A stretch of DNA of 64,000 nt from Pseudomonas entomophila. GTDB lineage: Bacteria; Pseudomonadota; Gammaproteobacteria; Pseudomonadales; Pseudomonadaceae. The notes beneath the pieces are model-generated. The model did not search any database. It was not told the origin of the DNA and was given only the letters and a program-made list of their open reading frames with translations. This document shows positions 1 to 64,000 of the stretch, piece after piece. Every line of letters begins with the position of its first letter. Positions within the stretch are counted from its first letter, which is position 1. Position numbers and translations under genes: made by a program. The DNA lies in assembly GCF_018417595.1 (NCBI RefSeq), contig NZ_CP070982.1, positions 2,691,501 to 2,755,500 on the forward strand. The letters are read 5' to 3'.

Positions 1-2
1 AT

Positions 3-812
3 GGGCTCAACCTGTTCGCAATGGTGATCAACAACCCCGTCACGCTGGTTGATGAGCAAGGGTTGATGTTGTCAGCAAGAGTAGCGGGCAAGTCAGGAGG
101 GACTTCCAGGCAGTCCGGCGGCAGGATGCCAGGTACGCAAGCAGAGACGAGGCAAGGGGAACCGGTAGCAGGATCTTCAAGGGCCACCCGGCCAGAACCG
201 GATGACCCTGTGGAGGATGATGGTTTTTCCACGGTGGGGGTGCGCAAACCGCCAAAGACTTCGAATCAAGGGACGGCTTCGTTTCGTGGTGGATCTTATG
301 CGCTGGGTAGCAAGCCGGCGGATAAGGTCGTCTTCGCGAACCTTAGAGGACAAGTGCCAGGGGAGGCTAGGGTGCACCCAAACGATGTGCTGGCGGTGGC
401 CAAAAGGCCCAACGCCGATGGGCGCGGTAGCAAAATACTGTTTCTGAGTGCCGGTGATGAAAACAAGGGATTCAAGCATGTTCTCAGGCATAGGAACAGT
501 TTTGAAAAAGTGGGGGTGAAGGGCGACGAGGAGATCAAGGAACTCGTGGTTCATGCGCTTGCCAATGGTCGGGAAGTGGATGTTCAGAACCCGTTCAACA
601 AGAATGTCAACGTCAATGGTGAAACTGGCCGTCCTGTCTACGAAGTCGAATTCAAAGGCAAAATGCAGCGGGTCGCCATCACGACAGGTCGATATGGAAT
701 CATAGTGGGCGCAAATCCAAACGACCCGTCCTACGCGCTGAATCAATCCAACATCAACAGACGACCTAACCAGCCACCTGGGCAACGCCAAGGCCGGGCT
801 AATTTCCGATGA
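3..812 (+). CDS. Rhs/TccC-family toxin, C-terminal end only (nuclease-like tip)
   Basis: The reading frame is open from the first codon of the window. It begins with GLNLFAMVINNPVTLVDEQGL, the sequence that closes the Rhs/YD-repeat core just before the variable toxin tip. The gene therefore starts upstream, and only about 270 residues are seen. A low-complexity linker follows (about 20-85 residues in). The last ~150 residues have an FKHVLRHR motif, a spaced helix, and a YEVEFKGKMQRVAITTGRYGIIVGANP strand pattern. That pattern resembles the BECR-fold (EndoU/colicin E5-D/RelE-like) ribonuclease tips of polymorphic toxins. An RNase role is inferred from this resemblance, not proven. No obvious immunity gene follows on the same strand: the next 470 bp hold only a degenerate gene. 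The parent could be a T6SS Rhs effector or a TccC-like insecticidal toxin; the missing 5' end would decide. Confidence 0.7.
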   Translation, partial: GLNLFAMVINNPVTLVDEQGLMLSARVAGKSGGTSRQSGGRMPGTQAETRQGEPVAGSSRATRPEPDDPVEDDGFSTVGVRKPPKTSNQGTASFRGGSYALGSKPADKVVFANLRGQVPGEARVHPNDVLAVAKRPNADGRGSKILFLSAGDENKGFKHVLRHRNSFEKVGVKGDEEIKELVVHALANGREVDVQNPFNKNVNVNGETGRPVYEVEFKGKMQRVAITTGRYGIIVGANPNDPSYALNQSNINRRPNQPPGQRQGRANFR

Positions 813-963
813 ACAACACAGGTGGCCGCTTGATATCGGGTTTGTGAGATCAGGCAGGCACTTGCAGATTGATAAGGGCACCCAATACGGGAGTGTGTAT
901 CTACCGCGTGGTTTCTCTGGCTTGCGATGGTGGCCCAGTAAGTCCATCCCGTAGGAGCCCGCT

Positions 964-1117
964 TTACTGGCGCAGCACTTGCCAGGTGCCGCGCCAGCCG
1001 GGCAGGGCGCGGCCGATGCCCTGGCGAGCGTGGCTGCCGGGTGAAGGTTGCCCGGCGACTGCGCACGAACAGCTCCCGCAAGGCGGCTCGATCTGCTGGC
1101 GTGGCAGGTCGGATACA
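964..1117 (-). pseudogene. GNAT acetyltransferase remnant
   Basis: On the minus strand, 1117 down to about 1043 reads IRPATPADRAALRELFVRSRR, a typical start of a GNAT N-acetyltransferase domain. In a different frame, 1029 down to 964 reads RQGIGRALPGWRGTWQVLRQ and ends in a TAA stop. This resembles the acetyl-CoA binding loop (Q/RxxGxG) and a C-terminal strand of the same family. The middle of the domain is missing and the frames do not match, so this looks like an internally deleted, frameshifted relic. The rest of 813-1282 shows no convincing gene. Confidence 0.35.
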
Positions 1118-1282
1118 GGGGGAAACGCCTGCGCAGTTGCGGTTGCGGGAAGGCTGCATGGGGGCGTCAGGCGGTGAAGGCGTTCCAGTACTGGCAGGCT
1201 GGCTACGCCGGGCAGGTGTTCCCGCTTCAAGGTGGTGTGTTCGTGGCGGTGCAATGTTCTCTCCATTTCCAGGAGAACCGCC

Positions 1283-1957
1283 ATGAACCGCACGACCTTT
1301 CCACGACCGCTTTCCACCTGCTTGCTTGGCTTGGCCTGCATTGCCACTGCCTGCGCTGCAGCCGAACCTGGGCCGATTGATCCTCAAGACCAGGTGTTGC
1401 GAGAGCGCGTGTCAATGTGCCAAGGCCGCCTCACCAGCTTCGAGCAGTTGATGATCGCGCAGATTGAAGGCACCGAACTCCAGTTTGGCGACCAGTTGCG
1501 CCGGCGGCCAGAACTCGAGCAACTGTTACGTGAGGCGCAGGCCAGGCTGGAGGAAGCCAAGGCACTCTACGCCAGCTTGCCTCAACGACCCGAGCATCAG
1601 CAGTACCTGCGAGGGCTGGAGAGCGAGATAGACAACCTTCGTCGGACTGTGGCCGTCGCCCGTGTGGCCGAACGCAAGATCGAGGCCATCAAACCGTTCC
1701 TGACCCAGGCTCGCACGCGAAACCAGGACAACCGCCTCTTGCTGGATGACTTCGACTTCGCTTTGCAGGACTGTGCCCACGAGACAGAGCATCAGGCGGC
1801 CTGCCAGGCACAGGCCTTGATGCCATTGCGCAAGCCATTGGCCAATGCGCTGACCAGCAGTTTCCGGCTGCTCTATGACGCGGTGCCACCACTGGGGGCC
1901 GTAAGCGTGCGCTACCCGACCGCCTGGGAAGATGACTGCAAGTCTCCCGCCACTTGA
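1283..1957 (+). CDS. secreted coiled-coil protein of unknown function
   Basis: I do not recognise the family. The protein has 224 residues, and the start is set by an AGGAGA ribosome-binding site at 1271-1276, 6 bp before the ATG. Residues 1-25 form a signal peptide (a basic MNRTTFPRP followed by a hydrophobic stretch ending ACAAAE), so export to the periplasm or beyond is likely. A lipoprotein is possible but the lipobox (ATAC) is poor. Residues 50-140 are rich in Leu, Glu, Arg and Gln with heptad character (a predicted coiled coil). Four cysteines follow in the mature part, for example in LQDCAHETEHQAACQA. It lies between two toxin-like genes on the same strand, but nothing in the sequence shows that it is their partner. 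A single REP follows it. Confidence 0.6.
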   Translation: MNRTTFPRPLSTCLLGLACIATACAAAEPGPIDPQDQVLRERVSMCQGRLTSFEQLMIAQIEGTELQFGDQLRRRPELEQLLREAQARLEEAKALYASLPQRPEHQQYLRGLESEIDNLRRTVAVARVAERKIEAIKPFLTQARTRNQDNRLLLDDFDFALQDCAHETEHQAACQAQALMPLRKPLANALTSSFRLLYDAVPPLGAVSVRYPTAWEDDCKSPAT

Positions 1958-1965
1958 ACCTTGTC

Positions 1966-1995
1966 CCTGTTCGCCGGCAAGCCGGCTCGCACAGG
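1966..1995 (+). repeat. single REP-like hairpin
   Basis: CCTGT at 1966-1970 pairs with ACAGG at 1991-1995, and a GCCGGC-type inner stem lies around 1972-1987. It is the short form of the Pseudomonas REP family seen elsewhere in the window. It lies 9 bp after the upstream stop codon and may act as a transcript-end hairpin. Confidence 0.55.
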
Positions 1996-2149
1996 GTCGG
2001 ATTTTGCCTGTGGGCTTCCGCTTGAAGCTCCACTTCCTACGTATGCGTGGATTGTTTCCTGCTTAAGTCGACCGGGGCGAAAGGCGCAAATTCGACTGAC
2101 CGCCTTGTAGGCAAGCGCGGATTCACCATCAAAGAAAAGGATTCACAGC

Positions 2150-2464
2150 ATGTCTGAAGTCATTTCGTTCACTAACCGCAATACCCTGCTGGACAATCAG
2201 ATCATCGAGCAGGCGGCAGCCATCACCGCTGTCGAGCCTCTGCAATTGCCGACCACCGACTCCCCTCTGGTCACCAGTTGCAAGCACAAGATCGAAGGCA
2301 ACTACGAGATCGCCCGGGCCAAGACCGATACCGATCACGCAATCGAGTTGCTGTACATCGCCTACAACACCACGCCGCAGGCGCAGGGGGCGATCCGGGT
2401 TCGTATCGCCGGAATCATGAACCGCCTGATCAGCGCGCAGCATCGGCACTCGCCTGCAACGTGA
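2150..2464 (+). CDS. N-terminal part of a probable frameshifted helical toxin-like protein
   Basis: This is a 104-residue frame with a good ribosome-binding site (AAAGGA, 8 bp before the ATG). The product is helical and soluble with no signal peptide, and is not recognisable on its own. It ends at a TGA at 2462-2464. The next frame (2478 onward) is open from 2430 and continues the same helical character. Dropping one base near 2447 would read through MNRLISAQHR into TRLQRELPNWLDVK. The downstream frame has no good ribosome-binding site of its own. The simplest reading is that this is the first fifth of one ~570-residue protein broken by a single-base insertion (real or a sequencing error). 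Translational coupling of two separate genes is less likely. Confidence 0.55.
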   Translation: MSEVISFTNRNTLLDNQIIEQAAAITAVEPLQLPTTDSPLVTSCKHKIEGNYEIARAKTDTDHAIELLYIAYNTTPQAQGAIRVRIAGIMNRLISAQHRHSPAT

Positions 2465-2477
2465 ACTGCCAAACTGG

Positions 2478-3875
2478 TTGGATGTGAAGGCGTCGGGCGA
2501 GGCAGAGGAAATCAGGCAGTTCGTCAGCGCTGACTTGCTCAAGCTGGCACGGGAAATCGTCAGAAAAGCGGAAGGCGTGCGCAACAGCCTGGGCGTGATC
2601 GTCGATACCTATGAGCAGATCCTGCGTGAAATCGAGGAGGTCATGGCCAGCAGTGAAATGGCCTTGAGCGAGACCCTCGAGGCGAATCGACAGATCAAGG
2701 CGGAAATCGCCGAGGCCAATGCCCGTCGAGGGATGCTCGATAGCCTGGTCGCCGACTTGCAGGGGCAGATCACGCGGTTCGAGCAGCAGGCGAACGCTTA
2801 TGGCCAGCAAGCGAAGAGTGCAGAACAGAAGGCGTTCTGGGCTGGCGTGCTCAAATCCTTTACCCAGGTGCTGTCGGCCGTCGTGCCGATTGCAGCCATG
2901 GCGGCCACCGGGGGCGGGTCGGCATTGCTCGGCGCGGCCAGTGTTGGGGTCATGGCGAACCAGAACAAAGGTGGCATCGATCCATCCAAGCTGGTGGAAA
3001 AAGCCAACCTGGAAAACCAGCGCATTCGCCAGCAGAAAGCTGTCGCCGATCAAGCGCGTGAGATTGCCGGTCTCGAGAAAAAGCGCGACGAAGCCACCAG
3101 CGACCTGCTCAGGGAACAGCTGGACGAGGCACTGATCGGGGAGCATGCCGAACTGGAGGATAAAAAGGCAAAACTGGATGCCATCGAGGCACAGTTGAGC
3201 GAGCTGCTGCGTACGCTGGAGGATTTTGCCGGCGAGGTGAGCCAACAGCTCAGGGAACAGGCCAGCTCGTTGCGAGTGCTGGAACGGCAGATGCTGGACA
3301 AGGTGGAGGAGTACGAGCGTGTGAAGCGCGAGCAGGCCGCCGAGCTGATACGCATCACCCTGTTGCTCGATGGCCAGCGCAGCGAACAGCAAAGCATCGA
3401 ACTGGCGGTGAAGTCGCTGAACCTGAGCGTGGCCGCGCTCAAGCGCAGCAAGGAAATCGTCGTGGAGATCGCCTTCTTCTTCAAGTCCTTCAGCGATTTC
3501 CTGCAATTGATCATCGACGATGCGCTGGAGCGGGTGGAGGCTTACGAGGACGCGGGCGAGCGAGAGACGCTGCGTCGTTTCTACCTGGAGCAGTTGCTGG
3601 CCTCCACCGACCAGTTCTTCGTCACCCAGGCTGCGCAATGGTTGGCGGTCGGCGTCGTTTCGGACGAATTCGTGCAGGTGTTCAACGATGGCTGGAGCAA
3701 GTTGAACACCCTGTCGGGCAAATACATCACCGGAGACGAACTGGAAGCCTACCTGGAGCAGGCATCCCTGCAACTCAAGGCCATCGCCGAGGATCGCGAG
3801 GCCGCCAGCCGTCAACGCCTGTCATCGCTGGACAGCTACCGGGAGGAGCTGGATCGCCGGGCGGCCGAAGGCTGA
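2478..3875 (+). CDS. alpha-helical pore-forming toxin-like protein (C-terminal main part)
   Basis: The frame gives 465 residues if started at TTG 2478, which has no Shine-Dalgarno sequence in front. It is probably the continuation of the 2150-2464 frame. Residues 10-115 are amphipathic helix, 120-160 form one long hydrophobic stretch (FWAGVLKSFTQVL through GGGSALLGAASVGVMA), and 165-330 are strong coiled coil. This order, long helices around a central hydrophobic hairpin and no signal peptide, is the architecture of alpha-pore-forming toxins such as the ClyA, XaxA/YaxA and Cry6 types. I see no diagnostic family motif, so the toxin role is inference from architecture and from the Rhs/TccC-like neighbour. 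A T-tailed hairpin after the gene (4000-4038) would end its transcript. Confidence 0.5.
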   Translation: MDVKASGEAEEIRQFVSADLLKLAREIVRKAEGVRNSLGVIVDTYEQILREIEEVMASSEMALSETLEANRQIKAEIAEANARRGMLDSLVADLQGQITRFEQQANAYGQQAKSAEQKAFWAGVLKSFTQVLSAVVPIAAMAATGGGSALLGAASVGVMANQNKGGIDPSKLVEKANLENQRIRQQKAVADQAREIAGLEKKRDEATSDLLREQLDEALIGEHAELEDKKAKLDAIEAQLSELLRTLEDFAGEVSQQLREQASSLRVLERQMLDKVEEYERVKREQAAELIRITLLLDGQRSEQQSIELAVKSLNLSVAALKRSKEIVVEIAFFFKSFSDFLQLIIDDALERVEAYEDAGERETLRRFYLEQLLASTDQFFVTQAAQWLAVGVVSDEFVQVFNDGWSKLNTLSGKYITGDELEAYLEQASLQLKAIAEDREAASRQRLSSLDSYREELDRRAAEG

Positions 3876-3904
3876 TGTCGACGATGTGCATGGCTGCACA
3901 AACC

Positions 3905-3996
3905 CTGTAGGCGCCAGCTTTGCTGGCGAACGCAAGGCGTAGCCTTGCCGGCCAACATCGTGTCGTCCCCTTCGCCAGCAAGGCTGGTTCCTACAG
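3905..3996. repeat. REP pair (inverted)
   Basis: CTGTAGG at 3905-3911 is mirrored by TTCCTACAG ending at 3996. Inner CCAGCTTTGCTGG and CCAGCAAGGCTGG segments form hairpins. It lies between two convergent genes. Confidence 0.7.
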
Positions 3997-3999
3997 TTC

Positions 4000-4038
4000 G
4001 GCGCCGCACGGTATCAACCGTGGGGCGCCGTTTCTTTT
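4000..4038 (+). terminator. intrinsic terminator
   Basis: An outer stem GGCGCC (4000-4005) pairs with GGCGCC (4024-4029). An inner stem ACGGT (4008-4012) pairs with ACCGT (4017-4021) around an ATCA loop, followed by TTTCTTTT at 4031-4038. The T-tract is on the plus strand, so it should end transcripts from the 2150-3875 toxin-like region. It overlaps the stop codon of the convergent mrdA-like gene. Confidence 0.65.
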
Positions 4039-5906
4039 GCCGTGGTACCTGCGTACCGGGCTTTCAGGTGGCCCTGGTCGTCAAGCAGATACGCATCCAT
4101 CACCTCGCGCACCACCGGCCCCGCGACCCGGCCACCGGCCTCGCCGTTCTCGATCATCACCGCCACCACCATCGCCGGGTGATCGGCCGGCGCGAAACCG
4201 ACGAACAGGGCGTTGTCGCGGTGGCGTTCGAGGGTCTTGTCGCGGTTGTAGCGTTCCCCTTGCTTGATCGCCACCACCTGCGCCGTGCCGCTCTTGCCGG
4301 CAATGCGGTACTGGGCGCCGGCGGCGGCGGCGCGGGCGATGCCGCGCGGGTCGTGCATGACCATCTGCATACCCTGGCTGACCTGGTCCCAGGCGCGGCG
4401 GTCATGCAGCACGATGTCCGGCATCGGGTTGGGGTCGATGGGCGCCTGGCCGCCGACGCTCATCGCCAGGTGCGGGCGGTGCCACGCACCCTTGCTCGCC
4501 AGCAGGCTGGTGGCCTGGGCCAGTTGCAGCGGTGTGACCTGCATGTAGCCCTGGCCGATCCCGAGGATCAGCGTCTCGCCGGGGAACCACGCCTGGCGCC
4601 GGGTGGCGCGCTTCCAGGCTTGCGACGGCATCAGCCCGGGCGCTTCTTCGAACATGTCCAGCGAGACTTTCTGGCCCAGGCCGAACTCGGCCATGTAGTC
4701 GTGCAGGCGGTCGATGCCCAGCTTGTGCGCCAGGTCGTAGAAGTAGGTGTCGTTGGACCGCATGATCGCGGTGTACATGTCCACCCAGCCATCGCCGGTG
4801 CGGTTCCAGTTGCGGTACTTGTGGTCGTAGTTGGGCAGCTCGTAGTAGCCGGGGTCGAACACCCGGTTGCCCGGGGTGATCACGCCGCTGTCCAGGCCGG
4901 CGATGGCCACCTCCGGCTTGACCGTCGAACCGGGGGCGTACAGGCCGCGCAGCACGCGGTTGAACAGCGGCCGGTCGATGGAGTCGCGCAGGGCCGAGTA
5001 CTGCTTGTAGCTGATGCCCTTGACGAACAGGTTGGGGTCGAAACTGGGGTTGCTGACCATGGCCAGCACATCGCCGTTGGCCGGGTCCAGCACCACCACC
5101 GCGCCACGGCGGTCACCCAGGGCTTTCTCCGCGGCCTGTTGCAGGTGGGCGTCGAGGCTCAGCACGATATCCTTGCCCGGCACCGGGTCGTGGTGGCGCA
5201 GCACCCGCATCACCCGGCCCTGGGCGTTGGTCTCGACTTCCTCGTAGCCCACCTGGCCGTGCAGCTCGTTCTCGTAGAAGCGCTCGACGCCGGTCTTGCC
5301 GATCGACTGGGTGCCGCGGTAAGCAGTGCTGTCGAGGGTCTTGGCTTCTTTCTCGTTGATCCGCCCGACATAGCCCACCGAATGGGCGAAGTGCTCGGCC
5401 AGGGGGTATTCGCGGATGAACTGCGGCGCCACGTCCAGGCCTGGCAGGCGGAACTGGTTGACGGCGATCAGGGCGATCTGTTCCTCGCTCAGGCCGACCA
5501 TCAGGGTCACCGGCTCGAACGGCTTGCGGCCACGGCGCAGGTCCTTGTCGAACTGGTGGCGGTCGTCCTCGCCCAAACCAAGGATCTGCGTGAGGGTGTC
5601 CAGCACCTTGGCCGAGTCGCCGGCGCGTTCGCGGGTCATGGTCAGGTCGAAGCTGGGCTTGTTGGTCGCCAGCACCACGCCGTTGCGGTCGTAGATCAGC
5701 CCGCGCTCGGGCGGGATGGGCAGCACGTGCACGCGGTTGTTTTCCGACACCGCCGATTGCTGGTCGTGCTGCAGTACCTGGAGCACGTACAGCCGGCCCA
5801 CCAGCACCGCCACCAGGCTCATCACCAGGACGGCGCAGGCCAGCAGCCGGCGGTTGACCAGGCTCTTTTCCTTTTCGTGGTCCTTGAGGGGGATGGGTTG
5901 CGGCAT
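4014..5906 (-). CDS. mrdA: penicillin-binding protein 2 (peptidoglycan D,D-transpeptidase), stand-alone paralogue
   Basis: This is a class B PBP that cross-links peptidoglycan during elongation. It is 630 residues long, the usual size for PBP2. One N-terminal membrane anchor lies at about residues 20-42 (LACAVLVMSLVAVLVGRLYVL). A pedestal/dimerisation domain follows (PPERGLIYDRNG), then the transpeptidase domain. The active-site serine is Ser327 in STVK, the second motif is SND, and the third is KSGTAQ, so all catalytic motifs are intact. The start MPQPIPLKDHEK was chosen because it matches family N-termini; the longer frame adds a proline-rich, unlikely extension. The usual partners (rodA, rlpA, mltB, dac genes) are absent here. 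It is therefore probably the second mrdA copy that many pseudomonads carry, not the one in the rod-shape operon. Confidence 0.9.
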   Translation of the reverse strand: MPQPIPLKDHEKEKSLVNRRLLACAVLVMSLVAVLVGRLYVLQVLQHDQQSAVSENNRVHVLPIPPERGLIYDRNGVVLATNKPSFDLTMTRERAGDSAKVLDTLTQILGLGEDDRHQFDKDLRRGRKPFEPVTLMVGLSEEQIALIAVNQFRLPGLDVAPQFIREYPLAEHFAHSVGYVGRINEKEAKTLDSTAYRGTQSIGKTGVERFYENELHGQVGYEEVETNAQGRVMRVLRHHDPVPGKDIVLSLDAHLQQAAEKALGDRRGAVVVLDPANGDVLAMVSNPSFDPNLFVKGISYKQYSALRDSIDRPLFNRVLRGLYAPGSTVKPEVAIAGLDSGVITPGNRVFDPGYYELPNYDHKYRNWNRTGDGWVDMYTAIMRSNDTYFYDLAHKLGIDRLHDYMAEFGLGQKVSLDMFEEAPGLMPSQAWKRATRRQAWFPGETLILGIGQGYMQVTPLQLAQATSLLASKGAWHRPHLAMSVGGQAPIDPNPMPDIVLHDRRAWDQVSQGMQMVMHDPRGIARAAAAGAQYRIAGKSGTAQVVAIKQGERYNRDKTLERHRDNALFVGFAPADHPAMVVAVMIENGEAGGRVAGPVVREVMDAYLLDDQGHLKARYAGTTAKETAPHG

Positions 5907-5949
5907 GGGGCTCGGTTGAATCGCCAAAGGCACTAGTAAGGGTGGCGCT

Positions 5950-5978
5950 GCACCGGGGATCGCGCGGATCCCCGGTGC
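5950..5978. other. perfect 12-bp inverted repeat in the mrdA leader
   Basis: GCACCGGGGATC (5950-5961) and GATCCCCGGTGC (5967-5978) are perfect arms around a GCGCG loop, 44 bp upstream of the mrdA start. There is no T-tract on either strand. It may be a leader hairpin or an operator. The rest of 5907-6142 shows nothing else that I can support. Confidence 0.4.
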
Positions 5979-6142
5979 GGCACAGGGGCGGGGGATGCTA
6001 CGCAAGGTGAACGGCCGGCTCAAGGCAGGCGCCGTTCTCCCCGATGCGCTGGACTGCGTCTGCGCCCCGTGCGCAGGGCACCTGCGCCGAACATGAAGAT
6101 TCCTTCACGTGACCGGTGGCCCCTGTGTATTGCCACCCTGCA

Positions 6143-9100
6143 TCACGGCTGCCATTGCCCAGGAACGTTGTCCGTTCTGCTGAACCAGACTTCTATCACG
6201 CCCCTGGCGCCATTGAGCGCGGGGGAGAGGGGCTCAAGTGTCCAGTCGGCGCCTGGCACGGTGGCTTGCACGGTGTTCACGATGTTGCGCGCGCATTCAT
6301 ATCCCGTTGCGTCGTGATAGCGCACCGTTGTCCTGGACACCTCCTTGGGCGCGGGGCGTGCCGCACGGAATGCGGTCGCGACGACATCTTCGATCGGTGG
6401 CACGCTGGCCTGCCACTTGTCGTGCCACCAGCTCCTGAACACCCGAACCTGGTCGCGCATGTTCGGGCCATAGATCTGCATGTAGATCGTGTTGCCCTTG
6501 CACAGCGTGCTCGCGGCTATTTGAGCCGCAGACGATCTCTCAGGGCGGGTGGCAGTGGCGTCAGGCTCTACGGATGCTTCTGGTGGCGCGGCGGCGACTG
6601 GAGGCGGTGCGGGCATGGCCATCTCCGTGCCATCGGTCGGGCGCACAGCCGTCGCTGCCATTGCGTGGCAACCCACCCGGACACCCGCCAGTTCTTCCGG
6701 TGAGCGGGTGTCGTTGACAGCGATCTGGTAGGTCTCCTTGAAATCGCTGTACTGCTCGACCAGCGCGCTTCGTTGCCTGGAGCAGGGGTGCAAGGTCTTC
6801 CAGTTGCCGCCTTCGCTGTAGTCGTACCCCCAGTAGACGGTCGGCGATGGCGGTGCGGTCCTCACCAGGCACGACCCCGCATCCAGTGATTTCAGCCCGG
6901 ACCTGGCCTCGACCATCGCCTGGCAGGCAGGCCCCATGCCGCCCTTCAGGGACGCGCAGGCGAGCACGCCATCGGCGATCACGCGTCTGCCGAACTCGGA
7001 TTTCATGAGCCAGCCGGCGTCACCCTTCATGCAATAGGTGTCGCCCGCGCGCAGCAGGGCGACCGCCAGCCGATTCGCAGCGCCGGCGAGGTCACTCGAA
7101 GAGGTTGCCGGCGGCAGCTGTTCCCACAGTCTCGAAATCTCCACCAACGCCGCGCGCTCGTCCGCCATTCTGGTCTTCTGGGCGGTTCGATAGGCATCGA
7201 TGGATTGCCAGGCGGCAACGGCCAGCGAGAGCACCACGCCCGCGCCGACAGTCGCGCCGACCGGGCCGACCTGGCGCCCCCAGACACTTCTCGAGGCGCG
7301 GTCAGTGGGCGGCTTGGCGGATGCGGCGGCGCTCGCCGATGCGGGCAGGGAGGGGGTGTTGTCGGCATCCAGGTCGAACAGCACGTCCAGGTGCGCCCTT
7401 GTCTGGTCGATCAGGCGGCGGCTCAGGTATCCGCCCAGCTCGCTGCCCAGCGCGAAATAGGACTCCCACTGGCTCTCGCTGAAGAACTGATCGCCAGTGG
7501 GCTCCTGGGGGAACAGTGGGCACTGGCGCTTGTAGTTCGCCACATCCATCGACACCGACCTGCAGATGTTGGGCTTGACCACAATGAGGATTGCCGGTGG
7601 CGCATCCGGATAGATGATGGTGGCAAGTGCGAGGCAGCTTTCGTTGTCGTCCTTGGCCAGGTCCTGCAGGGTGCCGAAGTATCCGATGGTTTCACACCAG
7701 TCGCACTCCGGGTCATTGGCAGTGGCCGGCGAGAATAGCCCAGGGTCGCGTGGCTGGCGGAAAGTGATGGTGATGTTCATGTCGATGCGCGCCTTGCGCA
7801 CCAGGTTCTCGACGTCCTCGAACGAGTAGCCGGGGTCTGCGCCACAGTCGGCCAGCACGATCACGCTGGCCCGCTCCAGCAGCAGCGGATAGACACCGGT
7901 GTTCTCGAAGTGCCCACCGTCGGTGACGAACCAGTCGTCCTCGGGGCCCGCGGCGAAACTTGCGGACAGTTCATGGCCCAGCGCCGTCGACTTGCCGGCC
8001 ATGCCCGCAAGTCGACGGCGGATCGAGGCGCGACCGGCGTTCTTTGGCCCACCCCGTTCATCCCGGGAGAGCCAGTACCCCAGCCGTACACCGACCAAAG
8101 TCAATAGTGCCGCCAACCCACGTTGCGTACGGGCGCCAAGCCCCGGCGCGGCCGCCGCGCCGGAAATCGCCATCCAGCCGCCCAGGCTGAGCTTGCCGAT
8201 TCCGGGGAATTCGCTACGCCAGCCTTCCTGGCTGAATCGCGAGTCGCCGCCAGCCCGCACGCTGAGGATCAAGCCTTTGCGATCACGATTGAACAGTCTG
8301 CCCTTGGGGTCGGCTGTCTGGTTGACGCACGTGCTGATGATGTGCACAGGGCCGCCCGCCAGATGCGGTTGGTAGGCGGCAAGGGAGACATCATCGCCAG
8401 GTGCGACCTTGCCGACATTGCTGACCTCGCTGGTGGTGAGCTCGCTCGGTTTGATCCTGGCCAGGGCCGAGGCTGCACCACTGCCGCTGAAGCGTGCTGG
8501 GTTGGTTGCCCCCAGGTAGCTGCGCACCAGGCGCGCCTTGTAGAACGTATGCAGGGACGAAAGATTGAGAAAGCCCAGGTTCGATCCGGTGGCCGCGACA
8601 TACAGTGCTGGTGGGATCACGATGCATAACAGTGTCAGCCATCCCGCGTCGAACTGGGGCTGAATGACCTCGGCCGGGGCGCCATCCGACTTCACGAACT
8701 CCGGAAACACGGGCGTGAAACCCACTTTCAGGACCAGGGACACCCACCAGACGAACAGCGCGGCGGCAAGCAGGTAGCCAGCCAGTTGCAGCAGTAGCGG
8801 CACCAGGCGGCTGGGCGGCGCGGCCTGCCGTTGCTGGCGGCCCTTGCTCGCGCGCAGGCTGAGCATCAGCGCCTGGGCGACCCCGGAGACGACCGCCAGC
8901 GCGATGCCGAGGTCGAGGGTTTCGAACACCCGGGTCTGAAACGCTACCAACCAGGCCAGCCGCTCGGCGATGCCCAGCGCCAGGATAAGCAGGGCGATGC
9001 CAAGGCATGCCCTTAGTTGGAGGGTCAGGCGATTGCGCATTTCCGACAGGGCATCTTTTTCAGCGGTGTCCCGCGCCGCCTGCTGGCCCTGTGCGGGCCG

Positions 9101-10078
9101 CAGGCGGAGCCAGCTGACCCGGGCGTGGGTCGCGGACGTGGCCAGCAGCAGGACGACCAGCAGCGCGATGCCGGGCAGGAGACGGGCCAGGCCCGCCGAT
9201 GCCTGGTCGGCGGCGGAAGCCAGTGCCATTTCCCTCACCAACACCGCCGCGGCGACCAACACAAAGGACATGACAAGCTTGGCGAAACAGTACCTGGCGA
9301 AGTGCTTGGCGACCCATTGCGAATCCCAGTAGGTCAGCACCAGATGCAGCGCGATCGGCACCACCAGCACGAGCAGGAGCCAGGCCGTCGGCAGCCAGGG
9401 CTTGAGGACCATCAGCCCGTTGAATAGCGAGGGCGTATCCCACTGGTACCCCGCAGCCGCCAGGCCTTGCCATACACCCAGGTCGAGGGCAGCCAGCAGG
9501 CTCCCCGCCAGCACCGCGAGCAAGCCGAACTCGAAGTGCAAGGCCAGCAAGTTGCGCAGGTAGAGGGTGATGGCGAACAGTCGATCGGCGAAACCAGCGG
9601 GGGCCAGGTAGCGGCCGTTGGCGCGCAGCCACCAGCCGAACCATCTGCCTTGGGCATCGGCCATGGCGTCCTGCACCTGGTCGGCGGCGGCCGGAGGTGG
9701 CGTGCCATTCGATGTGCTGGTCGCAGGGGTTGATGTACCGCCTGGCCGGATTCGGTCGTAGAGCCGGCCAAGCATGCTGCCGACATAGCTGCCGCCGGAC
9801 ACGGTCGACAGCAGGTCGAAGCGGCTGAGCAGTTTCTGCCTGGCGAGCCCGCGCAACAGGCCGAGGCTGAACGTCGCGCTGCGGATACCCCCGCCGGAGA
9901 GCGCCAGGCCCCATACATCGCTACCGTCCCTGGGGAGTTGCCCGGTCATGGCCACTTCGGCCTTGTCGTCGAAAAGTCGGTCTCGTCGCCTGGCAACGAG
10001 CCTGCTGGAAAGGTTCGAAGGGGCGTCAGGCTGAGCCTCTGGCTGTGAAGCATTTCCGGTAGAGCATTCTTCGTTCAT
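6143..10078 (-). CDS. large membrane-bound patatin-like phospholipase
   Basis: The protein has 1311 residues. The patatin fold is shown by the oxyanion-hole motif SGGGIRS (residues 61-67), the nucleophile region STVSGGSYVG (about 91-100, Ser94 the likely nucleophile) and the catalytic Asp in DGGHFENTG (about residue 720). Between these motifs lies a long insertion (about 180-530) with many hydrophobic segments, for example FEFGLLAVLAGSLLAALDLGV and IALLVVLLLATSATHA, so the enzyme is an integral membrane protein. A further hydrophobic segment at about 960 is followed by a ~350-residue C-terminal region containing Cys pairs that may be periplasmic. The reaction expected from the family is acyl-ester hydrolysis of phospholipids. 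It is followed upstream on the same strand by a secreted metallo-hydrolase, probably in one operon. The C-terminal domain is not recognised. Confidence 0.8.
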   Translation of the reverse strand: MNEECSTGNASQPEAQPDAPSNLSSRLVARRRDRLFDDKAEVAMTGQLPRDGSDVWGLALSGGGIRSATFSLGLLRGLARQKLLSRFDLLSTVSGGSYVGSMLGRLYDRIRPGGTSTPATSTSNGTPPPAAADQVQDAMADAQGRWFGWWLRANGRYLAPAGFADRLFAITLYLRNLLALHFEFGLLAVLAGSLLAALDLGVWQGLAAAGYQWDTPSLFNGLMVLKPWLPTAWLLLVLVVPIALHLVLTYWDSQWVAKHFARYCFAKLVMSFVLVAAAVLVREMALASAADQASAGLARLLPGIALLVVLLLATSATHARVSWLRLRPAQGQQAARDTAEKDALSEMRNRLTLQLRACLGIALLILALGIAERLAWLVAFQTRVFETLDLGIALAVVSGVAQALMLSLRASKGRQQRQAAPPSRLVPLLLQLAGYLLAAALFVWWVSLVLKVGFTPVFPEFVKSDGAPAEVIQPQFDAGWLTLLCIVIPPALYVAATGSNLGFLNLSSLHTFYKARLVRSYLGATNPARFSGSGAASALARIKPSELTTSEVSNVGKVAPGDDVSLAAYQPHLAGGPVHIISTCVNQTADPKGRLFNRDRKGLILSVRAGGDSRFSQEGWRSEFPGIGKLSLGGWMAISGAAAAPGLGARTQRGLAALLTLVGVRLGYWLSRDERGGPKNAGRASIRRRLAGMAGKSTALGHELSASFAAGPEDDWFVTDGGHFENTGVYPLLLERASVIVLADCGADPGYSFEDVENLVRKARIDMNITITFRQPRDPGLFSPATANDPECDWCETIGYFGTLQDLAKDDNESCLALATIIYPDAPPAILIVVKPNICRSVSMDVANYKRQCPLFPQEPTGDQFFSESQWESYFALGSELGGYLSRRLIDQTRAHLDVLFDLDADNTPSLPASASAAASAKPPTDRASRSVWGRQVGPVGATVGAGVVLSLAVAAWQSIDAYRTAQKTRMADERAALVEISRLWEQLPPATSSSDLAGAANRLAVALLRAGDTYCMKGDAGWLMKSEFGRRVIADGVLACASLKGGMGPACQAMVEARSGLKSLDAGSCLVRTAPPSPTVYWGYDYSEGGNWKTLHPCSRQRSALVEQYSDFKETYQIAVNDTRSPEELAGVRVGCHAMAATAVRPTDGTEMAMPAPPPVAAAPPEASVEPDATATRPERSSAAQIAASTLCKGNTIYMQIYGPNMRDQVRVFRSWWHDKWQASVPPIEDVVATAFRAARPAPKEVSRTTVRYHDATGYECARNIVNTVQATVPGADWTLEPLSPALNGARGVIEVWFSRTDNVPGQWQP

Positions 10079-10156
10079 GGCTCATTCCCTTGAGGGTAAT
10101 GCCGTGGTTCCAGGCTCAGTGCGGGGTGCCTGTACACTCGACGACTGGGCTGTTCT

Positions 10157-11233
10157 TTACTCGGGTGTCAGAGCGATTTCGGCGAAAGGCATGGGCAGGT
10201 AGACCTGCGCTGCAGGTGCCAGATTTACCACGTGCTGTTGCATCTCCTTGACAGCCCCTTTGCTTAGAGGTCGAGGGCAGTCGAGGTCGTATCCGAAGAA
10301 GTTTTCCCAGTGGCCCAGCACCACCACCCGAGGTCTGTAAGCGTTCAACAGTTGATCAGGGTAATCCGCTGCCTTGCGCCATGAGCCCACGCTGAGGAGC
10401 TCGACATCGACGGCCTTGCTGTCGGGCCTGGCAGGCAGGATGCCGCAGGGCGCGGGAGCGGCGCTGTCCTGGAAATGAATGCGGTACTTCGGTTCGCCCG
10501 CCTCATTCAGCAGGTCGATCAACCAGGCCATGGACTGGCCCTGTTTCCAGCCGGACACGGTAGTGGGGACTTCGCTCAGGTCCTGGTAGTAGTGCCCGTG
10601 GCCGACGGTGTAGCCCAGCACATGCGGCGCATGCATGCTCTGGATCGGCATGGCCCTGATGTGCCCGCCTTGCGACCTGATCCAGTAGCCGGGCCAGGCG
10701 GGCGCTTGTCGGCCATCACACCCTGGAACGGTCGCCATGTAGCCTCTGGCGCTCTTCACCCGGTTCGGGTCCACCCAGGTCCAGTGCGCATCCTCCACGC
10801 GCGTGGGGTCTTTCATGGCGTGGAGCATGTGCACGACGGTGTCCGAGCCATAGACGATCGCCTTGGGCGCGTACTTGCGCATGATCCATGGCACATCCAG
10901 CAGGTGATCGTAGTGCCCGTGGCCGACCAGCAGCAGGGTGACGTCCTGCGTCGCAAGTCGCTTCATGTAGTGATCGATGCGAGCCTTGTCGGCTTCGACC
11001 CGCAGGGGAGGGAGCCCCTTGGACAGCCCCGAAGGGTTGCTGAACGAGGGCGCGAGCATCACGCCTTCGCCCCGCCAGTGGATGAGCCAGCCGCCTACAC
11101 CCAGGAACTGGATCTTCGGCTCGGGCAGGCCGCGCGCGTTCCAGTACTTTGGATAGTCGTCCTCGGCGCCCTGTGCGCAGGTGCTGAAGACCAGCCACAG
11201 GACCAGCCACACGGTTGTACGCATGGACGTCAC
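10157..11233 (-). CDS. secreted metallo-beta-lactamase-fold hydrolase
   Basis: The protein has 358 residues with a Sec signal peptide (MRTTVWLVLWLVFSTCAQGA, cleaved about residue 23). The metal-binding signature GHGHYDHLLD fits the HxHxDH motif of the MBL superfamily. Later histidines in MHAPHVLG, IHFQD and LGHWENFF are candidates for the remaining zinc ligands. It looks closest to the UlaG/RomA-like branch (N-acyl phosphatidylethanolamine phospholipase D-type fold), so a phospho-ester or lactone substrate is possible but not shown. The gene lies 78 bp before the patatin-like phospholipase on the same strand. Together they suggest paired periplasmic and membrane lipid hydrolysis. ATG 11233 and ATG 11224 are both usable starts. 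Confidence 0.75.
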   Translation of the reverse strand: MTSMRTTVWLVLWLVFSTCAQGAEDDYPKYWNARGLPEPKIQFLGVGGWLIHWRGEGVMLAPSFSNPSGLSKGLPPLRVEADKARIDHYMKRLATQDVTLLLVGHGHYDHLLDVPWIMRKYAPKAIVYGSDTVVHMLHAMKDPTRVEDAHWTWVDPNRVKSARGYMATVPGCDGRQAPAWPGYWIRSQGGHIRAMPIQSMHAPHVLGYTVGHGHYYQDLSEVPTTVSGWKQGQSMAWLIDLLNEAGEPKYRIHFQDSAAPAPCGILPARPDSKAVDVELLSVGSWRKAADYPDQLLNAYRPRVVVLGHWENFFGYDLDCPRPLSKGAVKEMQQHVVNLAPAAQVYLPMPFAEIALTPE

Positions 11234-11300
11234 CTCGTCAGGCGATCATCGGGACTGCCCAAGGGAAAGCGTAGGGTACGAAATGGCAGGTGACAAAGTC

Positions 11301-11319
11301 GGCGCGCCGCGGGCGCGCC
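11301..11319 (-). terminator. GC-rich hairpin after the TonB receptor gene
   Basis: Two perfect GGCGCGCC arms (11301-11308 and 11312-11319) surround a 3-base loop, 14 bp past the receptor stop on its strand. There is no real T-tract, so it may be a weak terminator or an mRNA 3'-end stabiliser. Confidence 0.4.
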
Positions 11320-11332
11320 GGGAGGCGGGGCT

Positions 11333-13543
11333 TCAGAAGTCCACGGTGGCGGACAGCTCGTAGGTGCGCGGTGCCCCCAGCCCCAGGCTGGCGGTCAGCG
11401 GCACGCCCCAGTAGTCCTTGTCGGTCAGGTTGGAGATGTTGGCGCGGAAGGTCACCGGCTTGCTGGCGATCTGCATGGCGTAGCGGGCACCGACGTCGAA
11501 GATCGTGTAGCCGGGGATCGACAGGCTGTTGTCGGCACTGATGTATTGCTTGGACAGCGAGGTGACGTTACCCGTCAAGGTCAACCCTTCCACCGCCGGG
11601 GTGTCCCATTCCATGCCCAGCTTGCCCTGCAGTTTGGGGAAGGCGGTGGCGGTCTTGCCCTCGTTGACGCCGCCCGCGGTCTTGGTCACCTCGGGGTCGA
11701 CATAGGCCACGCCGCCCATCAGGCGCACGTCCGGCAGCGGGGCGCCGAAGAAGGTCCACTCGACGCCGCGGTTGCGTTGCTCGCCGCCGAACGAATAGAC
11801 GTTGGTGGCCGGGTCGGTGTAGCTGTTCGGGCGCTTGATCTCGTACAACGCCAGGGTGTGGCTGAAGGTGCCCAGGTCCAGCTTCAGGCCGACTTCCTTC
11901 TGCTTGGACTTGAACGGCGCGAACACCTGGCCGGCGTTGGCGGCGGTCACCGGTGCGATGGTGCCCTTGCTCAGGCCTTCGATGTAGTTGGCGTACAGCG
12001 ACAGTTCGTCGGTCACCTTGAACAGGATCGCGCCGGCCGGCGTGGTGGCGTGGGTATCGTAGCCGGGTTTGTTGCGCGCGCCGGTGGCGACGTTGTAGGT
12101 GTCGGTGACCACTTCCTGGCGGCGTACGCCGGCGGTCAGTTGCAGGCGGCCGTCGAACACCGACATCGTGTCGGCGATACCGTAGCTCTTCAGGTCGTTC
12201 TCGGTGTGGCTGATCTGTGGGAAGGCCTGCGGCGCCTTCGGCCCCCATACCGGGTGGTAGATGTTGGTCACCCAGTTGCCGCCTGGCACCGAACGACGCC
12301 CGTAGTCCTTCTGCTCGTCGCTGTACTCGGTGGCGTTCACCGACCACTGGTGGTTGATGGCGAAGGTGTCGAAGTGGCCGCGCAGGCCAACCTCGGCGGA
12401 GGTCTTCTCGATCTCCATCTTCAGCTGGCCCATGGACGTGCTGAGGTCGCCGGCGTTGTTGATCACCGTGGCGACCATGGCGCCGCTGTACTTGTAGTCG
12501 GTCTTGCTGGTGCCGATGGCGCCGTAGGCCAGCAATTGGTCGGTGAGCTCATACTCACCGCGCAGGATCACGCCCTTGTCCTTGGTCTCGACATAGGCCC
12601 AGTCGGGGTTAAGCAGGGTGTCGGACTTCGGTGGCTTGGGCACGGCCACGCCAGGTGCCAGGCCCAGACCACGGTTCTGGCCGCGGATATGGTCGTCGGC
12701 GTCGAACAGGTCGACCGACAGTTTTGCGCGTTCGCCGCGCCAGTCCAGGGCCAGGGACGACAGCACGTTGCGCTTGGACTGGTCTTCGGTGCTGGTGTCG
12801 CCGTCGCGGTACACGCCGTTGAAGCGCACGCCGAACTGGTTGCCTTCACCGAAGCGCCGGCCGACGTCGACATGGCCGCCGAACTGGGCGTCGGACTCAT
12901 AGGTGGCGGTCAGGCGGGTCAGTGGTGTGTCGCCGGCACGCTTGGGAATCAGGTTGACGATACCGCCCACCGAGCCGCCAGGCGGCATGCCGTTGAGCAG
13001 CGCCGACGGACCCTTCAGCACTTCGATGCGCTCGTACATCTCGGGCGAGGCGCGGTAGTAGGGCGCCATGCCGAACAGGCCGTCGACGGTCATGTCGCTG
13101 ACGCTGGTCTGGAAGCCGCGGATCGAATAGTTCTCGCTGAAGGTACCCTTCAGGCCGTTGCTGAACACCGACGGGTCGGTGGCGGCGATCACGTCGGTGA
13201 TGTCCTTGGCCTGGCGGTCCTGGATGTAGGTGTCGGTGTAGCTGACCGTGCTGAACGGGGTCTCCATGAAGTCCTTGTTGCCCAGCAGGCCGACGCGCCC
13301 ACCCGTGGCGACCTGGCCGCCGGCGTAGGCCGGTGGCAGGTTGTCGGCGCCGTCGGTGCTGCTTTCGATGCGGGTTTCATCCAGCTCCAGGCTGGCCGGC
13401 TTGCCGGCCTCGGCCGCCGTCACTGCCAGCGGGGCGCCACCCAGGCCCAGCAACAGGGCCATGTGCACGGCAACGCAGGTGCGGTTCAGGGAGAACTGTG
13501 GCGCGACAGGGGTGAGGCGTCGTGAAGTACAACGTTCCGACAT
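11333..13543 (-). CDS. TonB-dependent ferric-siderophore receptor (pseudomonine-type uptake)
   Basis: This outer-membrane gated channel for an iron-siderophore has 736 residues. The start MSERCTSRRL follows AAAGGAAG with correct spacing. A signal peptide ends near AVTAAEA. The plug domain contains YSIRGFQTSVSDMTVDGL and ERIEVLKGPSALLNGMPPGGSVGGIVNLIPK, both classic for this family. The C-terminus YELSATVDF ends in the aromatic residue typical of beta-barrels. There is no N-terminal STN signalling domain, so it does not transmit a FecR-type signal. A strong Fur box lies 70-90 bp upstream. It sits at the end of the importer gene string of the siderophore locus, like BauA/FatA in the acinetobactin and anguibactin loci, so ferric pseudomonine is the likely ligand. 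Confidence 0.9.
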   Translation of the reverse strand: MSERCTSRRLTPVAPQFSLNRTCVAVHMALLLGLGGAPLAVTAAEAGKPASLELDETRIESSTDGADNLPPAYAGGQVATGGRVGLLGNKDFMETPFSTVSYTDTYIQDRQAKDITDVIAATDPSVFSNGLKGTFSENYSIRGFQTSVSDMTVDGLFGMAPYYRASPEMYERIEVLKGPSALLNGMPPGGSVGGIVNLIPKRAGDTPLTRLTATYESDAQFGGHVDVGRRFGEGNQFGVRFNGVYRDGDTSTEDQSKRNVLSSLALDWRGERAKLSVDLFDADDHIRGQNRGLGLAPGVAVPKPPKSDTLLNPDWAYVETKDKGVILRGEYELTDQLLAYGAIGTSKTDYKYSGAMVATVINNAGDLSTSMGQLKMEIEKTSAEVGLRGHFDTFAINHQWSVNATEYSDEQKDYGRRSVPGGNWVTNIYHPVWGPKAPQAFPQISHTENDLKSYGIADTMSVFDGRLQLTAGVRRQEVVTDTYNVATGARNKPGYDTHATTPAGAILFKVTDELSLYANYIEGLSKGTIAPVTAANAGQVFAPFKSKQKEVGLKLDLGTFSHTLALYEIKRPNSYTDPATNVYSFGGEQRNRGVEWTFFGAPLPDVRLMGGVAYVDPEVTKTAGGVNEGKTATAFPKLQGKLGMEWDTPAVEGLTLTGNVTSLSKQYISADNSLSIPGYTIFDVGARYAMQIASKPVTFRANISNLTDKDYWGVPLTASLGLGAPRTYELSATVDF

Positions 13544-13611
13544 GCTGGCTTCCTTTCGATTCGGAGGTAGTGAAGGCATTCACTAGGGTTTCCGAACCAA
13601 AGCGTGAATAC

Positions 13612-13630
13612 CTCAATGATAATCATTTTT
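13612..13630 (-). promoter_or_regulatory. Fur box of the TonB receptor
   Basis: CTCAATGATAATCATTTTT matches about 14 of 19 positions of the Fur consensus, including the central AATGATAATCATT. It lies 69-87 bp upstream of the receptor start, so iron-dependent repression is expected. Confidence 0.75.
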
Positions 13631-13663
13631 ATTTATTGGCTTTCCGCCAAGCTGTATCCCAAC

Positions 13664-13750
13664 CTGTGGGAGCGGGCTCGCCCGCGAACACCGGCGCAGC
13701 CGGTGCCACACACCGCGCAGGCTTCTTCGCGGGCAAGCCCGCTCCCACAG
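13664..13750. repeat. REP pair (inverted)
   Basis: CTGTGGGAGCGGGCTCGCCCGC is mirrored by GCGGGCAAGCCCGCTCCCACAG. It separates the receptor gene from the binding-protein gene, so the receptor is probably a separate transcription unit. Confidence 0.8.
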
Positions 13751-13773
13751 AGGACGGCGTATTGGCAGAAAAA

Positions 13774-14760
13774 TCAGCCTCGGTACCCTTGCATCACCTC
13801 ATCCGCCATACGGTCCAGGCAAGTCACGCTGGCGGTGCACAGGTACCAGGTCTGCGCATCGACGAAGACCACCCGGCCGTTGTTCCAGGCCTTGGTCTTG
13901 CGCAGCAGGGGGTTGTCGAGGGTCTGCAGGTCGAGCGCGGGACGGCGCTCCATCACCGCGGTGCGGTCGATGACATAGAGGATGTCGGGGTCGGCCTGCT
14001 GGATGAATTCGTTGGAGATCGGCTGGCCATGCAGGCCGGCCTCGATATCGCTGCTGGCCGGCTTCACCCCCAGGGTGTCGAAGACGAAACCGTAGCGCGA
14101 CTTCACGCCGTAGGAGGTGAAGGCACCGTTGTTATGCAGCACGATCAGGGCTTTCTCCGGACGCCCCTCGGTCACCTTGCGGGTCTGCTCGACCTTGGCC
14201 TCCATCTGCGCCACCTTCTGCTGGGCCAGCGCCTCTTTGCCGAAGATGCGCCCCAGGGTGGTGAGGTGCTGCTTGGCCGCGTCGATGAAGTTGCCGTGCT
14301 TGTTGTTGAGGTCGACGTCGTCGTACACGGTCGGCGCGATCTGGCTCAGCTCGGCGTAGTTCTGCGCCTGCAAGGGTGAGATCAGGATCAGGTCGGGCTT
14401 GAGCGCGTGCAGGCGTTCGAGGTTGGGCTGGATGGTGGTGCCGACGTCGGCCACGGCCGGGTCGTCGCGGTACTTGCTCAGGAAGCTGGCCACGTAGTCC
14501 TTGGCGATGCCCGCCACCGGCGCACCGAGCTGGTCGAGGCTGTCCAGCTCGCTCATGTCGAACGCCACCACGCGCAGGGGCAGCTTATCGATTACCGTAG
14601 TGCCCAGCGGGTGCTCGATGCTCACGGGCTGGTAGGGCGCCGCCGAGGCTTGCGCCTGCGCGGGCGCCTGTGCCGTGGGTTTGTCGCAACCCTGCAGCGC
14701 CGTGGCGATGGCGAAGGCGAGCAGGGTGGCGGTGATCCGTTTTCCGCTTGCGAAGGTCAT
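13774..14760 (-). CDS. siderophore-binding periplasmic lipoprotein of an ABC importer
   Basis: The protein has 328 residues. The N-terminus has a signal sequence ending in a lipobox, LQGC, so the mature protein is a lipid-anchored periplasmic binding protein. The fold is the FecB/FepB/BtuF class: RVVAFDMSELDSLDQLGAPVAGIAKDY at the start, ERLHALKPDLILIS in the first lobe, and a long connecting helix (LAQQKVAQMEAKVEQTRKV). Its ATG overlaps the ATPase stop by four bases, so translation is coupled. The gene order permease-permease-ATPase-binding protein-receptor equals that of the FatDCEBA/BauDCEBA importers for anguibactin and acinetobactin. The ligand is inferred to be ferric pseudomonine. Confidence 0.85.
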   Translation of the reverse strand: MTFASGKRITATLLAFAIATALQGCDKPTAQAPAQAQASAAPYQPVSIEHPLGTTVIDKLPLRVVAFDMSELDSLDQLGAPVAGIAKDYVASFLSKYRDDPAVADVGTTIQPNLERLHALKPDLILISPLQAQNYAELSQIAPTVYDDVDLNNKHGNFIDAAKQHLTTLGRIFGKEALAQQKVAQMEAKVEQTRKVTEGRPEKALIVLHNNGAFTSYGVKSRYGFVFDTLGVKPASSDIEAGLHGQPISNEFIQQADPDILYVIDRTAVMERRPALDLQTLDNPLLRKTKAWNNGRVVFVDAQTWYLCTASVTCLDRMADEVMQGYRG

Positions 14761-15539
14761 GTCAGTTCCCTTGATGGCGATGGATTGAAGTAGTTGCAGA
14801 CGAAACCCCGCTCGCTGCGCAGGATCTCGAAGTCCAGGTCGAACAGCTCGGCCAGGCGCCGTTCGTTGACCACCTCGGCCACCGAGCCCTGGCAGTGCAC
14901 GGCGCCGCGCTTCATGGCGACGATGTAGTCGGAATAGTTGGCGGCGAAATTGATGTCGTGGACCACCAGGATCACCGTACGCCCCTGCTCGTCGCACAGC
15001 CGGCGCAGGGCGCGCATGATCAGCACGGCGTGCTTCATGTCGAGGTTGTTCAGCGGCTCGTCCAGCAGCAGGTAGTCGGTCTGCTGGGCGATGGTCATGG
15101 CCAGGAACGCCATCTGCCGCTGGCCGCCGCTGAGTTCGTCGATGTAGGACTGGCGCAGCGCCTCCAGCGACAGGAAGGCGATGGCCTCGTCGATGGCCTG
15201 GTGGTCTTGCGTGGTGAGGTTGCCGCGGCTGTAGGGGAAACGGCCGAAAGCCACCAGCTCCTCGACGGTCAGGCGCAGGTTGAAGTCCGGGGCCTGGCGC
15301 AGGGTGGCCACGCGCTTGGCGTAGTCGCGGATGGTGATCGACGCGATATCGCGCCCGCCGATGCTCAGCTCACCGCGGGTGGCGGTCTGCAAGCGGGCGA
15401 TCAGCATCAGCAGGGTGGTCTTGCCGGCGCCATTGGGGCCGATCAACGAGGTCACCTTGCCCTGGGGAAACCGCACGCTGACATCGCGCAGTATCGGCTT
15501 GTCGCCGTAGGACTTGTGAACGTGGCTGAGGGTGATCAT
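14757..15539 (-). CDS. ferric-siderophore ABC importer, ATP-binding subunit
   Basis: The protein is a 260-residue cytoplasmic ATPase of the FecE/FepC type. Walker A is GPNGAGKTT (about 37-45), the signature is LSGGQRQ, Walker B is YLLLDEP, and a switch histidine lies in ILVVHDINF. It overlaps the permease gene upstream and the binding-protein gene downstream by 4 bases each, showing one translationally coupled operon. It would energise transport through the two FecCD-type permeases next to it. Confidence 0.9.
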   Translation of the reverse strand: MITLSHVHKSYGDKPILRDVSVRFPQGKVTSLIGPNGAGKTTLLMLIARLQTATRGELSIGGRDIASITIRDYAKRVATLRQAPDFNLRLTVEELVAFGRFPYSRGNLTTQDHQAIDEAIAFLSLEALRQSYIDELSGGQRQMAFLAMTIAQQTDYLLLDEPLNNLDMKHAVLIMRALRRLCDEQGRTVILVVHDINFAANYSDYIVAMKRGAVHCQGSVAEVVNERRLAELFDLDFEILRSERGFVCNYFNPSPSRELT

Positions 15540-16486
15540 GCGGTGCCTCGTGTGCGAACCATCAGCGCGAGGAAATACACGCCACAGACCAGGTTGATCA
15601 GGATGCTGACGGAGGTGTTGTAGTTGAACAGCTGCTCGACCAGGTATTGGGCGACGATGAACAGGGCGATGGCGATGGCGCTTGCCATGGGCAGCGTGAC
15701 CCGGTGGCGGTGGGTGCGGGCCAGGGTGTAGGTGATGTTGGCGACGAACACGCCCATGAACGCGGTCGGCCCGACCAGGCTGGTGGACAGCGCCACCAGC
15801 AGCGCGATCAGCGCCAGTTGCAGGCGCACGCTGCGCGGATGGTCGACCCCGAGGGAGATCGCCTGGTCACGCCCCAGCGCCAGCACATCGAGCACCGGCA
15901 GGGTGCGCCAGGCGACCAGGCCCACGGCTGCCACCAGCGCGGCCGCCACCATTACCTGCGCCGGCTGGGCCTTGTTGAACGAGGCGTAGTTGAAGCCCTG
16001 GAAGATGGAAAACTCGCCGGGGCTGATCTTCAGCTGGATGAACTGGGTGAAGGTGGTGATCACCATGCTCAGTACCAGCCCCAGCAACAACAGCAGGTAG
16101 ACGTTGTTGCGCCCGTCGCGCAGCAGCCAGCGGTGGATCAGCCAGGAGTACAGCAGCATCAGCAGGATCGACAGCGCCATGTTGCCGCCGCGCCCCACCA
16201 GCACCAGGCTCTGGGTGCCGAGGAACAGGATCAGCAGCGCCTGGAACAACAGGTAGATGGCTTCGTAGCCCATCACTGCGGGGGTCAGGATGCGGTTGCC
16301 GGTGAGCGTCTGGAACACCACCGAGGCGTAGGCCACGCAGACCCCGGCGACGCCCATGGCGGCCAGGCGGGTGAGGCGCCTGGGGATGACCCAGGCAAAG
16401 TCGAAGCCGGAACCGATCAGCAGGAAGCCCAGCGCCAGGGCCAGCACCAGCAGCCACAGGCCACGGCGGATCAGCGTGTCGCTCAT
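15536..16486 (-). CDS. ferric-siderophore ABC importer permease (second)
   Basis: The protein is a 316-residue FecCD-family inner-membrane permease with about nine hydrophobic segments. The family hallmark GRDQAISLGVDHPRSVRLQL, followed by LVGPTAFMGVFVANI, is present. The start MSDTLIRRGLW overlaps the stop of the upstream permease gene by four bases; a longer frame exists but would run into that gene. It pairs with the product of 16483-17430 to form the membrane pore (the BauC/FatC position). Confidence 0.88.
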   Translation of the reverse strand: MSDTLIRRGLWLLVLALALGFLLIGSGFDFAWVIPRRLTRLAAMGVAGVCVAYASVVFQTLTGNRILTPAVMGYEAIYLLFQALLILFLGTQSLVLVGRGGNMALSILLMLLYSWLIHRWLLRDGRNNVYLLLLLGLVLSMVITTFTQFIQLKISPGEFSIFQGFNYASFNKAQPAQVMVAAALVAAVGLVAWRTLPVLDVLALGRDQAISLGVDHPRSVRLQLALIALLVALSTSLVGPTAFMGVFVANITYTLARTHRHRVTLPMASAIAIALFIVAQYLVEQLFNYNTSVSILINLVCGVYFLALMVRTRGTA

Positions 16487-17430
16487 GGCTTGCTCCTCAT
16501 CAGCAGGACGAGGAACAACACGCCGCCCACGCTGCCGGCGGTCATGCCGATGGGCACCTCGAAGGGGTAGATCAGCAGGCGCCCGACGATGTCGCAGGCC
16601 AGCAGCAGCGAGGCGCCGCACAGGGCGACGATGGGCAGGGTGCGCTGCAGGTTCTCGCCGTAATAGATCGCCACCAGGTTGGGGATCACCAGCCCGACGA
16701 AGGGGATCGCGCCCACGGTGATCACCGTGGCGGACACCGTCAGCGCCACCAGCAGCAGACCCAGCGCGGTGTTGGCGGCGTAGTTCAGGCCCAGGCTGCT
16801 GGCCATGCCTTCACCCATGCCCAGCACGGTGAAGCGCTGGGCGAACAGATAGGCCAGCGCCACGATCGGCAGGATCAGGTAGATGATTTCGTAGTTGCCC
16901 TGGACGATCTTGGAAAAATCCCCCAGCAGCCAGCCCTGCATGCTCTGCAGGACGTTGTGCTGGAAGGCGTAGAACTCGGCGATGGCGCTGAGCACGCTGC
17001 CGTACATCAGGCCGATCACCGGCACCAGCACGGTGTTCTTGAAGCGGATGCGACGGATGATCGCCACGTACAGCAGGCTGCAGGCGAAGCAGAACACCAG
17101 GGCGACGCTCATCTTGATGAAGGTGCCGGCGGCCGGCAGCGTGGTCAGGGCCACCAGGATGCCGAGCTTGGCCGCGTCCAGGCCGCCCGAGGTGCCCGGC
17201 TCGACGAAACGGTTGCGCACGATCTGCTGCAGGATCACCCCGCACACCGCCAGCCCCACGCCAGTCAGCACCAGCGCGGCCAGGCGCGGCAGGCGGCTGG
17301 CGGTCAAGGTCAGCCAGGCATCCTCGGAGGCGTTCAGCAGGTCGCTCCAGGCCACCTGCTTGACCCCGACCATCAGCGACAGGCCGCACAGCACCACGAA
17401 CAGCAGGACAAGAGAGGCAATGCGCTTCAA
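16483..17430 (-). CDS. ferric-siderophore ABC importer permease (first)
   Basis: The protein is a 315-residue FecCD-family permease. The hallmark TGVGLAVCGVILQQIVRNRFVEPGTSG (split here across the first third) and the AIPFVGLVIPNL loop are clear. The best start is a TTG at 17430 that overlaps the stop of the exporter gene (TTGA), continuing the chain of 4-base overlaps; there is no ATG at this point. It corresponds to the BauD/FatD position. Importer and exporter genes are thus on one transcript, linking secretion and uptake of the same siderophore. Confidence 0.85.
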   Translation of the reverse strand: MKRIASLVLLFVVLCGLSLMVGVKQVAWSDLLNASEDAWLTLTASRLPRLAALVLTGVGLAVCGVILQQIVRNRFVEPGTSGGLDAAKLGILVALTTLPAAGTFIKMSVALVFCFACSLLYVAIIRRIRFKNTVLVPVIGLMYGSVLSAIAEFYAFQHNVLQSMQGWLLGDFSKIVQGNYEIIYLILPIVALAYLFAQRFTVLGMGEGMASSLGLNYAANTALGLLLVALTVSATVITVGAIPFVGLVIPNLVAIYYGENLQRTLPIVALCGASLLLACDIVGRLLIYPFEVPIGMTAGSVGGVLFLVLLMRSKP

Positions 17431-19196
17431 GCAGTGCCCTCGCTGACCGGCTCCGCGGCGATCCGCCAACCCTTGGCCGCGCGGCGCTGGGCCAGGAAGT
17501 GCGCATACAGGCCGGGTGTTTCGCTCAGTTGCGCGGGTGTGCCTTGCTCGGCGATGCGGCCGTTGTCGAGTACCACGATGTGGTCGGCCATGGCCACCGT
17601 CGACAGCTGATGGGCGATCACGATCAGCGTGCGTTTGCCGCGCAGGCGCGCCAGCGCCTCGGCGATCGCCGCCTGGTTCTCCACATCCAGTGCCGCGGTG
17701 GCTTCGTCCACCAGCAGGATCGGCGCGTCCTTGATCAGCGCCCGGGCGATGGAGATGCGTTGGCGCTCACCACCGGAAAGCCGCGCGCCGCCTTCGCCGA
17801 CCGGCGTGTCCAGGCCCTGCGGCAAGCGTTCGATGATTTCCAGCACGCCCGCCGCGCGCGCCGCCTCCAGCACTTCGGTGTCGTTGGCGTCGGCTTTACC
17901 GATGCGGATGTTGTCGGCGATGCTGCCCTGGAACAGGTAGGCGTCCTGGAAGATCTGGCTGATCTGCGCCGCCAGTTGCCCGGCGGACATCTGCCGCACA
18001 TCCACGCCGCCGACCTTGAGGCTGCCCTGGGTGACATCGAAGAAGCGCGCAATCAGCCGCACCAGGGTGGTTTTGCCGGAGCCTGAGGCACCGACCAGCG
18101 CCGTCATGCTGCCCGGGGCGATCTTCAAGCTGACTTGACGCAGCACCTCAGGCTGATCGTCGGCATAGCGGAAGCTCACGCCGTCCAGTTCGACCCCGGC
18201 ATGGGCTGGCTTGGTCGGCTGCTGGGCCTGTGGCAACGGCTGGACCGCGAACAGCTCGCGCAGCACCCCCAGCTGGCTGCGCGCGCCGCGCAGCACCTCG
18301 CTGTAGCTGGCCACTTCCAGCAGCGGGTCGATGAAACGGCTGACCAGCAGCAGCGCCAGGACCACCGGAATCAGCGCACTGGCCGGCAGCCCGGCGCCCC
18401 ACAGCTCGGCCAGCCACGCCACGCAGCCGACCAGCAGGGCGGCGAAGGCGGCCTGCACCGTCCAGGTGTTGAACACCACTGACATCGCCGACACCTGAAT
18501 CAGGCGCTTGGCCGACTGCTGCTGGCGGGCGATGGCCTGTTCGAGGAAGCGCGTGCCGCCGTCGGCGCCATTGAAGGCGCGCAGCACCGACTGGGCCTGG
18601 GCGAACTCGACCATGCGCTGGCTGGTGCGCGCGGTGTCGGCGTGGAAGCGTTCGTCGGCGCGTTGGCCGAGGCGTGCGGTCAGCGCGAACAGGCCGAACA
18701 GCAGGGGGAGGGTAAGCAGGGCGATCAGGCCCACCTGCAGGTTCAACACGAACAGCGCCACCACCACCACGAACGGCGTGATCACGCCGGTGATCAACGG
18801 GGTGAAAACGTGGGCCGGCAATTGCGCCACGGTCATCATGCCCTGCGCGGTGACATGGTTCAGGCGTGCGGTGTTGTGGGCGTCGAACCAGCCCACCGGC
18901 AACTGCGCGACGTGGTCGCCGAGGCGATGCCGGCCCCCCTGGAGCACGGCGACGCCGACCCGGATGCCGGCCTTTTCGACCACCCGGCGCAGCGCCCAGC
19001 ACACCAGCGAAGCGACCAGCAGCACACCCAACCAGCCCGTGGCCCCTGGCACATCGCCTGCCAGCAAGTGGCCGAGCACCGGTAGCACGCTGAGAATGGT
19101 CAGCCCGCACAGCAGCCCGTAGACCAGCGCCTTGACGAGATAGCGATGCAGCACCGGGGCGTCATCGCCGAGCAGTTCGATCAGGGTCTTCAGCAT
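17427..19196 (-). CDS. half-size ABC exporter, siderophore export candidate (second)
   Basis: The protein has 589 residues: an N-terminal six-helix transmembrane domain (about 20-310) and a C-terminal ATPase with GASGSGKTT, LSGGERQR and ILLVDEATAALD. The start MLKTLIELLGDD overlaps the previous exporter gene by 7 bp. Two adjacent half-transporters imply a heterodimer. This is the arrangement of BarA/BarB in the acinetobactin locus, where they export the siderophore. IrtAB-like import is a possible alternative for this subfamily. Confidence 0.85.
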   Translation of the reverse strand: MLKTLIELLGDDAPVLHRYLVKALVYGLLCGLTILSVLPVLGHLLAGDVPGATGWLGVLLVASLVCWALRRVVEKAGIRVGVAVLQGGRHRLGDHVAQLPVGWFDAHNTARLNHVTAQGMMTVAQLPAHVFTPLITGVITPFVVVVALFVLNLQVGLIALLTLPLLFGLFALTARLGQRADERFHADTARTSQRMVEFAQAQSVLRAFNGADGGTRFLEQAIARQQQSAKRLIQVSAMSVVFNTWTVQAAFAALLVGCVAWLAELWGAGLPASALIPVVLALLLVSRFIDPLLEVASYSEVLRGARSQLGVLRELFAVQPLPQAQQPTKPAHAGVELDGVSFRYADDQPEVLRQVSLKIAPGSMTALVGASGSGKTTLVRLIARFFDVTQGSLKVGGVDVRQMSAGQLAAQISQIFQDAYLFQGSIADNIRIGKADANDTEVLEAARAAGVLEIIERLPQGLDTPVGEGGARLSGGERQRISIARALIKDAPILLVDEATAALDVENQAAIAEALARLRGKRTLIVIAHQLSTVAMADHIVVLDNGRIAEQGTPAQLSETPGLYAHFLAQRRAAKGWRIAAEPVSEGTA

Positions 19197-20992
19197 GGCG
19201 CCTGCTCCTGTTCCTTGGTCTGTTGGTAGCCGCCCAGCGCCCACAGCCGAGCGTAATGGCCGTTGCGCGCGAGCAACTGCGTGTGGTCGCCCTGTTCGAG
19301 GATGCGGCCGTTGTCGAGCACGATGATCTGGTCGGCGTGCATCACCGTGTCCAGGCGGTGGGCGATGACCAGCAAGGTGCGCTGGCGGGCGAAGCGCGAC
19401 AGCGCCTGCTGGATCTGCACTTCGTTTTCGGCGTCGGCCGCGGCGGTGGCTTCGTCCAGCACCAGCACCGCAGGGTCGAGCAGCACCGCCCGGGCGATGC
19501 TCACCCGTTGCAGTTCGCCGCCGGAGAGCTGCACGTCCTCGCCGACCACCGAGTCGTAGCCGCGGGGCAGGGCGAGGATGCGCTGGTGGATGTTGGCGGT
19601 GCGCGCCGCCTGCTCGATCTCTTCCTGGCTGGCCGAGGGCCGGCCCAGGGCGATGTTGTCGCGCAGGCTGGCGTGGATCAGGCGCACCTCCTGCAGGACG
19701 AAGCCGATATGCCGGTACAGCTGGGCGGTGTCGAGCTGGCGCAGGTCGACGCCATCCAGGGTGATGCGCCCATCGGTGGGGTCGAAGAAGCGCAGCAACA
19801 GGCGCGCCAGGGTCGACTTGCCAGCGCCGGACGCGCCGACGATGGCCGTCACGGTGCCGGGTTCGAGGGTGAAGTTGATGTCATCGAGCACCGGGGTGTC
19901 GCCGTCATAGCTGTAGCCCAGGTGTTCGAAGCGAATCCCGGCATCTTTCGCCAGCGTCCGGCTGTTGTGCGCCGGGGCATCCAGCAGCGGCGTGCGCAGC
20001 AGGCCATCCACCCGTTGCGCCGCGCTGGTGGCGGCATGCAGGTCGTGGGTGATGTAGCTCATCAGCAGCAATGGCGCGCACATGCCCGGTGCCACCAGGG
20101 CGAAAGGCAGGATGTCCACCGGGCGAATCCAGCCCAGGTAGGTGAACAGGGTGCCGAAGGCCAGCACCACGCCCAGCACCGCCACCGGGGTGACCAGCGC
20201 GTGGGCGTTGGCCATGGCGCTGACCAGTGGCCGGGTGAAGTCGGTGAAGGCAGCGGCGAAGCCATCGACCGCCTCGCGGTAGCTGCCATGGGCCTTGCCC
20301 TCGATACCGAAAGCCTTGACCACCGGGATGCCATTGACGAACTCGACCACCGCGTTGTTGATGCGCCCCATGTGCGCGCCGAACGCTTGCATGTTGGCGC
20401 CGCTGGCCTTGGTGGCCCTGGACACGAACAGGAAGAACAGCGGGAACGGCAGCAGCGAGACGATCGCCATGCGCCAGTCCATGGCGAACAGGTACAGCAC
20501 CGTGGCCACCACCGCGCCCCAGGTGCGGCCGAGGGTGGTGTAGTAGTGCGCGGTGAGGCTGTGCAGGGTGTTCACGTCGTCCTGCATCGCCTGCTTGACC
20601 TCGCCCGAGGCGCGGTTGGTGAACCAGCCCAGCGGCACCTTGGCCAGGCGCTGGGTGATGGCCAGGCGCAACTGACGGGTGATCCGGTTGTCGGCCAGGT
20701 GGGCGAGGGTCTCGCCCAGGGAGATCAGGATCATGCCGACGAACAGGGCGCCGAGGCTGAGGCCCAGCACTTGCCAGACGCTGGCCTGGATCTGCGCCCA
20801 GGGCGCGACGCTGTCACCCTGGCCCAGCGCCAGCTGGCCGATATGGGCGACCCCGGCCAGGGGGACCAGGGTGAGCATCGTGCCGACCGCCGCCAGGCTG
20901 CCGGCGACGATCAACCGCCCGCGGATCGGCCGCAGTACCTCGGACACCGGGTTGGCGGCGGTGTGCTCCTTGCTCGCATCGTTGGCGCTCAT
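19190..20992 (-). CDS. half-size ABC exporter, siderophore export candidate (first)
   Basis: The protein has 600 residues, with a transmembrane domain (about 25-300, opening RLIVAGSLAAVGTMLTLVPLAG) and an ATPase domain with GASGAGKST, LSGGELQR and VLVLDEATAAAD. The start is supported by GAGGAGATGGA just before the ATG. It is the first gene of a seven-cistron minus-strand string running through the second exporter, both permeases, the ATPase and the binding protein, with overlaps at every junction. A REP pair lies upstream, between it and the sigma factor gene. Confidence 0.85.
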   Translation of the reverse strand: MSANDASKEHTAANPVSEVLRPIRGRLIVAGSLAAVGTMLTLVPLAGVAHIGQLALGQGDSVAPWAQIQASVWQVLGLSLGALFVGMILISLGETLAHLADNRITRQLRLAITQRLAKVPLGWFTNRASGEVKQAMQDDVNTLHSLTAHYYTTLGRTWGAVVATVLYLFAMDWRMAIVSLLPFPLFFLFVSRATKASGANMQAFGAHMGRINNAVVEFVNGIPVVKAFGIEGKAHGSYREAVDGFAAAFTDFTRPLVSAMANAHALVTPVAVLGVVLAFGTLFTYLGWIRPVDILPFALVAPGMCAPLLLMSYITHDLHAATSAAQRVDGLLRTPLLDAPAHNSRTLAKDAGIRFEHLGYSYDGDTPVLDDINFTLEPGTVTAIVGASGAGKSTLARLLLRFFDPTDGRITLDGVDLRQLDTAQLYRHIGFVLQEVRLIHASLRDNIALGRPSASQEEIEQAARTANIHQRILALPRGYDSVVGEDVQLSGGELQRVSIARAVLLDPAVLVLDEATAAADAENEVQIQQALSRFARQRTLLVIAHRLDTVMHADQIIVLDNGRILEQGDHTQLLARNGHYARLWALGGYQQTKEQEQAPC

Positions 20993-21072
20993 TCCATCTC
21001 CTCTGGAAGCAAACTTGACTCATCGGCCCGCTGAAGGGGCTGGATATCACCCGTTGTCTCAGCGGGGAACTC

Positions 21073-21159
21073 CTGTGGGAGCGGGTTTACCCGCGAAGCA
21101 GGCAGCGCGGTGAAGGGCACCGGCTTTGCCGGTGTTCGCGGGTAAACCCGCTCCCACAG
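21073..21159. repeat. REP pair (inverted)
   Basis: CTGTGGGAGCGGGTTTACCCGC is mirrored by GCGGGTAAACCCGCTCCCACAG. It lies between the sigma factor gene and the exporter operon. Confidence 0.8.
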
Positions 21160-21220
21160 AGGCTGCTGCATGCTTTGTCTGCAGGTACATATATGTATTC
21201 CGAACGGTGCTGGAAAACCC

Positions 21221-21748
21221 TCAATGCGTTTCATTCAACAGCGCCGGCGAAAACGGTGAACAACTGCGCAAGGCCGAGGCGATGTACTTCTCCACCGACG
21301 ACACCGACACCTTCAGCTCGGCGGCGATCTCGCGGTGGGCCATGCCGTTGAGCTTGTGCAACAGCAGCGCCTGGCGGCTGTTGGCGGATTGGCGCTGCAA
21401 GGCGGCATCGACCGCGACCAGCGCCTCCAGGGCCAGGGCGCGGAACTCCTCGGAAGGGGCCAGGGCTTCGTCGCGCTGCTTGAGTTCGTCGAGGTAGCGG
21501 GCCTCGAGCTGGCGCCGCCGGTACAGGTCGATCACCTTGCCATTGGCGATTTGCGCCAGGTGGCGGCGGCAGTCCTGCGCCGCAGGCACGCAGCCCTTGT
21601 TCAGCAGGATGAGGCAGATGTCGTGGGCCAGGTCGGCGGCGTCGCAGGTATTGCCCAACTTGCGCCGCAGCAGGTTGCACAGCCAGCCATGATGGTCGAC
21701 ATACAACTGTTCCAGTTGTTGCCGGAGTGCGAACGATCCCTTGTCCAC
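21221..21748 (-). CDS. iron-starvation ECF sigma factor (FecI/PvdS group)
   Basis: The protein has 175 residues. Region 2 includes LLRRKLGNTCDAADLAHDICLILL and KVIDLYRRRQLEARYL. Region 4 includes AVDAALQRQSANSRQALLLHKLNGMAHREIAAELKVSVSSVEKYI, the FecI-type pattern. The start is a GTG at 21748, six bases after GGAG; a TTG four codons earlier lacks a ribosome-binding site. No FecR-type anti-sigma gene is nearby and the locus receptor has no STN domain. Control is therefore probably by Fur (box at 21786-21804) alone, as for PvdS or PbrA. It likely drives the siderophore biosynthesis promoters on both sides. Confidence 0.85.
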   Translation of the reverse strand: MDKGSFALRQQLEQLYVDHHGWLCNLLRRKLGNTCDAADLAHDICLILLNKGCVPAAQDCRRHLAQIANGKVIDLYRRRQLEARYLDELKQRDEALAPSEEFRALALEALVAVDAALQRQSANSRQALLLHKLNGMAHREIAAELKVSVSSVEKYIASALRSCSPFSPALLNETH

Positions 21749-21785
21749 GAACTTCTCCAATACCGCACGAGCAAACAGATTTTTG

Positions 21786-21804
21786 ACTAATGATAATTAC
21801 TACG
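21786..21804 (-). promoter_or_regulatory. Fur box of the sigma factor gene
   Basis: ACTAATGATAATTACTACG matches about 13 of 19 positions of the Fur consensus around TAATGATAAT. It lies 38-56 bp upstream of the sigma factor start. Confidence 0.65.
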
Positions 21805-21869
21805 ATTAGCATCGAAAGCATACGGTGTTGATCAGGTACTTGCAACGCAGCCTGTAGCCGTTGAATCCA

Positions 21870-21931
21870 GCGCCCGGTCTGGCCGGGCGCGACTCCAGGA
21901 CCGAGGATCGGTCTGTCTGCCCGTATACGGG
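21870..21931 (+). promoter_or_regulatory. leader hairpin and palindrome before the T-C NRPS gene
   Basis: GCGCCCGG (21870-21877) pairs with CCGGGCGC (21883-21890). Further on, CCCGTATACGGG (21920-21931) is a perfect 12-bp palindrome ending 30 bp before the ATG of the NRPS gene. There is no T-tract. An operator or transcript-leader role is possible, but nothing identifies the regulator. Confidence 0.35.
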
Positions 21932-21961
21932 TTGTACTGTTTGAAGAGGCGGAGCAATTCC

Positions 21962-24121
21962 ATGATGGAACTCAATTCAGGTGCGCAGTCCCAGCAACCT
22001 GTCAGCGAATTCGAAGAACATGCCTGGCTGCTGCAGCAGCAATTTCCCGAGCGGGTGCTCAAGCACTTCAGCGCCTGGCGGCTGGGCGAGGATATCGACC
22101 TGGCCAGGCTGCAAGGGGCGATCGCGACCGTGGTCGCCAGCCTGCCGGCGCTCAATGCCCGCTACTGCTTCAATGACGAGGGTGATGTGCAAAAGGTTCA
22201 CGACAGTGATCCGCAGGCCTGCATCGGCGAACTGACCGTCACCTCCGATGCGCAAGCCAGCGATCGGCTGCTGGCCTTGCAGGCGCAACCCTGGGACGCC
22301 GAAAGCCAGGCGCCGCTGACGGCGCTGGTCATCCGTGGCGGGCAGGCGCCGATCCTGGCCTTCGTGTTGCACCAGGTGCTCGACCAGACCTGCCGCGAGG
22401 ACGACCTCTACCGCCTGACCATGGATGCCTACGCCGGGCGCCCGGTCGGCGCGCCACACCTGCCCTGGTTGCAGCGCCAGGCGGCAGGCGATCAACCCGT
22501 CGCTGAAGTGACCAGTGCACCCGCGAGCAACGACACTGACGTCGCCGCGCTCATTCTCGACGAGTTCCGCCGTGCCCTGGGTGTGGCGAACATGACGGCC
22601 CAGGACGACTTCTTCGACCTGGGTGGCCACTCGCTGCTGGCCACGCGGATCATCGGCAAGCTGTCGAGCAACCATGGCGTCGAGGTGCGCTTCAACGACT
22701 TCTTCAGCGCGCCGACCGCCGCCGCGCTGGCCGCGCGTGCGCAGGTGCAAGGGCACAAGGGGAGCGTGGATGCCGCCCTGCAAGACGATGTGCAACGGGC
22801 GCCGTTCGCCCTGGCCCAGGCGTCTCTCGGCCGGGCCTACGCAGCGTTCGAGTTCGGCACCATCTTCAACCTGCCGTTTGCCATGACCTTCCTCGACCCA
22901 GTGGACGAGGCGGTGTTCGAACAGGCGTTCAGCGACCTGGTGAAGCGCCACGCCAGCCTGCGCACCACCTTCCATTTCGAGGGCGACGAGGCCTGGCAGC
23001 AGTTGGTGCCGGTCAACCAGCTGGGCCAGTACAAGTGGTTCTGGTCCAGCCGTGAAAGTGCCGGGGCGAACCTGGCCAGCGAAGCCGGCTACCGCTTCGA
23101 CCTGTCCCGTGAGCTGCCGATGCGCGTGCGCTTCTTCCGTGATCCGCACAGCCAGCAGCAGTCCCTGTCGTTGCTGGTCAACCACATGGCCATCGATGAG
23201 TGGTCGCTCAACGTGATGATGGAAGACCTGGCCCGCGCCTACCTCGCACGCGCCCAGGACCAGTTGCCATGCTGGGAGGCGGCCGTGCCGTCGTTCCACC
23301 AGTACGCGGTGAAGGAGCTGGCGCGTGGCATCAACCAGCAGCACCTGACCTACTGGACCGACATGCTGCGTGATGCCACTCGCGGCTTGGCCCTGCCGGC
23401 CATCGGTGAGCAGGGCAGCGCGCCCGTGGCCGAGGCGTCCACCCGCGCGCAGTGGTTCGAGATCAAGCCCGACCAGGCCATGGTCGACTTCCTGCACGGC
23501 TTTGCCCGGCAGAACGACTCGTCGCTGTTCGGGGTGATCTACACCGCCATCGCCCTGGCCCTGCACAAGGTCGGTAACCTCCCCGACCTGGTGATCGGCA
23601 CTTCGGCCTCGGGGCGTACCGACCCTGCGTACTACGAGACGGTCGGCTACTTCACCACCATGGTGGCGCACCGCATACAGTTCGAACCGCGCCAGAAGGT
23701 GGGGGCGTTGATCGAGGGCGTCAGCCGCCTGATCAACGACTCCATGGCCTATGCCGACGTACCGATGGAGCATATCCAGCAAGCCCTGGGGATGACGCCG
23801 GCGGACGGGTTGCTGTTCGATGTGTACGTGCAGATCCATGCCAACAACGCCTTGAACGGCGCTCTGGTGACGCCCGAGGCGGGGAACATTCGTTACCGGC
23901 AGATCGACCCGGAGAAGAACGAGTCGATGTTCGGCATCCAGTTCGAGATCATGGACAACATGATCGATGGCCAGCGCGTACTGCGCCTGGTGGTCACCTA
24001 CCGCACCGATCGCTACAGCGCGCAGCAGATGGCGCGGGTGACCGAGGCTATCGAAGGGGTGTTTGCCCTGTACGCCAGTGAGGGCGGGGCGGCGATGGCG
24101 GTGGAGCACGTGCGGGTTTGA
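21962..24121 (+). CDS. NRPS carrier-condensation protein of pseudomonine-type assembly
   Basis: The protein has 719 residues. Residues 1-185 resemble a truncated condensation-type N-lobe without a catalytic motif. Residues 190-260 are an intact carrier domain (DDFFDLGGHSL, Ser224 the phosphopantetheine site). Residues 270-715 are a condensation domain whose HHxxxDG motif reads NHMAIDEW (His408, Asp412 kept, the Gly replaced). In pseudomonine and acinetobactin assembly a T-C protein carries the threonine-derived unit and condenses it with N-hydroxyhistamine, which releases the product. This protein fits that role. The start (ATG 21962) follows GGAG. It stands alone on the plus strand, convergent with the monooxygenase gene. 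Confidence 0.85.
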   Translation: MMELNSGAQSQQPVSEFEEHAWLLQQQFPERVLKHFSAWRLGEDIDLARLQGAIATVVASLPALNARYCFNDEGDVQKVHDSDPQACIGELTVTSDAQASDRLLALQAQPWDAESQAPLTALVIRGGQAPILAFVLHQVLDQTCREDDLYRLTMDAYAGRPVGAPHLPWLQRQAAGDQPVAEVTSAPASNDTDVAALILDEFRRALGVANMTAQDDFFDLGGHSLLATRIIGKLSSNHGVEVRFNDFFSAPTAAALAARAQVQGHKGSVDAALQDDVQRAPFALAQASLGRAYAAFEFGTIFNLPFAMTFLDPVDEAVFEQAFSDLVKRHASLRTTFHFEGDEAWQQLVPVNQLGQYKWFWSSRESAGANLASEAGYRFDLSRELPMRVRFFRDPHSQQQSLSLLVNHMAIDEWSLNVMMEDLARAYLARAQDQLPCWEAAVPSFHQYAVKELARGINQQHLTYWTDMLRDATRGLALPAIGEQGSAPVAEASTRAQWFEIKPDQAMVDFLHGFARQNDSSLFGVIYTAIALALHKVGNLPDLVIGTSASGRTDPAYYETVGYFTTMVAHRIQFEPRQKVGALIEGVSRLINDSMAYADVPMEHIQQALGMTPADGLLFDVYVQIHANNALNGALVTPEAGNIRYRQIDPEKNESMFGIQFEIMDNMIDGQRVLRLVVTYRTDRYSAQQMARVTEAIEGVFALYASEGGAAMAVEHVRV

Positions 24122-24156
24122 GGCAGTTGGGGTTGCCCATTGATAGGGCGCAACCC

Positions 24157-24243
24157 CTGTAGGAGCGACTTCAGCCGCGATCAGCCGCAACGCGGGTGCC
24201 AGATGCCGCGGCGCCTGCATCGCGGCTGAAGCCGCTCCTACAG
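24157..24243. repeat. REP pair (inverted)
   Basis: CTGTAGGAGCGACTTCAGCCGCGAT is mirrored by ATCGCGGCTGAAGCCG plus CTCCTACAG. It lies between two convergent genes and may end both transcripts. Confidence 0.8.
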
Positions 24244-24280
24244 GGTTTCAGGGCCGCAGGGCGGCCCCGGTTGTCTGCAA

Positions 24281-25600
24281 TCACTCCTCATGCATGCCAT
24301 AGCGCTGGAACGCCGAGCGCTTCGGCAGGCGGTAATGCGGTCGCCCCAGCAACTGGTTGACGATGCTCGCATTGCGGATCGCGGCAATCCCCAGGTCCGG
24401 CGAACCGACACCATGCTGGAAGATCTCGGCGTTCTGCACGAAGATCCGCCCGGCACCCTGGTCGCAGCGTTGCGCGGTGAAGTCTTCCCCAACGATGCAG
24501 TCGCCGTGCTCGTCGGTGGCCAGTACGCTGCCCTTGAGCCGTTCGAACCACGCTGGCCAGGCATGCCCGTAGCCCGTCGCGGCGACGATCGCATCCGCTT
24601 CGAACGCACTGGTCTGGTCGAGTTCACGGTGGCGGTAATCGATGCGCAGTCGCCCACCGACATCCTCGACACGCTCCACCTCGCAGTTGGACAGCAGCGT
24701 CAGGCCGGTGTCGGCGCCGCCGACGGAGCGCTCGTAGATCAGGTCGTAGATATCGCCGATGGTCGAGAAGCTGATGCCCTTGTACAGCAGCCCTTGCCCG
24801 GCGACGATCTCGCGGCGCCGCTCCCGTGGCAGGCTGTGGAAGTACTCCATGTAGGAGGGGGTGAAGCACTCCTGGCCCAGCTTGGAGTACTCCATCGGGT
24901 GGAACCCCTGGGAGCGGGTGATCCAGCGAATCGACGCGCCCGCCGCGACCCGCTCCGGGGTCAGCTCGTTGAACAGCGCCAGCACGCACTCCGCCGCGCT
25001 CTGCCCCGAACCGATCACCGTCACCTGCCGGCACTGGGCCAGCTGTGCCTGGCGTTTGGCGAACTCGGCCGAATGCAGGATCGGCGCCGTGCTCTTGACC
25101 TGCGCCCAGCGCGGCAGCAGCGGTGACGTGCCCACGCCCACCGACAGGTGCTGGCTGTAGTACTGGCGCTTGTAGCCGGACAGCGACTGGCTCTCGATCA
25201 GGAAGCGCCCGGCGTTGGCGTCGTAGCGCACATCGCAGACTTCTTCGCCGAAATGGCAGCTCGCCAGTTGCTGCGAGGCCCAGCGGCAGTAATGGTCATA
25301 CTCGCGGCGCGGCACCTGGAAGTTGTCGTAGTAGTAGAACTGGTACAGGCGCTCGTGCTGGTGCAGGTAGTTCAGGTAGCTCAGTGGATGCGTGGGGTCG
25401 GCCATGGTCACCAGGTCGGCGAGAAACGGCACCTGCAGCGTGGTGCCCGGCAGGATCAAGCCTTCGTGCCAGCGAAACTCCACCTTGCGGTCAAGGAAGA
25501 CACCGCTCACGCCAGGATGCTTGGCGAGCAGCGCGGCAAGGCCCAGGTTGAACGGGCCGATACCGATGCCAGCGATATCCACAGTGGGTAAATCCTTCAT
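24281..25600 (-). CDS. FAD/NADPH amine N-monooxygenase (probable histamine N-hydroxylase)
   Basis: The protein has 439 residues and belongs to the class B lysine/ornithine N-monooxygenase family. The FAD site GIGIGPFNLGLA is at about 11-22, the NADPH site is VIGSGQSAAEC (about 196), and the C-terminal ATGYGHAWP motif is present. These enzymes hydroxylate primary amines of siderophore precursors. With a histidine decarboxylase in the same locus, the substrate is inferred to be histamine, as for the BasC enzyme of acinetobactin. The start MKDLPTVDIAG was chosen because AGGAG lies at the right distance; an ATG three codons earlier overlaps that site. It follows the large NRPS gene on the same strand after 82 bp. 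Confidence 0.9.
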   Translation of the reverse strand: MKDLPTVDIAGIGIGPFNLGLAALLAKHPGVSGVFLDRKVEFRWHEGLILPGTTLQVPFLADLVTMADPTHPLSYLNYLHQHERLYQFYYYDNFQVPRREYDHYCRWASQQLASCHFGEEVCDVRYDANAGRFLIESQSLSGYKRQYYSQHLSVGVGTSPLLPRWAQVKSTAPILHSAEFAKRQAQLAQCRQVTVIGSGQSAAECVLALFNELTPERVAAGASIRWITRSQGFHPMEYSKLGQECFTPSYMEYFHSLPRERRREIVAGQGLLYKGISFSTIGDIYDLIYERSVGGADTGLTLLSNCEVERVEDVGGRLRIDYRHRELDQTSAFEADAIVAATGYGHAWPAWFERLKGSVLATDEHGDCIVGEDFTAQRCDQGAGRIFVQNAEIFQHGVGSPDLGIAAIRNASIVNQLLGRPHYRLPKRSAFQRYGMHEE

Positions 25601-25634
25601 CCGATCCATCTCCTTTGGTTCAGCAGTTCAAGAA

Positions 25635-25663
25635 GGCGCGGCCAGCGTTGCTGGCGCCGCGCC
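25635..25663 (-). other. intercistronic hairpin between NRPS and monooxygenase genes
   Basis: GGCGCGG plus CCAGC is mirrored, with a small bulge, by GCTGG plus CCGCGCC around a short loop, and there is no T-tract. It may protect or process the NRPS-monooxygenase transcript. Confidence 0.4.
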
Positions 25664-25682
25664 CTGATTCGTATCGTGTGAT

Positions 25683-28600
25683 TCAGCCGAGCAAGCGCTC
25701 GACGTCCTGGGCGTTGCGGCAGCGCAGCAGCTGGCCGGGTGAGAGCGACACGCCGAACTGCGCCTGCAACTGGGCCGCGACGGCTTTCAGGTGCGTGGGG
25801 CGCAAGCCCAGGCTGATGAAGTCCATCGCGCTGTCGGGCCCGGCGTCGGCCGGATGGCCCAGCACCTGCAGGTAGACTGCCAGCACCTTGTCCCGCACCG
25901 AGGCAGTGGCTGGCGCGCTCAGCAGTTCACGGGCCCGGCGACGATCCGGCTTGCCGTTCTGCGACAGCGGCAGCGCGGCGACGCCGAGCAGGCGGGTGGG
26001 GACATGGGAGTGGGGCAGGTGCTGGCGCGCGTAGTCGCGCAGCTCGGCCATGCTCGGCTCGCCCGCCTGCGGGTCGCAGACATACAGCGCGCCGAGGCAC
26101 ACCTCGCCCAGGCGTTGTTCGCCGTAGTCGACCACCAGCACATGGCGCAGCGCCGGGTGCTGGTTGAGCGCCATTTCGATGTCCGGCAGCGAGACCCGCA
26201 CCCCGCGCACCTTCACGTAGCCATTGACGCGGCTGTCGAACAGCAAGGTGCCGTCGGCGCGGTAGCGCCCGCAATCACCCGTGCGGAAGGCTCGCAGGGG
26301 TTGCCCGTGCTCGTCGTCCACCGTGATGAAGTCGCTTTGCTGCAAGGTGCCGTCCAGCAGGTACCCCAGCGCCAGGTTGACCCCGGCCGTGTGGATGCGG
26401 CCCACCACGCCCACCGGGCAATGCCGGCCCTGGGCGTCGAGCACGAAGTAGCGGTTGCCGGGCAACGGTCGGCCATAGGGGATCAGCGTGCGGTCGTCGG
26501 CAGCGATCTCATGCCAGATGCTCCAGATGGTGGTCTCGGTCGGCCCGCCCAGGGAAATCAGCCTGGCCTGGGGCAGCAGTTCGCGCAGCCCGGCGATCAC
26601 CGCCGGCTTGATGTAGTCGCCGCCCTGGGCGATCAGGCGCAGGCTCTGCAAGCCCGGTTCGCCACGGCAGGCCAGGAGCATTTCCAGAATCGCCGGCACC
26701 GAGCACCACAGGGTGACCTGGTGTTCTGCGACCAGCTGGTTCCAGCGCAGCGCGTCCTTGTCCTCGCCGGGTGCCGGCAGCACCAGGGTGGCGCCGGCGG
26801 CCAGGCTGCCGAACACATCGAACACCGACATGTCGTGGTGCAGCGGGGTGACCGACAGGAACACATCGCGCTCGCTCACCTGCCACTCGGCCAGGGTGCT
26901 GCCGATCACGTTGGCCGTGGCGCGGTTGTTCAGCACCACGCATTTCGGCTTGCCGGTGGTGCCTGAGGTGTACAGGTAATACCCCGGCGCTTCGTTCAGC
27001 GACAGATCGGCCAGGTTAAGGGGCGCCGCCGCAGGCGTGGCGAGCAGGGCCGCGCTGGTGGTGCTGGGCTGCTCGAGCATTTCGGCCTCGGCGAGCACCA
27101 CCAGGTCCGGGTGGCAGTTCTCCAGCAGGTAGTGACGCCGATCGGCCGGAGCCGCCACGTCGATCGGCACCCAGATCACCCCGGTCAAGGCGCAGGCCAG
27201 GGTCAGCATCGTGTGCTCCGGGCTGCGTGGCAGGCAGATGGCGACCACCTGGCCCTGGCCGATGCCACGGGTGCCCAGCGCGGCGATGATCCGCGCCACG
27301 CCATCGCCGAGCTCGGTGTAGCTGAGCCGTCGCTCACCACTGATCAGGGCGGTCTTGTGGTTGCCGGGCGTGAACAGGTGGTCGGCGATCCGGGCCAGGT
27401 AGCCGTCGCGGCAGGCTGCCTCGGCGGGGCTGTTCAGGCGATAGTGGTCGGTATCGATGAGCGCTGCGGGCGCGACAGTGAATTCGCCTGCGCCGGCAAT
27501 CTGCCCGATGGCCCGCGCCAGTGTACCCAGGAAGTCGCTGACCAGCACCGGGGCGAGCACCTCGCGGGCGTAGTCGATGTCCAGTTGCAGCGCGCCGTCG
27601 GCGTCGGCCCAGAAGCGGATGTCCATGGCCACTTGCGGCGTCTGGGTCAGGCCGCCCTGCAGGCGCATGGCGCTGTCGGCGGGCGCCACCGGCCAGGAGA
27701 AGCCGTTGGTGATCACCACCGGCAACACCGGGCCGGGACCGTGCCGCTCGAACAGCTGGCGTGCCAGGTCGACACCGGAGTAAGCCAGGTGCTGCAAGCC
27801 TTCCAGGACATCCACCTGGAGCCCGGCCGCGCGTTCGGCGAAGCTGCCGGCGGCGCTGTTCCAGTTGATCGCGAGGAAGCTGGAGCGGTTGGCGAAGGCC
27901 GCGTCGCTGGGCGGGGCCACCGGGACCGCGACGCACAGGCCGCCTTCGCTGACCCAGTGCGACAGCACTTCGAGGATCACCGCCATCAGCGTGCTGTTCT
28001 TGAACAGCCGTTGGCGTGCGCCCACGGTGCAGAGCTTCTTGAAGGTCTCGCGGGGTACGACCAGGCTTTGCCGCTCGTAACGGGCAGCGCCGGCCTGGTC
28101 CAGGGGCACGCTCCAGGGCAGGCGAGGGGGGCCGTCCACGGCGGCCAGCTTGGCGTTCCAGTAGGCGGCGTCGGTCGTGCGTTGTTCGGCCTGGTCCGCC
28201 GCAGCGCAGGTGTCGACCTGGGGCGTTTCGTCCAGGTGGCCTGCGAACAGTTCCACCAGCAGCGTGGCGATGGAACGGCCATCGAGGATCAGCGCGTCGA
28301 GGCGCACGAACACCACCAGCTCGCCGTGCGCCAGGTGGAACACGGTGACGTTCCAGGGCGAGCGGTCCAGCGGCGAGAGGGTGTGGGCGTAGTCTTCGCG
28401 GCGTGCGTCGATAATGCCGAGGGCTTCACCCAGCGGCAGGTGACCGAGGTCGAACTCATCCAGGTTCAGGCGCGCCTCGTCACTCACATACTGCACGCGC
28501 TTGTCGGCATCGATGCGCGTGCGCAGGCTCGGGTGGCGGCGGACCATCGCTTGCAGTCGGCTGCGTAGCACCGCGCAGTCCATCACGCCGCGATATTCGC

Positions 28601-29996
28601 GAAACTCCTGCATGGCCACGCCGCCCAAGGGCATCTGCGTGGTGCGGCCCAGCAGGTAGGCCTGCTGCAGTGGGTTGAGCGGGTGTTTTTTCGGCGCGCG
28701 GGGCAGCGGCCGATCCAGTGTGGCGGGTTGGCGGGCAACCTCGTTCGCCAGGTCGACGAAGCGCTCGAACAACTGCGTCACCCAGGCCTCGGGCAGGGCA
28801 TCGAGGCGGATGTCCCAGTTGATCAGGATGCCGCCGTCGGCGCAGGCGATCTGCGCATCCAGGGCGACCTGCGGGCCTTGCGAGATCAACCAGCCCAATG
28901 GGCCGAACACGTTCTTCACCCGCGGCGAAAACAGCTCCTTGCCAGGCATGTCCAGCGCCGCAGTGAACACCACCGGGGCCAGCTGTGGCGTGCCGTGGTG
29001 GCGCGACAGGTCGCGCATCAGGTTCACCCCGGGATAGGCGCTGTGTTCCAGGCACGCCAGCATGCCCTTGGCCAGTTGGTCGCACAGGGCCGCGATATCG
29101 GCTGCCGCATCGAGATCGACATCGACGATCAGCACATTGGCGAACTCGCCGACGATGTGCTCGACACCGTCGATCAGCGGTGTGCGCCAGAAGCTGGGCA
29201 CGTTGAGGCGGAACTGGCGGTCGCCGGTCTGAGCGCCCAGCGCGGTGGCGAACAGCCCGAGCATCAGGGTCGACAAGGTCAACCTGCGTTGGCGAGCCAG
29301 TTGCCTGAGTGCCTGGTGCTGACCGGCGTCGAGCCAGGTGGTCAGGCGCTGGCTGTGGGCTTGGGCGGGTTGCTCATCGAGCAGGGGCAGGGTAGGGGCC
29401 GGCGCGATGCCGTCGAGGCGGGCGCGCCACCAGTGGCGGTCACGTTCCTGGGTGGCTTTCAAGGCCGGGTCGGCACGCACGGCGTCCCACCAGTCGAAGA
29501 AGCTCGGCGGGGTGACGGCTGGCGCGTCCGGGGCCTCGTAGCAGCGTGCCAGGTCTTCCATCAGCACGCGCAGGCTCGAGGGGTCGATGGCGATCATGTC
29601 GGTGTCGACATGCAGGCGGCAACGTTCGCCATCCAGTTGGCTGACACTGAAGCGTGCCGCGCAGCCATGGCGCAGGTCCAGTTGCTGGTGGGTCCAGGCG
29701 TCACGCTTGCGCAGCAGGTGCTGCGCGACTTCCGGTTCTGCCAGGCCGCGCAGGTCGTCGACCTCCAGGCGCGGCGACTGGTCCAGTGGCGCAAGGCCTT
29801 GCAGGCCGTCCTGGTCGATGCGCAGGCGCAGCATCGGGTGCAGCTGGGAAACCTGTTGGAGCGCTGCACGCAGCCGCTCCAGGTCAATGGCGTGGCCATC
29901 GAACTCGGCGTACAGATGAGCTGAAACTTTCCCTAAAGCCGCATGAGCAGTGCGCCCGATCCAACAGGCCGCTTGCATTGAAGTTAACTCTCTCAT
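25683..29996 (-). CDS. NRPS Cy-Cy-A-T with degenerate carrier domain (threonine activation and oxazoline formation)
   Basis: The protein has 1437 residues. Cyclisation domain 1 (about 5-430) has the DxxxxDxxS motif as DMIAIDPSS (Asp133, Asp138, Ser141). Cyclisation domain 2 (about 437-870) has DALILDGRS near residue 567. The adenylation domain (about 875-1350) has [10 protein letters not shown] and the catalytic-lysine motif NGKPDRR. The final 75 residues are carrier-like, but where LGGxSL is expected the sequence is LGLRPTHL, with Pro1400 at the serine position. This carrier therefore cannot be phosphopantetheinylated. Threonine is probably activated here and loaded on Ser224 of the separate T-C protein. 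The tandem Cy arrangement matches siderophores with an (ox)azoline ring. It is transcribed divergently from pmsC across a Fur box. Confidence 0.88.
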
Positions 29997-30051
29997 GGGT
30001 CACTCGTATCGCGTGATTGACAAGTCCAGAAATATGGCGCCTCCTATTAAA

Positions 30052-30085
30052 GATGATAATGATTAAGATTAATATCATTATTTCT
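30052..30085. promoter_or_regulatory. divergent Fur-box promoter region of the siderophore biosynthesis genes
   Basis: GATAATGATTAAGATTAAT (30055-30073) matches about 13 of 19 Fur consensus positions, and an overlapping TAATATCATTATT half follows. The tract lies between the divergent NRPS (start 29996) and pmsC (start 30113) genes, so one Fur site could control both operons. The surrounding AT-rich 100 bp hold no gene. Confidence 0.7.
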
Positions 30086-30112
30086 TTCGAATAAGCAGGA
30101 GGCTTAACCGAG

Positions 30113-31282
30113 ATGAGAGCGAGTACGCTCATGACGACTGGCATGGACGAAGAGCAGGTCGCCGACCGTTCCATGGCCTTTTCCTTTACCTCGGGTGACC
30201 GAGAACTGGTCGTCAACGGTGCGTTGCAACGCATCGAAACCCCGGCCGTCGGTGGCGAAAACGCCGACAGCCTGTTGCAGAAAACCCTCGCCCACGCCTT
30301 CGAACAGGCGCGCCGGGCAGGGCAGGCCAACCCCCTCGTGGTCGGCGCCATTCCCTTCGACCCCATCGAACCTTCCTGCCTGTACATTGCCCGCGATTCG
30401 CACTGGCGTGCGCGTGGGGCAAGCGAAGCGGGCGGCGAGCTGCCGGCGTTGCTCGAGCAGAAGCCGATCCCCGAAGAGGATGCGTTCAAGCGCTCGGTGG
30501 AGCACGCCATCGTCAACTTCCGCCACAGCGACGTACGCAAGGCGGTGCTGTCGGTGCAGCGCGAACTGGTGTTCGCCGAGGCGGTCGATGTCGATGTGCT
30601 GCAGCGCAACCTGCGCGCGCAGAACCCCAGCGGCTATCACTTCCGCGTGCCCCTGGCCGATGGCGCCACGCTGCTTGGGGTCAGCCCCGAGCTGCTGGTG
30701 CGCAAGGAGGGCGCGAACTTCATCTCCAACCCGCTGGCCGGCTCGGCCAGGCGCATGGCCGACCCTGAGGCCGACAAGCGCAACGCCGACTGGCTGGTGG
30801 CGTCGGAGAAGGACCACTACGAACACGGCTTCGTCACCCAGGACATCGCCGCCCGGGTCGGCGAGCTGTGCACCCGCCTCGACGTGCCGCAGCGCCCGTC
30901 GCTGATCAGCACCCCGGCGCTGTGGCACCTGTCCACGCGCATCGAAGGTAACCTGATCGACCCGCACGTGACGGCACTGCAACTGGCCTGCCGCCTGCAC
31001 CCGACCCCGGCGGTGTGCGGCTTCCCCACCGAGCGGGCACGGCGCCTGATTCGCTTTGTCGAGCCTGCCGAGCGCGGCCAGTTCACCGGCATGGTGGGGT
31101 GGTGCGACGCCGAAGGGAACGGCGAGTGGGTGGTGACCATCCGCTGCGGCACCGTCAAGCACAACCGTGTCCGGCTGTTCGCCGGCGCCGGCATCGTCGA
31201 AGCCTCGCAACCGGCGGCGGAATGGGCGGAAGTCCAGACCAAGCTCGGCACCATGCTGCGCGCCTGCGGATTGGCACATTAA
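30113..31282 (+). CDS. pmsC: isochorismate synthase
   Basis: The protein converts chorismate to isochorismate, the first step to salicylate. It is 389 residues of the chorismate-binding enzyme family (MenF/EntC/PchA). Family motifs visible are [15 protein letters not shown] (residues near 203), [46 protein letters not shown], and the C-terminal [20 protein letters not shown]. All are in order and intact. GGAGG lies 11 bp before the ATG. It is the first gene of a four-gene operon in the order pmsC-pmsE-pmsA-pmsB, the same order as the pmsCEAB genes of pseudomonine-producing P. fluorescens. Confidence 0.92.
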
Positions 31283-31301
31283 CCAAGGACGTTCGAACAC
31301 C

Positions 31302-33137
31302 ATGACCATCGAATTCACGGACTGGCCACAGGACCGTGCGCAGCGCTATCGCGACGCCGGCTACTGGATCGACCAGCCGCTTACCGAGATTCTCCACTCA
31401 CGCTGCCAGGCCCAGCCGCAAGCCGTGGCGATCATTTGCGGGGAGCGTCGCTTCACCTATGGCGAGCTCGACACCCTGTCCTCGAACCTGGCCTCGCGCC
31501 TGGCCGAGCAGGGCCTTGGCCAGGGCGACACGGCCCTGGTGCAGTTGCCCAACGTGGCGGAGTTCTACATCGTCCTGTTCGCCCTGCTGAAGGCTGGGAT
31601 CGTGCCGCTCAACGCATTGTTCAGCCATCGTCGGCTGGAGTTGACGGCTTACGCCAAGCAGATCGTGCCCAAGCTGCTGATCGCCTCCCGCGAGCACGAA
31701 GTGTTCCGCGACGACACTTATGTGCAGGCCTTCGCCGAAGTCGGCGCGGCGCCGGCGCTGACCTTGCTGCTGGGTGAGTCGGCCCCGGCCGCCAACCTGG
31801 CGCAGTGGATCGACACCCCAGGCAGCCAGACGCTGGCATACGCCCCCACGGCGGCCGACCAGGTGGCGCTGTTCCAGCTGTCCGGTGGCAGCACCGGGAT
31901 CCCCAAGCTGATCCCGCGCACCCACAACGACTACCACTACAACGCCCGTGCCTGCGCCGAGGTCTGCGCGCTCAACGCCCACACCCGCTTCCTCTGCGCG
32001 GTGCCGGCGGCGCACAACTTCCTGCTCAGCTCGCCCGGCGCATTGGGCGTCTTCCATGCCGGTGGCTGCGTGATCATGGCCGCCAGCCCCGAGCCGCTGA
32101 GCTGCTTCGCGCTGGTTGAGCGCCATGAAGTCAACACCGTCGCCTTGGTCCCAAGCGCCGTCGCCCTGTGGCTGCAGGCCGCGCCGGATCACCGCGACCA
32201 GCTGCAATCGCTGGCCTACCTGCAAGTGGGCGGCGCGGTGTTCGCCGATTCGTTGGCGCGCCAGGTCCCCGGCGTGCTGGGTTGCAAGCTGCAGCAGGTG
32301 TTCGGCATGGCCGAGGGGTTGATCAACTACACCCGGCTGGACGACAGCGACGAGCAGGTCTTCACCACCCAGGGCCGCCCCGTCAGCCCGGACGATGAAA
32401 TCAAGATCGTCGACGAGCAGGGCGTGCCCGTGCCCCCCGGCGAGCCCGGCATGCTCGCCACTCGCGGCCCCTATACCTTCTGCGGCTACTACAAGGCCCC
32501 CGAGCAGAACGCCAGCGCCTTCGACGCCGAAGGTTTCTACTACTCCGGCGACCTGGTGGTGCTCACCCCCAGTGGCGACCTGCGCGTGGTCGGCCGGATC
32601 AAGGACCAGATCAACCGCGGCGGCGAGAAGGTCGCCTCGGAAGAGATCGAGAACCTGTTGGTGCTGCACCCGGAAGTCACCCACGCCGGCCTGGTGGCCA
32701 TGCCCGACGAGGCGCTGGGCGAGAAGAGCTGCGCCTTCGTCGTCTCGCGCAACCCCAGCCTCAAGGCCCCGGCCATTCGCCGCCACCTGCTGGAGCTGGG
32801 CATCGCCGAGTACAAGCTGCCTGACCGCATCCGCCTGATCGAGACCATGCCGCTGACTGCGGTGGGCAAGATCGACAAGAAGCAGTTGCGCCACCTGGTG
32901 AGCGTGGAGAACACCCGCACCTGGCTGCAGACCCGTCTGCGCCAGCTGATCGAGGACAGCGAAGAGCTGGACCCGGAAGAGAACCTGATTTTCTACGGCC
33001 TCGACTCGTTGCAGGTCATGAAGCTGGCCGCCGAGCTCAAGGCGCGCGGCATCGAGGTGAGCTTCGAGGAGCTGGCCGGCACGCCGACCCTGGCCAGCTG
33101 GTGGGCATTGGTGGAGGCGCGCCAGAAAGCCGCCTGA
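31302..33137 (+). CDS. pmsE: salicylate-AMP ligase fused to an aryl carrier domain
   Basis: The protein has 611 residues. Residues 1-530 are a stand-alone aryl-acid adenylation domain of the DhbE/EntE type, with LSGGSTGIPKLIPRTHNDYHYN as the P-loop and GRIKDQINRGGEKVASEEIE as the hinge motif. The catalytic lysine is in VGKIDKKQL. Residues 540-611 form a carrier domain with YGLDSLQVM, Ser569 being the phosphopantetheine site. The enzyme activates salicylate and loads it onto its own carrier, which then feeds the Cy-Cy protein. The start is 19 bp after pmsC. Fusion of activation and carrier functions removes the need for a separate ArCP protein such as BasF or EntB. Salicylate rather than 2,3-dihydroxybenzoate is inferred because the locus has a pyruvate-lyase and no 2,3-DHB dehydrogenase. 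Confidence 0.9.
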   Translation: MTIEFTDWPQDRAQRYRDAGYWIDQPLTEILHSRCQAQPQAVAIICGERRFTYGELDTLSSNLASRLAEQGLGQGDTALVQLPNVAEFYIVLFALLKAGIVPLNALFSHRRLELTAYAKQIVPKLLIASREHEVFRDDTYVQAFAEVGAAPALTLLLGESAPAANLAQWIDTPGSQTLAYAPTAADQVALFQLSGGSTGIPKLIPRTHNDYHYNARACAEVCALNAHTRFLCAVPAAHNFLLSSPGALGVFHAGGCVIMAASPEPLSCFALVERHEVNTVALVPSAVALWLQAAPDHRDQLQSLAYLQVGGAVFADSLARQVPGVLGCKLQQVFGMAEGLINYTRLDDSDEQVFTTQGRPVSPDDEIKIVDEQGVPVPPGEPGMLATRGPYTFCGYYKAPEQNASAFDAEGFYYSGDLVVLTPSGDLRVVGRIKDQINRGGEKVASEEIENLLVLHPEVTHAGLVAMPDEALGEKSCAFVVSRNPSLKAPAIRRHLLELGIAEYKLPDRIRLIETMPLTAVGKIDKKQLRHLVSVENTRTWLQTRLRQLIEDSEELDPEENLIFYGLDSLQVMKLAAELKARGIEVSFEELAGTPTLASWWALVEARQKAA

Positions 33138-33143
33138 TGCACC

Positions 33144-33173
33144 GCGGGCCGCGCTGTGCAGGGCGCGGCCCGC
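33144..33173 (+). other. intercistronic hairpin between pmsE and pmsA
   Basis: GCGGGCCGCGC (33144-33154) and GCGCGGCCCGC (33163-33173) form a perfect 11-bp stem with an 8-base loop and no T-tract. It may adjust relative expression of the upstream and downstream cistrons by RNA processing. Confidence 0.45.
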
Positions 33174-33198
33174 CAAGTCAATTTAAAAGGAGTTGGAT

Positions 33199-34410
33199 AT
33201 GACTTTGTCTTCTGCCGACCAGGCCCGGCTGGATCAATTCTGGGAGCATTGCCTCAAGCACCAGTACTTCAACATCGGCTATCCGGAAAACGCCGATTTC
33301 AATTACGCCCAGCTGCACCGCTTCCTGCGCTTCTCCATCAACAACTGCGGCGATTGGGCCGAGCCCGGCAACTACCTGCTCAACTCGTTCGACTTCGAGA
33401 AGGACGTGATGGCGTACTTCGCCGAACTGTTCAGCATTCCCCTCGAAGAGAGCTGGGGCTATGTCACCAATGGCGGCACCGAGGGCAACATGTTCGGCTG
33501 CTACCTGGCGCGGGAACTGTTCCCCACCGGTACCCTGTACTACTCGAAGGACACCCACTATTCGGTGGCCAAGATCGTCAAGCTGCTGCGCATCGACTGC
33601 CGCGCGGTGGAATCGCTGCCCAACGGTGAGATCGACTACGACGACCTGATGGCGAAGATTGCCGCCGACGGCGAGCAGCACCCGATTGTCTTCGTCAATG
33701 TCGGTACGACCATGCGTGGCGCGATCGACAATATCGCGACCATCCAGCAGCGCCTGGAAGAAGTCGGGATCGCCCGTGAGGACTATTACCTGCACGCCGA
33801 CGCGGCGCTCAGTGGCATGATCCTGCCCTTCGTCGATAACCCGCAGCCGTTCAACTTCGCCGATGGCGTCGACTCGATCTGCGTCTCCGGGCACAAGATG
33901 ATCGGCTCGCCGATCCCTTGCGGCATCGTCGTGGCCAAGCGCGAGAACGTCGAGCGCATCTCGGTGGATGTGGATTACATCCGCGCCAACGACAAGACCA
34001 TCAGCGGCTCGCGCAACGGCCACACGCCGATGATGATGTGGGCCGCGCTGCGCAGCCATTCGCCGGCGCAGTGGCGGCGGCGGGTGCGGCACAGCCTGAA
34101 CAGCGCGCAGTATGCGGTCGACCGCCTGCAGGCCGCCGGTATCGACGCCTGGCGCCACGACAACTCGATCACCGTGGTATTCCCGTGCCCGTCGCCGCGC
34201 ATTGCCCGCAAGTACTGCCTGGCCACCTCCGGCGACACCGCGCACCTGATCACCACCCCGCACCATCAGGACAAGAGCATGATCGATGCCCTGATCGATG
34301 AGTTGATCGCCGAGCACCAACCTCAGGAATGGCGAGCCGGCCTCGGGCTGGTGGGCCTGGACGGCGTGCCACCGGAGCGTGTCGCCGACCCGCATTTCGA
34401 TGTGATCTGA
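33199..34410 (+). CDS. pmsA: histidine decarboxylase (PLP-dependent)
   Basis: The protein makes histamine, the amine unit of pseudomonine. It is 403 residues of the group II PLP decarboxylase family. The cofactor lysine is Lys233 in [20 protein letters not shown] supplies the cofactor-ring Asp, and [11 protein letters not shown] is the phosphate-binding stretch. The close match in length to the ~380-residue bacterial PLP histidine decarboxylases, and the N-hydroxylase nearby, support histidine as substrate. The start ATG 33199 follows AAAGGAG by seven bases; a TTG two codons earlier is an unlikely start. Confidence 0.92.
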
Positions 34411-34442
34411 CCTTTTCCCTTTTGCTGATTCGAGACCCTTTC

Positions 34443-34760
34443 ATGCTGCAACCTAAAACCCCTGAAGCCTGCACCAGCCTCACCGACATTCGCGCCGGCA
34501 TCGACTTCCACGACCGGCAGATCTTCGAGGCGCTGGTCAAGCGCCTTGGTTACGTCAAGGCCGCGGTGCAGTTCAAGGCCAACGAACAGGCGATCCCGGC
34601 GCCGGAGCGTGTCGCCGCGATGCTTCAGGACCGCCTCGAATGGGCGGCCAGTGAAGGGTTCGATGCACAGTTCATCGAGCAGCTGTACACGCTGATCATT
34701 CACTGGAACATCGACCAGCAGATCCAGCATTGGCGTTCGATCCATGGAGAGAAGGCCTGA
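34443..34760 (+). CDS. pmsB: isochorismate pyruvate-lyase
   Basis: The protein has 105 residues, the size of PchB, with the all-helical AroQ chorismate-mutase fold. The visible pattern is LTDIRAGIDFHDRQIFEALVKRLGYVKAAVQFK, in which an Arg and a Lys would hold the carboxylates, followed by PERVAAMLQDRLEWAASEGFD and a C-terminal HWNIDQQIQHW helix. It converts isochorismate to salicylate and pyruvate, completing the aryl-acid branch begun by pmsC. It is the last gene of the operon and is followed by REP sequence. Confidence 0.9.
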   Translation: MLQPKTPEACTSLTDIRAGIDFHDRQIFEALVKRLGYVKAAVQFKANEQAIPAPERVAAMLQDRLEWAASEGFDAQFIEQLYTLIIHWNIDQQIQHWRSIHGEKA

Positions 34761-34855
34761 CCGACAGAGGCGTCAGGCACCGCCAGAAACATGAGTGTGA
34801 GCGATAGGGCGGGGCAAGTCTGCGTCCGCACCCACCTCAAGCCTTGCGCGAACCC

Positions 34856-34972
34856 TTGTGGGAGCGGCTTGTGTCGCGAAAGGGCTGCGTAGCGGCCCCA
34901 GGGTCTCAGTTTCGATGCAATGACCGCTGGGGCCGCTTTGCGGCCCTTTCGCGACACAAGGCCGCTCCCACA
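34856..34972. repeat. REP pair (inverted), long form
   Basis: TTGTGGGAGCGGCTTGTGTCGCG is mirrored by CGCGACACAAGGCCGCTCCCACA with a ~70-bp centre that itself contains GCGGCCCC/GGGGCCGC arms. A further single REP-like hairpin (CCGGCTTTGCCGG/CCGGCAAAGCCGG) follows at about 34991-35034. Together they fill 34761-35056; no gene is seen there. Confidence 0.75.
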
Positions 34973-35056
34973 TGGGCTGAGCCTTGCCGTACCTGTAAGA
35001 GCCGGCTTTGCCGGCGAACACCGGCAAAGCCGGTGCCAAGCCCCGCGCTGTCAGCT

Positions 35057-35641
35057 TCACGGCATGCGGCGCAACAACTCCCGGCGCAAATGCCTGAAGG
35101 CGGCAGGTGCCTGGCGAGGCAAGGGAAGCGCGACAAGGTCGCAAGGCTGCATCGTTGCCCTGAGCCCATTGGTCGAAACCCGGCCGGTAACTCCGAACGA
35201 CGGGAGGTCGCACTCCAATGTGCGAACCTGGTAAGCACCGCGCAGGCATCCCAGGTTGAAGCGGATCACAAAGTTCTCGTCGACAATCACCGCCCCCTCG
35301 CGCCAGTCATCCCAGAAGTAGACCTGCAAGGCGCGACCCGCCAGGCAGCGACGGATAACGCTCGTCAGCCTGATCCCCGGCGCGAAGTCGAAGCCATCGC
35401 CCAGGTCCCGGCTGGCCTGGAAGTAGCGCTTGTACCCCAGCTGGACACGGCGTTGGCCATGCATCATCCAAAACGCCCGCTCCCAGAAATGGAAGTCATC
35501 GCGCTCACCTACCAAGTCGAAGCCAGCCGTGACCAGGGTGTCGGCGGCGAAGTCCGGGAGCCCAAGAGTAACCGCTCGTATAATCTGGCCTGCCTTCAAG
35601 AAGCCGGCGAGTAGGGCGAAAGAATCGCAGCGGACCGTCAT
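35057..35641 (-). CDS. hypothetical protein downstream of an Rhs locus
   Basis: I do not recognise this 194-residue protein. It has no signal peptide or membrane segment. It is rich in aromatic residues (HFWERAFWMMHGQRRVQLGYKRYF; VYFWDDWREGAVIVDENFVIRF), consistent with a small globular cytoplasmic protein. Its ATG overlaps the stop of the gene before it by four bases, so the two are translationally coupled. Their place behind an Rhs toxin and its immunity gene makes an immunity or immunity-remnant role possible, but nothing in the sequence proves this. Confidence 0.6.
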   Translation of the reverse strand: MTVRCDSFALLAGFLKAGQIIRAVTLGLPDFAADTLVTAGFDLVGERDDFHFWERAFWMMHGQRRVQLGYKRYFQASRDLGDGFDFAPGIRLTSVIRRCLAGRALQVYFWDDWREGAVIVDENFVIRFNLGCLRGAYQVRTLECDLPSFGVTGRVSTNGLRATMQPCDLVALPLPRQAPAAFRHLRRELLRRMP

Positions 35642-36090
35642 TGCGGCTCAAGCCCCTGGGCGGCGCGCCTGGCCGCTTTTTCCCGAGCCAGATCCATTCT
35701 CAGCTGATATTGGTAACGCGCGGTCTCCACGACCTCCTCGTCTTCGTCATGCATGAGGCGTTCGAGAATGGGCAGTGGGGTTTTCTTGTTGACTGCAATC
35801 CGCGTTCGCACGTCGCTGCTCACATCCCGCGACAAGCGTTCGAACAGTTCCGGCGACAGCTTGCGCTTATCGGCGACAAAGGTCCTGAGCCGTTCATCGA
35901 AATTGCACAGGTGCTCCAGGATCTCCAGGGGGACGGTCTTGTTATGGATCACCCACTGGCGATAGTCGGGGTATTTATCGATGACCTCGTACCACACGCT
36001 GAGCGGGACTTCCTCCCAGGCGGAGCGGTCGTATTCGCTTTTGAGGCTGCTACTGCGCAGGCGGATGAATTCTTCGGCGTCGTCAATCAT
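35638..36090 (-). CDS. HEAT-like repeat protein
   Basis: The protein has 150 residues. Three helical repeats of about 24-30 residues can be seen: IDKYPDYRQWVIHNKTVPLEILEHLC, FDERLRTFVADKRKLSPELFERLSRD, and SSDVRTRIAVNKKTPLPILERLMHDEDEEV. Each has the pattern VRxxVAxNxxxPxxxLxxL of the leucine-rich-variant/HEAT-like repeats found in bacterial protein-binding proteins and some toxin immunity proteins. It is cytoplasmic, with no signal sequence. It is coupled to the hypothetical gene 35057-35641 and lies 144 bp after the SUKH immunity gene on the same strand. The exact role is unknown; binding to a toxin is an inference from position. Confidence 0.65.
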   Translation of the reverse strand: MIDDAEEFIRLRSSSLKSEYDRSAWEEVPLSVWYEVIDKYPDYRQWVIHNKTVPLEILEHLCNFDERLRTFVADKRKLSPELFERLSRDVSSDVRTRIAVNKKTPLPILERLMHDEDEEVVETARYQYQLRMDLAREKAARRAAQGLEPQ

Positions 36091-36234
36091 GTTTTTTTAT
36101 TGGTTAGTCTGGCCAAAAAATGTCTTTTTTTGAGCTCAGGGCTTCCTGTGAGGTATCTCCAGAGGGCAGGTTGAGCGCAACTGCCGGTATGTGACGCTAT
36201 TATCAATGTTTCTCCTGGTTGTTATGCAAAAAAA

Positions 36235-36663
36235 CTAGCCAGGTCGATTAGATGAATTTATGAACACATTGAAACTATCAGCAATCTCTAAAAAATTGCC
36301 TGTTTCATGGCTCCATATTCCAACTACAGGTTCGCCGCTGGATCCCAAGGTTTTATAATTAAAGCAGTAAAAGTCACCAGTGCCAAATTCCGCAAAAGGA
36401 AGTAGTCCTGAAAAATCCTTTCCATCATCAGAGAAGTTGTCAAGCCAATCTGGCCACGAGCCTTCATATATTTTAACTATTGATTCCCAGGTCGTGCGCG
36501 GGTCTCTGCTATCGTAAACGGGGAAGATAACAAGAGCACCAAGCGACCTTCCATTATTCAATAAAAGCCACTCTGCAAATGACTCAGGAAGCCGCATTTT
36601 TAGCTGAAACTCAGCATCCTTAATGGCCGCAGCCGTTGTTCCAATGATACGTTTCTTAGACAT
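36235..36663 (-). CDS. SMI1/KNR4 (SUKH)-type immunity protein
   Basis: The protein has 142 residues. The N-terminus IKDAEFQLKMRLPESFAEWLLLNNGRSLG is the classic SUKH start (helix, LPxxFxxWLLxxNG). This is followed by acidic, aromatic strands (LLPFAEFGTGDFYCFNY) and a C-terminal helix (ADSFNVFINSS). SUKH proteins neutralise nuclease tips of polymorphic toxins. The gene begins 9 bp after the stop of the large Rhs gene, with an AGGAG site, exactly where a cognate immunity gene is expected. Its base composition is clearly richer in A and T than the Rhs core, fitting exchange of the tip-immunity cassette by horizontal transfer. Confidence 0.85.
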   Translation of the reverse strand: MSKKRIIGTTAAAIKDAEFQLKMRLPESFAEWLLLNNGRSLGALVIFPVYDSRDPRTTWESIVKIYEGSWPDWLDNFSDDGKDFSGLLPFAEFGTGDFYCFNYKTLGSSGEPVVGIWSHETGNFLEIADSFNVFINSSNRPG

Positions 36664-36672
36664 TAAGAGCTC

Positions 36673-39600
36673 CTATGGAAGTGCACCACGCTTTGGCAAG
36701 CTTAACTTTCCGGTCCCAGGGTATCCTGATTTAGGCATGCGTGCGGACCAGCACCCGTTTCGCTTTCTCCAGTATCGATGCTGAATGCCCCTATGGTCGG
36801 CAGCAAGCATGGGGTCGGCGTGAGAGTAATCATAACCTAGGTCATTCTCAAACCGTGGTCTATGTGCCAACTCGTACCCTGGAGGCGCCTTGATATTAGA
36901 TTGTTTTCCGGCGCGAACACGACGGTCTTGGTTTTCCAACCACCCCCGCATAGAGCTAGGAGTATTGGGGTCTTCCATAACCTGTCTCCAGCGCGCGTCA
37001 GGGTTGACATATGGCTCTCCACAGCAACACTCTTTTGCTAGGCCGAGTGGATCAATCCAATATATAGGGTTCGGAGCATATTCATACTGATTTAGCCCCC
37101 CAGCATAACTGATCGGATCCTTGTTTATGAACCGCGCACCTTGGGTATCGTAATAGCGATAGCGGTTGTAGTGCAGTCCGGTCTCATGGTCGTGGTATTG
37201 GCCCTGGAAGCGCAGCGGGTTGCCCAGGCCGTGCTGCTTGGCCCATGCCGAGCGCTCCTCGCGGACTTCACCCCAGGCCTTGTACTGCCCCGCCCAGGCG
37301 ACATTGCCCTGTTCATCGGTCAGTTCCATCGGAGTACCGAGGTGGTCGCAGTGGTACCAGGCGATCGCCTCGAACGCCTGTGGTTTCACCTCGGTGTGCC
37401 ACAGCGGATCCTGATCGAAGTCGTACTCGCGCTGGCTCCAGTCCGGTTGCTTGTGCAGGCGAATCGGGCTCTTGCGCAGCGCCTGGGCGACCGGCACGAA
37501 GCTGCCCGGCTCGTACAGGTAGTGCACGGTGCGGCCGGTGTCGCCTTCATCGCGTGGCGGTGAGCTTTCCCAGGCCAAGGTGTCGCCATCCCAGCCGAAC
37601 AGGGTGAAGCCACAGCCAAGTTCGCGTTGGCGCTTGGCCCGTTGCAGTTGGTTCCAGCCGGTGCCCGCTTCCGGGCGATCCCAGAAATGCGCCACCGAAT
37701 GCTTGTGCAGGCGCCGGCCCAGGGCGTCGTAGCTGTAGTCGACCTTGAGCTTATCGTCGTTGTAACTGGCCAGCCGGTCGAACAAGTCCCAGGTGAATTG
37801 GGCATGTGCGCCGTTGTGTAGGCGGTGAATCAGGTTGCCGCGTTCGTCGTAGCGGTAATGGGTACCCGCGTACTCGCGCAGCAGGTTGTCCATCAGCTTG
37901 TTGCGCCGTGGATCGGCTTCCAGCGGGCGGTTCAGCTCCTGGGTTTTCTGGTCCAACAGGTTACCGGCCGGGTCGAAGGCGAAGGTTTCCACGCCCAGGC
38001 GGCTGGTGGCCTTGAGCAGGCGACCGACGGGGTCGTACTGGTACTCCAACGGCCCGCGACGGCTGTCGTGGATGTTGGTCAGCTGGCCGGCGGCGTCGTA
38101 GCGGTATTGGCGCTTGAGCAGCGTGGACTGGCCGTCATGGCTGCCCAGCAGCTGTTCCTGCAAACGCCCGGCCGGGTCCCAGGCCTGGGTTTGCATCAGC
38201 TTATTGCCCTGGTGGCGCACGATTTCGCGGTGCAGGTCATCGCGCTCGTAAGCCAGCATCTCGTGCTGGTCGAGGGTCATGCCGAGCAGGTGGCCGCTGC
38301 CGTAGGTCAGCCAACTGACCTTGTGGCCGTCCGGACGGATCGTCGCGGTGCGCTGGTTGAGCGCGTCGTACTCGTGCTGCCACACCGCAACCATCGGCGT
38401 GCCGGTGGCCAGGTAGTGCTGGTGCTCGCGGGTCAGGTTGCCGGCTTCATCGTGGAACCATTGCAGTTTGCTGGCGGCGTTGACCGCCTGGATCAGTTGG
38501 CCGTTGCCGTCGTAAGCGAAGCTCTCGCTTTGGCTCTGGTTACCCAGGCGGGCCGTGCGCTCACTCAATCGGCCCATGGGGTCGAAGGTCAGCTCGATAC
38601 GGCGTTGGCCGACCTGGGTGCTCGCCAACCGACCGCTGTACGGGTCGTACTGGTAGCGGGTGACCAGGCCATCGAAGCCGGTCTCTTGCAGCAGCCGACC
38701 GACCGGGTCATAGAGGAACGTGGCCTTGCTGGTGTTCTCGTTTTCCAGCCCGATCAAGCGGCCGAGCTTGTCCCAGCGATAACGTAGGGTGTGCTCATTG
38801 GCGTCGACGCGTTCGCTCAGCAGGCCGACCGCGTTGTAGGTCCAGGTGGTGCAGCGATCAAGCGCGTCGACATGGGCCAGCAGACGCCCTTCGGCATCGT
38901 AGTTGAAGCGTTCCTCGGTCTTGTCCGGGTGGGTAACCTTGGCCAGTTGCCCGGCCTGGTACTCGTAGGCGGTCGTGCTGCCGGCCGCATCGGTGAAAGC
39001 GGTCAGCTGGCCGAAGGCGTTGTACGTCCATTGGCTGGTCTTGCCCGAGCAGTCGGTGTACTCAAGCAGTTGCCCGGCCTCGTTGTAGGCGAGCGTCTTC
39101 TCGTTGCCCAACGCATCCTTGATTGCCTTGACCAGCCCGGCCGGGGTGTAGGCGAACTCGGTCTTATGGCCCAGCGGGTCGACGCTCTCGACCAGGTTGC
39201 CGCGCTCGTCGTAGTCGCGTAGCCACAAGCCACCTTCGGCATCACGCAGTTTGATCGGCTGGTCATGATCGTCGTAGGCGTAGTGCACCGTACTGTGGTC
39301 GGCACGGATGTGCTGCAGCAGGTTGCTGCGCTCATCGTAGGTGTAGCGGTCCTGGCTGCCGTCGGGGTGGACGTGGCGGATGACGTTCTTGCGCTGATCG
39401 CGGAACAGCCACTCCTCGCGGCCGTCCGGGTGGACCAGGCGGTAGGTGTAGCCCAGGGCGTCGTAGTAGTGCCAGGTCTCCTGGCCGTGGGCGTCGGTGA
39501 CATAGGTCAGGCGGATGTTCGGGTCCCAGGCCAGGCGGGTCTCGAAGCTGCCGTCGTCGGCCCATTCGTGGATGGCCTTGGCCTGCGGGCCGCTGCCGTC

Positions 39601-41364
39601 CCATTCGAGGTTGATGCCGCGCCCGGTGCGGTCGGTGTAACGGGTGATCAGGTGCTGGCGGTACTGGTAGTGCCAGGCGGCGCCGTGTTCGTCCTGGGCG
39701 GCGATCAGGTCGCCGTGGGTGTCGTAGTGGTAGCCGCACAGCTGGCGCAGCGGCGTGCCATCGACCACCTGCCACAGGCCCTGGATATGCCCATGGTCAT
39801 CGAGCAAGGTGCCCAGTTGCAGGTGGACTTTTTCGGGGTCGTTGTCGGAATAGGTGTTGATGTCCGACAGCACCGGCCGGCCGTTGTACTGGTGCTCGTA
39901 GTGCAGCATTGCCCCGGCGCCGCTGCGCAGCTGGATATGCGTCAGGTAAAAGCGGTCACCCTGGCGGGCATAGGTTTCACGGCGGTCCAGGCCACGCAAC
40001 AACACCAGTTGCTGCTCGGCGGTGCGCACCAGGCTGATGTATTCGATCGGGTCGTAGTGTGGCTTGCCGACCTTGGGCAGCGGGTAGTCGTGGCTGCGGC
40101 CGTCGCTGTCGTGGAACACCACGCCCTTGTCCACAACATCGATACAAGTGGTGAATTCGGTAATCCAGCGGGCGCCGAGCGAACCATGATCGAGGGCCGC
40201 CAGCCGCGAGTTATAAGTGCGCGTCCAGTTGACCGGGAACGGCCCGGACAGACTGAAATCCTGGTGAGCAAGGGTTTCATCACCAAGCACATGGCCGATG
40301 CTGAACCCGGTGCAGGCACAGGGTCCGTTCTTCGCAGGCTTGGGCTGCTTGTTGGCGCGGACCTGGCTGCGCACCACTTCGGTCGGCCCTTCGGCGTGGA
40401 CATGCCGGGCCTGGTGGGTGACGCCGGGGCGGATGGCGACGGCCATGCCCGGGCGGCGGGGGTTGGCCAGCACGGTCTCGAGCAGGCGGGTCAGCAGCCA
40501 GGCGATGCTGTTTTCCATACCGGCGCTGCCCAGGGCCTGCAGGCGCTGGGGCACGACCTTGGCCAGGTCTTCGAGGGTGCGGATCAACGGCCCGAGCAGG
40601 CTGTCCAGCTCGCCGCTGAAGTGACGGGCGACGCTGTTGTAACCGTCCTTGAGGCTGCCTTCGGTGGCATTGGCCAGGGCCGAGAGGGCCAGGCGCCAGG
40701 CATCGGTTTCGAGGGCCGAGTCGTACAGCGCCACCTGGGCCATTTGTGCGCGGGCCAGGCGGTGGCTGCTGGCAGCATCCAGCTTGCCACGGGCGGCGGC
40801 GGTAATGGTCTTGGCCAAGGAAGTAAACAGCAGGCGTGCGGTATCGGCAGCAGCGCTGAGCATGGCCGGCAACTGGGCCAGGGCCTCGCGCACGTAGTGC
40901 TCCAGGGCACCGCGGATATTGGCATGCAGGTGGCCGTCGATGATTTCCAGGATCACCGCGCCGATGTGCGCGCCGGGGCGACGGCGCAGGGTCTGGCGGG
41001 TCAGTTGCAGCACCGGGCGCAGCACCGTGCGGGCACGGGACAGGCCGGGTGGATAGGGGACGATGCCGATCAGGTTGATGCCCAGGCTGACCCACAGCAG
41101 TGGGTCGGGAGAAGGGTTTTCGACCAGTTCGAGGATATCGATCAGGGCGTCCACGCAGGCCAGGGCGTTGGACATGGCGGGTACGGTTTCGGCGGCCTGG
41201 CGCAGCAGTTGCAGGTCGACCAGGCCGTAGCTGATTTCCCGCAGCCAGTGGTCAACGGATGCGGCGGCGGCGCCGAGGTCTTCGCTGAGGAGGGTGTCGA
41301 GGGGGGCAATGGCGATCTGGATTTCGCGCGTGGTGAGCGCGGCATCGGCGGGCGCGGCAGACAT
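36673..41364 (-). CDS. Rhs-family polymorphic toxin with nuclease-like tip
   Basis: The protein has 1563 residues. Residues 1-370 are helical and lack an obvious PAAR domain. A DUF6531-type start follows (TGFSIGHVLGDETLAHQDFSLSGPFPVNWTRTYNS), then some twenty YD repeats (for example GNLVESVDPLGHKTEFAYTPAG, YDERGNLIHRL) that build the Rhs shell. The core ends with YYDTQGARFINKDPISYAGG and NPIYWIDPLGL, the autoproteolysis site. The ~120-residue tip has CCCGEP, PPGYELAHRPRFENDLGYDYSHADP and HRGIQHRYW. The AHR/H-rich pattern suggests a HNH-like or Ntox8-like nuclease; this is an inference. The tip is lower in GC than the core. Delivery by type VI secretion is likely from the family. The SUKH gene 9 bp downstream is the expected immunity gene. 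Confidence 0.9.
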   Translation of the reverse strand: MSAAPADAALTTREIQIAIAPLDTLLSEDLGAAAASVDHWLREISYGLVDLQLLRQAAETVPAMSNALACVDALIDILELVENPSPDPLLWVSLGINLIGIVPYPPGLSRARTVLRPVLQLTRQTLRRRPGAHIGAVILEIIDGHLHANIRGALEHYVREALAQLPAMLSAAADTARLLFTSLAKTITAAARGKLDAASSHRLARAQMAQVALYDSALETDAWRLALSALANATEGSLKDGYNSVARHFSGELDSLLGPLIRTLEDLAKVVPQRLQALGSAGMENSIAWLLTRLLETVLANPRRPGMAVAIRPGVTHQARHVHAEGPTEVVRSQVRANKQPKPAKNGPCACTGFSIGHVLGDETLAHQDFSLSGPFPVNWTRTYNSRLAALDHGSLGARWITEFTTCIDVVDKGVVFHDSDGRSHDYPLPKVGKPHYDPIEYISLVRTAEQQLVLLRGLDRRETYARQGDRFYLTHIQLRSGAGAMLHYEHQYNGRPVLSDINTYSDNDPEKVHLQLGTLLDDHGHIQGLWQVVDGTPLRQLCGYHYDTHGDLIAAQDEHGAAWHYQYRQHLITRYTDRTGRGINLEWDGSGPQAKAIHEWADDGSFETRLAWDPNIRLTYVTDAHGQETWHYYDALGYTYRLVHPDGREEWLFRDQRKNVIRHVHPDGSQDRYTYDERSNLLQHIRADHSTVHYAYDDHDQPIKLRDAEGGLWLRDYDERGNLVESVDPLGHKTEFAYTPAGLVKAIKDALGNEKTLAYNEAGQLLEYTDCSGKTSQWTYNAFGQLTAFTDAAGSTTAYEYQAGQLAKVTHPDKTEERFNYDAEGRLLAHVDALDRCTTWTYNAVGLLSERVDANEHTLRYRWDKLGRLIGLENENTSKATFLYDPVGRLLQETGFDGLVTRYQYDPYSGRLASTQVGQRRIELTFDPMGRLSERTARLGNQSQSESFAYDGNGQLIQAVNAASKLQWFHDEAGNLTREHQHYLATGTPMVAVWQHEYDALNQRTATIRPDGHKVSWLTYGSGHLLGMTLDQHEMLAYERDDLHREIVRHQGNKLMQTQAWDPAGRLQEQLLGSHDGQSTLLKRQYRYDAAGQLTNIHDSRRGPLEYQYDPVGRLLKATSRLGVETFAFDPAGNLLDQKTQELNRPLEADPRRNKLMDNLLREYAGTHYRYDERGNLIHRLHNGAHAQFTWDLFDRLASYNDDKLKVDYSYDALGRRLHKHSVAHFWDRPEAGTGWNQLQRAKRQRELGCGFTLFGWDGDTLAWESSPPRDEGDTGRTVHYLYEPGSFVPVAQALRKSPIRLHKQPDWSQREYDFDQDPLWHTEVKPQAFEAIAWYHCDHLGTPMELTDEQGNVAWAGQYKAWGEVREERSAWAKQHGLGNPLRFQGQYHDHETGLHYNRYRYYDTQGARFINKDPISYAGGLNQYEYAPNPIYWIDPLGLAKECCCGEPYVNPDARWRQVMEDPNTPSSMRGWLENQDRRVRAGKQSNIKAPPGYELAHRPRFENDLGYDYSHADPMLAADHRGIQHRYWRKRNGCWSARMPKSGYPGTGKLSLPKRGALP

Positions 41365-41472
41365 CGTGAAAGGGCCTTCCTAGGCGGGGGGACGCGAGGT
41401 CCCGGGTGGTCCGTGAGGGCGAAATGATACTAAGGCGGGGGCGGTTCGGCCATGGGGGAAACCCTGAGGCCT

Positions 41473-41559
41473 CTGTAGGAGCGGCTTCAGCCGCGATGCA
41501 GGCGACGCGGTGCCTGGCACCCGCTTCGCGGGTGATCGCGGCTGAAGCCGCTCCTACAG
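41473..41559. repeat. REP pair (inverted)
   Basis: CTGTAGGAGCGGCTTCAGCCGCGAT is mirrored by ATCGCGGCTGAAG plus CCGCTCCTACAG. It lies 47 bp past the MATE gene stop and forms the left border of the 7-deazapurine module; 41365-41606 holds no gene. Confidence 0.85.
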
Positions 41560-41606
41560 GGGGCGGGCCGGGCTCCTACCGGCGAGTGGGCGAATCCTCA
41601 ATGCCC

Positions 41607-43028
41607 TTAACTGCCTTTCGCCTCCGGCGTCAGCACCACCGCCCTCGGCACCTGCGCCTCGCGCGTCTGCCGGTTGACGATCAGCTCCAGCCCCAGGTAC
41701 ATCGCGAAGGTTGCTGCTGCCAAACCAATGGCCAGGCCGGCCCAGATGTAGCGCGGCCCCAGCTCCAGGTGGATGCCGAGCCCGTAGGCGGTGGGCAGGG
41801 CGATGGCCCAGTAGAAGATCGCCACCAGCGCCAGTGAGGTCTTCAACGCCTTCAGCCCCCGCAGCGCCCCCAGCAGGATGTTCTGCGCACCGTCGAACAA
41901 CAGGAACCACACCGCCACGGCCAGCAGGCTGGCCACGGTGCTCTTGAGCAACAGGCTGTCGGCGGTGCCGGCGTGCACGAACAGGCTGGCGATCTCGGTG
42001 GGGAACACCAGGAACAGCGGGGCGAAGATCAACGAGGCGACCGCGCCGCAGGCCAGGCCGATGCGCGCCACGCGCTTGGTCTCGGCCACGCGGCCGGCCC
42101 CCACCAGTTGGCCGACCCGGTAGGAGGTGGCGCTGGACAGGCTGATGGGTACCACGAAGGCGATCAGCACCGCCTGCATCGCCACATGGTGGGCGGCCTG
42201 CACCACCACGCCGAAGTGCCCCATCATCAGCGCCGCGCAGGTGAACAGGCTCAGCTCGATGGCGAACGACAGGCCCACCGGTATGCCGAAGCGCAAGGCC
42301 TGGCGCAGGATGCCCCAGTCGATGTCGAGGATGCCCTCGAAGATGCGGTACGGCTGATAGCGGGGCGTCAGGGCGATGTAGCCGGCCAGCGAAACCGCCA
42401 TCAGCAGCGACACACTGGCGGTGACCGCGCCGATACCGCGCAGGCCCAGGAAGGGGATGCCGAACCACTGGTTGATGATCACCAGGTTGAGGGCCAGGTT
42501 CAGCACCGCGCCGGCCATGCTGATGACCATCACCGGCTTGGTGTCGCCCAGGGCGCTGACGAAGTTGCGCAGGGCCATGAACACCAGGTAGCCCGGCAGC
42601 GCGAAGGCCACCGCGTGGGTGAAGGCGATGAACGCGTCGATGCTTTGCGGCGGTTGGCCGAGGCTGCGCAGCAACGGCGCGGCCAGCCACAGCACCAGCA
42701 TGCCCAGGGCCGCCAGCAGCAGGGCGATGAGCAGGCCGCTCTGGCAGGAGCGCCGCACGCGAGTAATGTCCTGCGAGCCGTGGGCGATGGCGATCAGCGT
42801 GCCGATGCCGGAGATGACCCCGGAAAACGAAAAGGTCAGGAACGAATAGATCGACGCGCCGACACCGCCGCCGGCCAGGGCCTCGGCGCCCAGGCGGCCC
42901 ATCATGTAGGTGTCGGTGAAGACCATGACCACCTTGGACAGCTGGGCGGCCATCAAGGGTCCGGCCATGGCCAGCAGGATCATCAGCTCGCCCGTGGGGC
43001 GGCGGGTCGGGGATTTGTGTTCAAGCAT
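41607..43028 (-). CDS. MATE-family efflux transporter
   Basis: The protein has 473 residues and about twelve hydrophobic segments in two homologous halves. Family features are LAMAGPLMAAQLSKVVMVFTDTYMMGRLGAEALAGGGVGASIYSFLTF at the start and VPISLSSATSYRVGQLVGAGR in the second half. Such NorM-like pumps export toxic organic molecules using Na+ or H+ gradients from the inner membrane. The gene is transcribed away from the seven-gene 7-deazapurine cluster across a ~545-bp AT-rich regulatory region, and both lie inside one pair of REP borders. Export of, and self-protection from, the nucleoside product is therefore the most attractive role. It is inferred from position, and a general NorM pump unrelated to the cluster remains possible. 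Confidence 0.85.
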   Translation of the reverse strand: MLEHKSPTRRPTGELMILLAMAGPLMAAQLSKVVMVFTDTYMMGRLGAEALAGGGVGASIYSFLTFSFSGVISGIGTLIAIAHGSQDITRVRRSCQSGLLIALLLAALGMLVLWLAAPLLRSLGQPPQSIDAFIAFTHAVAFALPGYLVFMALRNFVSALGDTKPVMVISMAGAVLNLALNLVIINQWFGIPFLGLRGIGAVTASVSLLMAVSLAGYIALTPRYQPYRIFEGILDIDWGILRQALRFGIPVGLSFAIELSLFTCAALMMGHFGVVVQAAHHVAMQAVLIAFVVPISLSSATSYRVGQLVGAGRVAETKRVARIGLACGAVASLIFAPLFLVFPTEIASLFVHAGTADSLLLKSTVASLLAVAVWFLLFDGAQNILLGALRGLKALKTSLALVAIFYWAIALPTAYGLGIHLELGPRYIWAGLAIGLAAATFAMYLGLELIVNRQTREAQVPRAVVLTPEAKGS

Positions 43029-43130
43029 GCAACGGCCTCCGATGCCGGGTGAAACAGTCCATTTGATGACTCAAGCGAAGCTCGGGTTCAGATTCAAGCC
43101 CCTTTATCCTGTACGGGAATTCAGGGTCAC

Positions 43131-43154
43131 GATCTCATGAAGAATCATGATATC
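43131..43154. promoter_or_regulatory. operator-like inverted repeat between MATE gene and queE
   Basis: GATCTCATGA (43131-43140) and TCATGATATC (43145-43154) are inverted arms with one mismatch around AGAA, 103 bp upstream of the MATE start. The symmetry and spacing are those of a dimeric regulator site. No regulator gene is found beside it. Confidence 0.4.
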
Positions 43155-43354
43155 ACGCGATGTTTTTATTCACTTTGGTTATATGTCAAGGTCGTGAATA
43201 AACGAAATCGATATTTTGCACGGTCCGGTTATCTGGTCTAGTTTGTTTTACCGCACGTATATATCGATCTGCCCCAAGCATAACATCCTGTGCGTGGCGA
43301 GATGATACAAGTCAATTAAACAGGTGCTGTCGCTCAGGATCGGGTGATGGCCAA

Positions 43355-43377
43355 TTGAACGCAACTACTGCGTTCAA
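43355..43377. promoter_or_regulatory. perfect inverted repeat upstream of queE
   Basis: TTGAACGCA (43355-43363) and TGCGTTCAA (43369-43377) are perfect 9-bp arms with a 5-base centre, about 200 bp before the queE ATG. It could be an operator or a leader hairpin. The whole of 43029-43574 is AT-rich compared with its flanks and holds no convincing gene. Confidence 0.4.
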
Positions 43378-43574
43378 CTTTATATGGTCGCTGCAGGGAA
43401 GCGAACTGGCCAGGGATCAGGCTGTCGAGGAAATACATATTGAGCGTGGATAGTGTCGCTCAGGTTTTCTATCCGCTTGCATCTGTTTATCTGGAACTTC
43501 CCTGCCTGCTGACGTTTTATCAGCGTGCGCCTCTTCATTGTCAGAAGGCGTATTGCAGTCAACAGGGAGTGGGT

Positions 43575-44264
43575 ATGTTTGGCGAGAACCCCATAAGAAA
43601 GAAAGCGCCTGACAGCGAGACCCTTTGGGTGGAAGAGGTGTTCAGGACCTTGCAAGGCGAGGGCCCCTATTCGGGGGTGCCGTCGACCTTCGTCCGGCTG
43701 TCGGGATGCAACCTGCAATGCTACTGGTGCGACACCCAGTTCGAGGCGTTTCGCTGGTCGATGACCCCGCAGGCCATCGTCGAGATGATCCGCGGCCTTG
43801 AAGCACCGGTGCCCGAGCTGGTGGTGCTGACGGGCGGCGAACCCTTTCGCCAGAGCATCGCGCCACTGATCCAGGTGTTCCTCGACGAGGGCTTCAAGGT
43901 CCAGATCGAGACCAACGGCACGATCTACCAGGCCATCCCCACGGGGCAGGACGTCACCGTGGTGTGCAGCCCGAAGACGCCGGTGCTGGACCTGCGCATG
44001 ATCGAGATCATCACCCACTACAAATATGTACTGGCCCATGGCGAAGTCGACGAAAGCGATGGCCTGCCGGGCACTTCCACGCAACGGGCCGGTAAAAAGG
44101 CCCGGCTGTTCCGCCCGCCCCAGGGCAAGCCGGTATATGTCATGCCGCGCGATGACTACGACGAGCAACGCAACAAGGACAACCTCAAGGCTTGTATCGA
44201 TGTGGCCACCCGCCAGGGTTACACATTGAATATGCAATTGCACAAGCTGCTGAATCTTCCATAA
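43575..44264 (+). CDS. queE: 7-carboxy-7-deazaguanine synthase (radical SAM)
   Basis: The protein has 229 residues. It contracts the ring of 6-carboxytetrahydropterin to 7-carboxy-7-deazaguanine (CDG). The [4Fe-4S] motif CxxxCxxC is CNLQCYWC (Cys45, 49, 52), EVFRTLQGEGPYSGVPSTFVRLSG is the QueE N-terminus, and VVLTGGEPFRQ is the SAM-binding GGE motif. The start ATG 43575 follows GGGAG by six bases; the in-frame upstream extension has no ribosome-binding site. It is the first of seven co-oriented genes with gaps of at most about 12 bp or overlaps. Housekeeping queE genes in pseudomonads sit elsewhere with queC; queC is absent here. This points to a specialised pathway that uses CDG itself rather than preQ0. 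Confidence 0.93.
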   Translation: MFGENPIRKKAPDSETLWVEEVFRTLQGEGPYSGVPSTFVRLSGCNLQCYWCDTQFEAFRWSMTPQAIVEMIRGLEAPVPELVVLTGGEPFRQSIAPLIQVFLDEGFKVQIETNGTIYQAIPTGQDVTVVCSPKTPVLDLRMIEIITHYKYVLAHGEVDESDGLPGTSTQRAGKKARLFRPPQGKPVYVMPRDDYDEQRNKDNLKACIDVATRQGYTLNMQLHKLLNLP

Positions 44265-44274
44265 GGATATGACC

Positions 44275-44883
44275 ATGCAAAACGATAAAGAACGTTCCCA
44301 CGCCAAAGCCCGACAAGGCGTTATCGATATTCTCGAATACCTGGGTGAAGACACCAATCGCCAGGGGCTTCATGAGACGCCGGAGCGCTTCTTGAAATCG
44401 ATGGTCGCGCAGACCGTGGGTTATTCCCAGGACCCGTATCGGGTACTGGAGAAGTTCTTCGAGGAAGTGGCTGGCTACAAGAACCTGATCATGTTGCAGA
44501 ACATCCACTTCGAGTCGATGTGCGAACACCACCTGGCACCAATCGTGGGTAACGCCACCGTCGGCTACATCCCCAATGGCCGGGTGGTGGGCCTGTCCAA
44601 GCTGGCCCGGGTGGTGGACATCTTCGCCAAGCGCCTGCAGATCCAGGAGCGGCTGACCTCGGAGATCGGCCTGGCCCTGGACGAAGTGCTGCGCCCCAAA
44701 GGGGTGGGGGTGATCATCCGCGCCAAGCACAACTGCCTGTGCACCCGCGGCGCCTACAAGCCCAACGCCAACATGACCACCACTTACTTCTCGGGCGTGC
44801 TGGACAGCGACTCGATCAAGCGCGGCGAGTTCTACACCGCCGCCGCGTTGCCATGGGGCAATGGCGTTCACCACTCTCAGTAA
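44275..44883 (+). CDS. folE: GTP cyclohydrolase I
   Basis: The protein converts GTP to 7,8-dihydroneopterin triphosphate, the entry step to 7-deazapurines. It is 202 residues, normal for type I enzymes. Zinc ligands are in SMCEHHLAPIVGNA (Cys and His) and HNCLCTRG (second Cys). GYIPNGRVVGLSKLARVVDIFAKRLQIQERLT is the strongly conserved active-site region. TAAGGA lies seven bases before ATG 44275; the ATG at 44269 is too close to it. The gene lies 10 bp after queE and 12 bp before queD. Its presence supplies a dedicated precursor flow for this cluster. Confidence 0.93.
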   Translation: MQNDKERSHAKARQGVIDILEYLGEDTNRQGLHETPERFLKSMVAQTVGYSQDPYRVLEKFFEEVAGYKNLIMLQNIHFESMCEHHLAPIVGNATVGYIPNGRVVGLSKLARVVDIFAKRLQIQERLTSEIGLALDEVLRPKGVGVIIRAKHNCLCTRGAYKPNANMTTTYFSGVLDSDSIKRGEFYTAAALPWGNGVHHSQ

Positions 44884-44895
44884 GGGAAGACTGTC

Positions 44896-45423
44896 ATGTT
44901 CAAGATCGACCGCAAGATCGAAATCGACGCCGGCCACCGGATCCGCTCCCATGGCTCCAAGTGCCGCAACCTGCACGGCCACCGTTACTCGGTGCACATG
45001 ACCTGCAGCGCCGACGAGCTCGCCACCCATGGCTCGGAGACCGGCATGGTGCTGGACTTCAGCTTTGCCAAGGACGCCATGGTGCAGTGCATCGATGAGC
45101 TGTGCGACCACGCGCTGATCGTCGACGCCGAGGACGAGTACCTGCTGCAGGTGCTGGACATCCACGGCCCGGCCCGCGATGTACGCACCTCCGGCGTGGC
45201 GTTGCCGCTGACCAACGGCGAAGGGATGAAGATCTACCTGGTGCCGTTCTCGCCCACCGCCGAGGCGCTGGCCAAGCACTGGTACGAGTTGCTGAGCGAC
45301 AAAGTCGCCACCCTCGGCCACGGCGCCGCGCAGGTGCGCGTGGACACCATCCGTGTGTACGAAACCCCCAACTGCTGGGCCGAATACCCGGCCAGCAATG
45401 TGGGAGGCGCGCAGCATGTTTAG
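44896..45423 (+). CDS. queD: 6-carboxytetrahydropterin synthase (QueD family)
   Basis: The protein has 175 residues. Zinc histidines are in IEIDAGHRI and NLHGHRY. The catalytic cysteine is in KCRNLHGH, the CxxxHGH motif that marks QueD rather than mammalian-type pyruvoyl-tetrahydropterin synthase. DFSFAK and VYETPN (active-site Glu) follow. It turns dihydroneopterin triphosphate into 6-carboxytetrahydropterin, the substrate of QueE. It is about 50 residues longer than the ~120-residue E. coli enzyme because of an insertion (YLLQVLDIHGPARDVRTSG region). Its last eight bases overlap the next gene, indicating coupled translation. Confidence 0.92.
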   Translation: MFKIDRKIEIDAGHRIRSHGSKCRNLHGHRYSVHMTCSADELATHGSETGMVLDFSFAKDAMVQCIDELCDHALIVDAEDEYLLQVLDIHGPARDVRTSGVALPLTNGEGMKIYLVPFSPTAEALAKHWYELLSDKVATLGHGAAQVRVDTIRVYETPNCWAEYPASNVGGAQHV

Positions 45424-46561
45424 AAAGGGCTATGTGTTCGACGACGTGCTGCTGGTGCCCAAGAAAACCCACCTGGCCAGCCGCAAAGAGGCCAATATCG
45501 GCGTCGAGCTCAAGGGCATCGGCCGCCTGAGCGTGCCAATCATCTCGGCCAACACACAGTGGTGCACCGAGGACCGCATGGCCATGGAAATGGCGCGGAT
45601 GGGCGGGCTGGGCATCGTCCACCGCATGTGCAGCATCGAAGACCAGGTGGCGTTTGTGCATGCGGTGAAGAGCGCGCCGGTGACTCAGCGCGAGCCCGAC
45701 TTCGCGCCGACCCTGGACAGCCAGGGCCGGCTCAAGGTTGGCGGCTCGATCGGCATCGTCGACGACTACCTGCAGCGCGCCGCAGGCCTTGCCGCGTGCG
45801 ATGTGGATTTCCTGACCCTGGACATCGCCCACGGCCATTCCGCCCATGCCATCGCCGCGATCGCAAACGTCAAGGAGCGCCTGGGCGATATCCCAATCGT
45901 CGCCGGCAACGTCGCCACACCCGAAGGCGTGCTCGACCTGGCGAAGGCCGGGGCCAGCGTGATCAAGGTCGGCATCGGCCCGGGCAGCGTGTGCACCACG
46001 CGCTCGGTCACTGGCGCCGGGGTGCCGCAGCTCACCGCGATCCTCGAATGCGCCGCGGCGGCGAAGGAGGCAGGCGTCAGCATCATTGCCGACGGTGGCA
46101 TCCGCAGTTCCGGGGATATCGTCAAGGCCTTGGCCGCCGGCGCCAACGCGGTGATGCTCGGGCGCATGCTCGCCGGCACCGACGAAAGCGCCGCGCAGCT
46201 GCTGGAGGTGTCCGGCAAGCGCTTCAAGCTGACCCGCGGCTTCGTCACCTTCGGCACCAACCTCGAGCTCAAGCGCCTGCAGGGCCAGAAGATCACCGAG
46301 GAACAACTGCTGCGCTACGTGCCCGAAGGCATCGAGGCCTGCTTCGAGTACGCCGGCCCCTTGCGCGCCTACCTGTACCAGCTGATCGGCGGTGTGCAGT
46401 CGGGCTTCAGCTACTGCGGCGCCAGCGACTACCAGCAGCTGCTGGAACGCCACGAGTTCATCGAGGTGTCGGTGCAGACCAGCCAGGAAAGCCGCCCCCA
46501 TGCCCTGGACGCGGCCAAGCATCCCATCGACTACAAGGCCGAGGTACTCAGCCATGATTAA
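45416..46561 (+). CDS. GMP reductase-like enzyme (TubD-like reductive deaminase of 7-deazaguanine nucleotides)
   Basis: The protein has 381 residues and a TIM barrel of the IMPDH/GMP reductase family. The active-site loop is GIGPGSVCTTRSVTGAGVPQ with the catalytic cysteine at residue 193. There is no CBS pair, which together with the length argues for GMP reductase rather than IMP dehydrogenase. VAGNVAT, ADGGIRSSGDI and GANAVMLGRMLAG are typical nucleotide-binding stretches. In tubercidin biosynthesis TubD, an NADPH-dependent reductase, performs an irreversible reductive deamination of the 7-deazaguanine nucleotide; a protein of this family between queD and a phosphoribosyltransferase fits that role. 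The start overlaps the queD stop. A duplicate guaC for salvage is the alternative, made less likely by the operon. Confidence 0.85.
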   Translation: MFRKGYVFDDVLLVPKKTHLASRKEANIGVELKGIGRLSVPIISANTQWCTEDRMAMEMARMGGLGIVHRMCSIEDQVAFVHAVKSAPVTQREPDFAPTLDSQGRLKVGGSIGIVDDYLQRAAGLAACDVDFLTLDIAHGHSAHAIAAIANVKERLGDIPIVAGNVATPEGVLDLAKAGASVIKVGIGPGSVCTTRSVTGAGVPQLTAILECAAAAKEAGVSIIADGGIRSSGDIVKALAAGANAVMLGRMLAGTDESAAQLLEVSGKRFKLTRGFVTFGTNLELKRLQGQKITEEQLLRYVPEGIEACFEYAGPLRAYLYQLIGGVQSGFSYCGASDYQQLLERHEFIEVSVQTSQESRPHALDAAKHPIDYKAEVLSHD

Positions 46562-47027
46562 CCTGACCTGGAACGATGTGGAGCAACTGTCGCTGGCCAT
46601 CGCCGAGGCAGTGCGCGAGTCGGGCTACACCTTCGACACCATCGTTGGTGTGGCACGCTCCGGCTGGGTGCCGGCGGTGATCGTCGCCCACGAGCTGGGC
46701 GTGCGTGAAGTGGCCACGCTGTCGATTCGGCGCAACCTGTCCGATGGCGTCGACTCGCACAAGGCCGCCCCACGCCTGGTGGATATCAGCCCCCTGGCGC
46801 AGGCCGGCAAGAAATGGCTGGTGATCGAGGACATCGTCGGCAGCGGCGAGACCGTGCGCTTTATCCGCGAGCAGTACGGCGTGGACGGGCGCGACATCTA
46901 TGTCGCCAGCCTGGTGTTCAACGCCGCCAACGGCGACCGCGGCCAGGTCAACGAGATGGTCGAGTTTCATGCCCGGGAAGTCACCGAGTGGGTGCGCTTC
47001 CCCTGGGAAAGAAGGATCGATGCCTGA
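46554..47027 (+). CDS. phosphoribosyltransferase (TubE-like, for 7-carboxy-7-deazaguanine)
   Basis: The protein has 157 residues and is a type I phosphoribosyltransferase. The PRPP loop is VIEDIVGSGET (standing for the usual DDxxxTGxT), the N-terminal PPi loop region is IVGVARSGWVPAVIVAHELG, and it resembles xanthine/guanine-type enzymes. In the tubercidin pathway TubE joins PRPP to 7-carboxy-7-deazaguanine. The same reaction is proposed here because queE upstream makes CDG and no nucleobase-salvage genes are present. The gene overlaps the reductase gene by 8 bp and the decarboxylase gene by one base (TGATG), so all three should be made together. Confidence 0.85.
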   Translation: MINLTWNDVEQLSLAIAEAVRESGYTFDTIVGVARSGWVPAVIVAHELGVREVATLSIRRNLSDGVDSHKAAPRLVDISPLAQAGKKWLVIEDIVGSGETVRFIREQYGVDGRDIYVASLVFNAANGDRGQVNEMVEFHAREVTEWVRFPWERRIDA

Positions 47028-48226
47028 TGAGAAACTTGCTCAGCGAGGCCCGCGTCGACGAAGTCGCGGGCCTGTTCGAGACCGACCTCGAAATCTCGCG
47101 CTACCTGCACCAGCACTACGACCTCAAGGCCTATCCGGTGGTGAAGTTCAGCAACGTCGCCTGCGCTTCCGGGGTGCCCTATGTGGACAACGCCTTCAAG
47201 CGCGAGGCGATGCTGCGCGGGCTGGGTTTGAACGAAGAGAACGTGCAGCCGGAATTCGCCCGGCGTGCGCGCGGGGTGCACGACGACCAGCGTGCCCCCG
47301 TGCGGGCGCCGTGGGCGTTCCAGCGGATGGACTGGTCGCTGTTGGACCTGCCGTTTCTCAAGTACCAGCCCGGTGATGGCGGCCGCTACCTGACCTCGTT
47401 CGTGTTCTGCGTGCAGGACAAGGCCGGGCGCTACAACCTGGGCTTCTACCGTGGCGAGATCAAGGACGGGCGCACCATCGCAGTGTTCATCGACCCCCGC
47501 ACCGATGCCCACGCGATCATCCACGAGCGGCTGCGCGAAGAGGGCGAGGTCAAGGTCAGCCTGTTCAACGGCGGGCCGATCGCGGCCTATATCGGCGGGG
47601 CCAGCAAGATCCCGGCGGACGTGGACAGCTACGTGTTCTCCTCGGCCATCGCCGACGCCCCCATCGACCTGTGCCGCCAGGGCGACTACCCGGCGGTGCC
47701 GGCCGAGAGCGAACTGGTGCTGCACGCCAGCCTGAACGGCAAGATGATCGACGAAGGGCCGTTCTGCGAGTTCAAGGGCTACTACAGCGAGAAGACCGTG
47801 GGCTTCGAGCTGACCGTCGAGGCGATCCACGCACGGGACAATCCGCTGTTCTTCGGGATCTTCTGCGGCAAGGAGTCGGGCCTGGACCTGATGCGCCTGC
47901 AGAACGAGACGTTCATGTACGGCTTCCTCGAAAGCAAGGGCATCCCCGTGCGTCGAGTTGTGTACCCGACGGCGTACTTCGGCGAGTTCGGGGTGATCGT
48001 CGAGTGCGATACGGTGAACGAAGCGACCCTGCGGCTGGTCATGGAATACGACCTGCGCAGCAAGCTGTTCTTCCTGGTCAGGAATGCCGACACGCTGTTC
48101 GCCGACCTGTCGACCTTCGCCTTCGAGACGGTGACCGACGACTACCGCAAGCGCGGGGTACGCATGGGCGGGCGGGTGGGGTTGCTGTGCGACAATGCCA
48201 ACGACTTCAACTGGAAGACCTTCTGA
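47027..48226 (+). CDS. UbiD-family prenyl-FMN decarboxylase (TubF-like)
   Basis: The protein has 399 residues. UbiD-family features are the LASxEISRYLHQHYDL-like N-terminus, FNGGPIAAYIGGASKIPADVDSYVFSSAIADAPID (standing for the GADPA region), SELVLHASLNGKMIDEGPFCEFKGYY (about residues 230-250, the catalytic Glu motif), and a C-terminal hexamerisation half ending FAFETVTDDYRKRG. The expected reaction is removal of the 7-carboxylate from the deazapurine nucleotide, which converts the CDG skeleton to plain 7-deazapurine. It needs prenyl-FMN from UbiX, which is not in the window and must come from the ubiquinone pathway. It is shorter than UbiD itself (~490 residues). Its start overlaps the preceding stop and its own stop overlaps the Nudix start. 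Confidence 0.82.
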   Translation: MRNLLSEARVDEVAGLFETDLEISRYLHQHYDLKAYPVVKFSNVACASGVPYVDNAFKREAMLRGLGLNEENVQPEFARRARGVHDDQRAPVRAPWAFQRMDWSLLDLPFLKYQPGDGGRYLTSFVFCVQDKAGRYNLGFYRGEIKDGRTIAVFIDPRTDAHAIIHERLREEGEVKVSLFNGGPIAAYIGGASKIPADVDSYVFSSAIADAPIDLCRQGDYPAVPAESELVLHASLNGKMIDEGPFCEFKGYYSEKTVGFELTVEAIHARDNPLFFGIFCGKESGLDLMRLQNETFMYGFLESKGIPVRRVVYPTAYFGEFGVIVECDTVNEATLRLVMEYDLRSKLFFLVRNADTLFADLSTFAFETVTDDYRKRGVRMGGRVGLLCDNANDFNWKTF

Positions 48227-48735
48227 TGGAACGATCGATGAGCCCCAGGCTCAGCACCCTGGTGTACTGCACCTACGAGGGGCAGGTACTGCTGCTGGAC
48301 CGGCAGACGGCGCCGTACCGCGGTTTCCTGCTGCCGCCGGGCGGCAAGTGCGAGTTTGGTGAAATCCCCATCGACTGCGCGCGCCGCGAGTTCGCCGAGG
48401 AGACGGGCTACGCGATCACCGAGCCGCTGCGCCCGCGAGGGTTGGTGTACGACTACTCGCGGTCGCCGGACTGGAACTGGCTGATCTTCGTCTACAGCTT
48501 CGAAGCCAAGGCCCGGCCCACGCTGGTCGAGGAAAAGCACCCGTTGGTGTGGGCGGACCTGGACAACCTCGATGCCTACCGGATTCCGGAATCGGACCGG
48601 TTCCTGATGGGGCGGCTGTTCGACGAGGGCTGCAGCTACCTGGAGCTGGCCATGGAGTATCGCCAGGCCGAGGCGTTCGTGCGCTGCAGCGCGCATTTTG
48701 AAGGGCAGGGCGAGCTGTTCAAGCAAGGGACGTGA
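48226..48735 (+). CDS. Nudix hydrolase (TubG-like)
   Basis: The protein has 169 residues with a perfect Nudix box: GKCEFGEIPIDCARREFAEE followed by TGY, fitting Gx5Ex7REUxEExGU. The strand before it (FLLPPGG) and the C-terminal acidic region are normal for the family. In tubercidin biosynthesis the Nudix enzyme TubG carries out the last step, hydrolysis of the nucleotide to the free nucleoside. As the last gene of this operon it fits the same job. Its ATG shares a base with the decarboxylase stop (TGATG). General nucleotide house-cleaning is the alternative. Confidence 0.88.
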   Translation: MERSMSPRLSTLVYCTYEGQVLLLDRQTAPYRGFLLPPGGKCEFGEIPIDCARREFAEETGYAITEPLRPRGLVYDYSRSPDWNWLIFVYSFEAKARPTLVEEKHPLVWADLDNLDAYRIPESDRFLMGRLFDEGCSYLELAMEYRQAEAFVRCSAHFEGQGELFKQGT

Positions 48736-48755
48736 GAGCGGCCTTGCCACGCCCC

Positions 48756-48841
48756 CTGTAGGAGCGGCTTCAGCCGCGATCACCCGCAAAGCGGGTGCCA
48801 TAACCGCGTTGTCTGCATCGCGGCTAAAGCCGCTCCTACAG
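48756..48841. repeat. REP pair (inverted)
   Basis: CTGTAGGAGCGGCTTCAGCCGCGAT is mirrored by ATCGCGGCTAAAG plus CCGCTCCTACAG. It is the right border of the 7-deazapurine module, the same REP subfamily as the left border, and overlaps the last codons of the convergent lipoprotein gene. Confidence 0.85.
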
Positions 48842-49510
48842 TAGCTCCGGCATCACCGCTTTCAACAGCAGAGCATTAACCTGACGCTTGAGCGTGTCGT
48901 ACTCGGCCTTTTCCTCCGTATCACCCAGCCTAACCAGGTTGACGAGACCCACCCGCTGGTCAATCGCATCGCTGTTGGCGGCCCAGGCCAGAGGCTGCTT
49001 GTCCGGGCCATGCAAGCTCAGTATCAACTTGAATTCCTGTGGCCGGCTGCTGGGGACAAGCCCCAGGGTAACCAGTGTGGCCATGCTGGCCAGTGCCTCG
49101 CCGGCACTGAACGGCCAGTAGGTGTAGACACTCAGATCCAGTTGGTAATCACCAGGACGCACTGCTTCGCCATTCATGCTGACATGCGCGAACAACCCGG
49201 TTTCGTCGAGTATCTGGCGCACCTGTTGCGTGGTGTTCTGCTGAACGCCGGCAGGGGCGAGCGGGGAAAGGGCGGCCAACCTCTGCAAGCGTTGCGTGTC
49301 CGTCTCCAAGGCAGCGCCCTTGAGCGAGCTCGCCAGCAGGTGAGGTAACGGGGAGCCAAAATAGTGGCTCACCGAAACATGGACACTCGGCTTTTGCGCC
49401 TCGTTCACCGGTGACGGCAAGGTGACGGGTGCCACCTGATTCTGAGGGACGGCGGCGCAACCGCCGAGGGTGAGGCCAAGGCAGAGGTACAGGCGTGTGA
49501 AGACAGTCAT
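48836..49510 (-). CDS. putative outer-membrane lipoprotein, unknown function
   Basis: The protein has 224 residues. The signal peptide ends in LTLGGC, a good lipobox, so the mature protein is lipid-anchored. The body has VSHYFGSPLPHLLASSLKGA and QQVRQILDETGLFAHVSM, the latter resembling the 'NLFxxV' segment of small LpoB-like or DUF-type lipoproteins, and a short hydrophobic stretch near 150. I do not recognise a family. The start was taken at MTVFTRLYLCL, after AGGAAGC. The last codons lie inside a REP element. It follows the TonB receptor gene of the FecIRA set on the same strand after a hairpin, so it is probably a separate unit. Confidence 0.65.
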   Translation of the reverse strand: MTVFTRLYLCLGLTLGGCAAVPQNQVAPVTLPSPVNEAQKPSVHVSVSHYFGSPLPHLLASSLKGAALETDTQRLQRLAALSPLAPAGVQQNTTQQVRQILDETGLFAHVSMNGEAVRPGDYQLDLSVYTYWPFSAGEALASMATLVTLGLVPSSRPQEFKLILSLHGPDKQPLAWAANSDAIDQRVGLVNLVRLGDTEEKAEYDTLKRQVNALLLKAVMPELL

Positions 49511-49588
49511 GCAGAGCTTCCTGGGAAATCGGGGCATGATTGTAGAGACTGTGCGGTGATTCTAAAAGGCCATCATTCGCCGTTTGAC

Positions 49589-49608
49589 GGCCCCCATGCA
49601 CGGGGGCC
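49589..49608 (-). terminator. probable terminator of the STN-TonB receptor gene
   Basis: GGCCCCC (49589-49595) and GGGGGCC (49602-49608) form a 7-bp stem around CATGCA... centre bases, 21 bp past the receptor stop on its strand. The T-tract is weak. Confidence 0.5.
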
Positions 49609-49629
49609 AGCAGGCTTCACACCCTTGCG

Positions 49630-52041
49630 TCAGAATGCATAGACCAAGGTGGCCGTGGCACTGCGCGGAGTGCCATACCAACCCCGCGAACCGATCGCGG
49701 TGTAGTACTTCTCGTCGAACACGTTGTTGAGGTTCAAGGCGACGCTGGTTTGCGGCGTGAACGCGTACTGCGCCATCAGGTCGACCACGCTGTAGGCGCC
49801 CTGGTTGAACGTCTCGCCATCAGGCCCGGCGTTCTTGTAGTACTCCGTACCCTGCCAACGCACGCCACCGCCGACTTTCAACTGCGGCAGGGATTGCAGG
49901 CGATAACTGGTGAACAGCTTGAGGGTGTCGCGCGGCACATCCGTGAGCAGGCGCTTGCCATCGGAGTCCTTGGCCACGGCATAGGTGTAGCCGGCGGAGA
50001 CTTGCCAGCCGGGCAGGACCTCGCCCGCCATTTCCATCTCGAAACCGCGGGTCTTGGTACCCGACTCGGCGCGGTAGGCCTGGTTGCCATCGGGGGCGAG
50101 GTTGCTGCCGTCCGCCACGGCCAGGTTGTCCTGGTGCACTTCGAAGACACTGAACGCGGTGGTCAGGCGCTTGTCCCAGAACTCGCTCTTGAGCCCCAGC
50201 TCGTAGTTCACGCCTTCTTCCGGCTCGATGTAGCCGCCACTGACATCCTGCTTGCTTTGCGGCTTGAAGATGGTGGTGTAGCTGGCATACGCCGACCAGT
50301 TCTCGTTGAGGTCGTAGACCAGCCCCATGTAGGGGGTGACGACTCCAGTCTCGCTGCGCGAGGTGCGGCTGGTGTCGCCGGTGGCCAGGGTGGTGTTGGC
50401 TTCATCGCGTTTCCAGTCGATCACCCGCGCACCGGTAATCAGCGACAGGTCGTCGGCCAGGCTCCAGCGCACCGACGCGACCAGGCCGTCCTGGGTTTCG
50501 TCCAACGCGTCTTTCGTCGACTTGGCGTGGATAGCGTCCGGGATCGCCAGCGAACCGTCCCAGGTGTGGATGTTGTCGATGCTCTGCAGCGACCAGAGCG
50601 GGTAGCCGTTGTTGCGGTAGTAGGCCCGGTAATGGCTGGCACCGAGGTATGCCTGGTGTTCACGGGTGAACAGCTCGAACGGGCCGTTGGCCGACAGATC
50701 GAGCGACGTCTGCCGAGGCTCGCCCGCCCAGCGCCCGGTCCAGGTGCTGATGCCGCTGCCATCGGGGTTGACGGTGCCGCTGGCGGCGGTGGCGAAGGCG
50801 TCGTCGTAGCTGCGGCGGCTGTGCTCGGCGTTGAGCTTCAGTTGCCAGCCGTTGTCCAGCTGGTGCTCCAGGGTGGTGAACAGCGTTTTCGCGCGGCGCT
50901 TGTGGTAGCTCCAGTCCGAGGCCGAGTTGAACGAGCGCGAAGGGTTGAAGTGGCTGCCATCGGTGTTGTACATCGGGAAGCCATGGTTGCCAGCGCCGTC
51001 GCTGTCCAGCTCCTGGTATTCCACGCCCACGGTCAGCATCGTGCTGTCGGTGATGTCCCATTCCATCACTCCGTAGGCCACTTCCTTTTTCAGCGACTGG
51101 CGGTCGATATGGCTCTGGCTATCGGTGGTCGACGCCACGAAGCGCCCACGTACATGGCCGCTCTCCGACAATTTGCCGGACACGTCCAGCTCGGTGCGGT
51201 AGTTATCCCACGAGCCCGCCTTGAGGGTCAGCTTGCGTTGGGTCTCGACGGTCGGCTTCTTGCGGATCAGGTTGATGGTGGCGCCGGGGTCGCCGGTCCC
51301 CGACATCAGGCCCGTGGCCCCGCGCACCACCTCCACCCGGTCGTACGAGACCATGTCGGCCAGGTCGTCGCGAAAACCATAGGTGTCGGGACGGTTGACG
51401 CCGTCGACCTGGATGCTGCCGACCTCGAAGCCACGCACATAGATATGGTTACCGTCGCTCCCGGCCGGCCCCATGCTGTTGACCACCACGCCCGGGGTTT
51501 GCTCGAGCACCTGGGCAACGTCCGTCAGGTTCTGGTCTTCGATCTGCTGGCGGGTGACCACGCTCACCGACTGCGGCGTCTCGCGAGCGGAGAGACGCAG
51601 CCCGGTCGCGGTGTTGGCCGAGCCCGTGGTGTAGCTGCCCGTGCCTTCGGTGGTGCTGCCCAGGCCCATGGCGTCGATGCTGGTCGCGCCCAGCTCGACG
51701 GCACCGTCGGTGGGCGCCTTGCTCAGCACATAGCGCTTTTCGCCCATCGCCTGCACCCGCAACCCGGAGCCCTGCAGCAACGTGGCAAAGCCTTGCTCCA
51801 GCTCGAAGCTGCCGCGCAGCCCCGACGACTGCAGCCCGGTGGTTTCGTCGTGGCTGAAGCTGATGGTCACGCTGCTGGCGGCGGCGAACTGGCTGATCGC
51901 CGAAGCCAGGCTGCCGGCCGGAATATCGTAGCGCTGCGGGGCGGCCCAGGCGGTCGAGGTCGCCAGCGCGGCGCCGCAAAGGCTCAGCGCAAGGGTCGCC
52001 TGGCGAATGCTGCAGGCTAGCGAGGTACGGCGTGCGGACAT
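49630..52041 (-). CDS. TonB-dependent siderophore receptor with STN signalling domain (FecA/FpvA-type)
   Basis: The protein has 803 residues. A signal peptide ends near STAWA. Residues 35-105 are the STN domain (IPAGSLASAISQFAAASSVTISF ... FATLLQGSGLRV), which contacts a FecR-type regulator. The TonB box and plug follow (SARETPQSVSVVTRQQIED, HIYVRGFEVGSIQVDGVNRPDTYG, VEVVRGATGLMSGTGDPGATINLIRKKPT). The beta-barrel ends with Phe in RSATATLVYAF. The layout is that of FpvA/PupB-like receptors for hydroxamate, catechol or pyoverdine-type ferric siderophores; the ligand cannot be told from sequence. With the fecR- and fecI-like genes directly upstream on the same strand it forms a complete cell-surface signalling set. 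Confidence 0.92.
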   Translation of the reverse strand: MSARRTSLACSIRQATLALSLCGAALATSTAWAAPQRYDIPAGSLASAISQFAAASSVTISFSHDETTGLQSSGLRGSFELEQGFATLLQGSGLRVQAMGEKRYVLSKAPTDGAVELGATSIDAMGLGSTTEGTGSYTTGSANTATGLRLSARETPQSVSVVTRQQIEDQNLTDVAQVLEQTPGVVVNSMGPAGSDGNHIYVRGFEVGSIQVDGVNRPDTYGFRDDLADMVSYDRVEVVRGATGLMSGTGDPGATINLIRKKPTVETQRKLTLKAGSWDNYRTELDVSGKLSESGHVRGRFVASTTDSQSHIDRQSLKKEVAYGVMEWDITDSTMLTVGVEYQELDSDGAGNHGFPMYNTDGSHFNPSRSFNSASDWSYHKRRAKTLFTTLEHQLDNGWQLKLNAEHSRRSYDDAFATAASGTVNPDGSGISTWTGRWAGEPRQTSLDLSANGPFELFTREHQAYLGASHYRAYYRNNGYPLWSLQSIDNIHTWDGSLAIPDAIHAKSTKDALDETQDGLVASVRWSLADDLSLITGARVIDWKRDEANTTLATGDTSRTSRSETGVVTPYMGLVYDLNENWSAYASYTTIFKPQSKQDVSGGYIEPEEGVNYELGLKSEFWDKRLTTAFSVFEVHQDNLAVADGSNLAPDGNQAYRAESGTKTRGFEMEMAGEVLPGWQVSAGYTYAVAKDSDGKRLLTDVPRDTLKLFTSYRLQSLPQLKVGGGVRWQGTEYYKNAGPDGETFNQGAYSVVDLMAQYAFTPQTSVALNLNNVFDEKYYTAIGSRGWYGTPRSATATLVYAF

Positions 52042-52178
52042 GAAAGGGGGTTCCTGTTCTGGTTGGCTTGGGCGCGGCTGAAGCGCGCGTCCTCAAGAGC
52101 CGAAGCAGCGATAGAAATCTGTCACCCCTGAATGCGAAAAATTCTCAGGAATGTGAGGGGAGGTGGAGGGCAGCCGCC

Positions 52179-53099
52179 TTAACCCATGCCGAGTGGTTCC
52201 AGGCGCACCCAGTAGCGGGTCATGCGCCGGGCGCGGACGGGCAGGGCGTCTTCCAGGCTGGCCAGGGCGACGTCGGTGTCGTCGAGGTTGAAGGCGCCGG
52301 ACAGGCGCAGCCCGGCGACCTCGCCAGCGCAGCCGAGATAACCGGGGCGGTAGCGCCCGAGTTCATGAATCACATCGCCCAGGCGCCAGTCGACGGTGAC
52401 CAGCATGCCCTGGGCCCACGCCTGGCTGCCGAGAGGCAGGGGACTTAGCGGCCCCACGTTGTCGGCGCTAAAGCTCAAGCTGTGCCCGGAGTCGATGCGC
52501 ACCATCTGAACTGATCGGTCGGGGCGCACCTCCACGGCATGGGCGGTCACCGCCACATGACTCATGCCAGTGTCTTGGCGCACGCTGAACCGGGTGCCGA
52601 GGGCAAGCACCTCGCCTTCAGCGGTGCGCACGCTGAGTGGACGTGGGTCCTTGGCGGTTTCCACTAAAATCTCGCCCTGGCGCAGATGGATCAGGCGCCG
52701 GCCGGCATCGAAGCGAACATCCACGCGGCTGTCGGTATTGAGGTCCAGGCGCGTGCCATCGGCCAGGGTCAGCTGGCGCCGCTCGCCGACCCGCGTCGAG
52801 TAATCGGCATGCCACGGCGAGGCCCGATAACCCTGCCAGCCGACCACCCCAACTCCGAGCAACAAGCCCAAAGCCTTCACGGCATGGCGTCGATCCCGCC
52901 GGGCGATTTCCAGCGTCTGCGCGGCGCCGCTGGGGGCGTTGCCCAGGCGGCATTGCAGCTGTTCCAGCCGCGCCCAGGCGGCGGCGTGGCGAGGGTCGGT
53001 GGCGTGCCAGGCTTGCCATGCGGCGCGGGTGGCGTCATCGACGTGGCTGTCGTGCAGGCGCACGTACCAGTCCACGGCGTCGGCGAGAATGGCCTTCAT
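52179..53099 (-). CDS. fecR: FecR-family anti-sigma regulator
   Basis: The protein has 306 residues. Residues 1-75 are the cytoplasmic sigma-binding part (VDWYVRLHDSHVDDATRAAWQAWHATDPRHAAAWARLE). One membrane segment lies at about 86-104 (HAVKALGLLLGVGVVGWQGY). The periplasmic FecR domain follows (YSTRVGERRQLTLADGTRLDLNTDSRVDVRF ... RQGEILVETAKDPRPLSVRTAEGEVLALGTRFSV), and a C-terminal STN-like segment contacts the receptor. It passes the 'siderophore bound' signal to the adjacent FecI-type sigma factor. The ATG overlaps the sigma gene stop by 4 bases. Confidence 0.9.
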   Translation of the reverse strand: MKAILADAVDWYVRLHDSHVDDATRAAWQAWHATDPRHAAAWARLEQLQCRLGNAPSGAAQTLEIARRDRRHAVKALGLLLGVGVVGWQGYRASPWHADYSTRVGERRQLTLADGTRLDLNTDSRVDVRFDAGRRLIHLRQGEILVETAKDPRPLSVRTAEGEVLALGTRFSVRQDTGMSHVAVTAHAVEVRPDRSVQMVRIDSGHSLSFSADNVGPLSPLPLGSQAWAQGMLVTVDWRLGDVIHELGRYRPGYLGCAGEVAGLRLSGAFNLDDTDVALASLEDALPVRARRMTRYWVRLEPLGMG

Positions 53100-53611
53100 G
53101 CGCCCTCGATCAACAGGCAGTGCATCAGCGCGCGTGCCAGGTGCTTGCGCACGGTGGTCACCGAAACGCCGAGGCGCTCGGCGGCTTTTTCGTAGCTCAG
53201 GCCATCGAGTTGCACGGCGAGGAAGATCGCCCGCGTGCGTGGGCCGAGGCCATCGAGCATACGGTCGATGGTTATCAGGGTATCGAGGATGGCGGCCCGG
53301 GTTTCGGCGGAGGGTGCATAGTGTTCCGGCTGCTGCGCCAGGGCTTCGAGGTAGGCGTTTTCCAGGCTGCGGCGGCGGTACAGGTCGATGACCAGGCCAC
53401 GGGCGATGGTCGCCAGGTAGTGGCGCGGTTGGTTGAGCGTGCCTGCGGTGCGGGCCAGCAGCACCCGGATGAAGGTGTCTTGCGCCAGGTCGGCGGCATC
53501 GGCGGTGTTGTTCAGCCGTTGGCGCAACCAGCCGTGCAGCCAGCCGCTGTGCTCGCGGTAGAGCGTTTCCAAGCCAAAGTGTGCAGCTCCGTCGGACACA
53601 ACGGTGGACAT
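53096..53611 (-). CDS. fecI: FecI-family ECF sigma factor
   Basis: The protein has 171 residues. Region 2 reads LYREHSGWLHGWLRQRLNNTADAADLAQDTFIRVLL and VIDLYRRRSLENAYLEAL. Region 4 reads LDGLGPRTRAIFLAVQLDGLSYEKAAERLGVSVTTVRKHLARAL, a textbook FecI sequence. The start MSTVVSDG follows GGGAG. It should direct transcription of the receptor gene downstream when released by the FecR partner. An AT-rich tract about 25-45 bp upstream (AAATAAGAATTT) may be a weak Fur site, but the match is poor. Confidence 0.9.
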   Translation of the reverse strand: MSTVVSDGAAHFGLETLYREHSGWLHGWLRQRLNNTADAADLAQDTFIRVLLARTAGTLNQPRHYLATIARGLVIDLYRRRSLENAYLEALAQQPEHYAPSAETRAAILDTLITIDRMLDGLGPRTRAIFLAVQLDGLSYEKAAERLGVSVTTVRKHLARALMHCLLIEGA

Positions 53612-53800
53612 CGAGGCTCCCCTGACGACATATCTGGATGCAAATAAGAATTTGTCGCAAGTGTACTGGGTGAGGGCGGGAATGGGAATGGTAAGAAGTG
53701 GGTATGGGGCTGGCGTCCTACATGGAATGATCAGATTTTCCCTATTTCGAGTAGGGCGTTTCCGAAGCATGCTTTGACCGCTTTTGCGTCTTCGCCGTGA

Positions 53801-53994
53801 GGTCTAGTCTCGCCGGGTCGTTGCCAAATCAACGACCGGGCCTGCAAGCCCGCCGCAAAAGATTCACTGCCAAGGCATCAACAACATATCCCCGTGTTGC
53901 TTGATGTGTCATGGCGGCTGCGTATGGGAGGCTCTTGGGCCTGCCGGTTTTCTCTTTTGCGCCGGTCTTGCAGACCTGTACGTAGCCGCCACCC
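53801..53994 (+). ncRNA. candidate structured RNA/leader element, copy A
   Basis: Stems visible are GGTCGTTG (53816-53823) with CAACGACC (53830-53837); a GGGCCTGCAAGCCC hairpin at about 53838-53852; GGTCTTGCAGACC at about 53964-53976; and a long-range pairing of GGCGGCTGCGTA near 53913 with TACGTAGCCGCC ending at 53991. Copy B keeps the stems with compensating base changes. It ends about 55 bp before a small ORF. It could be a cis-regulatory leader, a small RNA or a mobile structural element. Confidence 0.5.
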
Positions 53995-54049
53995 TATCCA
54001 CTGCAAGGGTGGCGTGGTGGCTGAAATCCAATGCAAAAGAGGATTTACC

Positions 54050-54307
54050 ATGCTCAAGATCGTTCCCGATCCACCCCATCCCACCGAGTCTCCTCACTTC
54101 CTCGAAGACACCCTGGTCCACGCCACCGAGTACGTCATGTGTGCGTTGGCGGTGTCCCACCATTCCTTGGCCCACCTGCCCAAGTCACCCGCCACGCTGG
54201 TGATGCTGACGGTGATGCATGAGCTCGATGCCACCCGCTCGTTGTTGGAGTCGACACTAGCTCAGTTGCAGATGAGCGCCCGGCCGCCGTCATACACGCT
54301 GCACTGA
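54050..54307 (+). CDS. small DUF6124-like protein, copy A
   Basis: The protein has 85 residues, beginning MLKIVPDPPHP. This is the opening of a family common in Pseudomonas and usually found beside DUF3077 proteins. The rest is helical (EDTLVHATEYVMCALAVSHHSLAHL; TLVMLTVMHELDATRSLLESTLAQLQ). There is no signal peptide or membrane segment, and the function is unknown. The AGAGGA site is well placed. It is duplicated as 55706-55963 with 9 or so substitutions, which shows that both copies are under coding constraint. Confidence 0.75.
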   Translation: MLKIVPDPPHPTESPHFLEDTLVHATEYVMCALAVSHHSLAHLPKSPATLVMLTVMHELDATRSLLESTLAQLQMSARPPSYTLH

Positions 54308-54325
54308 CAGCCCTGCGCAGCCCCC

Positions 54326-54412
54326 CTGTAGGAGCGGCTTCAGCCGCGATGCAGACACCGCGGTACCTGGCACCAGCGTTGCTGGTGATCGCGGCTGAAG
54401 CCGCTCCTACAG
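54326..54412. repeat. REP pair inside duplication copy A
   Basis: CTGTAGGAGCGGCTTCAGCCGCGAT is mirrored by ATCGCGGCTGAAG plus CCGCTCCTACAG, between the two small genes. Confidence 0.85.
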
Positions 54413-54452
54413 GTAGCTCGGTCACCCCTTCAAAGCTTCAGAGGAACCTCGA

Positions 54453-54740
54453 ATGGACAACGATCTCCCAGCAGACCACGGCCAACTCGGCTGGACCGTC
54501 GGCGCATGCACGTTTATGGAAGGCGCCACCAAAGGCACGCGCCTGTTTCGCGTGGAACCCGGCAACTGCGCCAACCACGCCATGGAACAAGCCTCCGTGC
54601 TGCTCGACAGCGCCCGCCGTGCGTCATTCATCGGTGTGATGGACAACGAGCCTGTGCTGGTCTGGGCGTCGCACTACCTCAGCGATATGGCCAAGGCATT
54701 GATGGACGATGCGCATATGGGCATTTTGAAGAAGGTTTGA
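54453..54740 (+). CDS. small DUF3077-like protein, copy A
   Basis: The protein has 95 residues. The pattern FMEGATKGTRLFRVEPGNCANHAMEQASVLLDSARR fits the Pseudomonas DUF3077 family (a short N-terminal strand region, then FxVxxG, then a helical ALxxAsxLL segment). No function is known to me. It is nearly identical to 56109-56396; the only clear differences are in the first 20 residues. The ATG follows GAGGAAC. The REP pair between this gene and the DUF6124-like gene does not break synteny, so the two probably belong together. Confidence 0.75.
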   Translation: MDNDLPADHGQLGWTVGACTFMEGATKGTRLFRVEPGNCANHAMEQASVLLDSARRASFIGVMDNEPVLVWASHYLSDMAKALMDDAHMGILKKV

Positions 54741-54868
54741 ACTGACTACACCCAACACATGCTGGCCTGTGGCAAACCCTGTCAGAATCACGACAAGGTA
54801 AATGTCACTCGGCCAGCCAGATTGACTGCTTGCGACCAGAGGTAGCGGCCAGAGCTCAAGGTAATGCG

Positions 54869-55351
54869 ATGAACAAAAAAGCAAGAAGAATGGCTGCACT
54901 GCTGGCCGTTACAGCCGCCTATCAGGCTGAGCCTGACTGGGTGTTCGATCCCAGCTGCATGACCCGAATACCCGATTGTCATAGCCTCATCGAAGTGTTT
55001 CGCCACATCAAACATGGCGGGCCGGAGTGGAGGAATCGCACTGTCACCCTGGTGTTTTCCAGCCCGTCGAATGCCTGGGTTCGGCTGTATCCGATTCACG
55101 ACACCGATACCCCGTACTTTGATTTCATGTACACCCGTGAAGAGCCGCCTCGGCAAGTCCTCTGCGACGTGCTACGGCAATATCCGCAGTGTGCTTTTCT
55201 TGATTGGTCGCCCGGGCGCCTGGCCTGCATCGAGGCGCAGGGGGCAGATGTTGAGTTGCTGGCGGACATCATCCGCGATGTCGCTGAAGTTGCCTGGGGG
55301 GAGTGCGGTACGGCTGTCGGGGCCTGGTGCAAGGAAATGGGAAGAGCCTGA
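54869..55351 (+). CDS. hypothetical protein between the two duplicated units
   Basis: I do not recognise this 160-residue protein. It opens with a basic helix (MNKKARRMAALLAVTAAYQA) that is too short and polar to be a sure signal peptide. Further on it is a compact alpha/beta-looking sequence with several cysteines and aromatic residues (CMTRIPDC; QYPQCAFLDWSPGRLACIEA) and an acidic helix (VELLADIIRDVAEVAW). It is not part of the duplicated unit and occurs once. The DNA just before it (54741-54868) shows nothing more than an AAGG ribosome-binding site. Confidence 0.6.
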   Translation: MNKKARRMAALLAVTAAYQAEPDWVFDPSCMTRIPDCHSLIEVFRHIKHGGPEWRNRTVTLVFSSPSNAWVRLYPIHDTDTPYFDFMYTREEPPRQVLCDVLRQYPQCAFLDWSPGRLACIEAQGADVELLADIIRDVAEVAWGECGTAVGAWCKEMGRA

Positions 55352-55450
55352 GGCAGTGGAGCACGTCCTACAGGGATGAATCAGATTTTCCCTATTTCGA
55401 GTAGGCCGTTTCCGAAGCATGCTTTTGCGGCTTTTGCACCATCCAACAGA

Positions 55451-55650
55451 GGTCTAGTCTCGCCGGGCCGTTGAAAAAAACAGCGGCCGGGTCTGCAAGC
55501 CCGAGCGGGACAACTAGATCAGCACCACCTCCTGTCATTGGCTTCAAACCATTGACTGTGCGTTTTGGTGGCTGCGTACGGGTGGCCTTCGCGCCAGCCG
55601 GGCTTTCTCTAGTTGCCCCGGTCTTGCAGGCCCGTACGTAGCCGCCACCC
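55451..55650 (+). ncRNA. candidate structured RNA/leader element, copy B
   Basis: GGCCGTTG (55466-55473) pairs with CAGCGGCC (55481-55488). Against copy A, a T-A pair has become C-G and a T-A pair has become a T-G wobble, so pairing is conserved while sequence is not. GGGTCTGCAAGCCC follows. The long-range arms are GGTGGCTGCGTACGGG near 55568 and CCCGTACGTAGCCGCCACC ending about 55649, a longer pairing than in copy A. Confidence 0.5.
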
Positions 55651-55705
55651 AATCGTCTGCAAGCGATTGGCGGCGGTCCGATCAGCGCAACTGGAGAGCT
55701 ATATC

Positions 55706-55963
55706 ATGCTGAAGATTGTTCCGGATCCACCGCCTTCCACCGAGTCCCCTCACTTCCTCGAAGACACGCTTGTCCACGCTACCGAGTACGTCATGTGCGC
55801 GCTGACGGTGACGCATCAGTCCTTGACCCATCTGCCCAAGTCGCCCGCCACGCTGGTGATGCTGACGGTAATGCACGAACTCGATGCCACCCGCACGTTG
55901 CTGGAATCGGCACTGGCTCAACTGCAGATGAGCGCCCGGCCGCCGTCATACACGCTGCACTGA
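55706..55963 (+). CDS. small DUF6124-like protein, copy B
   Basis: The protein has 85 residues, MLKIVPDPPPSTESPHF onward, the same length as copy A (54050-54307). Changes are mostly conservative (ALAVSHHSLAHL to ALTVTHQSLTHL; TRSLLEST to TRTLLESA). The last dozen residues, QMSARPPSYTLH, are identical. The GGAGAG ribosome-binding site differs from copy A, so the upstream region has changed while the product has been kept. The function is unknown. Confidence 0.75.
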   Translation: MLKIVPDPPPSTESPHFLEDTLVHATEYVMCALTVTHQSLTHLPKSPATLVMLTVMHELDATRTLLESALAQLQMSARPPSYTLH

Positions 55964-55981
55964 CAGCCCTGCGCAGCCCCC

Positions 55982-56068
55982 CTGTAGGAGCGGCTTCAGC
56001 CGCGATGCAGACACCGCGATACCTGGCACCAGCGCTGCTGGTGATCGCGGCTGAAGCCGCTCCTACAG
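55982..56068. repeat. REP pair inside duplication copy B
   Basis: Nearly identical to 54326-54412; CTGTAGGAGCGG arms are inverted. The near identity points to recent duplication or gene conversion of this part. Confidence 0.85.
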
Positions 56069-56108
56069 GTAGCTCGGTCACCCCTTCAAAGCTTCAGAGG
56101 AATCTCGA

Positions 56109-56396
56109 ATGGAAAACGATATCCCTGCAGACCACGGCCAACTCGGCTGGACGGTCGGCACCTGCACGTTTATGGAAGGCGCCACCAAAGGCACGCGCCT
56201 GTTCCGCGTGGAGCCCGGCAACTGCGCCAACCACGCCATGGAACAAGCCTCCGTGCTGCTCGACAGCGCCCGCCGCGCGTCATTCATCGGTGTGATGGAC
56301 AACGAACCGGTGCTGGTCTGGGCGTCGCACTACCTCAGTGATATGGCCAAGGCACTGATGGACGATGCGCACATGGGCATTTTGAAGAAGGTCTGA
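56109..56396 (+). CDS. small DUF3077-like protein, copy B
   Basis: The protein has 95 residues and is identical to copy A (54453-54740) except for three substitutions in the first 20 residues (D2E, L5I, A18T). Downstream of its stop the similarity to copy A ends at once, so this is the right edge of the duplicated unit. Family and function are as for copy A: a DUF3077-like Pseudomonas protein without known role. Confidence 0.75.
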   Translation: MENDIPADHGQLGWTVGTCTFMEGATKGTRLFRVEPGNCANHAMEQASVLLDSARRASFIGVMDNEPVLVWASHYLSDMAKALMDDAHMGILKKV

Positions 56397-56862
56397 AATG
56401 GCAATCGAGGGGGAGGGCTGCTTTGCTTTATGACCTGACGCGCCTCCCGTTTCATGGAAGCCAATCCTAGATTTTTGTGATCCGCGAACATCCGCTTTTG
56501 GCCGAGCTCTACCGAATCTGACCGCAGCAATGGGGCCAGGCTGCGTGAAAACCCAAACCAGAAATTGATGAGCGCGCTTGGCGCTGAGCTGATCCAGGAT
56601 GTTCGCGAACGTCCAGAAGCCAATTCTCAACCATGCCGCCGCAAATGGAAAATTTTGTCCCGCGCTAAACGAAAAATTTAATGAGATGGTCGGCATGGCG
56701 CCGCCGGGAAGACCGTGAAGATATACTGAACTTCTAAGTATGCGAGGAGCTAAGTGTTAACGTATCTCGTGTGCAGCACCTGCCGATTGGCTGGTAAGGC
56801 GGCACAAAAAATAAATGCCGCCTTACGCTTTATAGCTTGCCTATTGCTTAACTAGGAGATGG
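56397..56862. other. gene-free AT-richer region with inverted repeats, possible IS/MITE remnant
   Basis: No convincing gene is seen. GCGAACATCC (56484-56493) and GGATGTTCGC (56597-56606) are perfect 10-bp inverted repeats 103 bp apart, each next to a GATCC. The interior has GGCTGCGTGAAAACCC, which resembles sequence at transposon ends in pseudomonads. This may be a small non-autonomous element or an IS scar; the identity is not certain. It marks the start of the low-GC islet. Confidence 0.3.
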
Positions 56863-57423
56863 TTACGGGCTTAAGTCGAAAGGGCCAACATGGAAGTGCT
56901 GTGTGTCAATGTAGTAGTTGACATACCCATCGCCTTCAAATCTTAAGTGGAAGCCATTGGAAACATCGATGCTGATTGAATATTTAAACTCAAGTGGCCC
57001 TCCTCCGATTGTTTCAGATCTTGAGAGGTTGCCGTCATCGAACTTTAGCTCGCTTTCATCGAGAGTGATGCCTAATAATTTACATTTTGTTGTCGCGATG
57101 TATGTATTATGCTTTGGGTTGGTGATATGGATATTGATGGAGCCCACCCCTACGTCTGGATTGAAGTCCAGTGGAAATATAGAGTTTTCGGAGCTTTGAG
57201 CGTCCAGGGATTTATATTGGTCTGTGATGCTAGGCTGCTGACCCGTACTTCCTGTTTTTTCAGGGGGCTTATCAGTTGAGGCGTAGCGCCTCAAGAGTTT
57301 TTCTGCTGCAAAGTTGATTAGTTCTTCATTGTGTGTATAGTTGCTCCCGTATTGCTTGATGATGAGCTCTCTCACAAAAAACCTTGCAAGTTTTATATGG
57401 GTCTCGTAGTTGTTGTCGTTCAT
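56863..57423 (-). CDS. hypothetical protein, low-GC orphan
   Basis: I do not recognise this 186-residue protein. It has a helical N-terminal part (THIKLARFFVRELIIKQYGSNYTHNEELINFAAEKLLRRY), a Pro/Ser/Thr-rich linker (residues 50-75) and a C-terminal beta-rich domain (VGSINIHITNPKHNTYIATTKCKLLGITL ... LRFEGDGYVNYYIDTQHFHVGPF). There is no signal peptide. The start MNDNNYETH follows GGAG by six bases. Its base composition is far more A+T-rich than the genes around the siderophore locus, as is usual for recently acquired DNA. It sits between a possible IS scar and a transposase remnant. Confidence 0.6.
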   Translation of the reverse strand: MNDNNYETHIKLARFFVRELIIKQYGSNYTHNEELINFAAEKLLRRYASTDKPPEKTGSTGQQPSITDQYKSLDAQSSENSIFPLDFNPDVGVGSINIHITNPKHNTYIATTKCKLLGITLDESELKFDDGNLSRSETIGGGPLEFKYSISIDVSNGFHLRFEGDGYVNYYIDTQHFHVGPFDLSP

Positions 57424-57599
57424 TTCAAGCTCCATTGATTAATCCTTGAGGTCACCCTGACCTCATTTTGCAGGTTAGTTTGATTCTGCAAGAAATCAAC
57501 ATTGTTTCGAGGTTTTTTTAGGCACTATATGAAAAGCCATGATACTCGGTGATGCTGCATTGAAAACAGCTCTGGAATGCTCACAACATAACAACAAGC

Positions 57600-57746
57600 C
57601 TACAGCAGCCTCCGTCGCGAATGGCGCGGCGGCAACCTCCGGCCGCCCTGGGTTTCAAACAGATCAGCAACCAGCATCCACTCAGCGTCGGTCAAGCAGC
57701 TGGGATAGCGTTGTTCCGGTAACTGGCGTCGGTGTGTTTCGTTGTA
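57600..57746 (-). pseudogene. IS5-family transposase, N-terminal remnant
   Basis: The minus strand reads QRYPSCLTDAEWMLVADLF, the conserved N-terminal motif of IS5-family transposases (RYPSDLTDAEW...), for about 48 residues and then stops; the catalytic DDE part is gone. The remaining 57424-57599 and 57747-57959 hold nothing that I can identify, apart from the promoter region of the next gene. Confidence 0.6.
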
Positions 57747-57959
57747 GCCATAGGACTTACAAGGTTCGGGTGCCTGAAAGCTAAATCGGCCCGTAGCTTC
57801 CGTTCGTGGAGTACAGACAAGCATTAGGGGGCTTGCCAACTGGTTAGCTGCCAGTTCAATAAGACCCGGATTACCCGCCGGCCAGACGGTCATGGCGAAT
57901 TGCCTTACGGGGGCTATCGTTGCTTCTCTGGGCAACGACTACAGACCGAGGGTGCTGCA

Positions 57960-58676
57960 ATGAACACCAGTGATCTACTCGAACAGTTACTGCGGGCCGG
58001 TCAGGCCTCGCAAGCGCAACAGGGGAGCGGCGGCATTTCATCGCAAGACGGCCTGGGCGGTTTGGGCGGCTTACTCGGGGGCCTGCTTGGCGGCGGCAGC
58101 GCATCGGGTGGCGGTGGTGGCCTTGGCAGTTTACTCGGCGGCTTGTTGGGTGGCGGCAGCGCTGGCGGTGTCCCCCAGGGGCGCTCCGCAGGTGGTACCA
58201 ATTACGCGGCCCTGGCGTCGTTGGGCATGCTGGCGTTCCAGGCCTACCAAAGCTGGCAGCGCAGTCAGGCGGCAGCTCCGCAACAGGCCCTGCGTACTGT
58301 CGATCAATTGTCCGGTCCCGAGGCCGACGATCACAGCCATGCCATCTTGCGCGCGCTGATTGCGGCAGCCAAGGCTGACGGTCGCATCGACCAGCAAGAA
58401 GAACAGTTGATCTACGCCGAAATCAAACGTCACACCAACGACCCGCAGCTGCAGCAATGGCTGGATGAGGAAGTCGCCAAGCCACTCGATGCTGCCGAGG
58501 TGGCACAGTCGGCCCAGGACCCGGCCATGGCTGCGGAAATGTACCTGGCCAGCGTGATGCTGGTGGATGACCAGCAGGCCGCAGAGCGGGCCTACCTGGA
58601 CGAATTGGCCAGCGCCCTGCAAATCGATCCGACATTGCAGGTGCACCTGGAGCAGCAGGCCAAGGGCACGGCCTGA
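57960..58676 (+). CDS. DUF533/TerB-like protein with glycine-rich N-terminus
   Basis: The protein has 238 residues. Residues 28-75 are glycine-rich repeats (GGLGGLLGGLLGGGSASGG, then a second copy GSLLGGLLGGGSAGG). A short hydrophobic helix follows at about 85-97 (YAALASLGMLAFQAYQ). Residues 118-235 are the DUF533 (YebE-like) domain, related to TerB: HAILRALIAAAKADGRIDQQEEQLIYAEIKRH, with the DGRID metal-loop-like motif. Inner-membrane association is known for the family; a definite function is not. GAGGG precedes the start. It is a normal-GC gene and probably lies outside the acquired islet. Confidence 0.8.
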   Translation: MNTSDLLEQLLRAGQASQAQQGSGGISSQDGLGGLGGLLGGLLGGGSASGGGGGLGSLLGGLLGGGSAGGVPQGRSAGGTNYAALASLGMLAFQAYQSWQRSQAAAPQQALRTVDQLSGPEADDHSHAILRALIAAAKADGRIDQQEEQLIYAEIKRHTNDPQLQQWLDEEVAKPLDAAEVAQSAQDPAMAAEMYLASVMLVDDQQAAERAYLDELASALQIDPTLQVHLEQQAKGTA

Positions 58677-58824
58677 GTGGGTTGAGGTACCTACGCTCCT
58701 CGTCATTTCGAAGCATGAGCAGACCACGACTGCTGGTCGGCTGAGGCCGTTGCGCGTTTGGCTGTGGGGCTCGATGTGCTACTGTTCTCCGCCATCTGAA
58801 CGTAGCCTTCCGGGAAGGACCCTG

Positions 58825-60321
58825 ATGACAAAACAGCCAGTAGCCCCAAGTATTTGGTCTGAAGCACGCCGCCCTCGCAAAACGGAGGCTCCGGCTGAGG
58901 GCGGGGATGGACAAGAGGTCGTTGTAGCGTCTTCTAGCCCTAGCACGGAACAGCGCTCGGTTTTCCAGCAGGATTATGATCGTTTGTTGTTTTCCACTCC
59001 GGTTCGTCGCCTGGCTGATAAAACACAGGTCTGGCCCATGGAGGAGAATGACGGCGTGCGTACTCGCCTGACGCATTCTCATGAAGTCGCCAACCTGGCA
59101 CGTTCGATTGGCGCGCGAGCGTACAAAGGAGTCCGTGATGCTTTCAATCTATACAACAGTACCGATGACGGGCTCACTGATGTCATCAATCCTTTGTTGC
59201 TATCGATAGGTCTTGGGCACGACCTAGGCAACCCTCCGTTTGGGCATCAAGGCGAAGTGGCTATCGGTCGCTGGTTCAAGCGACGTGAAGACTGGATCTT
59301 CACTCACATAAAGGGAGGTGAAAAGGAGAAGCCACTTGACGTTCCTGTCCCTAAAACGCATTGGTCTGAATTTACTGAGTTTGATGGAAATCCACAGAGT
59401 CTTCGCCTTTTGACTAGGTTGCAAACCCATATTGATGGACTAGGCCTTGACCTATCCGCTGCCACCCTGGCTGCAGGGTTGAAGTACCCTGTGAGTTATC
59501 TAAATAGGGATGAGGATGATCCCGTTAAGAAAAAAGGTGGTTACTTCGAGTCTGAAAAGGACTTGGTTGAGTGGGTGAGGCAGCAAACCGGGCTGGAGGA
59601 GGGGCAACGTCACCCCCTGACTTGGATCATGGAGGCATGTGACGATATCGCCTATTCCGTTTTGGATGTGGATGACGTACTCAAAAAAGGGATTATGTCT
59701 CCAGATGACGTTCTGGTTATTTTGCGTCAAAAGCTCAGTGCCGAAGTTGTGGTTCGCAAGATTCAAGAAAAATTCAATGAAGTTGAATCGCGCCTGTTTT
59801 CTCCGGAAATTCAGCGTGATATAAAAATTGAGTACCTGCGAGCGTACCTGATTAATAATTTAATTGAGCACGCCGCTGAGACATTTAAAGCCAATGCGTC
59901 TGCTATTTTTGCTTTCAAATCGATAGCGCCGTTGATGGATAATAGTCGGCTCTGTGAAGAGCTTAAGTCCGTTGCTCGGCAAAATGCTTTTAGTCATCCC
60001 GACGTACTGCGTGCTGAGGCGTTGGGCTCGGCGGCTATTGATGGTTTGATGACAGTGTTGTGGGAGGCTATCTCTCATCGTAAGGACGCTGGGAAATTAC
60101 GGTCCAAGCGACTGGGTGCGCGCGCTAAATATGTGTTCTCCTTGATTAGCCCAAATTATATTGAGCAAGCCGATAAGCCTATGCACCCATCGGACGTAGC
60201 GTCCGGCTTACGCTATCGTGAACTTCGCTTGCTCACCGATATGGTGTCAGGAATGACCGATACATTTGCCATGCGTCTCTGGAACGATATTAAAGATATG
60301 CCCGATGCCAATTGCGCCTAA
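58825..60321 (+). CDS. dgt: dGTP triphosphohydrolase (HD-domain dGTPase)
   Basis: The protein has 498 residues, close to the ~505 of E. coli Dgt. HD metal ligands are in TRLTHSHEVANLARS (His), GLGHDLGNPPFGHQGE (His-Asp) and MEACDDIAYSVLDVDD (Asp). Dgt-type flanking motifs RLLTRLQTH and AGLKYP are present. It hydrolyses dGTP to deoxyguanosine and triphosphate. The first ~45 residues are a polar extension. The gene has a lower GC content than typical Pseudomonas genes and overlaps the following nucleotidyltransferase gene by 17 bp. Bacterial dGTPases that starve phages of dGTP are known, so a defence role of this pair is a reasonable inference. ATG 58825 follows AAGGA. Confidence 0.88.
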   Translation: MTKQPVAPSIWSEARRPRKTEAPAEGGDGQEVVVASSSPSTEQRSVFQQDYDRLLFSTPVRRLADKTQVWPMEENDGVRTRLTHSHEVANLARSIGARAYKGVRDAFNLYNSTDDGLTDVINPLLLSIGLGHDLGNPPFGHQGEVAIGRWFKRREDWIFTHIKGGEKEKPLDVPVPKTHWSEFTEFDGNPQSLRLLTRLQTHIDGLGLDLSAATLAAGLKYPVSYLNRDEDDPVKKKGGYFESEKDLVEWVRQQTGLEEGQRHPLTWIMEACDDIAYSVLDVDDVLKKGIMSPDDVLVILRQKLSAEVVVRKIQEKFNEVESRLFSPEIQRDIKIEYLRAYLINNLIEHAAETFKANASAIFAFKSIAPLMDNSRLCEELKSVARQNAFSHPDVLRAEALGSAAIDGLMTVLWEAISHRKDAGKLRSKRLGARAKYVFSLISPNYIEQADKPMHPSDVASGLRYRELRLLTDMVSGMTDTFAMRLWNDIKDMPDANCA

Positions 60322-61072
60322 TCAATCAGCGTTAAAACGCCGCCTGGATCGATATCTCTGGAGCAATAAATCTCGAGAGATGGAGGCCTTGCAGGCGATT
60401 TTGGCGGAAAATTTTCTCTCCTTTGAACGCGTTGCAGTGATAGGTGGACTTGTCCGCGACCTCGCTCGTGAAGGTCGATATGGTTTCAGGTCTGATGTGG
60501 ATCTTGTCATTGAAGACTCCAAAGAGAAGGTCAAGTTGCTGGCCGAGCGGCTTGGCGCGACACCTAATCGATTCGGCGGTTACGGTTATAAAAACGGGCC
60601 ATGGAAAATTGACTTCTGGGCCCTCGAAACCACATGGGCACGACAGCATGTGCCAATGCAAACATTGGAAGATGTTTTGCTTGGCACTTTCTTTGATTGG
60701 GATGCGATTGCTTATGATTTGAGGGCGCGCAAGCTGATATGCCCTGATGACTACTTTGAGCGCTTAAAGACCAAGAGGCTTGACGTTAATTTGCAGCCTA
60801 ATCCCTCTCCAATGGGGAACCTTGTTCGAGCGATCCGAAGGTTGGTGATGTGGCAGCTGGCCCCAGGTGAGGCACTAAAGCGATTCATTGATGAGCATCT
60901 GGATGAAGATGCGCTCCGTTATGTTCAAGAGAAGGAGGCGGAGTTGTTCTCCTACTGTGTGTCAACGCGGTGGGGGAATGTCCAGGAGGCGAAGCTCTCC
61001 TTGTTTTATGAACGAGCAATTGAGGTTCGTCAGTATGAGTTGTTTGGTGTAAATGATAGGTGCCAAGAGTAG
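60305..61072 (+). CDS. nucleotidyltransferase of the poly(A)-polymerase/CCA-enzyme head type
   Basis: The protein has 255 residues. The pol-beta nucleotidyltransferase core is complete: VIGGLVRDLAREGRYGFRSDVDLVIE (GG ... DVD) and a third acidic residue in KIDFWALE. The GGLVRD form is like CCA-adding enzymes, but the RNA-binding body of those enzymes is missing. The C-terminal half has a helical bundle (LVRAIRRLVMWQLAPGEALKRFIDEH) as in AbiEii- or MNT-like proteins. It starts inside the dGTPase gene (17-bp overlap), so the two are made together. The substrate is unknown; nucleotide transfer to a tRNA end or to a protein is possible. The pair looks like a two-gene defence or toxin-antitoxin unit. 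Confidence 0.75.
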   Translation: MPIAPNQSALKRRLDRYLWSNKSREMEALQAILAENFLSFERVAVIGGLVRDLAREGRYGFRSDVDLVIEDSKEKVKLLAERLGATPNRFGGYGYKNGPWKIDFWALETTWARQHVPMQTLEDVLLGTFFDWDAIAYDLRARKLICPDDYFERLKTKRLDVNLQPNPSPMGNLVRAIRRLVMWQLAPGEALKRFIDEHLDEDALRYVQEKEAELFSYCVSTRWGNVQEAKLSLFYERAIEVRQYELFGVNDRCQE

Positions 61073-61234
61073 CTTTGTGTTTGTAGTCGAGTGTAATTAA
61101 TATTTGGCGTATGCGCTCAAAGATGATGGGTTCAGTCAGCAATGGATAAAGTGAGCTGGCTCTCCTAAGGAAGCCATGATTTTCCAATCAAGAAGCGCTG
61201 CTTTAATCCTTGAACTGCGACTCAAGTCATAACC

Positions 61235-61807
61235 TCAACTAATAAAAATAATCTTCGAAACCAACTCCGCACTGTTCTTCGCCTGCAATTTCTTCATCAA
61301 CCGCGCCCGATGCACCTCCACCGTCCGGTGCGATATCCCCAACTGCCGCGCCACCTCCTTGCACGTCAACCCATTCACGATATGCAACGAAATCTCCCGC
61401 TCCCGCGGCGTCAGCTGCACCGTCGGCGCCGGCTGCCGATCCAGCCGCTCGAAATGCCAGATCATCAACTCGAACGGATCGTCCGTCGTCAACGTGAACC
61501 CATGCGCCCGCGCCCAGAACACCTCGCCATTGCGGTGCTGCATGAACCGCTCATCGGTATAGAAAGCCCCCAGCCCATTGCGCAGCCAGTGCTCGCTACG
61601 TTCGCCAATAGCCTGGTAATCCGCATGGGAGGGATACAACAACAGGGTCAGGTGCCCTTGCAGTTCTTCCCGGGTATACCCAAACAGCCGCGCAAACGCC
61701 TGGTTGCAATCGAGCATCCGCCGATGCCCGGTAATCAGTTGCGGCGCGGGCGACACCTGAAATGCCAGGCGCTCGAGGTCGGGGTAGGGTGGGGTGTGTA
61801 CGGTCAT
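61235..61807 (-). CDS. PAS-LuxR-type transcriptional regulator
   Basis: The protein has 190 residues. Residues 10-115 form a PAS domain (LITGHRRMLDCNQAFARLFGYTREELQGHLTLLLYPS ... HRNGEVFWARAHGFTL). Residues 125-190 form a LuxR/FixJ helix-turn-helix (LTPREREISLHIVNGLTCKEVARQLGISHRTVEVHRARLMKKLQAKNSAEL). There is no receiver or kinase domain, so it is a one-component sensor-regulator. The start MTVHTPPYPDLE was chosen; an in-frame ATG 15 codons earlier is possible. It is divergent from the thiolase and acyl-CoA synthetase-like genes, with 140 bp between, so it probably controls them. Such PAS-LuxR proteins adjoin catabolic operons in several pseudomonads. Confidence 0.85.
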   Translation of the reverse strand: MTVHTPPYPDLERLAFQVSPAPQLITGHRRMLDCNQAFARLFGYTREELQGHLTLLLYPSHADYQAIGERSEHWLRNGLGAFYTDERFMQHRNGEVFWARAHGFTLTTDDPFELMIWHFERLDRQPAPTVQLTPREREISLHIVNGLTCKEVARQLGISHRTVEVHRARLMKKLQAKNSAELVSKIIFIS

Positions 61808-61947
61808 CAGGCGTCCTGCCTCGGTGTCATGGTCATGCCCCGTAGCGCTCACTACTTACTCACGTACGTAGTTGCCCCAACTAGCGTGGGATTCGGGTGC
61901 TGACACATTGTATGGATTACCCGCTTCAAGGACAGAAGAAAATCACC

Positions 61948-63126
61948 ATGTTTCATGATTCCGTTTCCATCGTCGCTGCCGCGCACAGTCCTTTTGGTCG
62001 CCTGGATGGCCTGAACCTCGAGGACCTGATCGTCAAGGTCACCCGCGACGCCCTGGCCGATGCCGCCATCGAGGCCGCCGAGATCGATGCGTTGTTCCTC
62101 GGCCATTTCAACTCGGGGCTGGTGGCCGATGGCTTTCCCGCCTCGCTGATGCTGCAGGCCGACCCGCAACTGCGCTTCAAACCCGCCACCCGCTGCGAGA
62201 ACGCCTGCGCCTCGGGCGCGGCGGCGATCCAGGCGGGGATCCACGCTATCCGCAGCGGCGCCGCCGAACTGGTGCTGGTGGTGGGGGCCGAGAAGATGAC
62301 CGGCAACAGCACGGTCGAGGTCACCCGGGCGCTGGCCGGCGCCGGCTACCAGAACGCGATGTCGGAGGCGGGGTTGAGCTTCGCCCAGCTGTTCGGCCAG
62401 GTGGCGCAGCAGTACACCGAGCGTTATCACAGCCCGCTGGCGTCGATGGCGGCGATCGCGGTGAAGAACCACGCCAACGCCATGGCCAATCCGCTGGCGC
62501 AGATGCACCGGGTGATGGATTTCGAGCACTGCAACAACCCGTCGCCGAGCAACCCGCTGATCGCGCCGCCGCTGCGCCTGACCGACTGCTCGCTGATCAG
62601 CGACGGCGCGGCGGCGATCATCCTGGCGTCGCCGCGCCGGGCGCGGTCGATGCGGCGCCAGGTGGCGATCCGTTCGATGGTGCAGGTCAATGACTTCCTG
62701 CCGTTGTCGCGCCGCGACATGCTGGCCTTCGAGGGGCCGCAGCGGGCGATCCACGGGGCGCTGCGCGAGACCGGCGTGACCCTGAATGACCTGAGCTTCG
62801 CCGAGGTCCACGACTGCTTCACCATCGCCGAACTGCTGATCTACGAAGCCATGGGCCTGGCCCCTAGAGGGGAAGGGCACCGCGCCATCGACGATGGCAC
62901 CGTGCGCCCGGGCGGGCGCCTGCCGGTGAACTTGTCCGGCGGGCTCAAGGCCAAGGGGCACCCGGTGGGTGCCACCGGGGTGTCGATGCATGCCCTGGGC
63001 TTCGCCCAGCTGGTCGGCGAGCCTATCGGGCTGGGTGTGCCGGGCGCCGAGTTCGGCCTGCTGTTCAACATGGGCGGCATGGCGGTGGCCAACTACGCCA
63101 GTGTCCTGCAGGCGCTGCGGGTGTGA
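61948..63126 (+). CDS. thiolase-family acyltransferase (acetyl-CoA acetyltransferase)
   Basis: The protein has 392 residues. The thiolase fold is seen as the nucleophilic Cys in RCENACASGAAAIQAG (about residue 90), AEVHDCFT (His) and the C-terminal GGLKAKGHPVGATGVS with the second catalytic His. The nearest subfamily by eye is the SCP-x/thiolase-like group rather than FadA. It either cleaves a 3-ketoacyl-CoA or condenses two acyl-CoAs. With an acyl-CoA synthetase-like gene starting 2 bp after it, a catabolic pathway for a carboxylic acid is likely. The ribosome-binding site is weak and lies far from the ATG. Confidence 0.85.
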   Translation: MFHDSVSIVAAAHSPFGRLDGLNLEDLIVKVTRDALADAAIEAAEIDALFLGHFNSGLVADGFPASLMLQADPQLRFKPATRCENACASGAAAIQAGIHAIRSGAAELVLVVGAEKMTGNSTVEVTRALAGAGYQNAMSEAGLSFAQLFGQVAQQYTERYHSPLASMAAIAVKNHANAMANPLAQMHRVMDFEHCNNPSPSNPLIAPPLRLTDCSLISDGAAAIILASPRRARSMRRQVAIRSMVQVNDFLPLSRRDMLAFEGPQRAIHGALRETGVTLNDLSFAEVHDCFTIAELLIYEAMGLAPRGEGHRAIDDGTVRPGGRLPVNLSGGLKAKGHPVGATGVSMHALGFAQLVGEPIGLGVPGAEFGLLFNMGGMAVANYASVLQALRV

Positions 63127-63127
63127 C

Positions 63128-64000
63128 ATGAACATCGCCAACTGGTTGTGCGACACCGCCCAGCGCTGGCCCCAACGCGCGGCGCTGTTCGAGGGCGCGC
63201 GCCAGGTGGCCGATTACCAGGCGTTTGCCGCACGGGCAAGGGCGCGCGCTCTGCAACTGCGTCACGAATACGGCATCTCACCGGGCGACCGGGTGGCGCT
63301 GCTGATGAAGAACAGCTGCGGCTACCTTGAACTGCTCTACGCCATCTGGTGGTGCGGGGCGGTGGCGGTGCCGATCAACAGCAAGCTGCACGCCCTGGAA
63401 GCCGCGTGGATTGCCGGCAATGCAGGGGCCTGGCTGATCTACACCGATGACGGCCAGGTGTTCGACGGCATCGCCTTGCCGCTCGGCTGCCGGGAACTGG
63501 CCGCGCCGGGGCTGGGCGAGCTTCGGGAGGTGGCGGGCGATGAACTGGTGCGGCCGCACCCACGCACAGACGCCGACCTGGCCTGGCTGTTCTACACCTC
63601 TGGCACCACCGGGCGTTCCAAGGGGGTGAAGCTGTCTCATGGCAACCTGGTCGCCATGTCCCTGTGCTACCCGCTGGATGTGGACACGGTGGGCGCGGAT
63701 GATGCGGTGGTCTATGCCGCGCCGATCTCCCACGGCGCCGGGCTCTACAACTTCATCCATGTGCGCTGCGGCGCCCGGCATGTGGTGCCCGAGTCCCGTG
63801 GGTTCCAGGCGGCGGAACTGTTCAATCTGGCCCAGACGCTGGGCAATGTCAGCCTGTTCGCCGCGCCGACCATGGTCAAGCGCATGGTCGAGCAGGCCCG
63901 CCAGCAGGGCTATGGCGGCGAAGGGCTGAAGACCATCGTCTACGGTGGTGGGCCGATGTACCTGGCTGATCTGGAACAAGCTTTGGATACCTTCGGCCCG
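63128..64000 (+). CDS. AMP-dependent acyl-CoA synthetase/ligase, N-terminal part (runs off the window)
   Basis: 291 codons are seen with no stop. The adenylate-forming P-loop is LFYTSGTTGRSKGVKLSHGN (around residues 157-176). The earlier part (RVALLMKNSCGYLELLYAIWWCGAVAVPIN) and YAAPISHGAGLY are typical of ANL-superfamily ligases. The C-terminal third with the catalytic lysine is beyond the window. The ATG lies two bases past the thiolase stop, so the two form one operon, probably under the PAS-LuxR regulator. The substrate acid is not identifiable. Confidence 0.85.
   Translation, partial: MNIANWLCDTAQRWPQRAALFEGARQVADYQAFAARARARALQLRHEYGISPGDRVALLMKNSCGYLELLYAIWWCGAVAVPINSKLHALEAAWIAGNAGAWLIYTDDGQVFDGIALPLGCRELAAPGLGELREVAGDELVRPHPRTDADLAWLFYTSGTTGRSKGVKLSHGNLVAMSLCYPLDVDTVGADDAVVYAAPISHGAGLYNFIHVRCGARHVVPESRGFQAAELFNLAQTLGNVSLFAAPTMVKRMVEQARQQGYGGEGLKTIVYGGGPMYLADLEQALDTFGP

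Follow-up and report, generated by a model that had tools for sequence, protein, structure and literature searches.

Does a Pseudomonas carry its own genes for a tubercidin-type nucleoside? Nucleosides of this type are cytotoxic analogues of adenosine that have been investigated for activity against mycobacteria, parasites, viruses and tumours; tubercidin itself is an antibiotic best known from Streptomyces, and the characterised clusters in the literature examined have actinomycete sources. The locus considered here lies in a 64,000-nucleotide stretch of the Pseudomonas entomophila genome (the window) and consists of eight genes and their surroundings, as follows.

41475..41557, no strand: REP doublet immediately outside the unit on its MATE side (probably incidental)
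41607..43028, minus strand: MATE-family exporter, 473 aa (MatE / NorM family)
43029..43574, no strand: divergent intergenic region, A+T-rich (47.8% G+C)
43575..44264, plus strand: queE, QueE-like radical SAM protein (Pfam; NCBIfam below cut-offs; CX3CX2C motif)
44269..44883, plus strand: folE, GTP cyclohydrolase I, TubC role (Pfam and NCBIfam)
44896..45423, plus strand: queD-like, 6-carboxytetrahydropterin synthase, TubA role (Pfam; NCBIfam below cut-offs)
45416..46561, plus strand: GMP-reductase-like enzyme, TubD role (Pfam; Cys193 loop, without CBS)
46554..47027, plus strand: phosphoribosyltransferase (PRT), TubE role (Pfam; base-site residues)
47027..48226, plus strand: UbiD-family decarboxylase, TubF role (Pfam; residue alignment)
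48226..48735, plus strand: Nudix hydrolase, TubG role (complete Nudix box)
48758..48839, no strand: REP doublet immediately outside the unit on its Nudix side (probably incidental)

The seven coupled genes named in the first-pass annotation are present, intact and closely packed. They form an operon on the plus strand (43575-48735), with gaps of 4 and 12 bp followed by overlaps of 8, 8, 1 and 1 bp, and the MATE gene diverges from it on the minus strand (41607-43028). G+C at the third codon position is 81-92% in all seven operon genes. Pfam assigned the eight genes to the QueE-like radical SAM, GTP_cyclohydroI, PTPS, IMPDH/GMPR, Pribosyltran, UbiD, NUDIX and MatE families. Of the eight proteins, FolE and MATE alone passed the curated NCBIfam cut-offs; the other six matched the expected families with scores below them, indicating diverged family members. 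Comparison of three diverged genomes shows every one of the eight reading frames open, with dN/dS of 0.04-0.22, so the cluster is not a product of chance, and purifying selection acts on all eight genes. The divergent region presumably houses both promoters; a sigma-70 consensus scan of 43029..43574 gave zero matches, with 1.0 expected by chance. An Rfam scan found two antisense RNAs of the C4 type and one C4 target, none of them within the eight-gene unit.

The closest characterised system is the tub cluster of Streptomyces tubercidicus NBRC 13090, GenBank MG706975, which makes tubercidin (Liu et al. 2018, PMC6112128). TubA, TubB and TubC correspond to QueD, QueE and FolE, and in vitro assays are reported for TubE with 7-carboxy-7-deazaguanine (CDG) and PRPP, TubD on GMP and TubG on AMP. 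Judged by family and order only, both clusters hold a CDG module, then a GMP-reductase-like enzyme, a PRT, a UbiD protein and a Nudix hydrolase, and both lack queC, purA and purB. The tub enzyme set had been proposed to occur here in the same logical order. Family counterparts of all seven enzymes are indeed found, and the last four genes follow the order D-E-F-G (Table 1 of PMC6112128, letters taken as order), but the first three are arranged differently, as queE-folE-queD rather than QueD-QueE-FolE. The systems also differ in host (Pseudomonas versus Streptomyces), in exporter (MATE versus the MFS protein TubI) and in protein length (QueD 175 aa versus 125 for TubA; PRT 157 aa versus 194 for TubE). 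Counterparts of the TubH kinase and TubI were not found by Pfam among the eight genes or in the genes at 48836-49537 and 49630-52041. We judged TubH and TubI to be accessory to a tub-type cluster rather than defining; the self-resistance role of TubH is itself proposed only tentatively in that work. On the other flank lies an RHS gene, which by eye is no counterpart of either.

The presence of queE, folE and queD, which are queuosine genes, together with a PRT of the Gpt-like family and a reductase of the IMPDH/GMPR family, would also suit an operon for extra queuosine or preQ0 precursor supply, or for purine salvage. We give this reading very little chance. All three CDG proteins are represented by Pfam families and motifs (CNLQCYWC in QueE, CEHH in FolE, CRNLHGH in QueD), but queC is absent among the eight genes (Pfam). 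This distinguishes the operon from preQ0-based clusters, which carry queC, and from the toyocamycin/sangivamycin route, in which QueC gives preQ0 and then a nitrile. The host genome already keeps a separate queE, folE and queD-family gene, making the cluster copies second copies; the window proteins are only 30% (QueE), 40% (FolE) and 30% (QueD) identical to those of the host, whereas QueE is 47-51% identical to the cluster QueE of Bradyrhizobium and Rhizobium. Neither queuosine synthesis nor salvage has a place for a UbiD decarboxylase, and very few Pseudomonas carry the cluster.

The PRT base site argues in the same direction. The protein has a PRPP loop (VIEDIVGSGET) and is 29% identical to E. 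coli Gpt, but the salvage residues Asp92 and Lys115 (Gpt numbering) are replaced by Gly and Asn. E. coli Gpt has Asp/Lys, and Asp stands at this position in all five PDB relatives listed, while Gly/Asn occurs in 15 of 15 PRTs adjoining queE/queD/folE genes. Human HGPRT places both Asp137 and Lys165 at N7, and Lys165 at O6 as well. Since Asp and Lys sit near the purine N7 and O6, Gly/Asn is what a base lacking N7 predicts, and we regard this signature as a clue that the enzyme may use a 7-deazapurine base. With it, 7-deazapurine phosphoribosyltransferases could be recognised from sequence in a simple way, and the determinants of base choice probed by mutation. The queuosine pathway and E. coli Gpt, GuaB and GuaC represent ancestral families of the cluster enzymes, with the PRT base contacts changed. 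On the missing queC, the host duplicates and the PRT residues we rejected queuosine supply and guanine salvage, in agreement with the first-pass annotation that preQ0/queuosine supply is not the purpose.

The remaining enzymes carry the features expected of their families. The reductase (381 aa) lacks the CBS insert in an alignment with E. coli GuaB and has the catalytic Cys193 exactly as claimed, and the Arg-Tyr flap dyad of IMPDH is absent, which would suit a GMP reductase-like enzyme. It scores 390 bits against Pfam IMPDH/GMPR. Against this assignment, it resembles IMP dehydrogenases most closely in both NCBIfam (323 bits, below that model's cut-off) and the PDB, and its identity to E. coli GuaB (39%) exceeds that to GuaC (36%). 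The UbiD protein matches PF01977 at 120 bits, and its Arg142, Glu243 and Glu248 fall on positions conserved among UbiD enzymes of known structure; an AlphaFold model built from four near-identical rows had a mean pLDDT of 36.9 and was set aside. The host ubiX lies elsewhere in the genome. The Nudix box of the hydrolase is complete.

A role of the cluster in 7-deazapurine nucleotide synthesis is supported by its enzyme set and D-E-F-G order, by the host's separate housekeeping queE, folE and queD, and by the PRT signature. By analogy with tub, we propose, with a probability of about 0.7, that it is a mobile cassette for tubercidin-type biosynthesis in a Gram-negative host, whose MATE-exported product would be 7-deazaadenosine (tubercidin). 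The reaction order is borrowed from the Streptomyces work, and we infer every substrate and the product in the Pseudomonas. FolE, QueD and QueE would make CDG; the PRT would couple it with PRPP; UbiD, with prenylated FMN from the host UbiX, would strip the carboxylate to give 7-deaza-GMP; and the GMP-reductase-like enzyme would convert this to 7-deaza-IMP by reductive deamination. Host PurA and a presumed host PurB would then aminate 7-deaza-IMP to 7-deaza-AMP, from which Nudix would take off phosphate, and the resulting tubercidin would leave the cell via the MATE protein.

The amination step is where the same pathway might end differently. As had been noted from the operon, purA and purB are missing among the eight genes, whereas R. 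leguminosarum clusters have both; the amination step might therefore fail or be bypassed, and Nudix might dephosphorylate an earlier nucleotide, and 7-deazainosine, 7-deazaguanosine or a carboxylated form be exported. Any of these end products would fit the PRT and the three CDG-module enzymes, and the exact Nudix substrate cannot be read from sequence. We nevertheless consider such an end point unlikely: the host has purA elsewhere in its genome, the tub cluster yields tubercidin without purA or purB (PMC6112128), and an end at 7-deazaguanosine would make the GMP-reductase-like gene pointless.

Tubercidin export also has to be weighed against a nucleotide used inside the cell, for RNA or DNA modification, signalling or defence. 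In several actinomycete relatives (L042, L074-L076), annotated thymidylate kinase genes accompany the same PRT and queE/queD/folE set; these, like a kinase-like gene in the Bradyrhizobium cluster L006, may point to higher phosphates. PADLOC gave low scores for QueE against viperin (25.6 bits) and for Nudix against PDC-S07 (34.1 bits, E 4.5e-9). However, the viperin match spans a 74-residue part of the radical SAM core, and that to PDC-S07, a candidate model, runs along the Nudix domain, so both may reflect only shared folds. There is no kinase, DNA/tRNA transglycosylase or restriction gene among the seven, and the exporter gene moves with them. Regarding the dpd DNA-modification island, which is marked by the DpdA transglycosylase and a preQ0 supply, no transglycosylase was found among the eight genes and no dpd model among the PADLOC matches of the seven. 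Taking the viperin and PDC-S07 scores as fold matches, we rejected defence and DNA modification, and we hold an intracellular role in general to be improbable. The L006 gene is annotated 'hypothetical', and its kinase-like character was judged by eye.

That the exporter is dedicated to the cluster, earlier only a guess, has gained support. Among 199 genomes sampled, MATE copies at least 97% identical occur only in two cluster carriers, with other matches at most 46% identical, and the gene moves together with the operon. These data support a second, cluster-specific MATE paralogue.

The eight genes are 83-95% identical in two other Pseudomonas genomes, where the unit sits within the glycine-cleavage locus, a locus that is uninterrupted in 9 of the 12 loci viewed. 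With the whole set at a second genomic site and the empty site known, the eight genes move together as a unit. The cluster is rare: of 398 Pseudomonas genomes sampled, 2 had it, the window's own included. Named carriers besides this strain are P. entomophila COR5, Pseudomonas sp. RIT-PI-AD 1 and P. mangiferae DMKU BBB3-04. The next gene, at 48836-49537, was matched in one of 38 genomes searched, again the window's own, and in COR5, also a carrier of the unit; the flanking-gene search of these 38 genomes and COR5 found no empty site in the window's own lineage. REP doublets were rejected as transposition ends, because five occur in the 64 kb and none matched between the window and L004/L005. 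No close plasmid copies were found: the best DNA match lies over the MATE gene and covers 8% of the unit; the Nudix query gave three partial matches. A phage origin was likewise rejected: the UbiD query returned only partial matches to annotated UbiD genes in two phage-collection records, the PRT query 12 records of distant phage PRTs, and a viral-contig scan no relative among 32 pattern matches.

More distant relatives lie on alphaproteobacterial plasmids. Bradyrhizobium clusters L006 and L007 share queD (45%), folE (45%), queE (47%), the reductase (52%), the PRT (37%) and UbiD (35%) with the window; their 19-kb stretches hold no match to the window Nudix or MATE and no annotated equivalent, but have their own ubiX and a nucleotidyltransferase-family gene alongside. 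The R. leguminosarum plasmid clusters L040 and L048 are toyocamycin/sangivamycin-like. Together with the toyocamycin/sangivamycin (toy) clusters, they share with the window the CDG module, the reductase (49-50%) and a PRT with Gly/Asn, but have queC and a nitrile hydratase alpha gene where the window has UbiD, and a HAD hydrolase where it has Nudix. Like toy, L040 and L048 also carry their own adenylosuccinate synthetase and lyase (purA, purB), unlike the window operon. These relatives suggest that mobile DNA spreads 7-deazapurine chemistry more widely. We tentatively suggest, while leaning somewhat against it, that Proteobacteria possess a separate and largely undescribed line of mobile gene sets for making 7-deazapurine nucleosides. 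Those of Pseudomonas and Bradyrhizobium would be tub-like and those of Rhizobium leguminosarum sangivamycin-like, all marked by the Asp-to-Gly change at the PRT N7 contact. The Pseudomonas version would then be a self-contained make-and-export cassette, able to jump from one locus to another unrelated one, and would arm strains living with plants and insects (habitats we presume from species names) with an adenosine analogue, possibly other than tubercidin.

If the tubercidin reading is true, a compact eight-gene Pseudomonas version would offer a producer that grows fast, in an ecological setting new for these nucleosides. In the open-licence PMC literature, judged mostly from titles and the opening lines of abstracts, we found no Pseudomonas cluster of this kind described. 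PMC6112128 mentions further candidate clusters in its supplement (Fig. S10), and G.-Q. Chen is among those thanked there for strains with a potential cluster. The Chen group is cited elsewhere as having worked with P. entomophila L48, and the supplement of Liu et al. 2018 may have listed such a Pseudomonas strain.

The window holds a putative Gram-negative, mobile tubercidin-type cluster with a co-moving exporter, whose product is proposed by analogy with the tubercidin (tub) cluster of Streptomyces tubercidicus. Pfam confirmed the family names of all eight genes, which gene coordinates place as follows:

41607-43028, divergent from and upstream of the operon: MATE exporter gene
43575-48735, + strand: seven-gene operon of queE, folE, queD, a GMP-reductase-like gene, a phosphoribosyltransferase (PRT), a UbiD-type decarboxylase and a Nudix hydrolase

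Only FolE and MATE passed the curated NCBIfam cut-offs, the other six matching their expected families below cut-off. The operon junctions are spaced by 4 or 12 bp or overlap by 8, 8, 1 and 1 bp. We found complete catalytic motifs for radical SAM (CX3CX2C), QueD (C-X3-HGH), FolE (CEHH), the reductase (Cys193), the PRPP loop and the Nudix box. Alignment with UbiD enzymes of known structure (AnInD, ferulic acid decarboxylase and a phenolic acid decarboxylase) indicated that the UbiD protein retains one Arg and two Glu, which we take to be the catalytic triad. None of the eight genes has an internal stop in the window, Pseudomonas sp. RIT-PI-AD 1 (L004) or P. mangiferae DMKU BBB3-04 (L005), and across these three dS is 0.29-0.72 and dN/dS, from a simple Nei-Gojobori count, 0.04-0.22.

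According to the gene list of Liu et al. 2018 (PMC6112128), tubA-I encode QueD, QueE, FolE, GMP reductase, PRT, UbiD, Nudix, a kinase and an MFS exporter; there TubE uses 7-carboxy-7-deazaguanine and PRPP, TubD reduces GMP, TubG hydrolyses AMP, and for PurA and PurB the authors propose reliance on host enzymes. Set against that list, the window's seven genes have the same seven predicted functions. The first-pass annotation had correctly spotted a tubercidin-type cluster. Its further claim of the same logical order stands for the last four genes, which are identically arranged, but not for the first three, and the unit showed no counterpart of TubH or TubI. A 2025 review (PMC12648386) names ToyB-D and TubA-E as mining probes, and its main text does not contain the words Pseudomon-, Proteobacter- or Gram-negative. 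Part of the priority for such clusters may lie with the supplement to that 2018 paper of Liu et al.

To place the reductase, we aligned E. coli GuaB and GuaC with four proteins: that of the window, a Pseudomonas relative and two from alphaproteobacteria. The Cys loop is kept and the CBS insert absent in all four, bearing out the Cys193 loop without a CBS pair noticed initially. The four also miss the Arg-Tyr of the IMPDH flap (DRYFQ in E. coli; position counted by hand), presumably its functional dyad. The window protein is 39% identical to GuaB vs 36% to GuaC, and both its top NCBIfam model and its top solved match are IMP dehydrogenases, so its designation as a putative GMP reductase rests on its analogy with TubD and on the lack of both the dyad and the CBS domains.

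The PRT alignment covered 18 proteins, 15 of which have queE, queD and folE as neighbours according to annotation or tblastn, counting L048 with its broken-looking queE. The 24 plasmid records that matched were examined except for H54, H56, H57, H66, H68-H70 and at least the majority of the four unlisted ones, and the copy on Bradyrhizobium plasmid L007, identical to that of L006, was left out. In human HGPRT, N7 lies near Asp137 OD2 (3.6 A) and Lys165 NZ, and O6 near Lys165 NZ (Table 2, PMC2228302). All 15 cluster PRTs, which are related and non-independent (four being near-identical Pseudomonas copies), carry Gly at E. coli Gpt Asp92 and Asn at Gpt Lys115. We assume these Gpt positions to be equivalent to HGPRT Asp137 and Lys165. 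The other three aligned PRTs have Asp/Lys (E. coli Gpt and a Methylobacterium plasmid) or Asp/Asn (a Sphingobium plasmid), so Asn alone does not discriminate; no marker genes were found near the two plasmid PRTs within the stretch examined. Among 14 solved PRTs matched, the five listed all have Asp at the Gly position. A 7-deazapurine lacks N7, and therefore the loss of Asp fits the proposed substrate, which the signature would support.

The unit is rare. The UbiD gene was present in 2 of 298 Pseudomonas genomes, and a five-row UbiD profile hit 2 of 398 genomes sampled from the genus and 1 of 398 sampled from the phylum (overlapping draws, each including the window's own genome). When one genome per GTDB species was scanned with the single UbiD protein, a query that picks up close relatives only, three loci came back: P. 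entomophila COR5 (L003), L004 and L005. The UbiD matches of L003 and a sampled Pseudomonas genome, G127, have equal contig coordinates (64794-65990); the two are almost surely one genome, leaving four known carriers in this analysis. All eight genes are kept in L003 (96-100% protein identity to the window) and in L004 and L005 (83-95%), with order and orientation unchanged.

The flanks of L004 and L005 are unlike those of the window: there the unit has gcvH on one side and a gene for a TyrR-like regulator on the other (names read from translations). Searching 31 Pseudomonas genomes for this regulator, we found gcvH adjoining it in 9 of the best 12 loci; in the remaining three, including the window's own genome, gcvH was unmatched within the stretch examined. 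DNA comparison of four of these loci placed the two homologous blocks of this site about 0.4-0.6 kb apart, vs 7.6 kb in L004. DNA homology between the window and L004 runs from inside the MATE gene to inside the Nudix gene (41644-48727), and therefore MATE belongs to the mobile unit. We found no transposase or integrase at the unit ends. Five REP doublets of near-equal sequence occur in the window (24159-24241, 41475-41557, 48758-48839, 54328-54410 and 55984-56066), two of which bracket the cassette at 50 bp from the MATE gene end and 23 bp from the Nudix gene end.

MATE matches at E <= 1e-100 are found in 114 of 199 Pseudomonas genomes, and copies at least 97% identical occur in just two genomes, the window's own and G127, each of which carries the cluster. 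No other match exceeds 46% identity, and these lower matches include an additional 45% copy elsewhere in both carriers. The suggestion of a dedicated exporter is thus well supported, with a putative cargo; the NCBIfam label is NorM-family multidrug exporter.

Related gene sets were located on plasmids:

L006 5812-16287 and L007 5812-16287: Bradyrhizobium UbiD-bearing 7-deazapurine clusters, near mobilisation genes
L040 6518-14858: toyocamycin/sangivamycin-like set, R. leguminosarum ATCC 14479 plasmid

The Bradyrhizobium clusters hold queD, folE, reductase, PRT, UbiD and queE. Behind these come three hypothetical genes, of which one resembles a kinase on visual inspection, a nucleotidyltransferase-family gene and ubiX, and neither plasmid stretch has a match to the window Nudix or MATE. 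The set on R. leguminosarum plasmids L040 and L048 (queD, PRT, HAD hydrolase, queC, nitrile hydratase alpha, reductase, queE, purB, adenylosuccinate synthetase and folE) is toyocamycin/sangivamycin-like judging by its predicted genes. The L048 queE is unannotated and matches as two pieces in different frames, and therefore looks broken. An S8 peptidase gene lies beside the R. leguminosarum set, and a nodA-family gene near the L048 cluster. In further sets, on plasmids of Streptomyces and Streptosporangium, a PRT of the same kind adjoins queD-queE-folE. Those on L042, L074, L075 and L076 also include two annotated thymidylate kinase genes and radical SAM, aminotransferase and SAICAR-synthase-like genes.

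Outside the cluster, the window's own genome encodes a QueE that exceeds its family cut-off, a second FolE, a second QueD-family gene, a second UbiD match stronger than the cluster UbiD, one UbiX and one PurA. Identity to the host copy vs the Bradyrhizobium/Rhizobium cluster proteins is 30% vs 47-51% for window QueE, 30% vs 41-44% for QueD and 40% vs 44% for FolE.

Elsewhere in the window, Pfam outlines a likely siderophore region at 11333-29996 (TonB receptor, periplasmic binding protein, FecCD permeases, ABC transporters, ornithine/lysine monooxygenase and NRPS). At 36235-41364 the gene for a 1563-aa RHS-repeat protein, as judged visually, precedes a SUKH/SMI1-KNR4-family gene, an arrangement typical of a polymorphic toxin with its immunity protein. 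Two C4 antisense RNAs, presumably phage P1/P7-type regulators, and one a1/b1 target score above the Rfam gathering score on this bacterial chromosome (53804-53856, 53907-53996 and 55561-55652).
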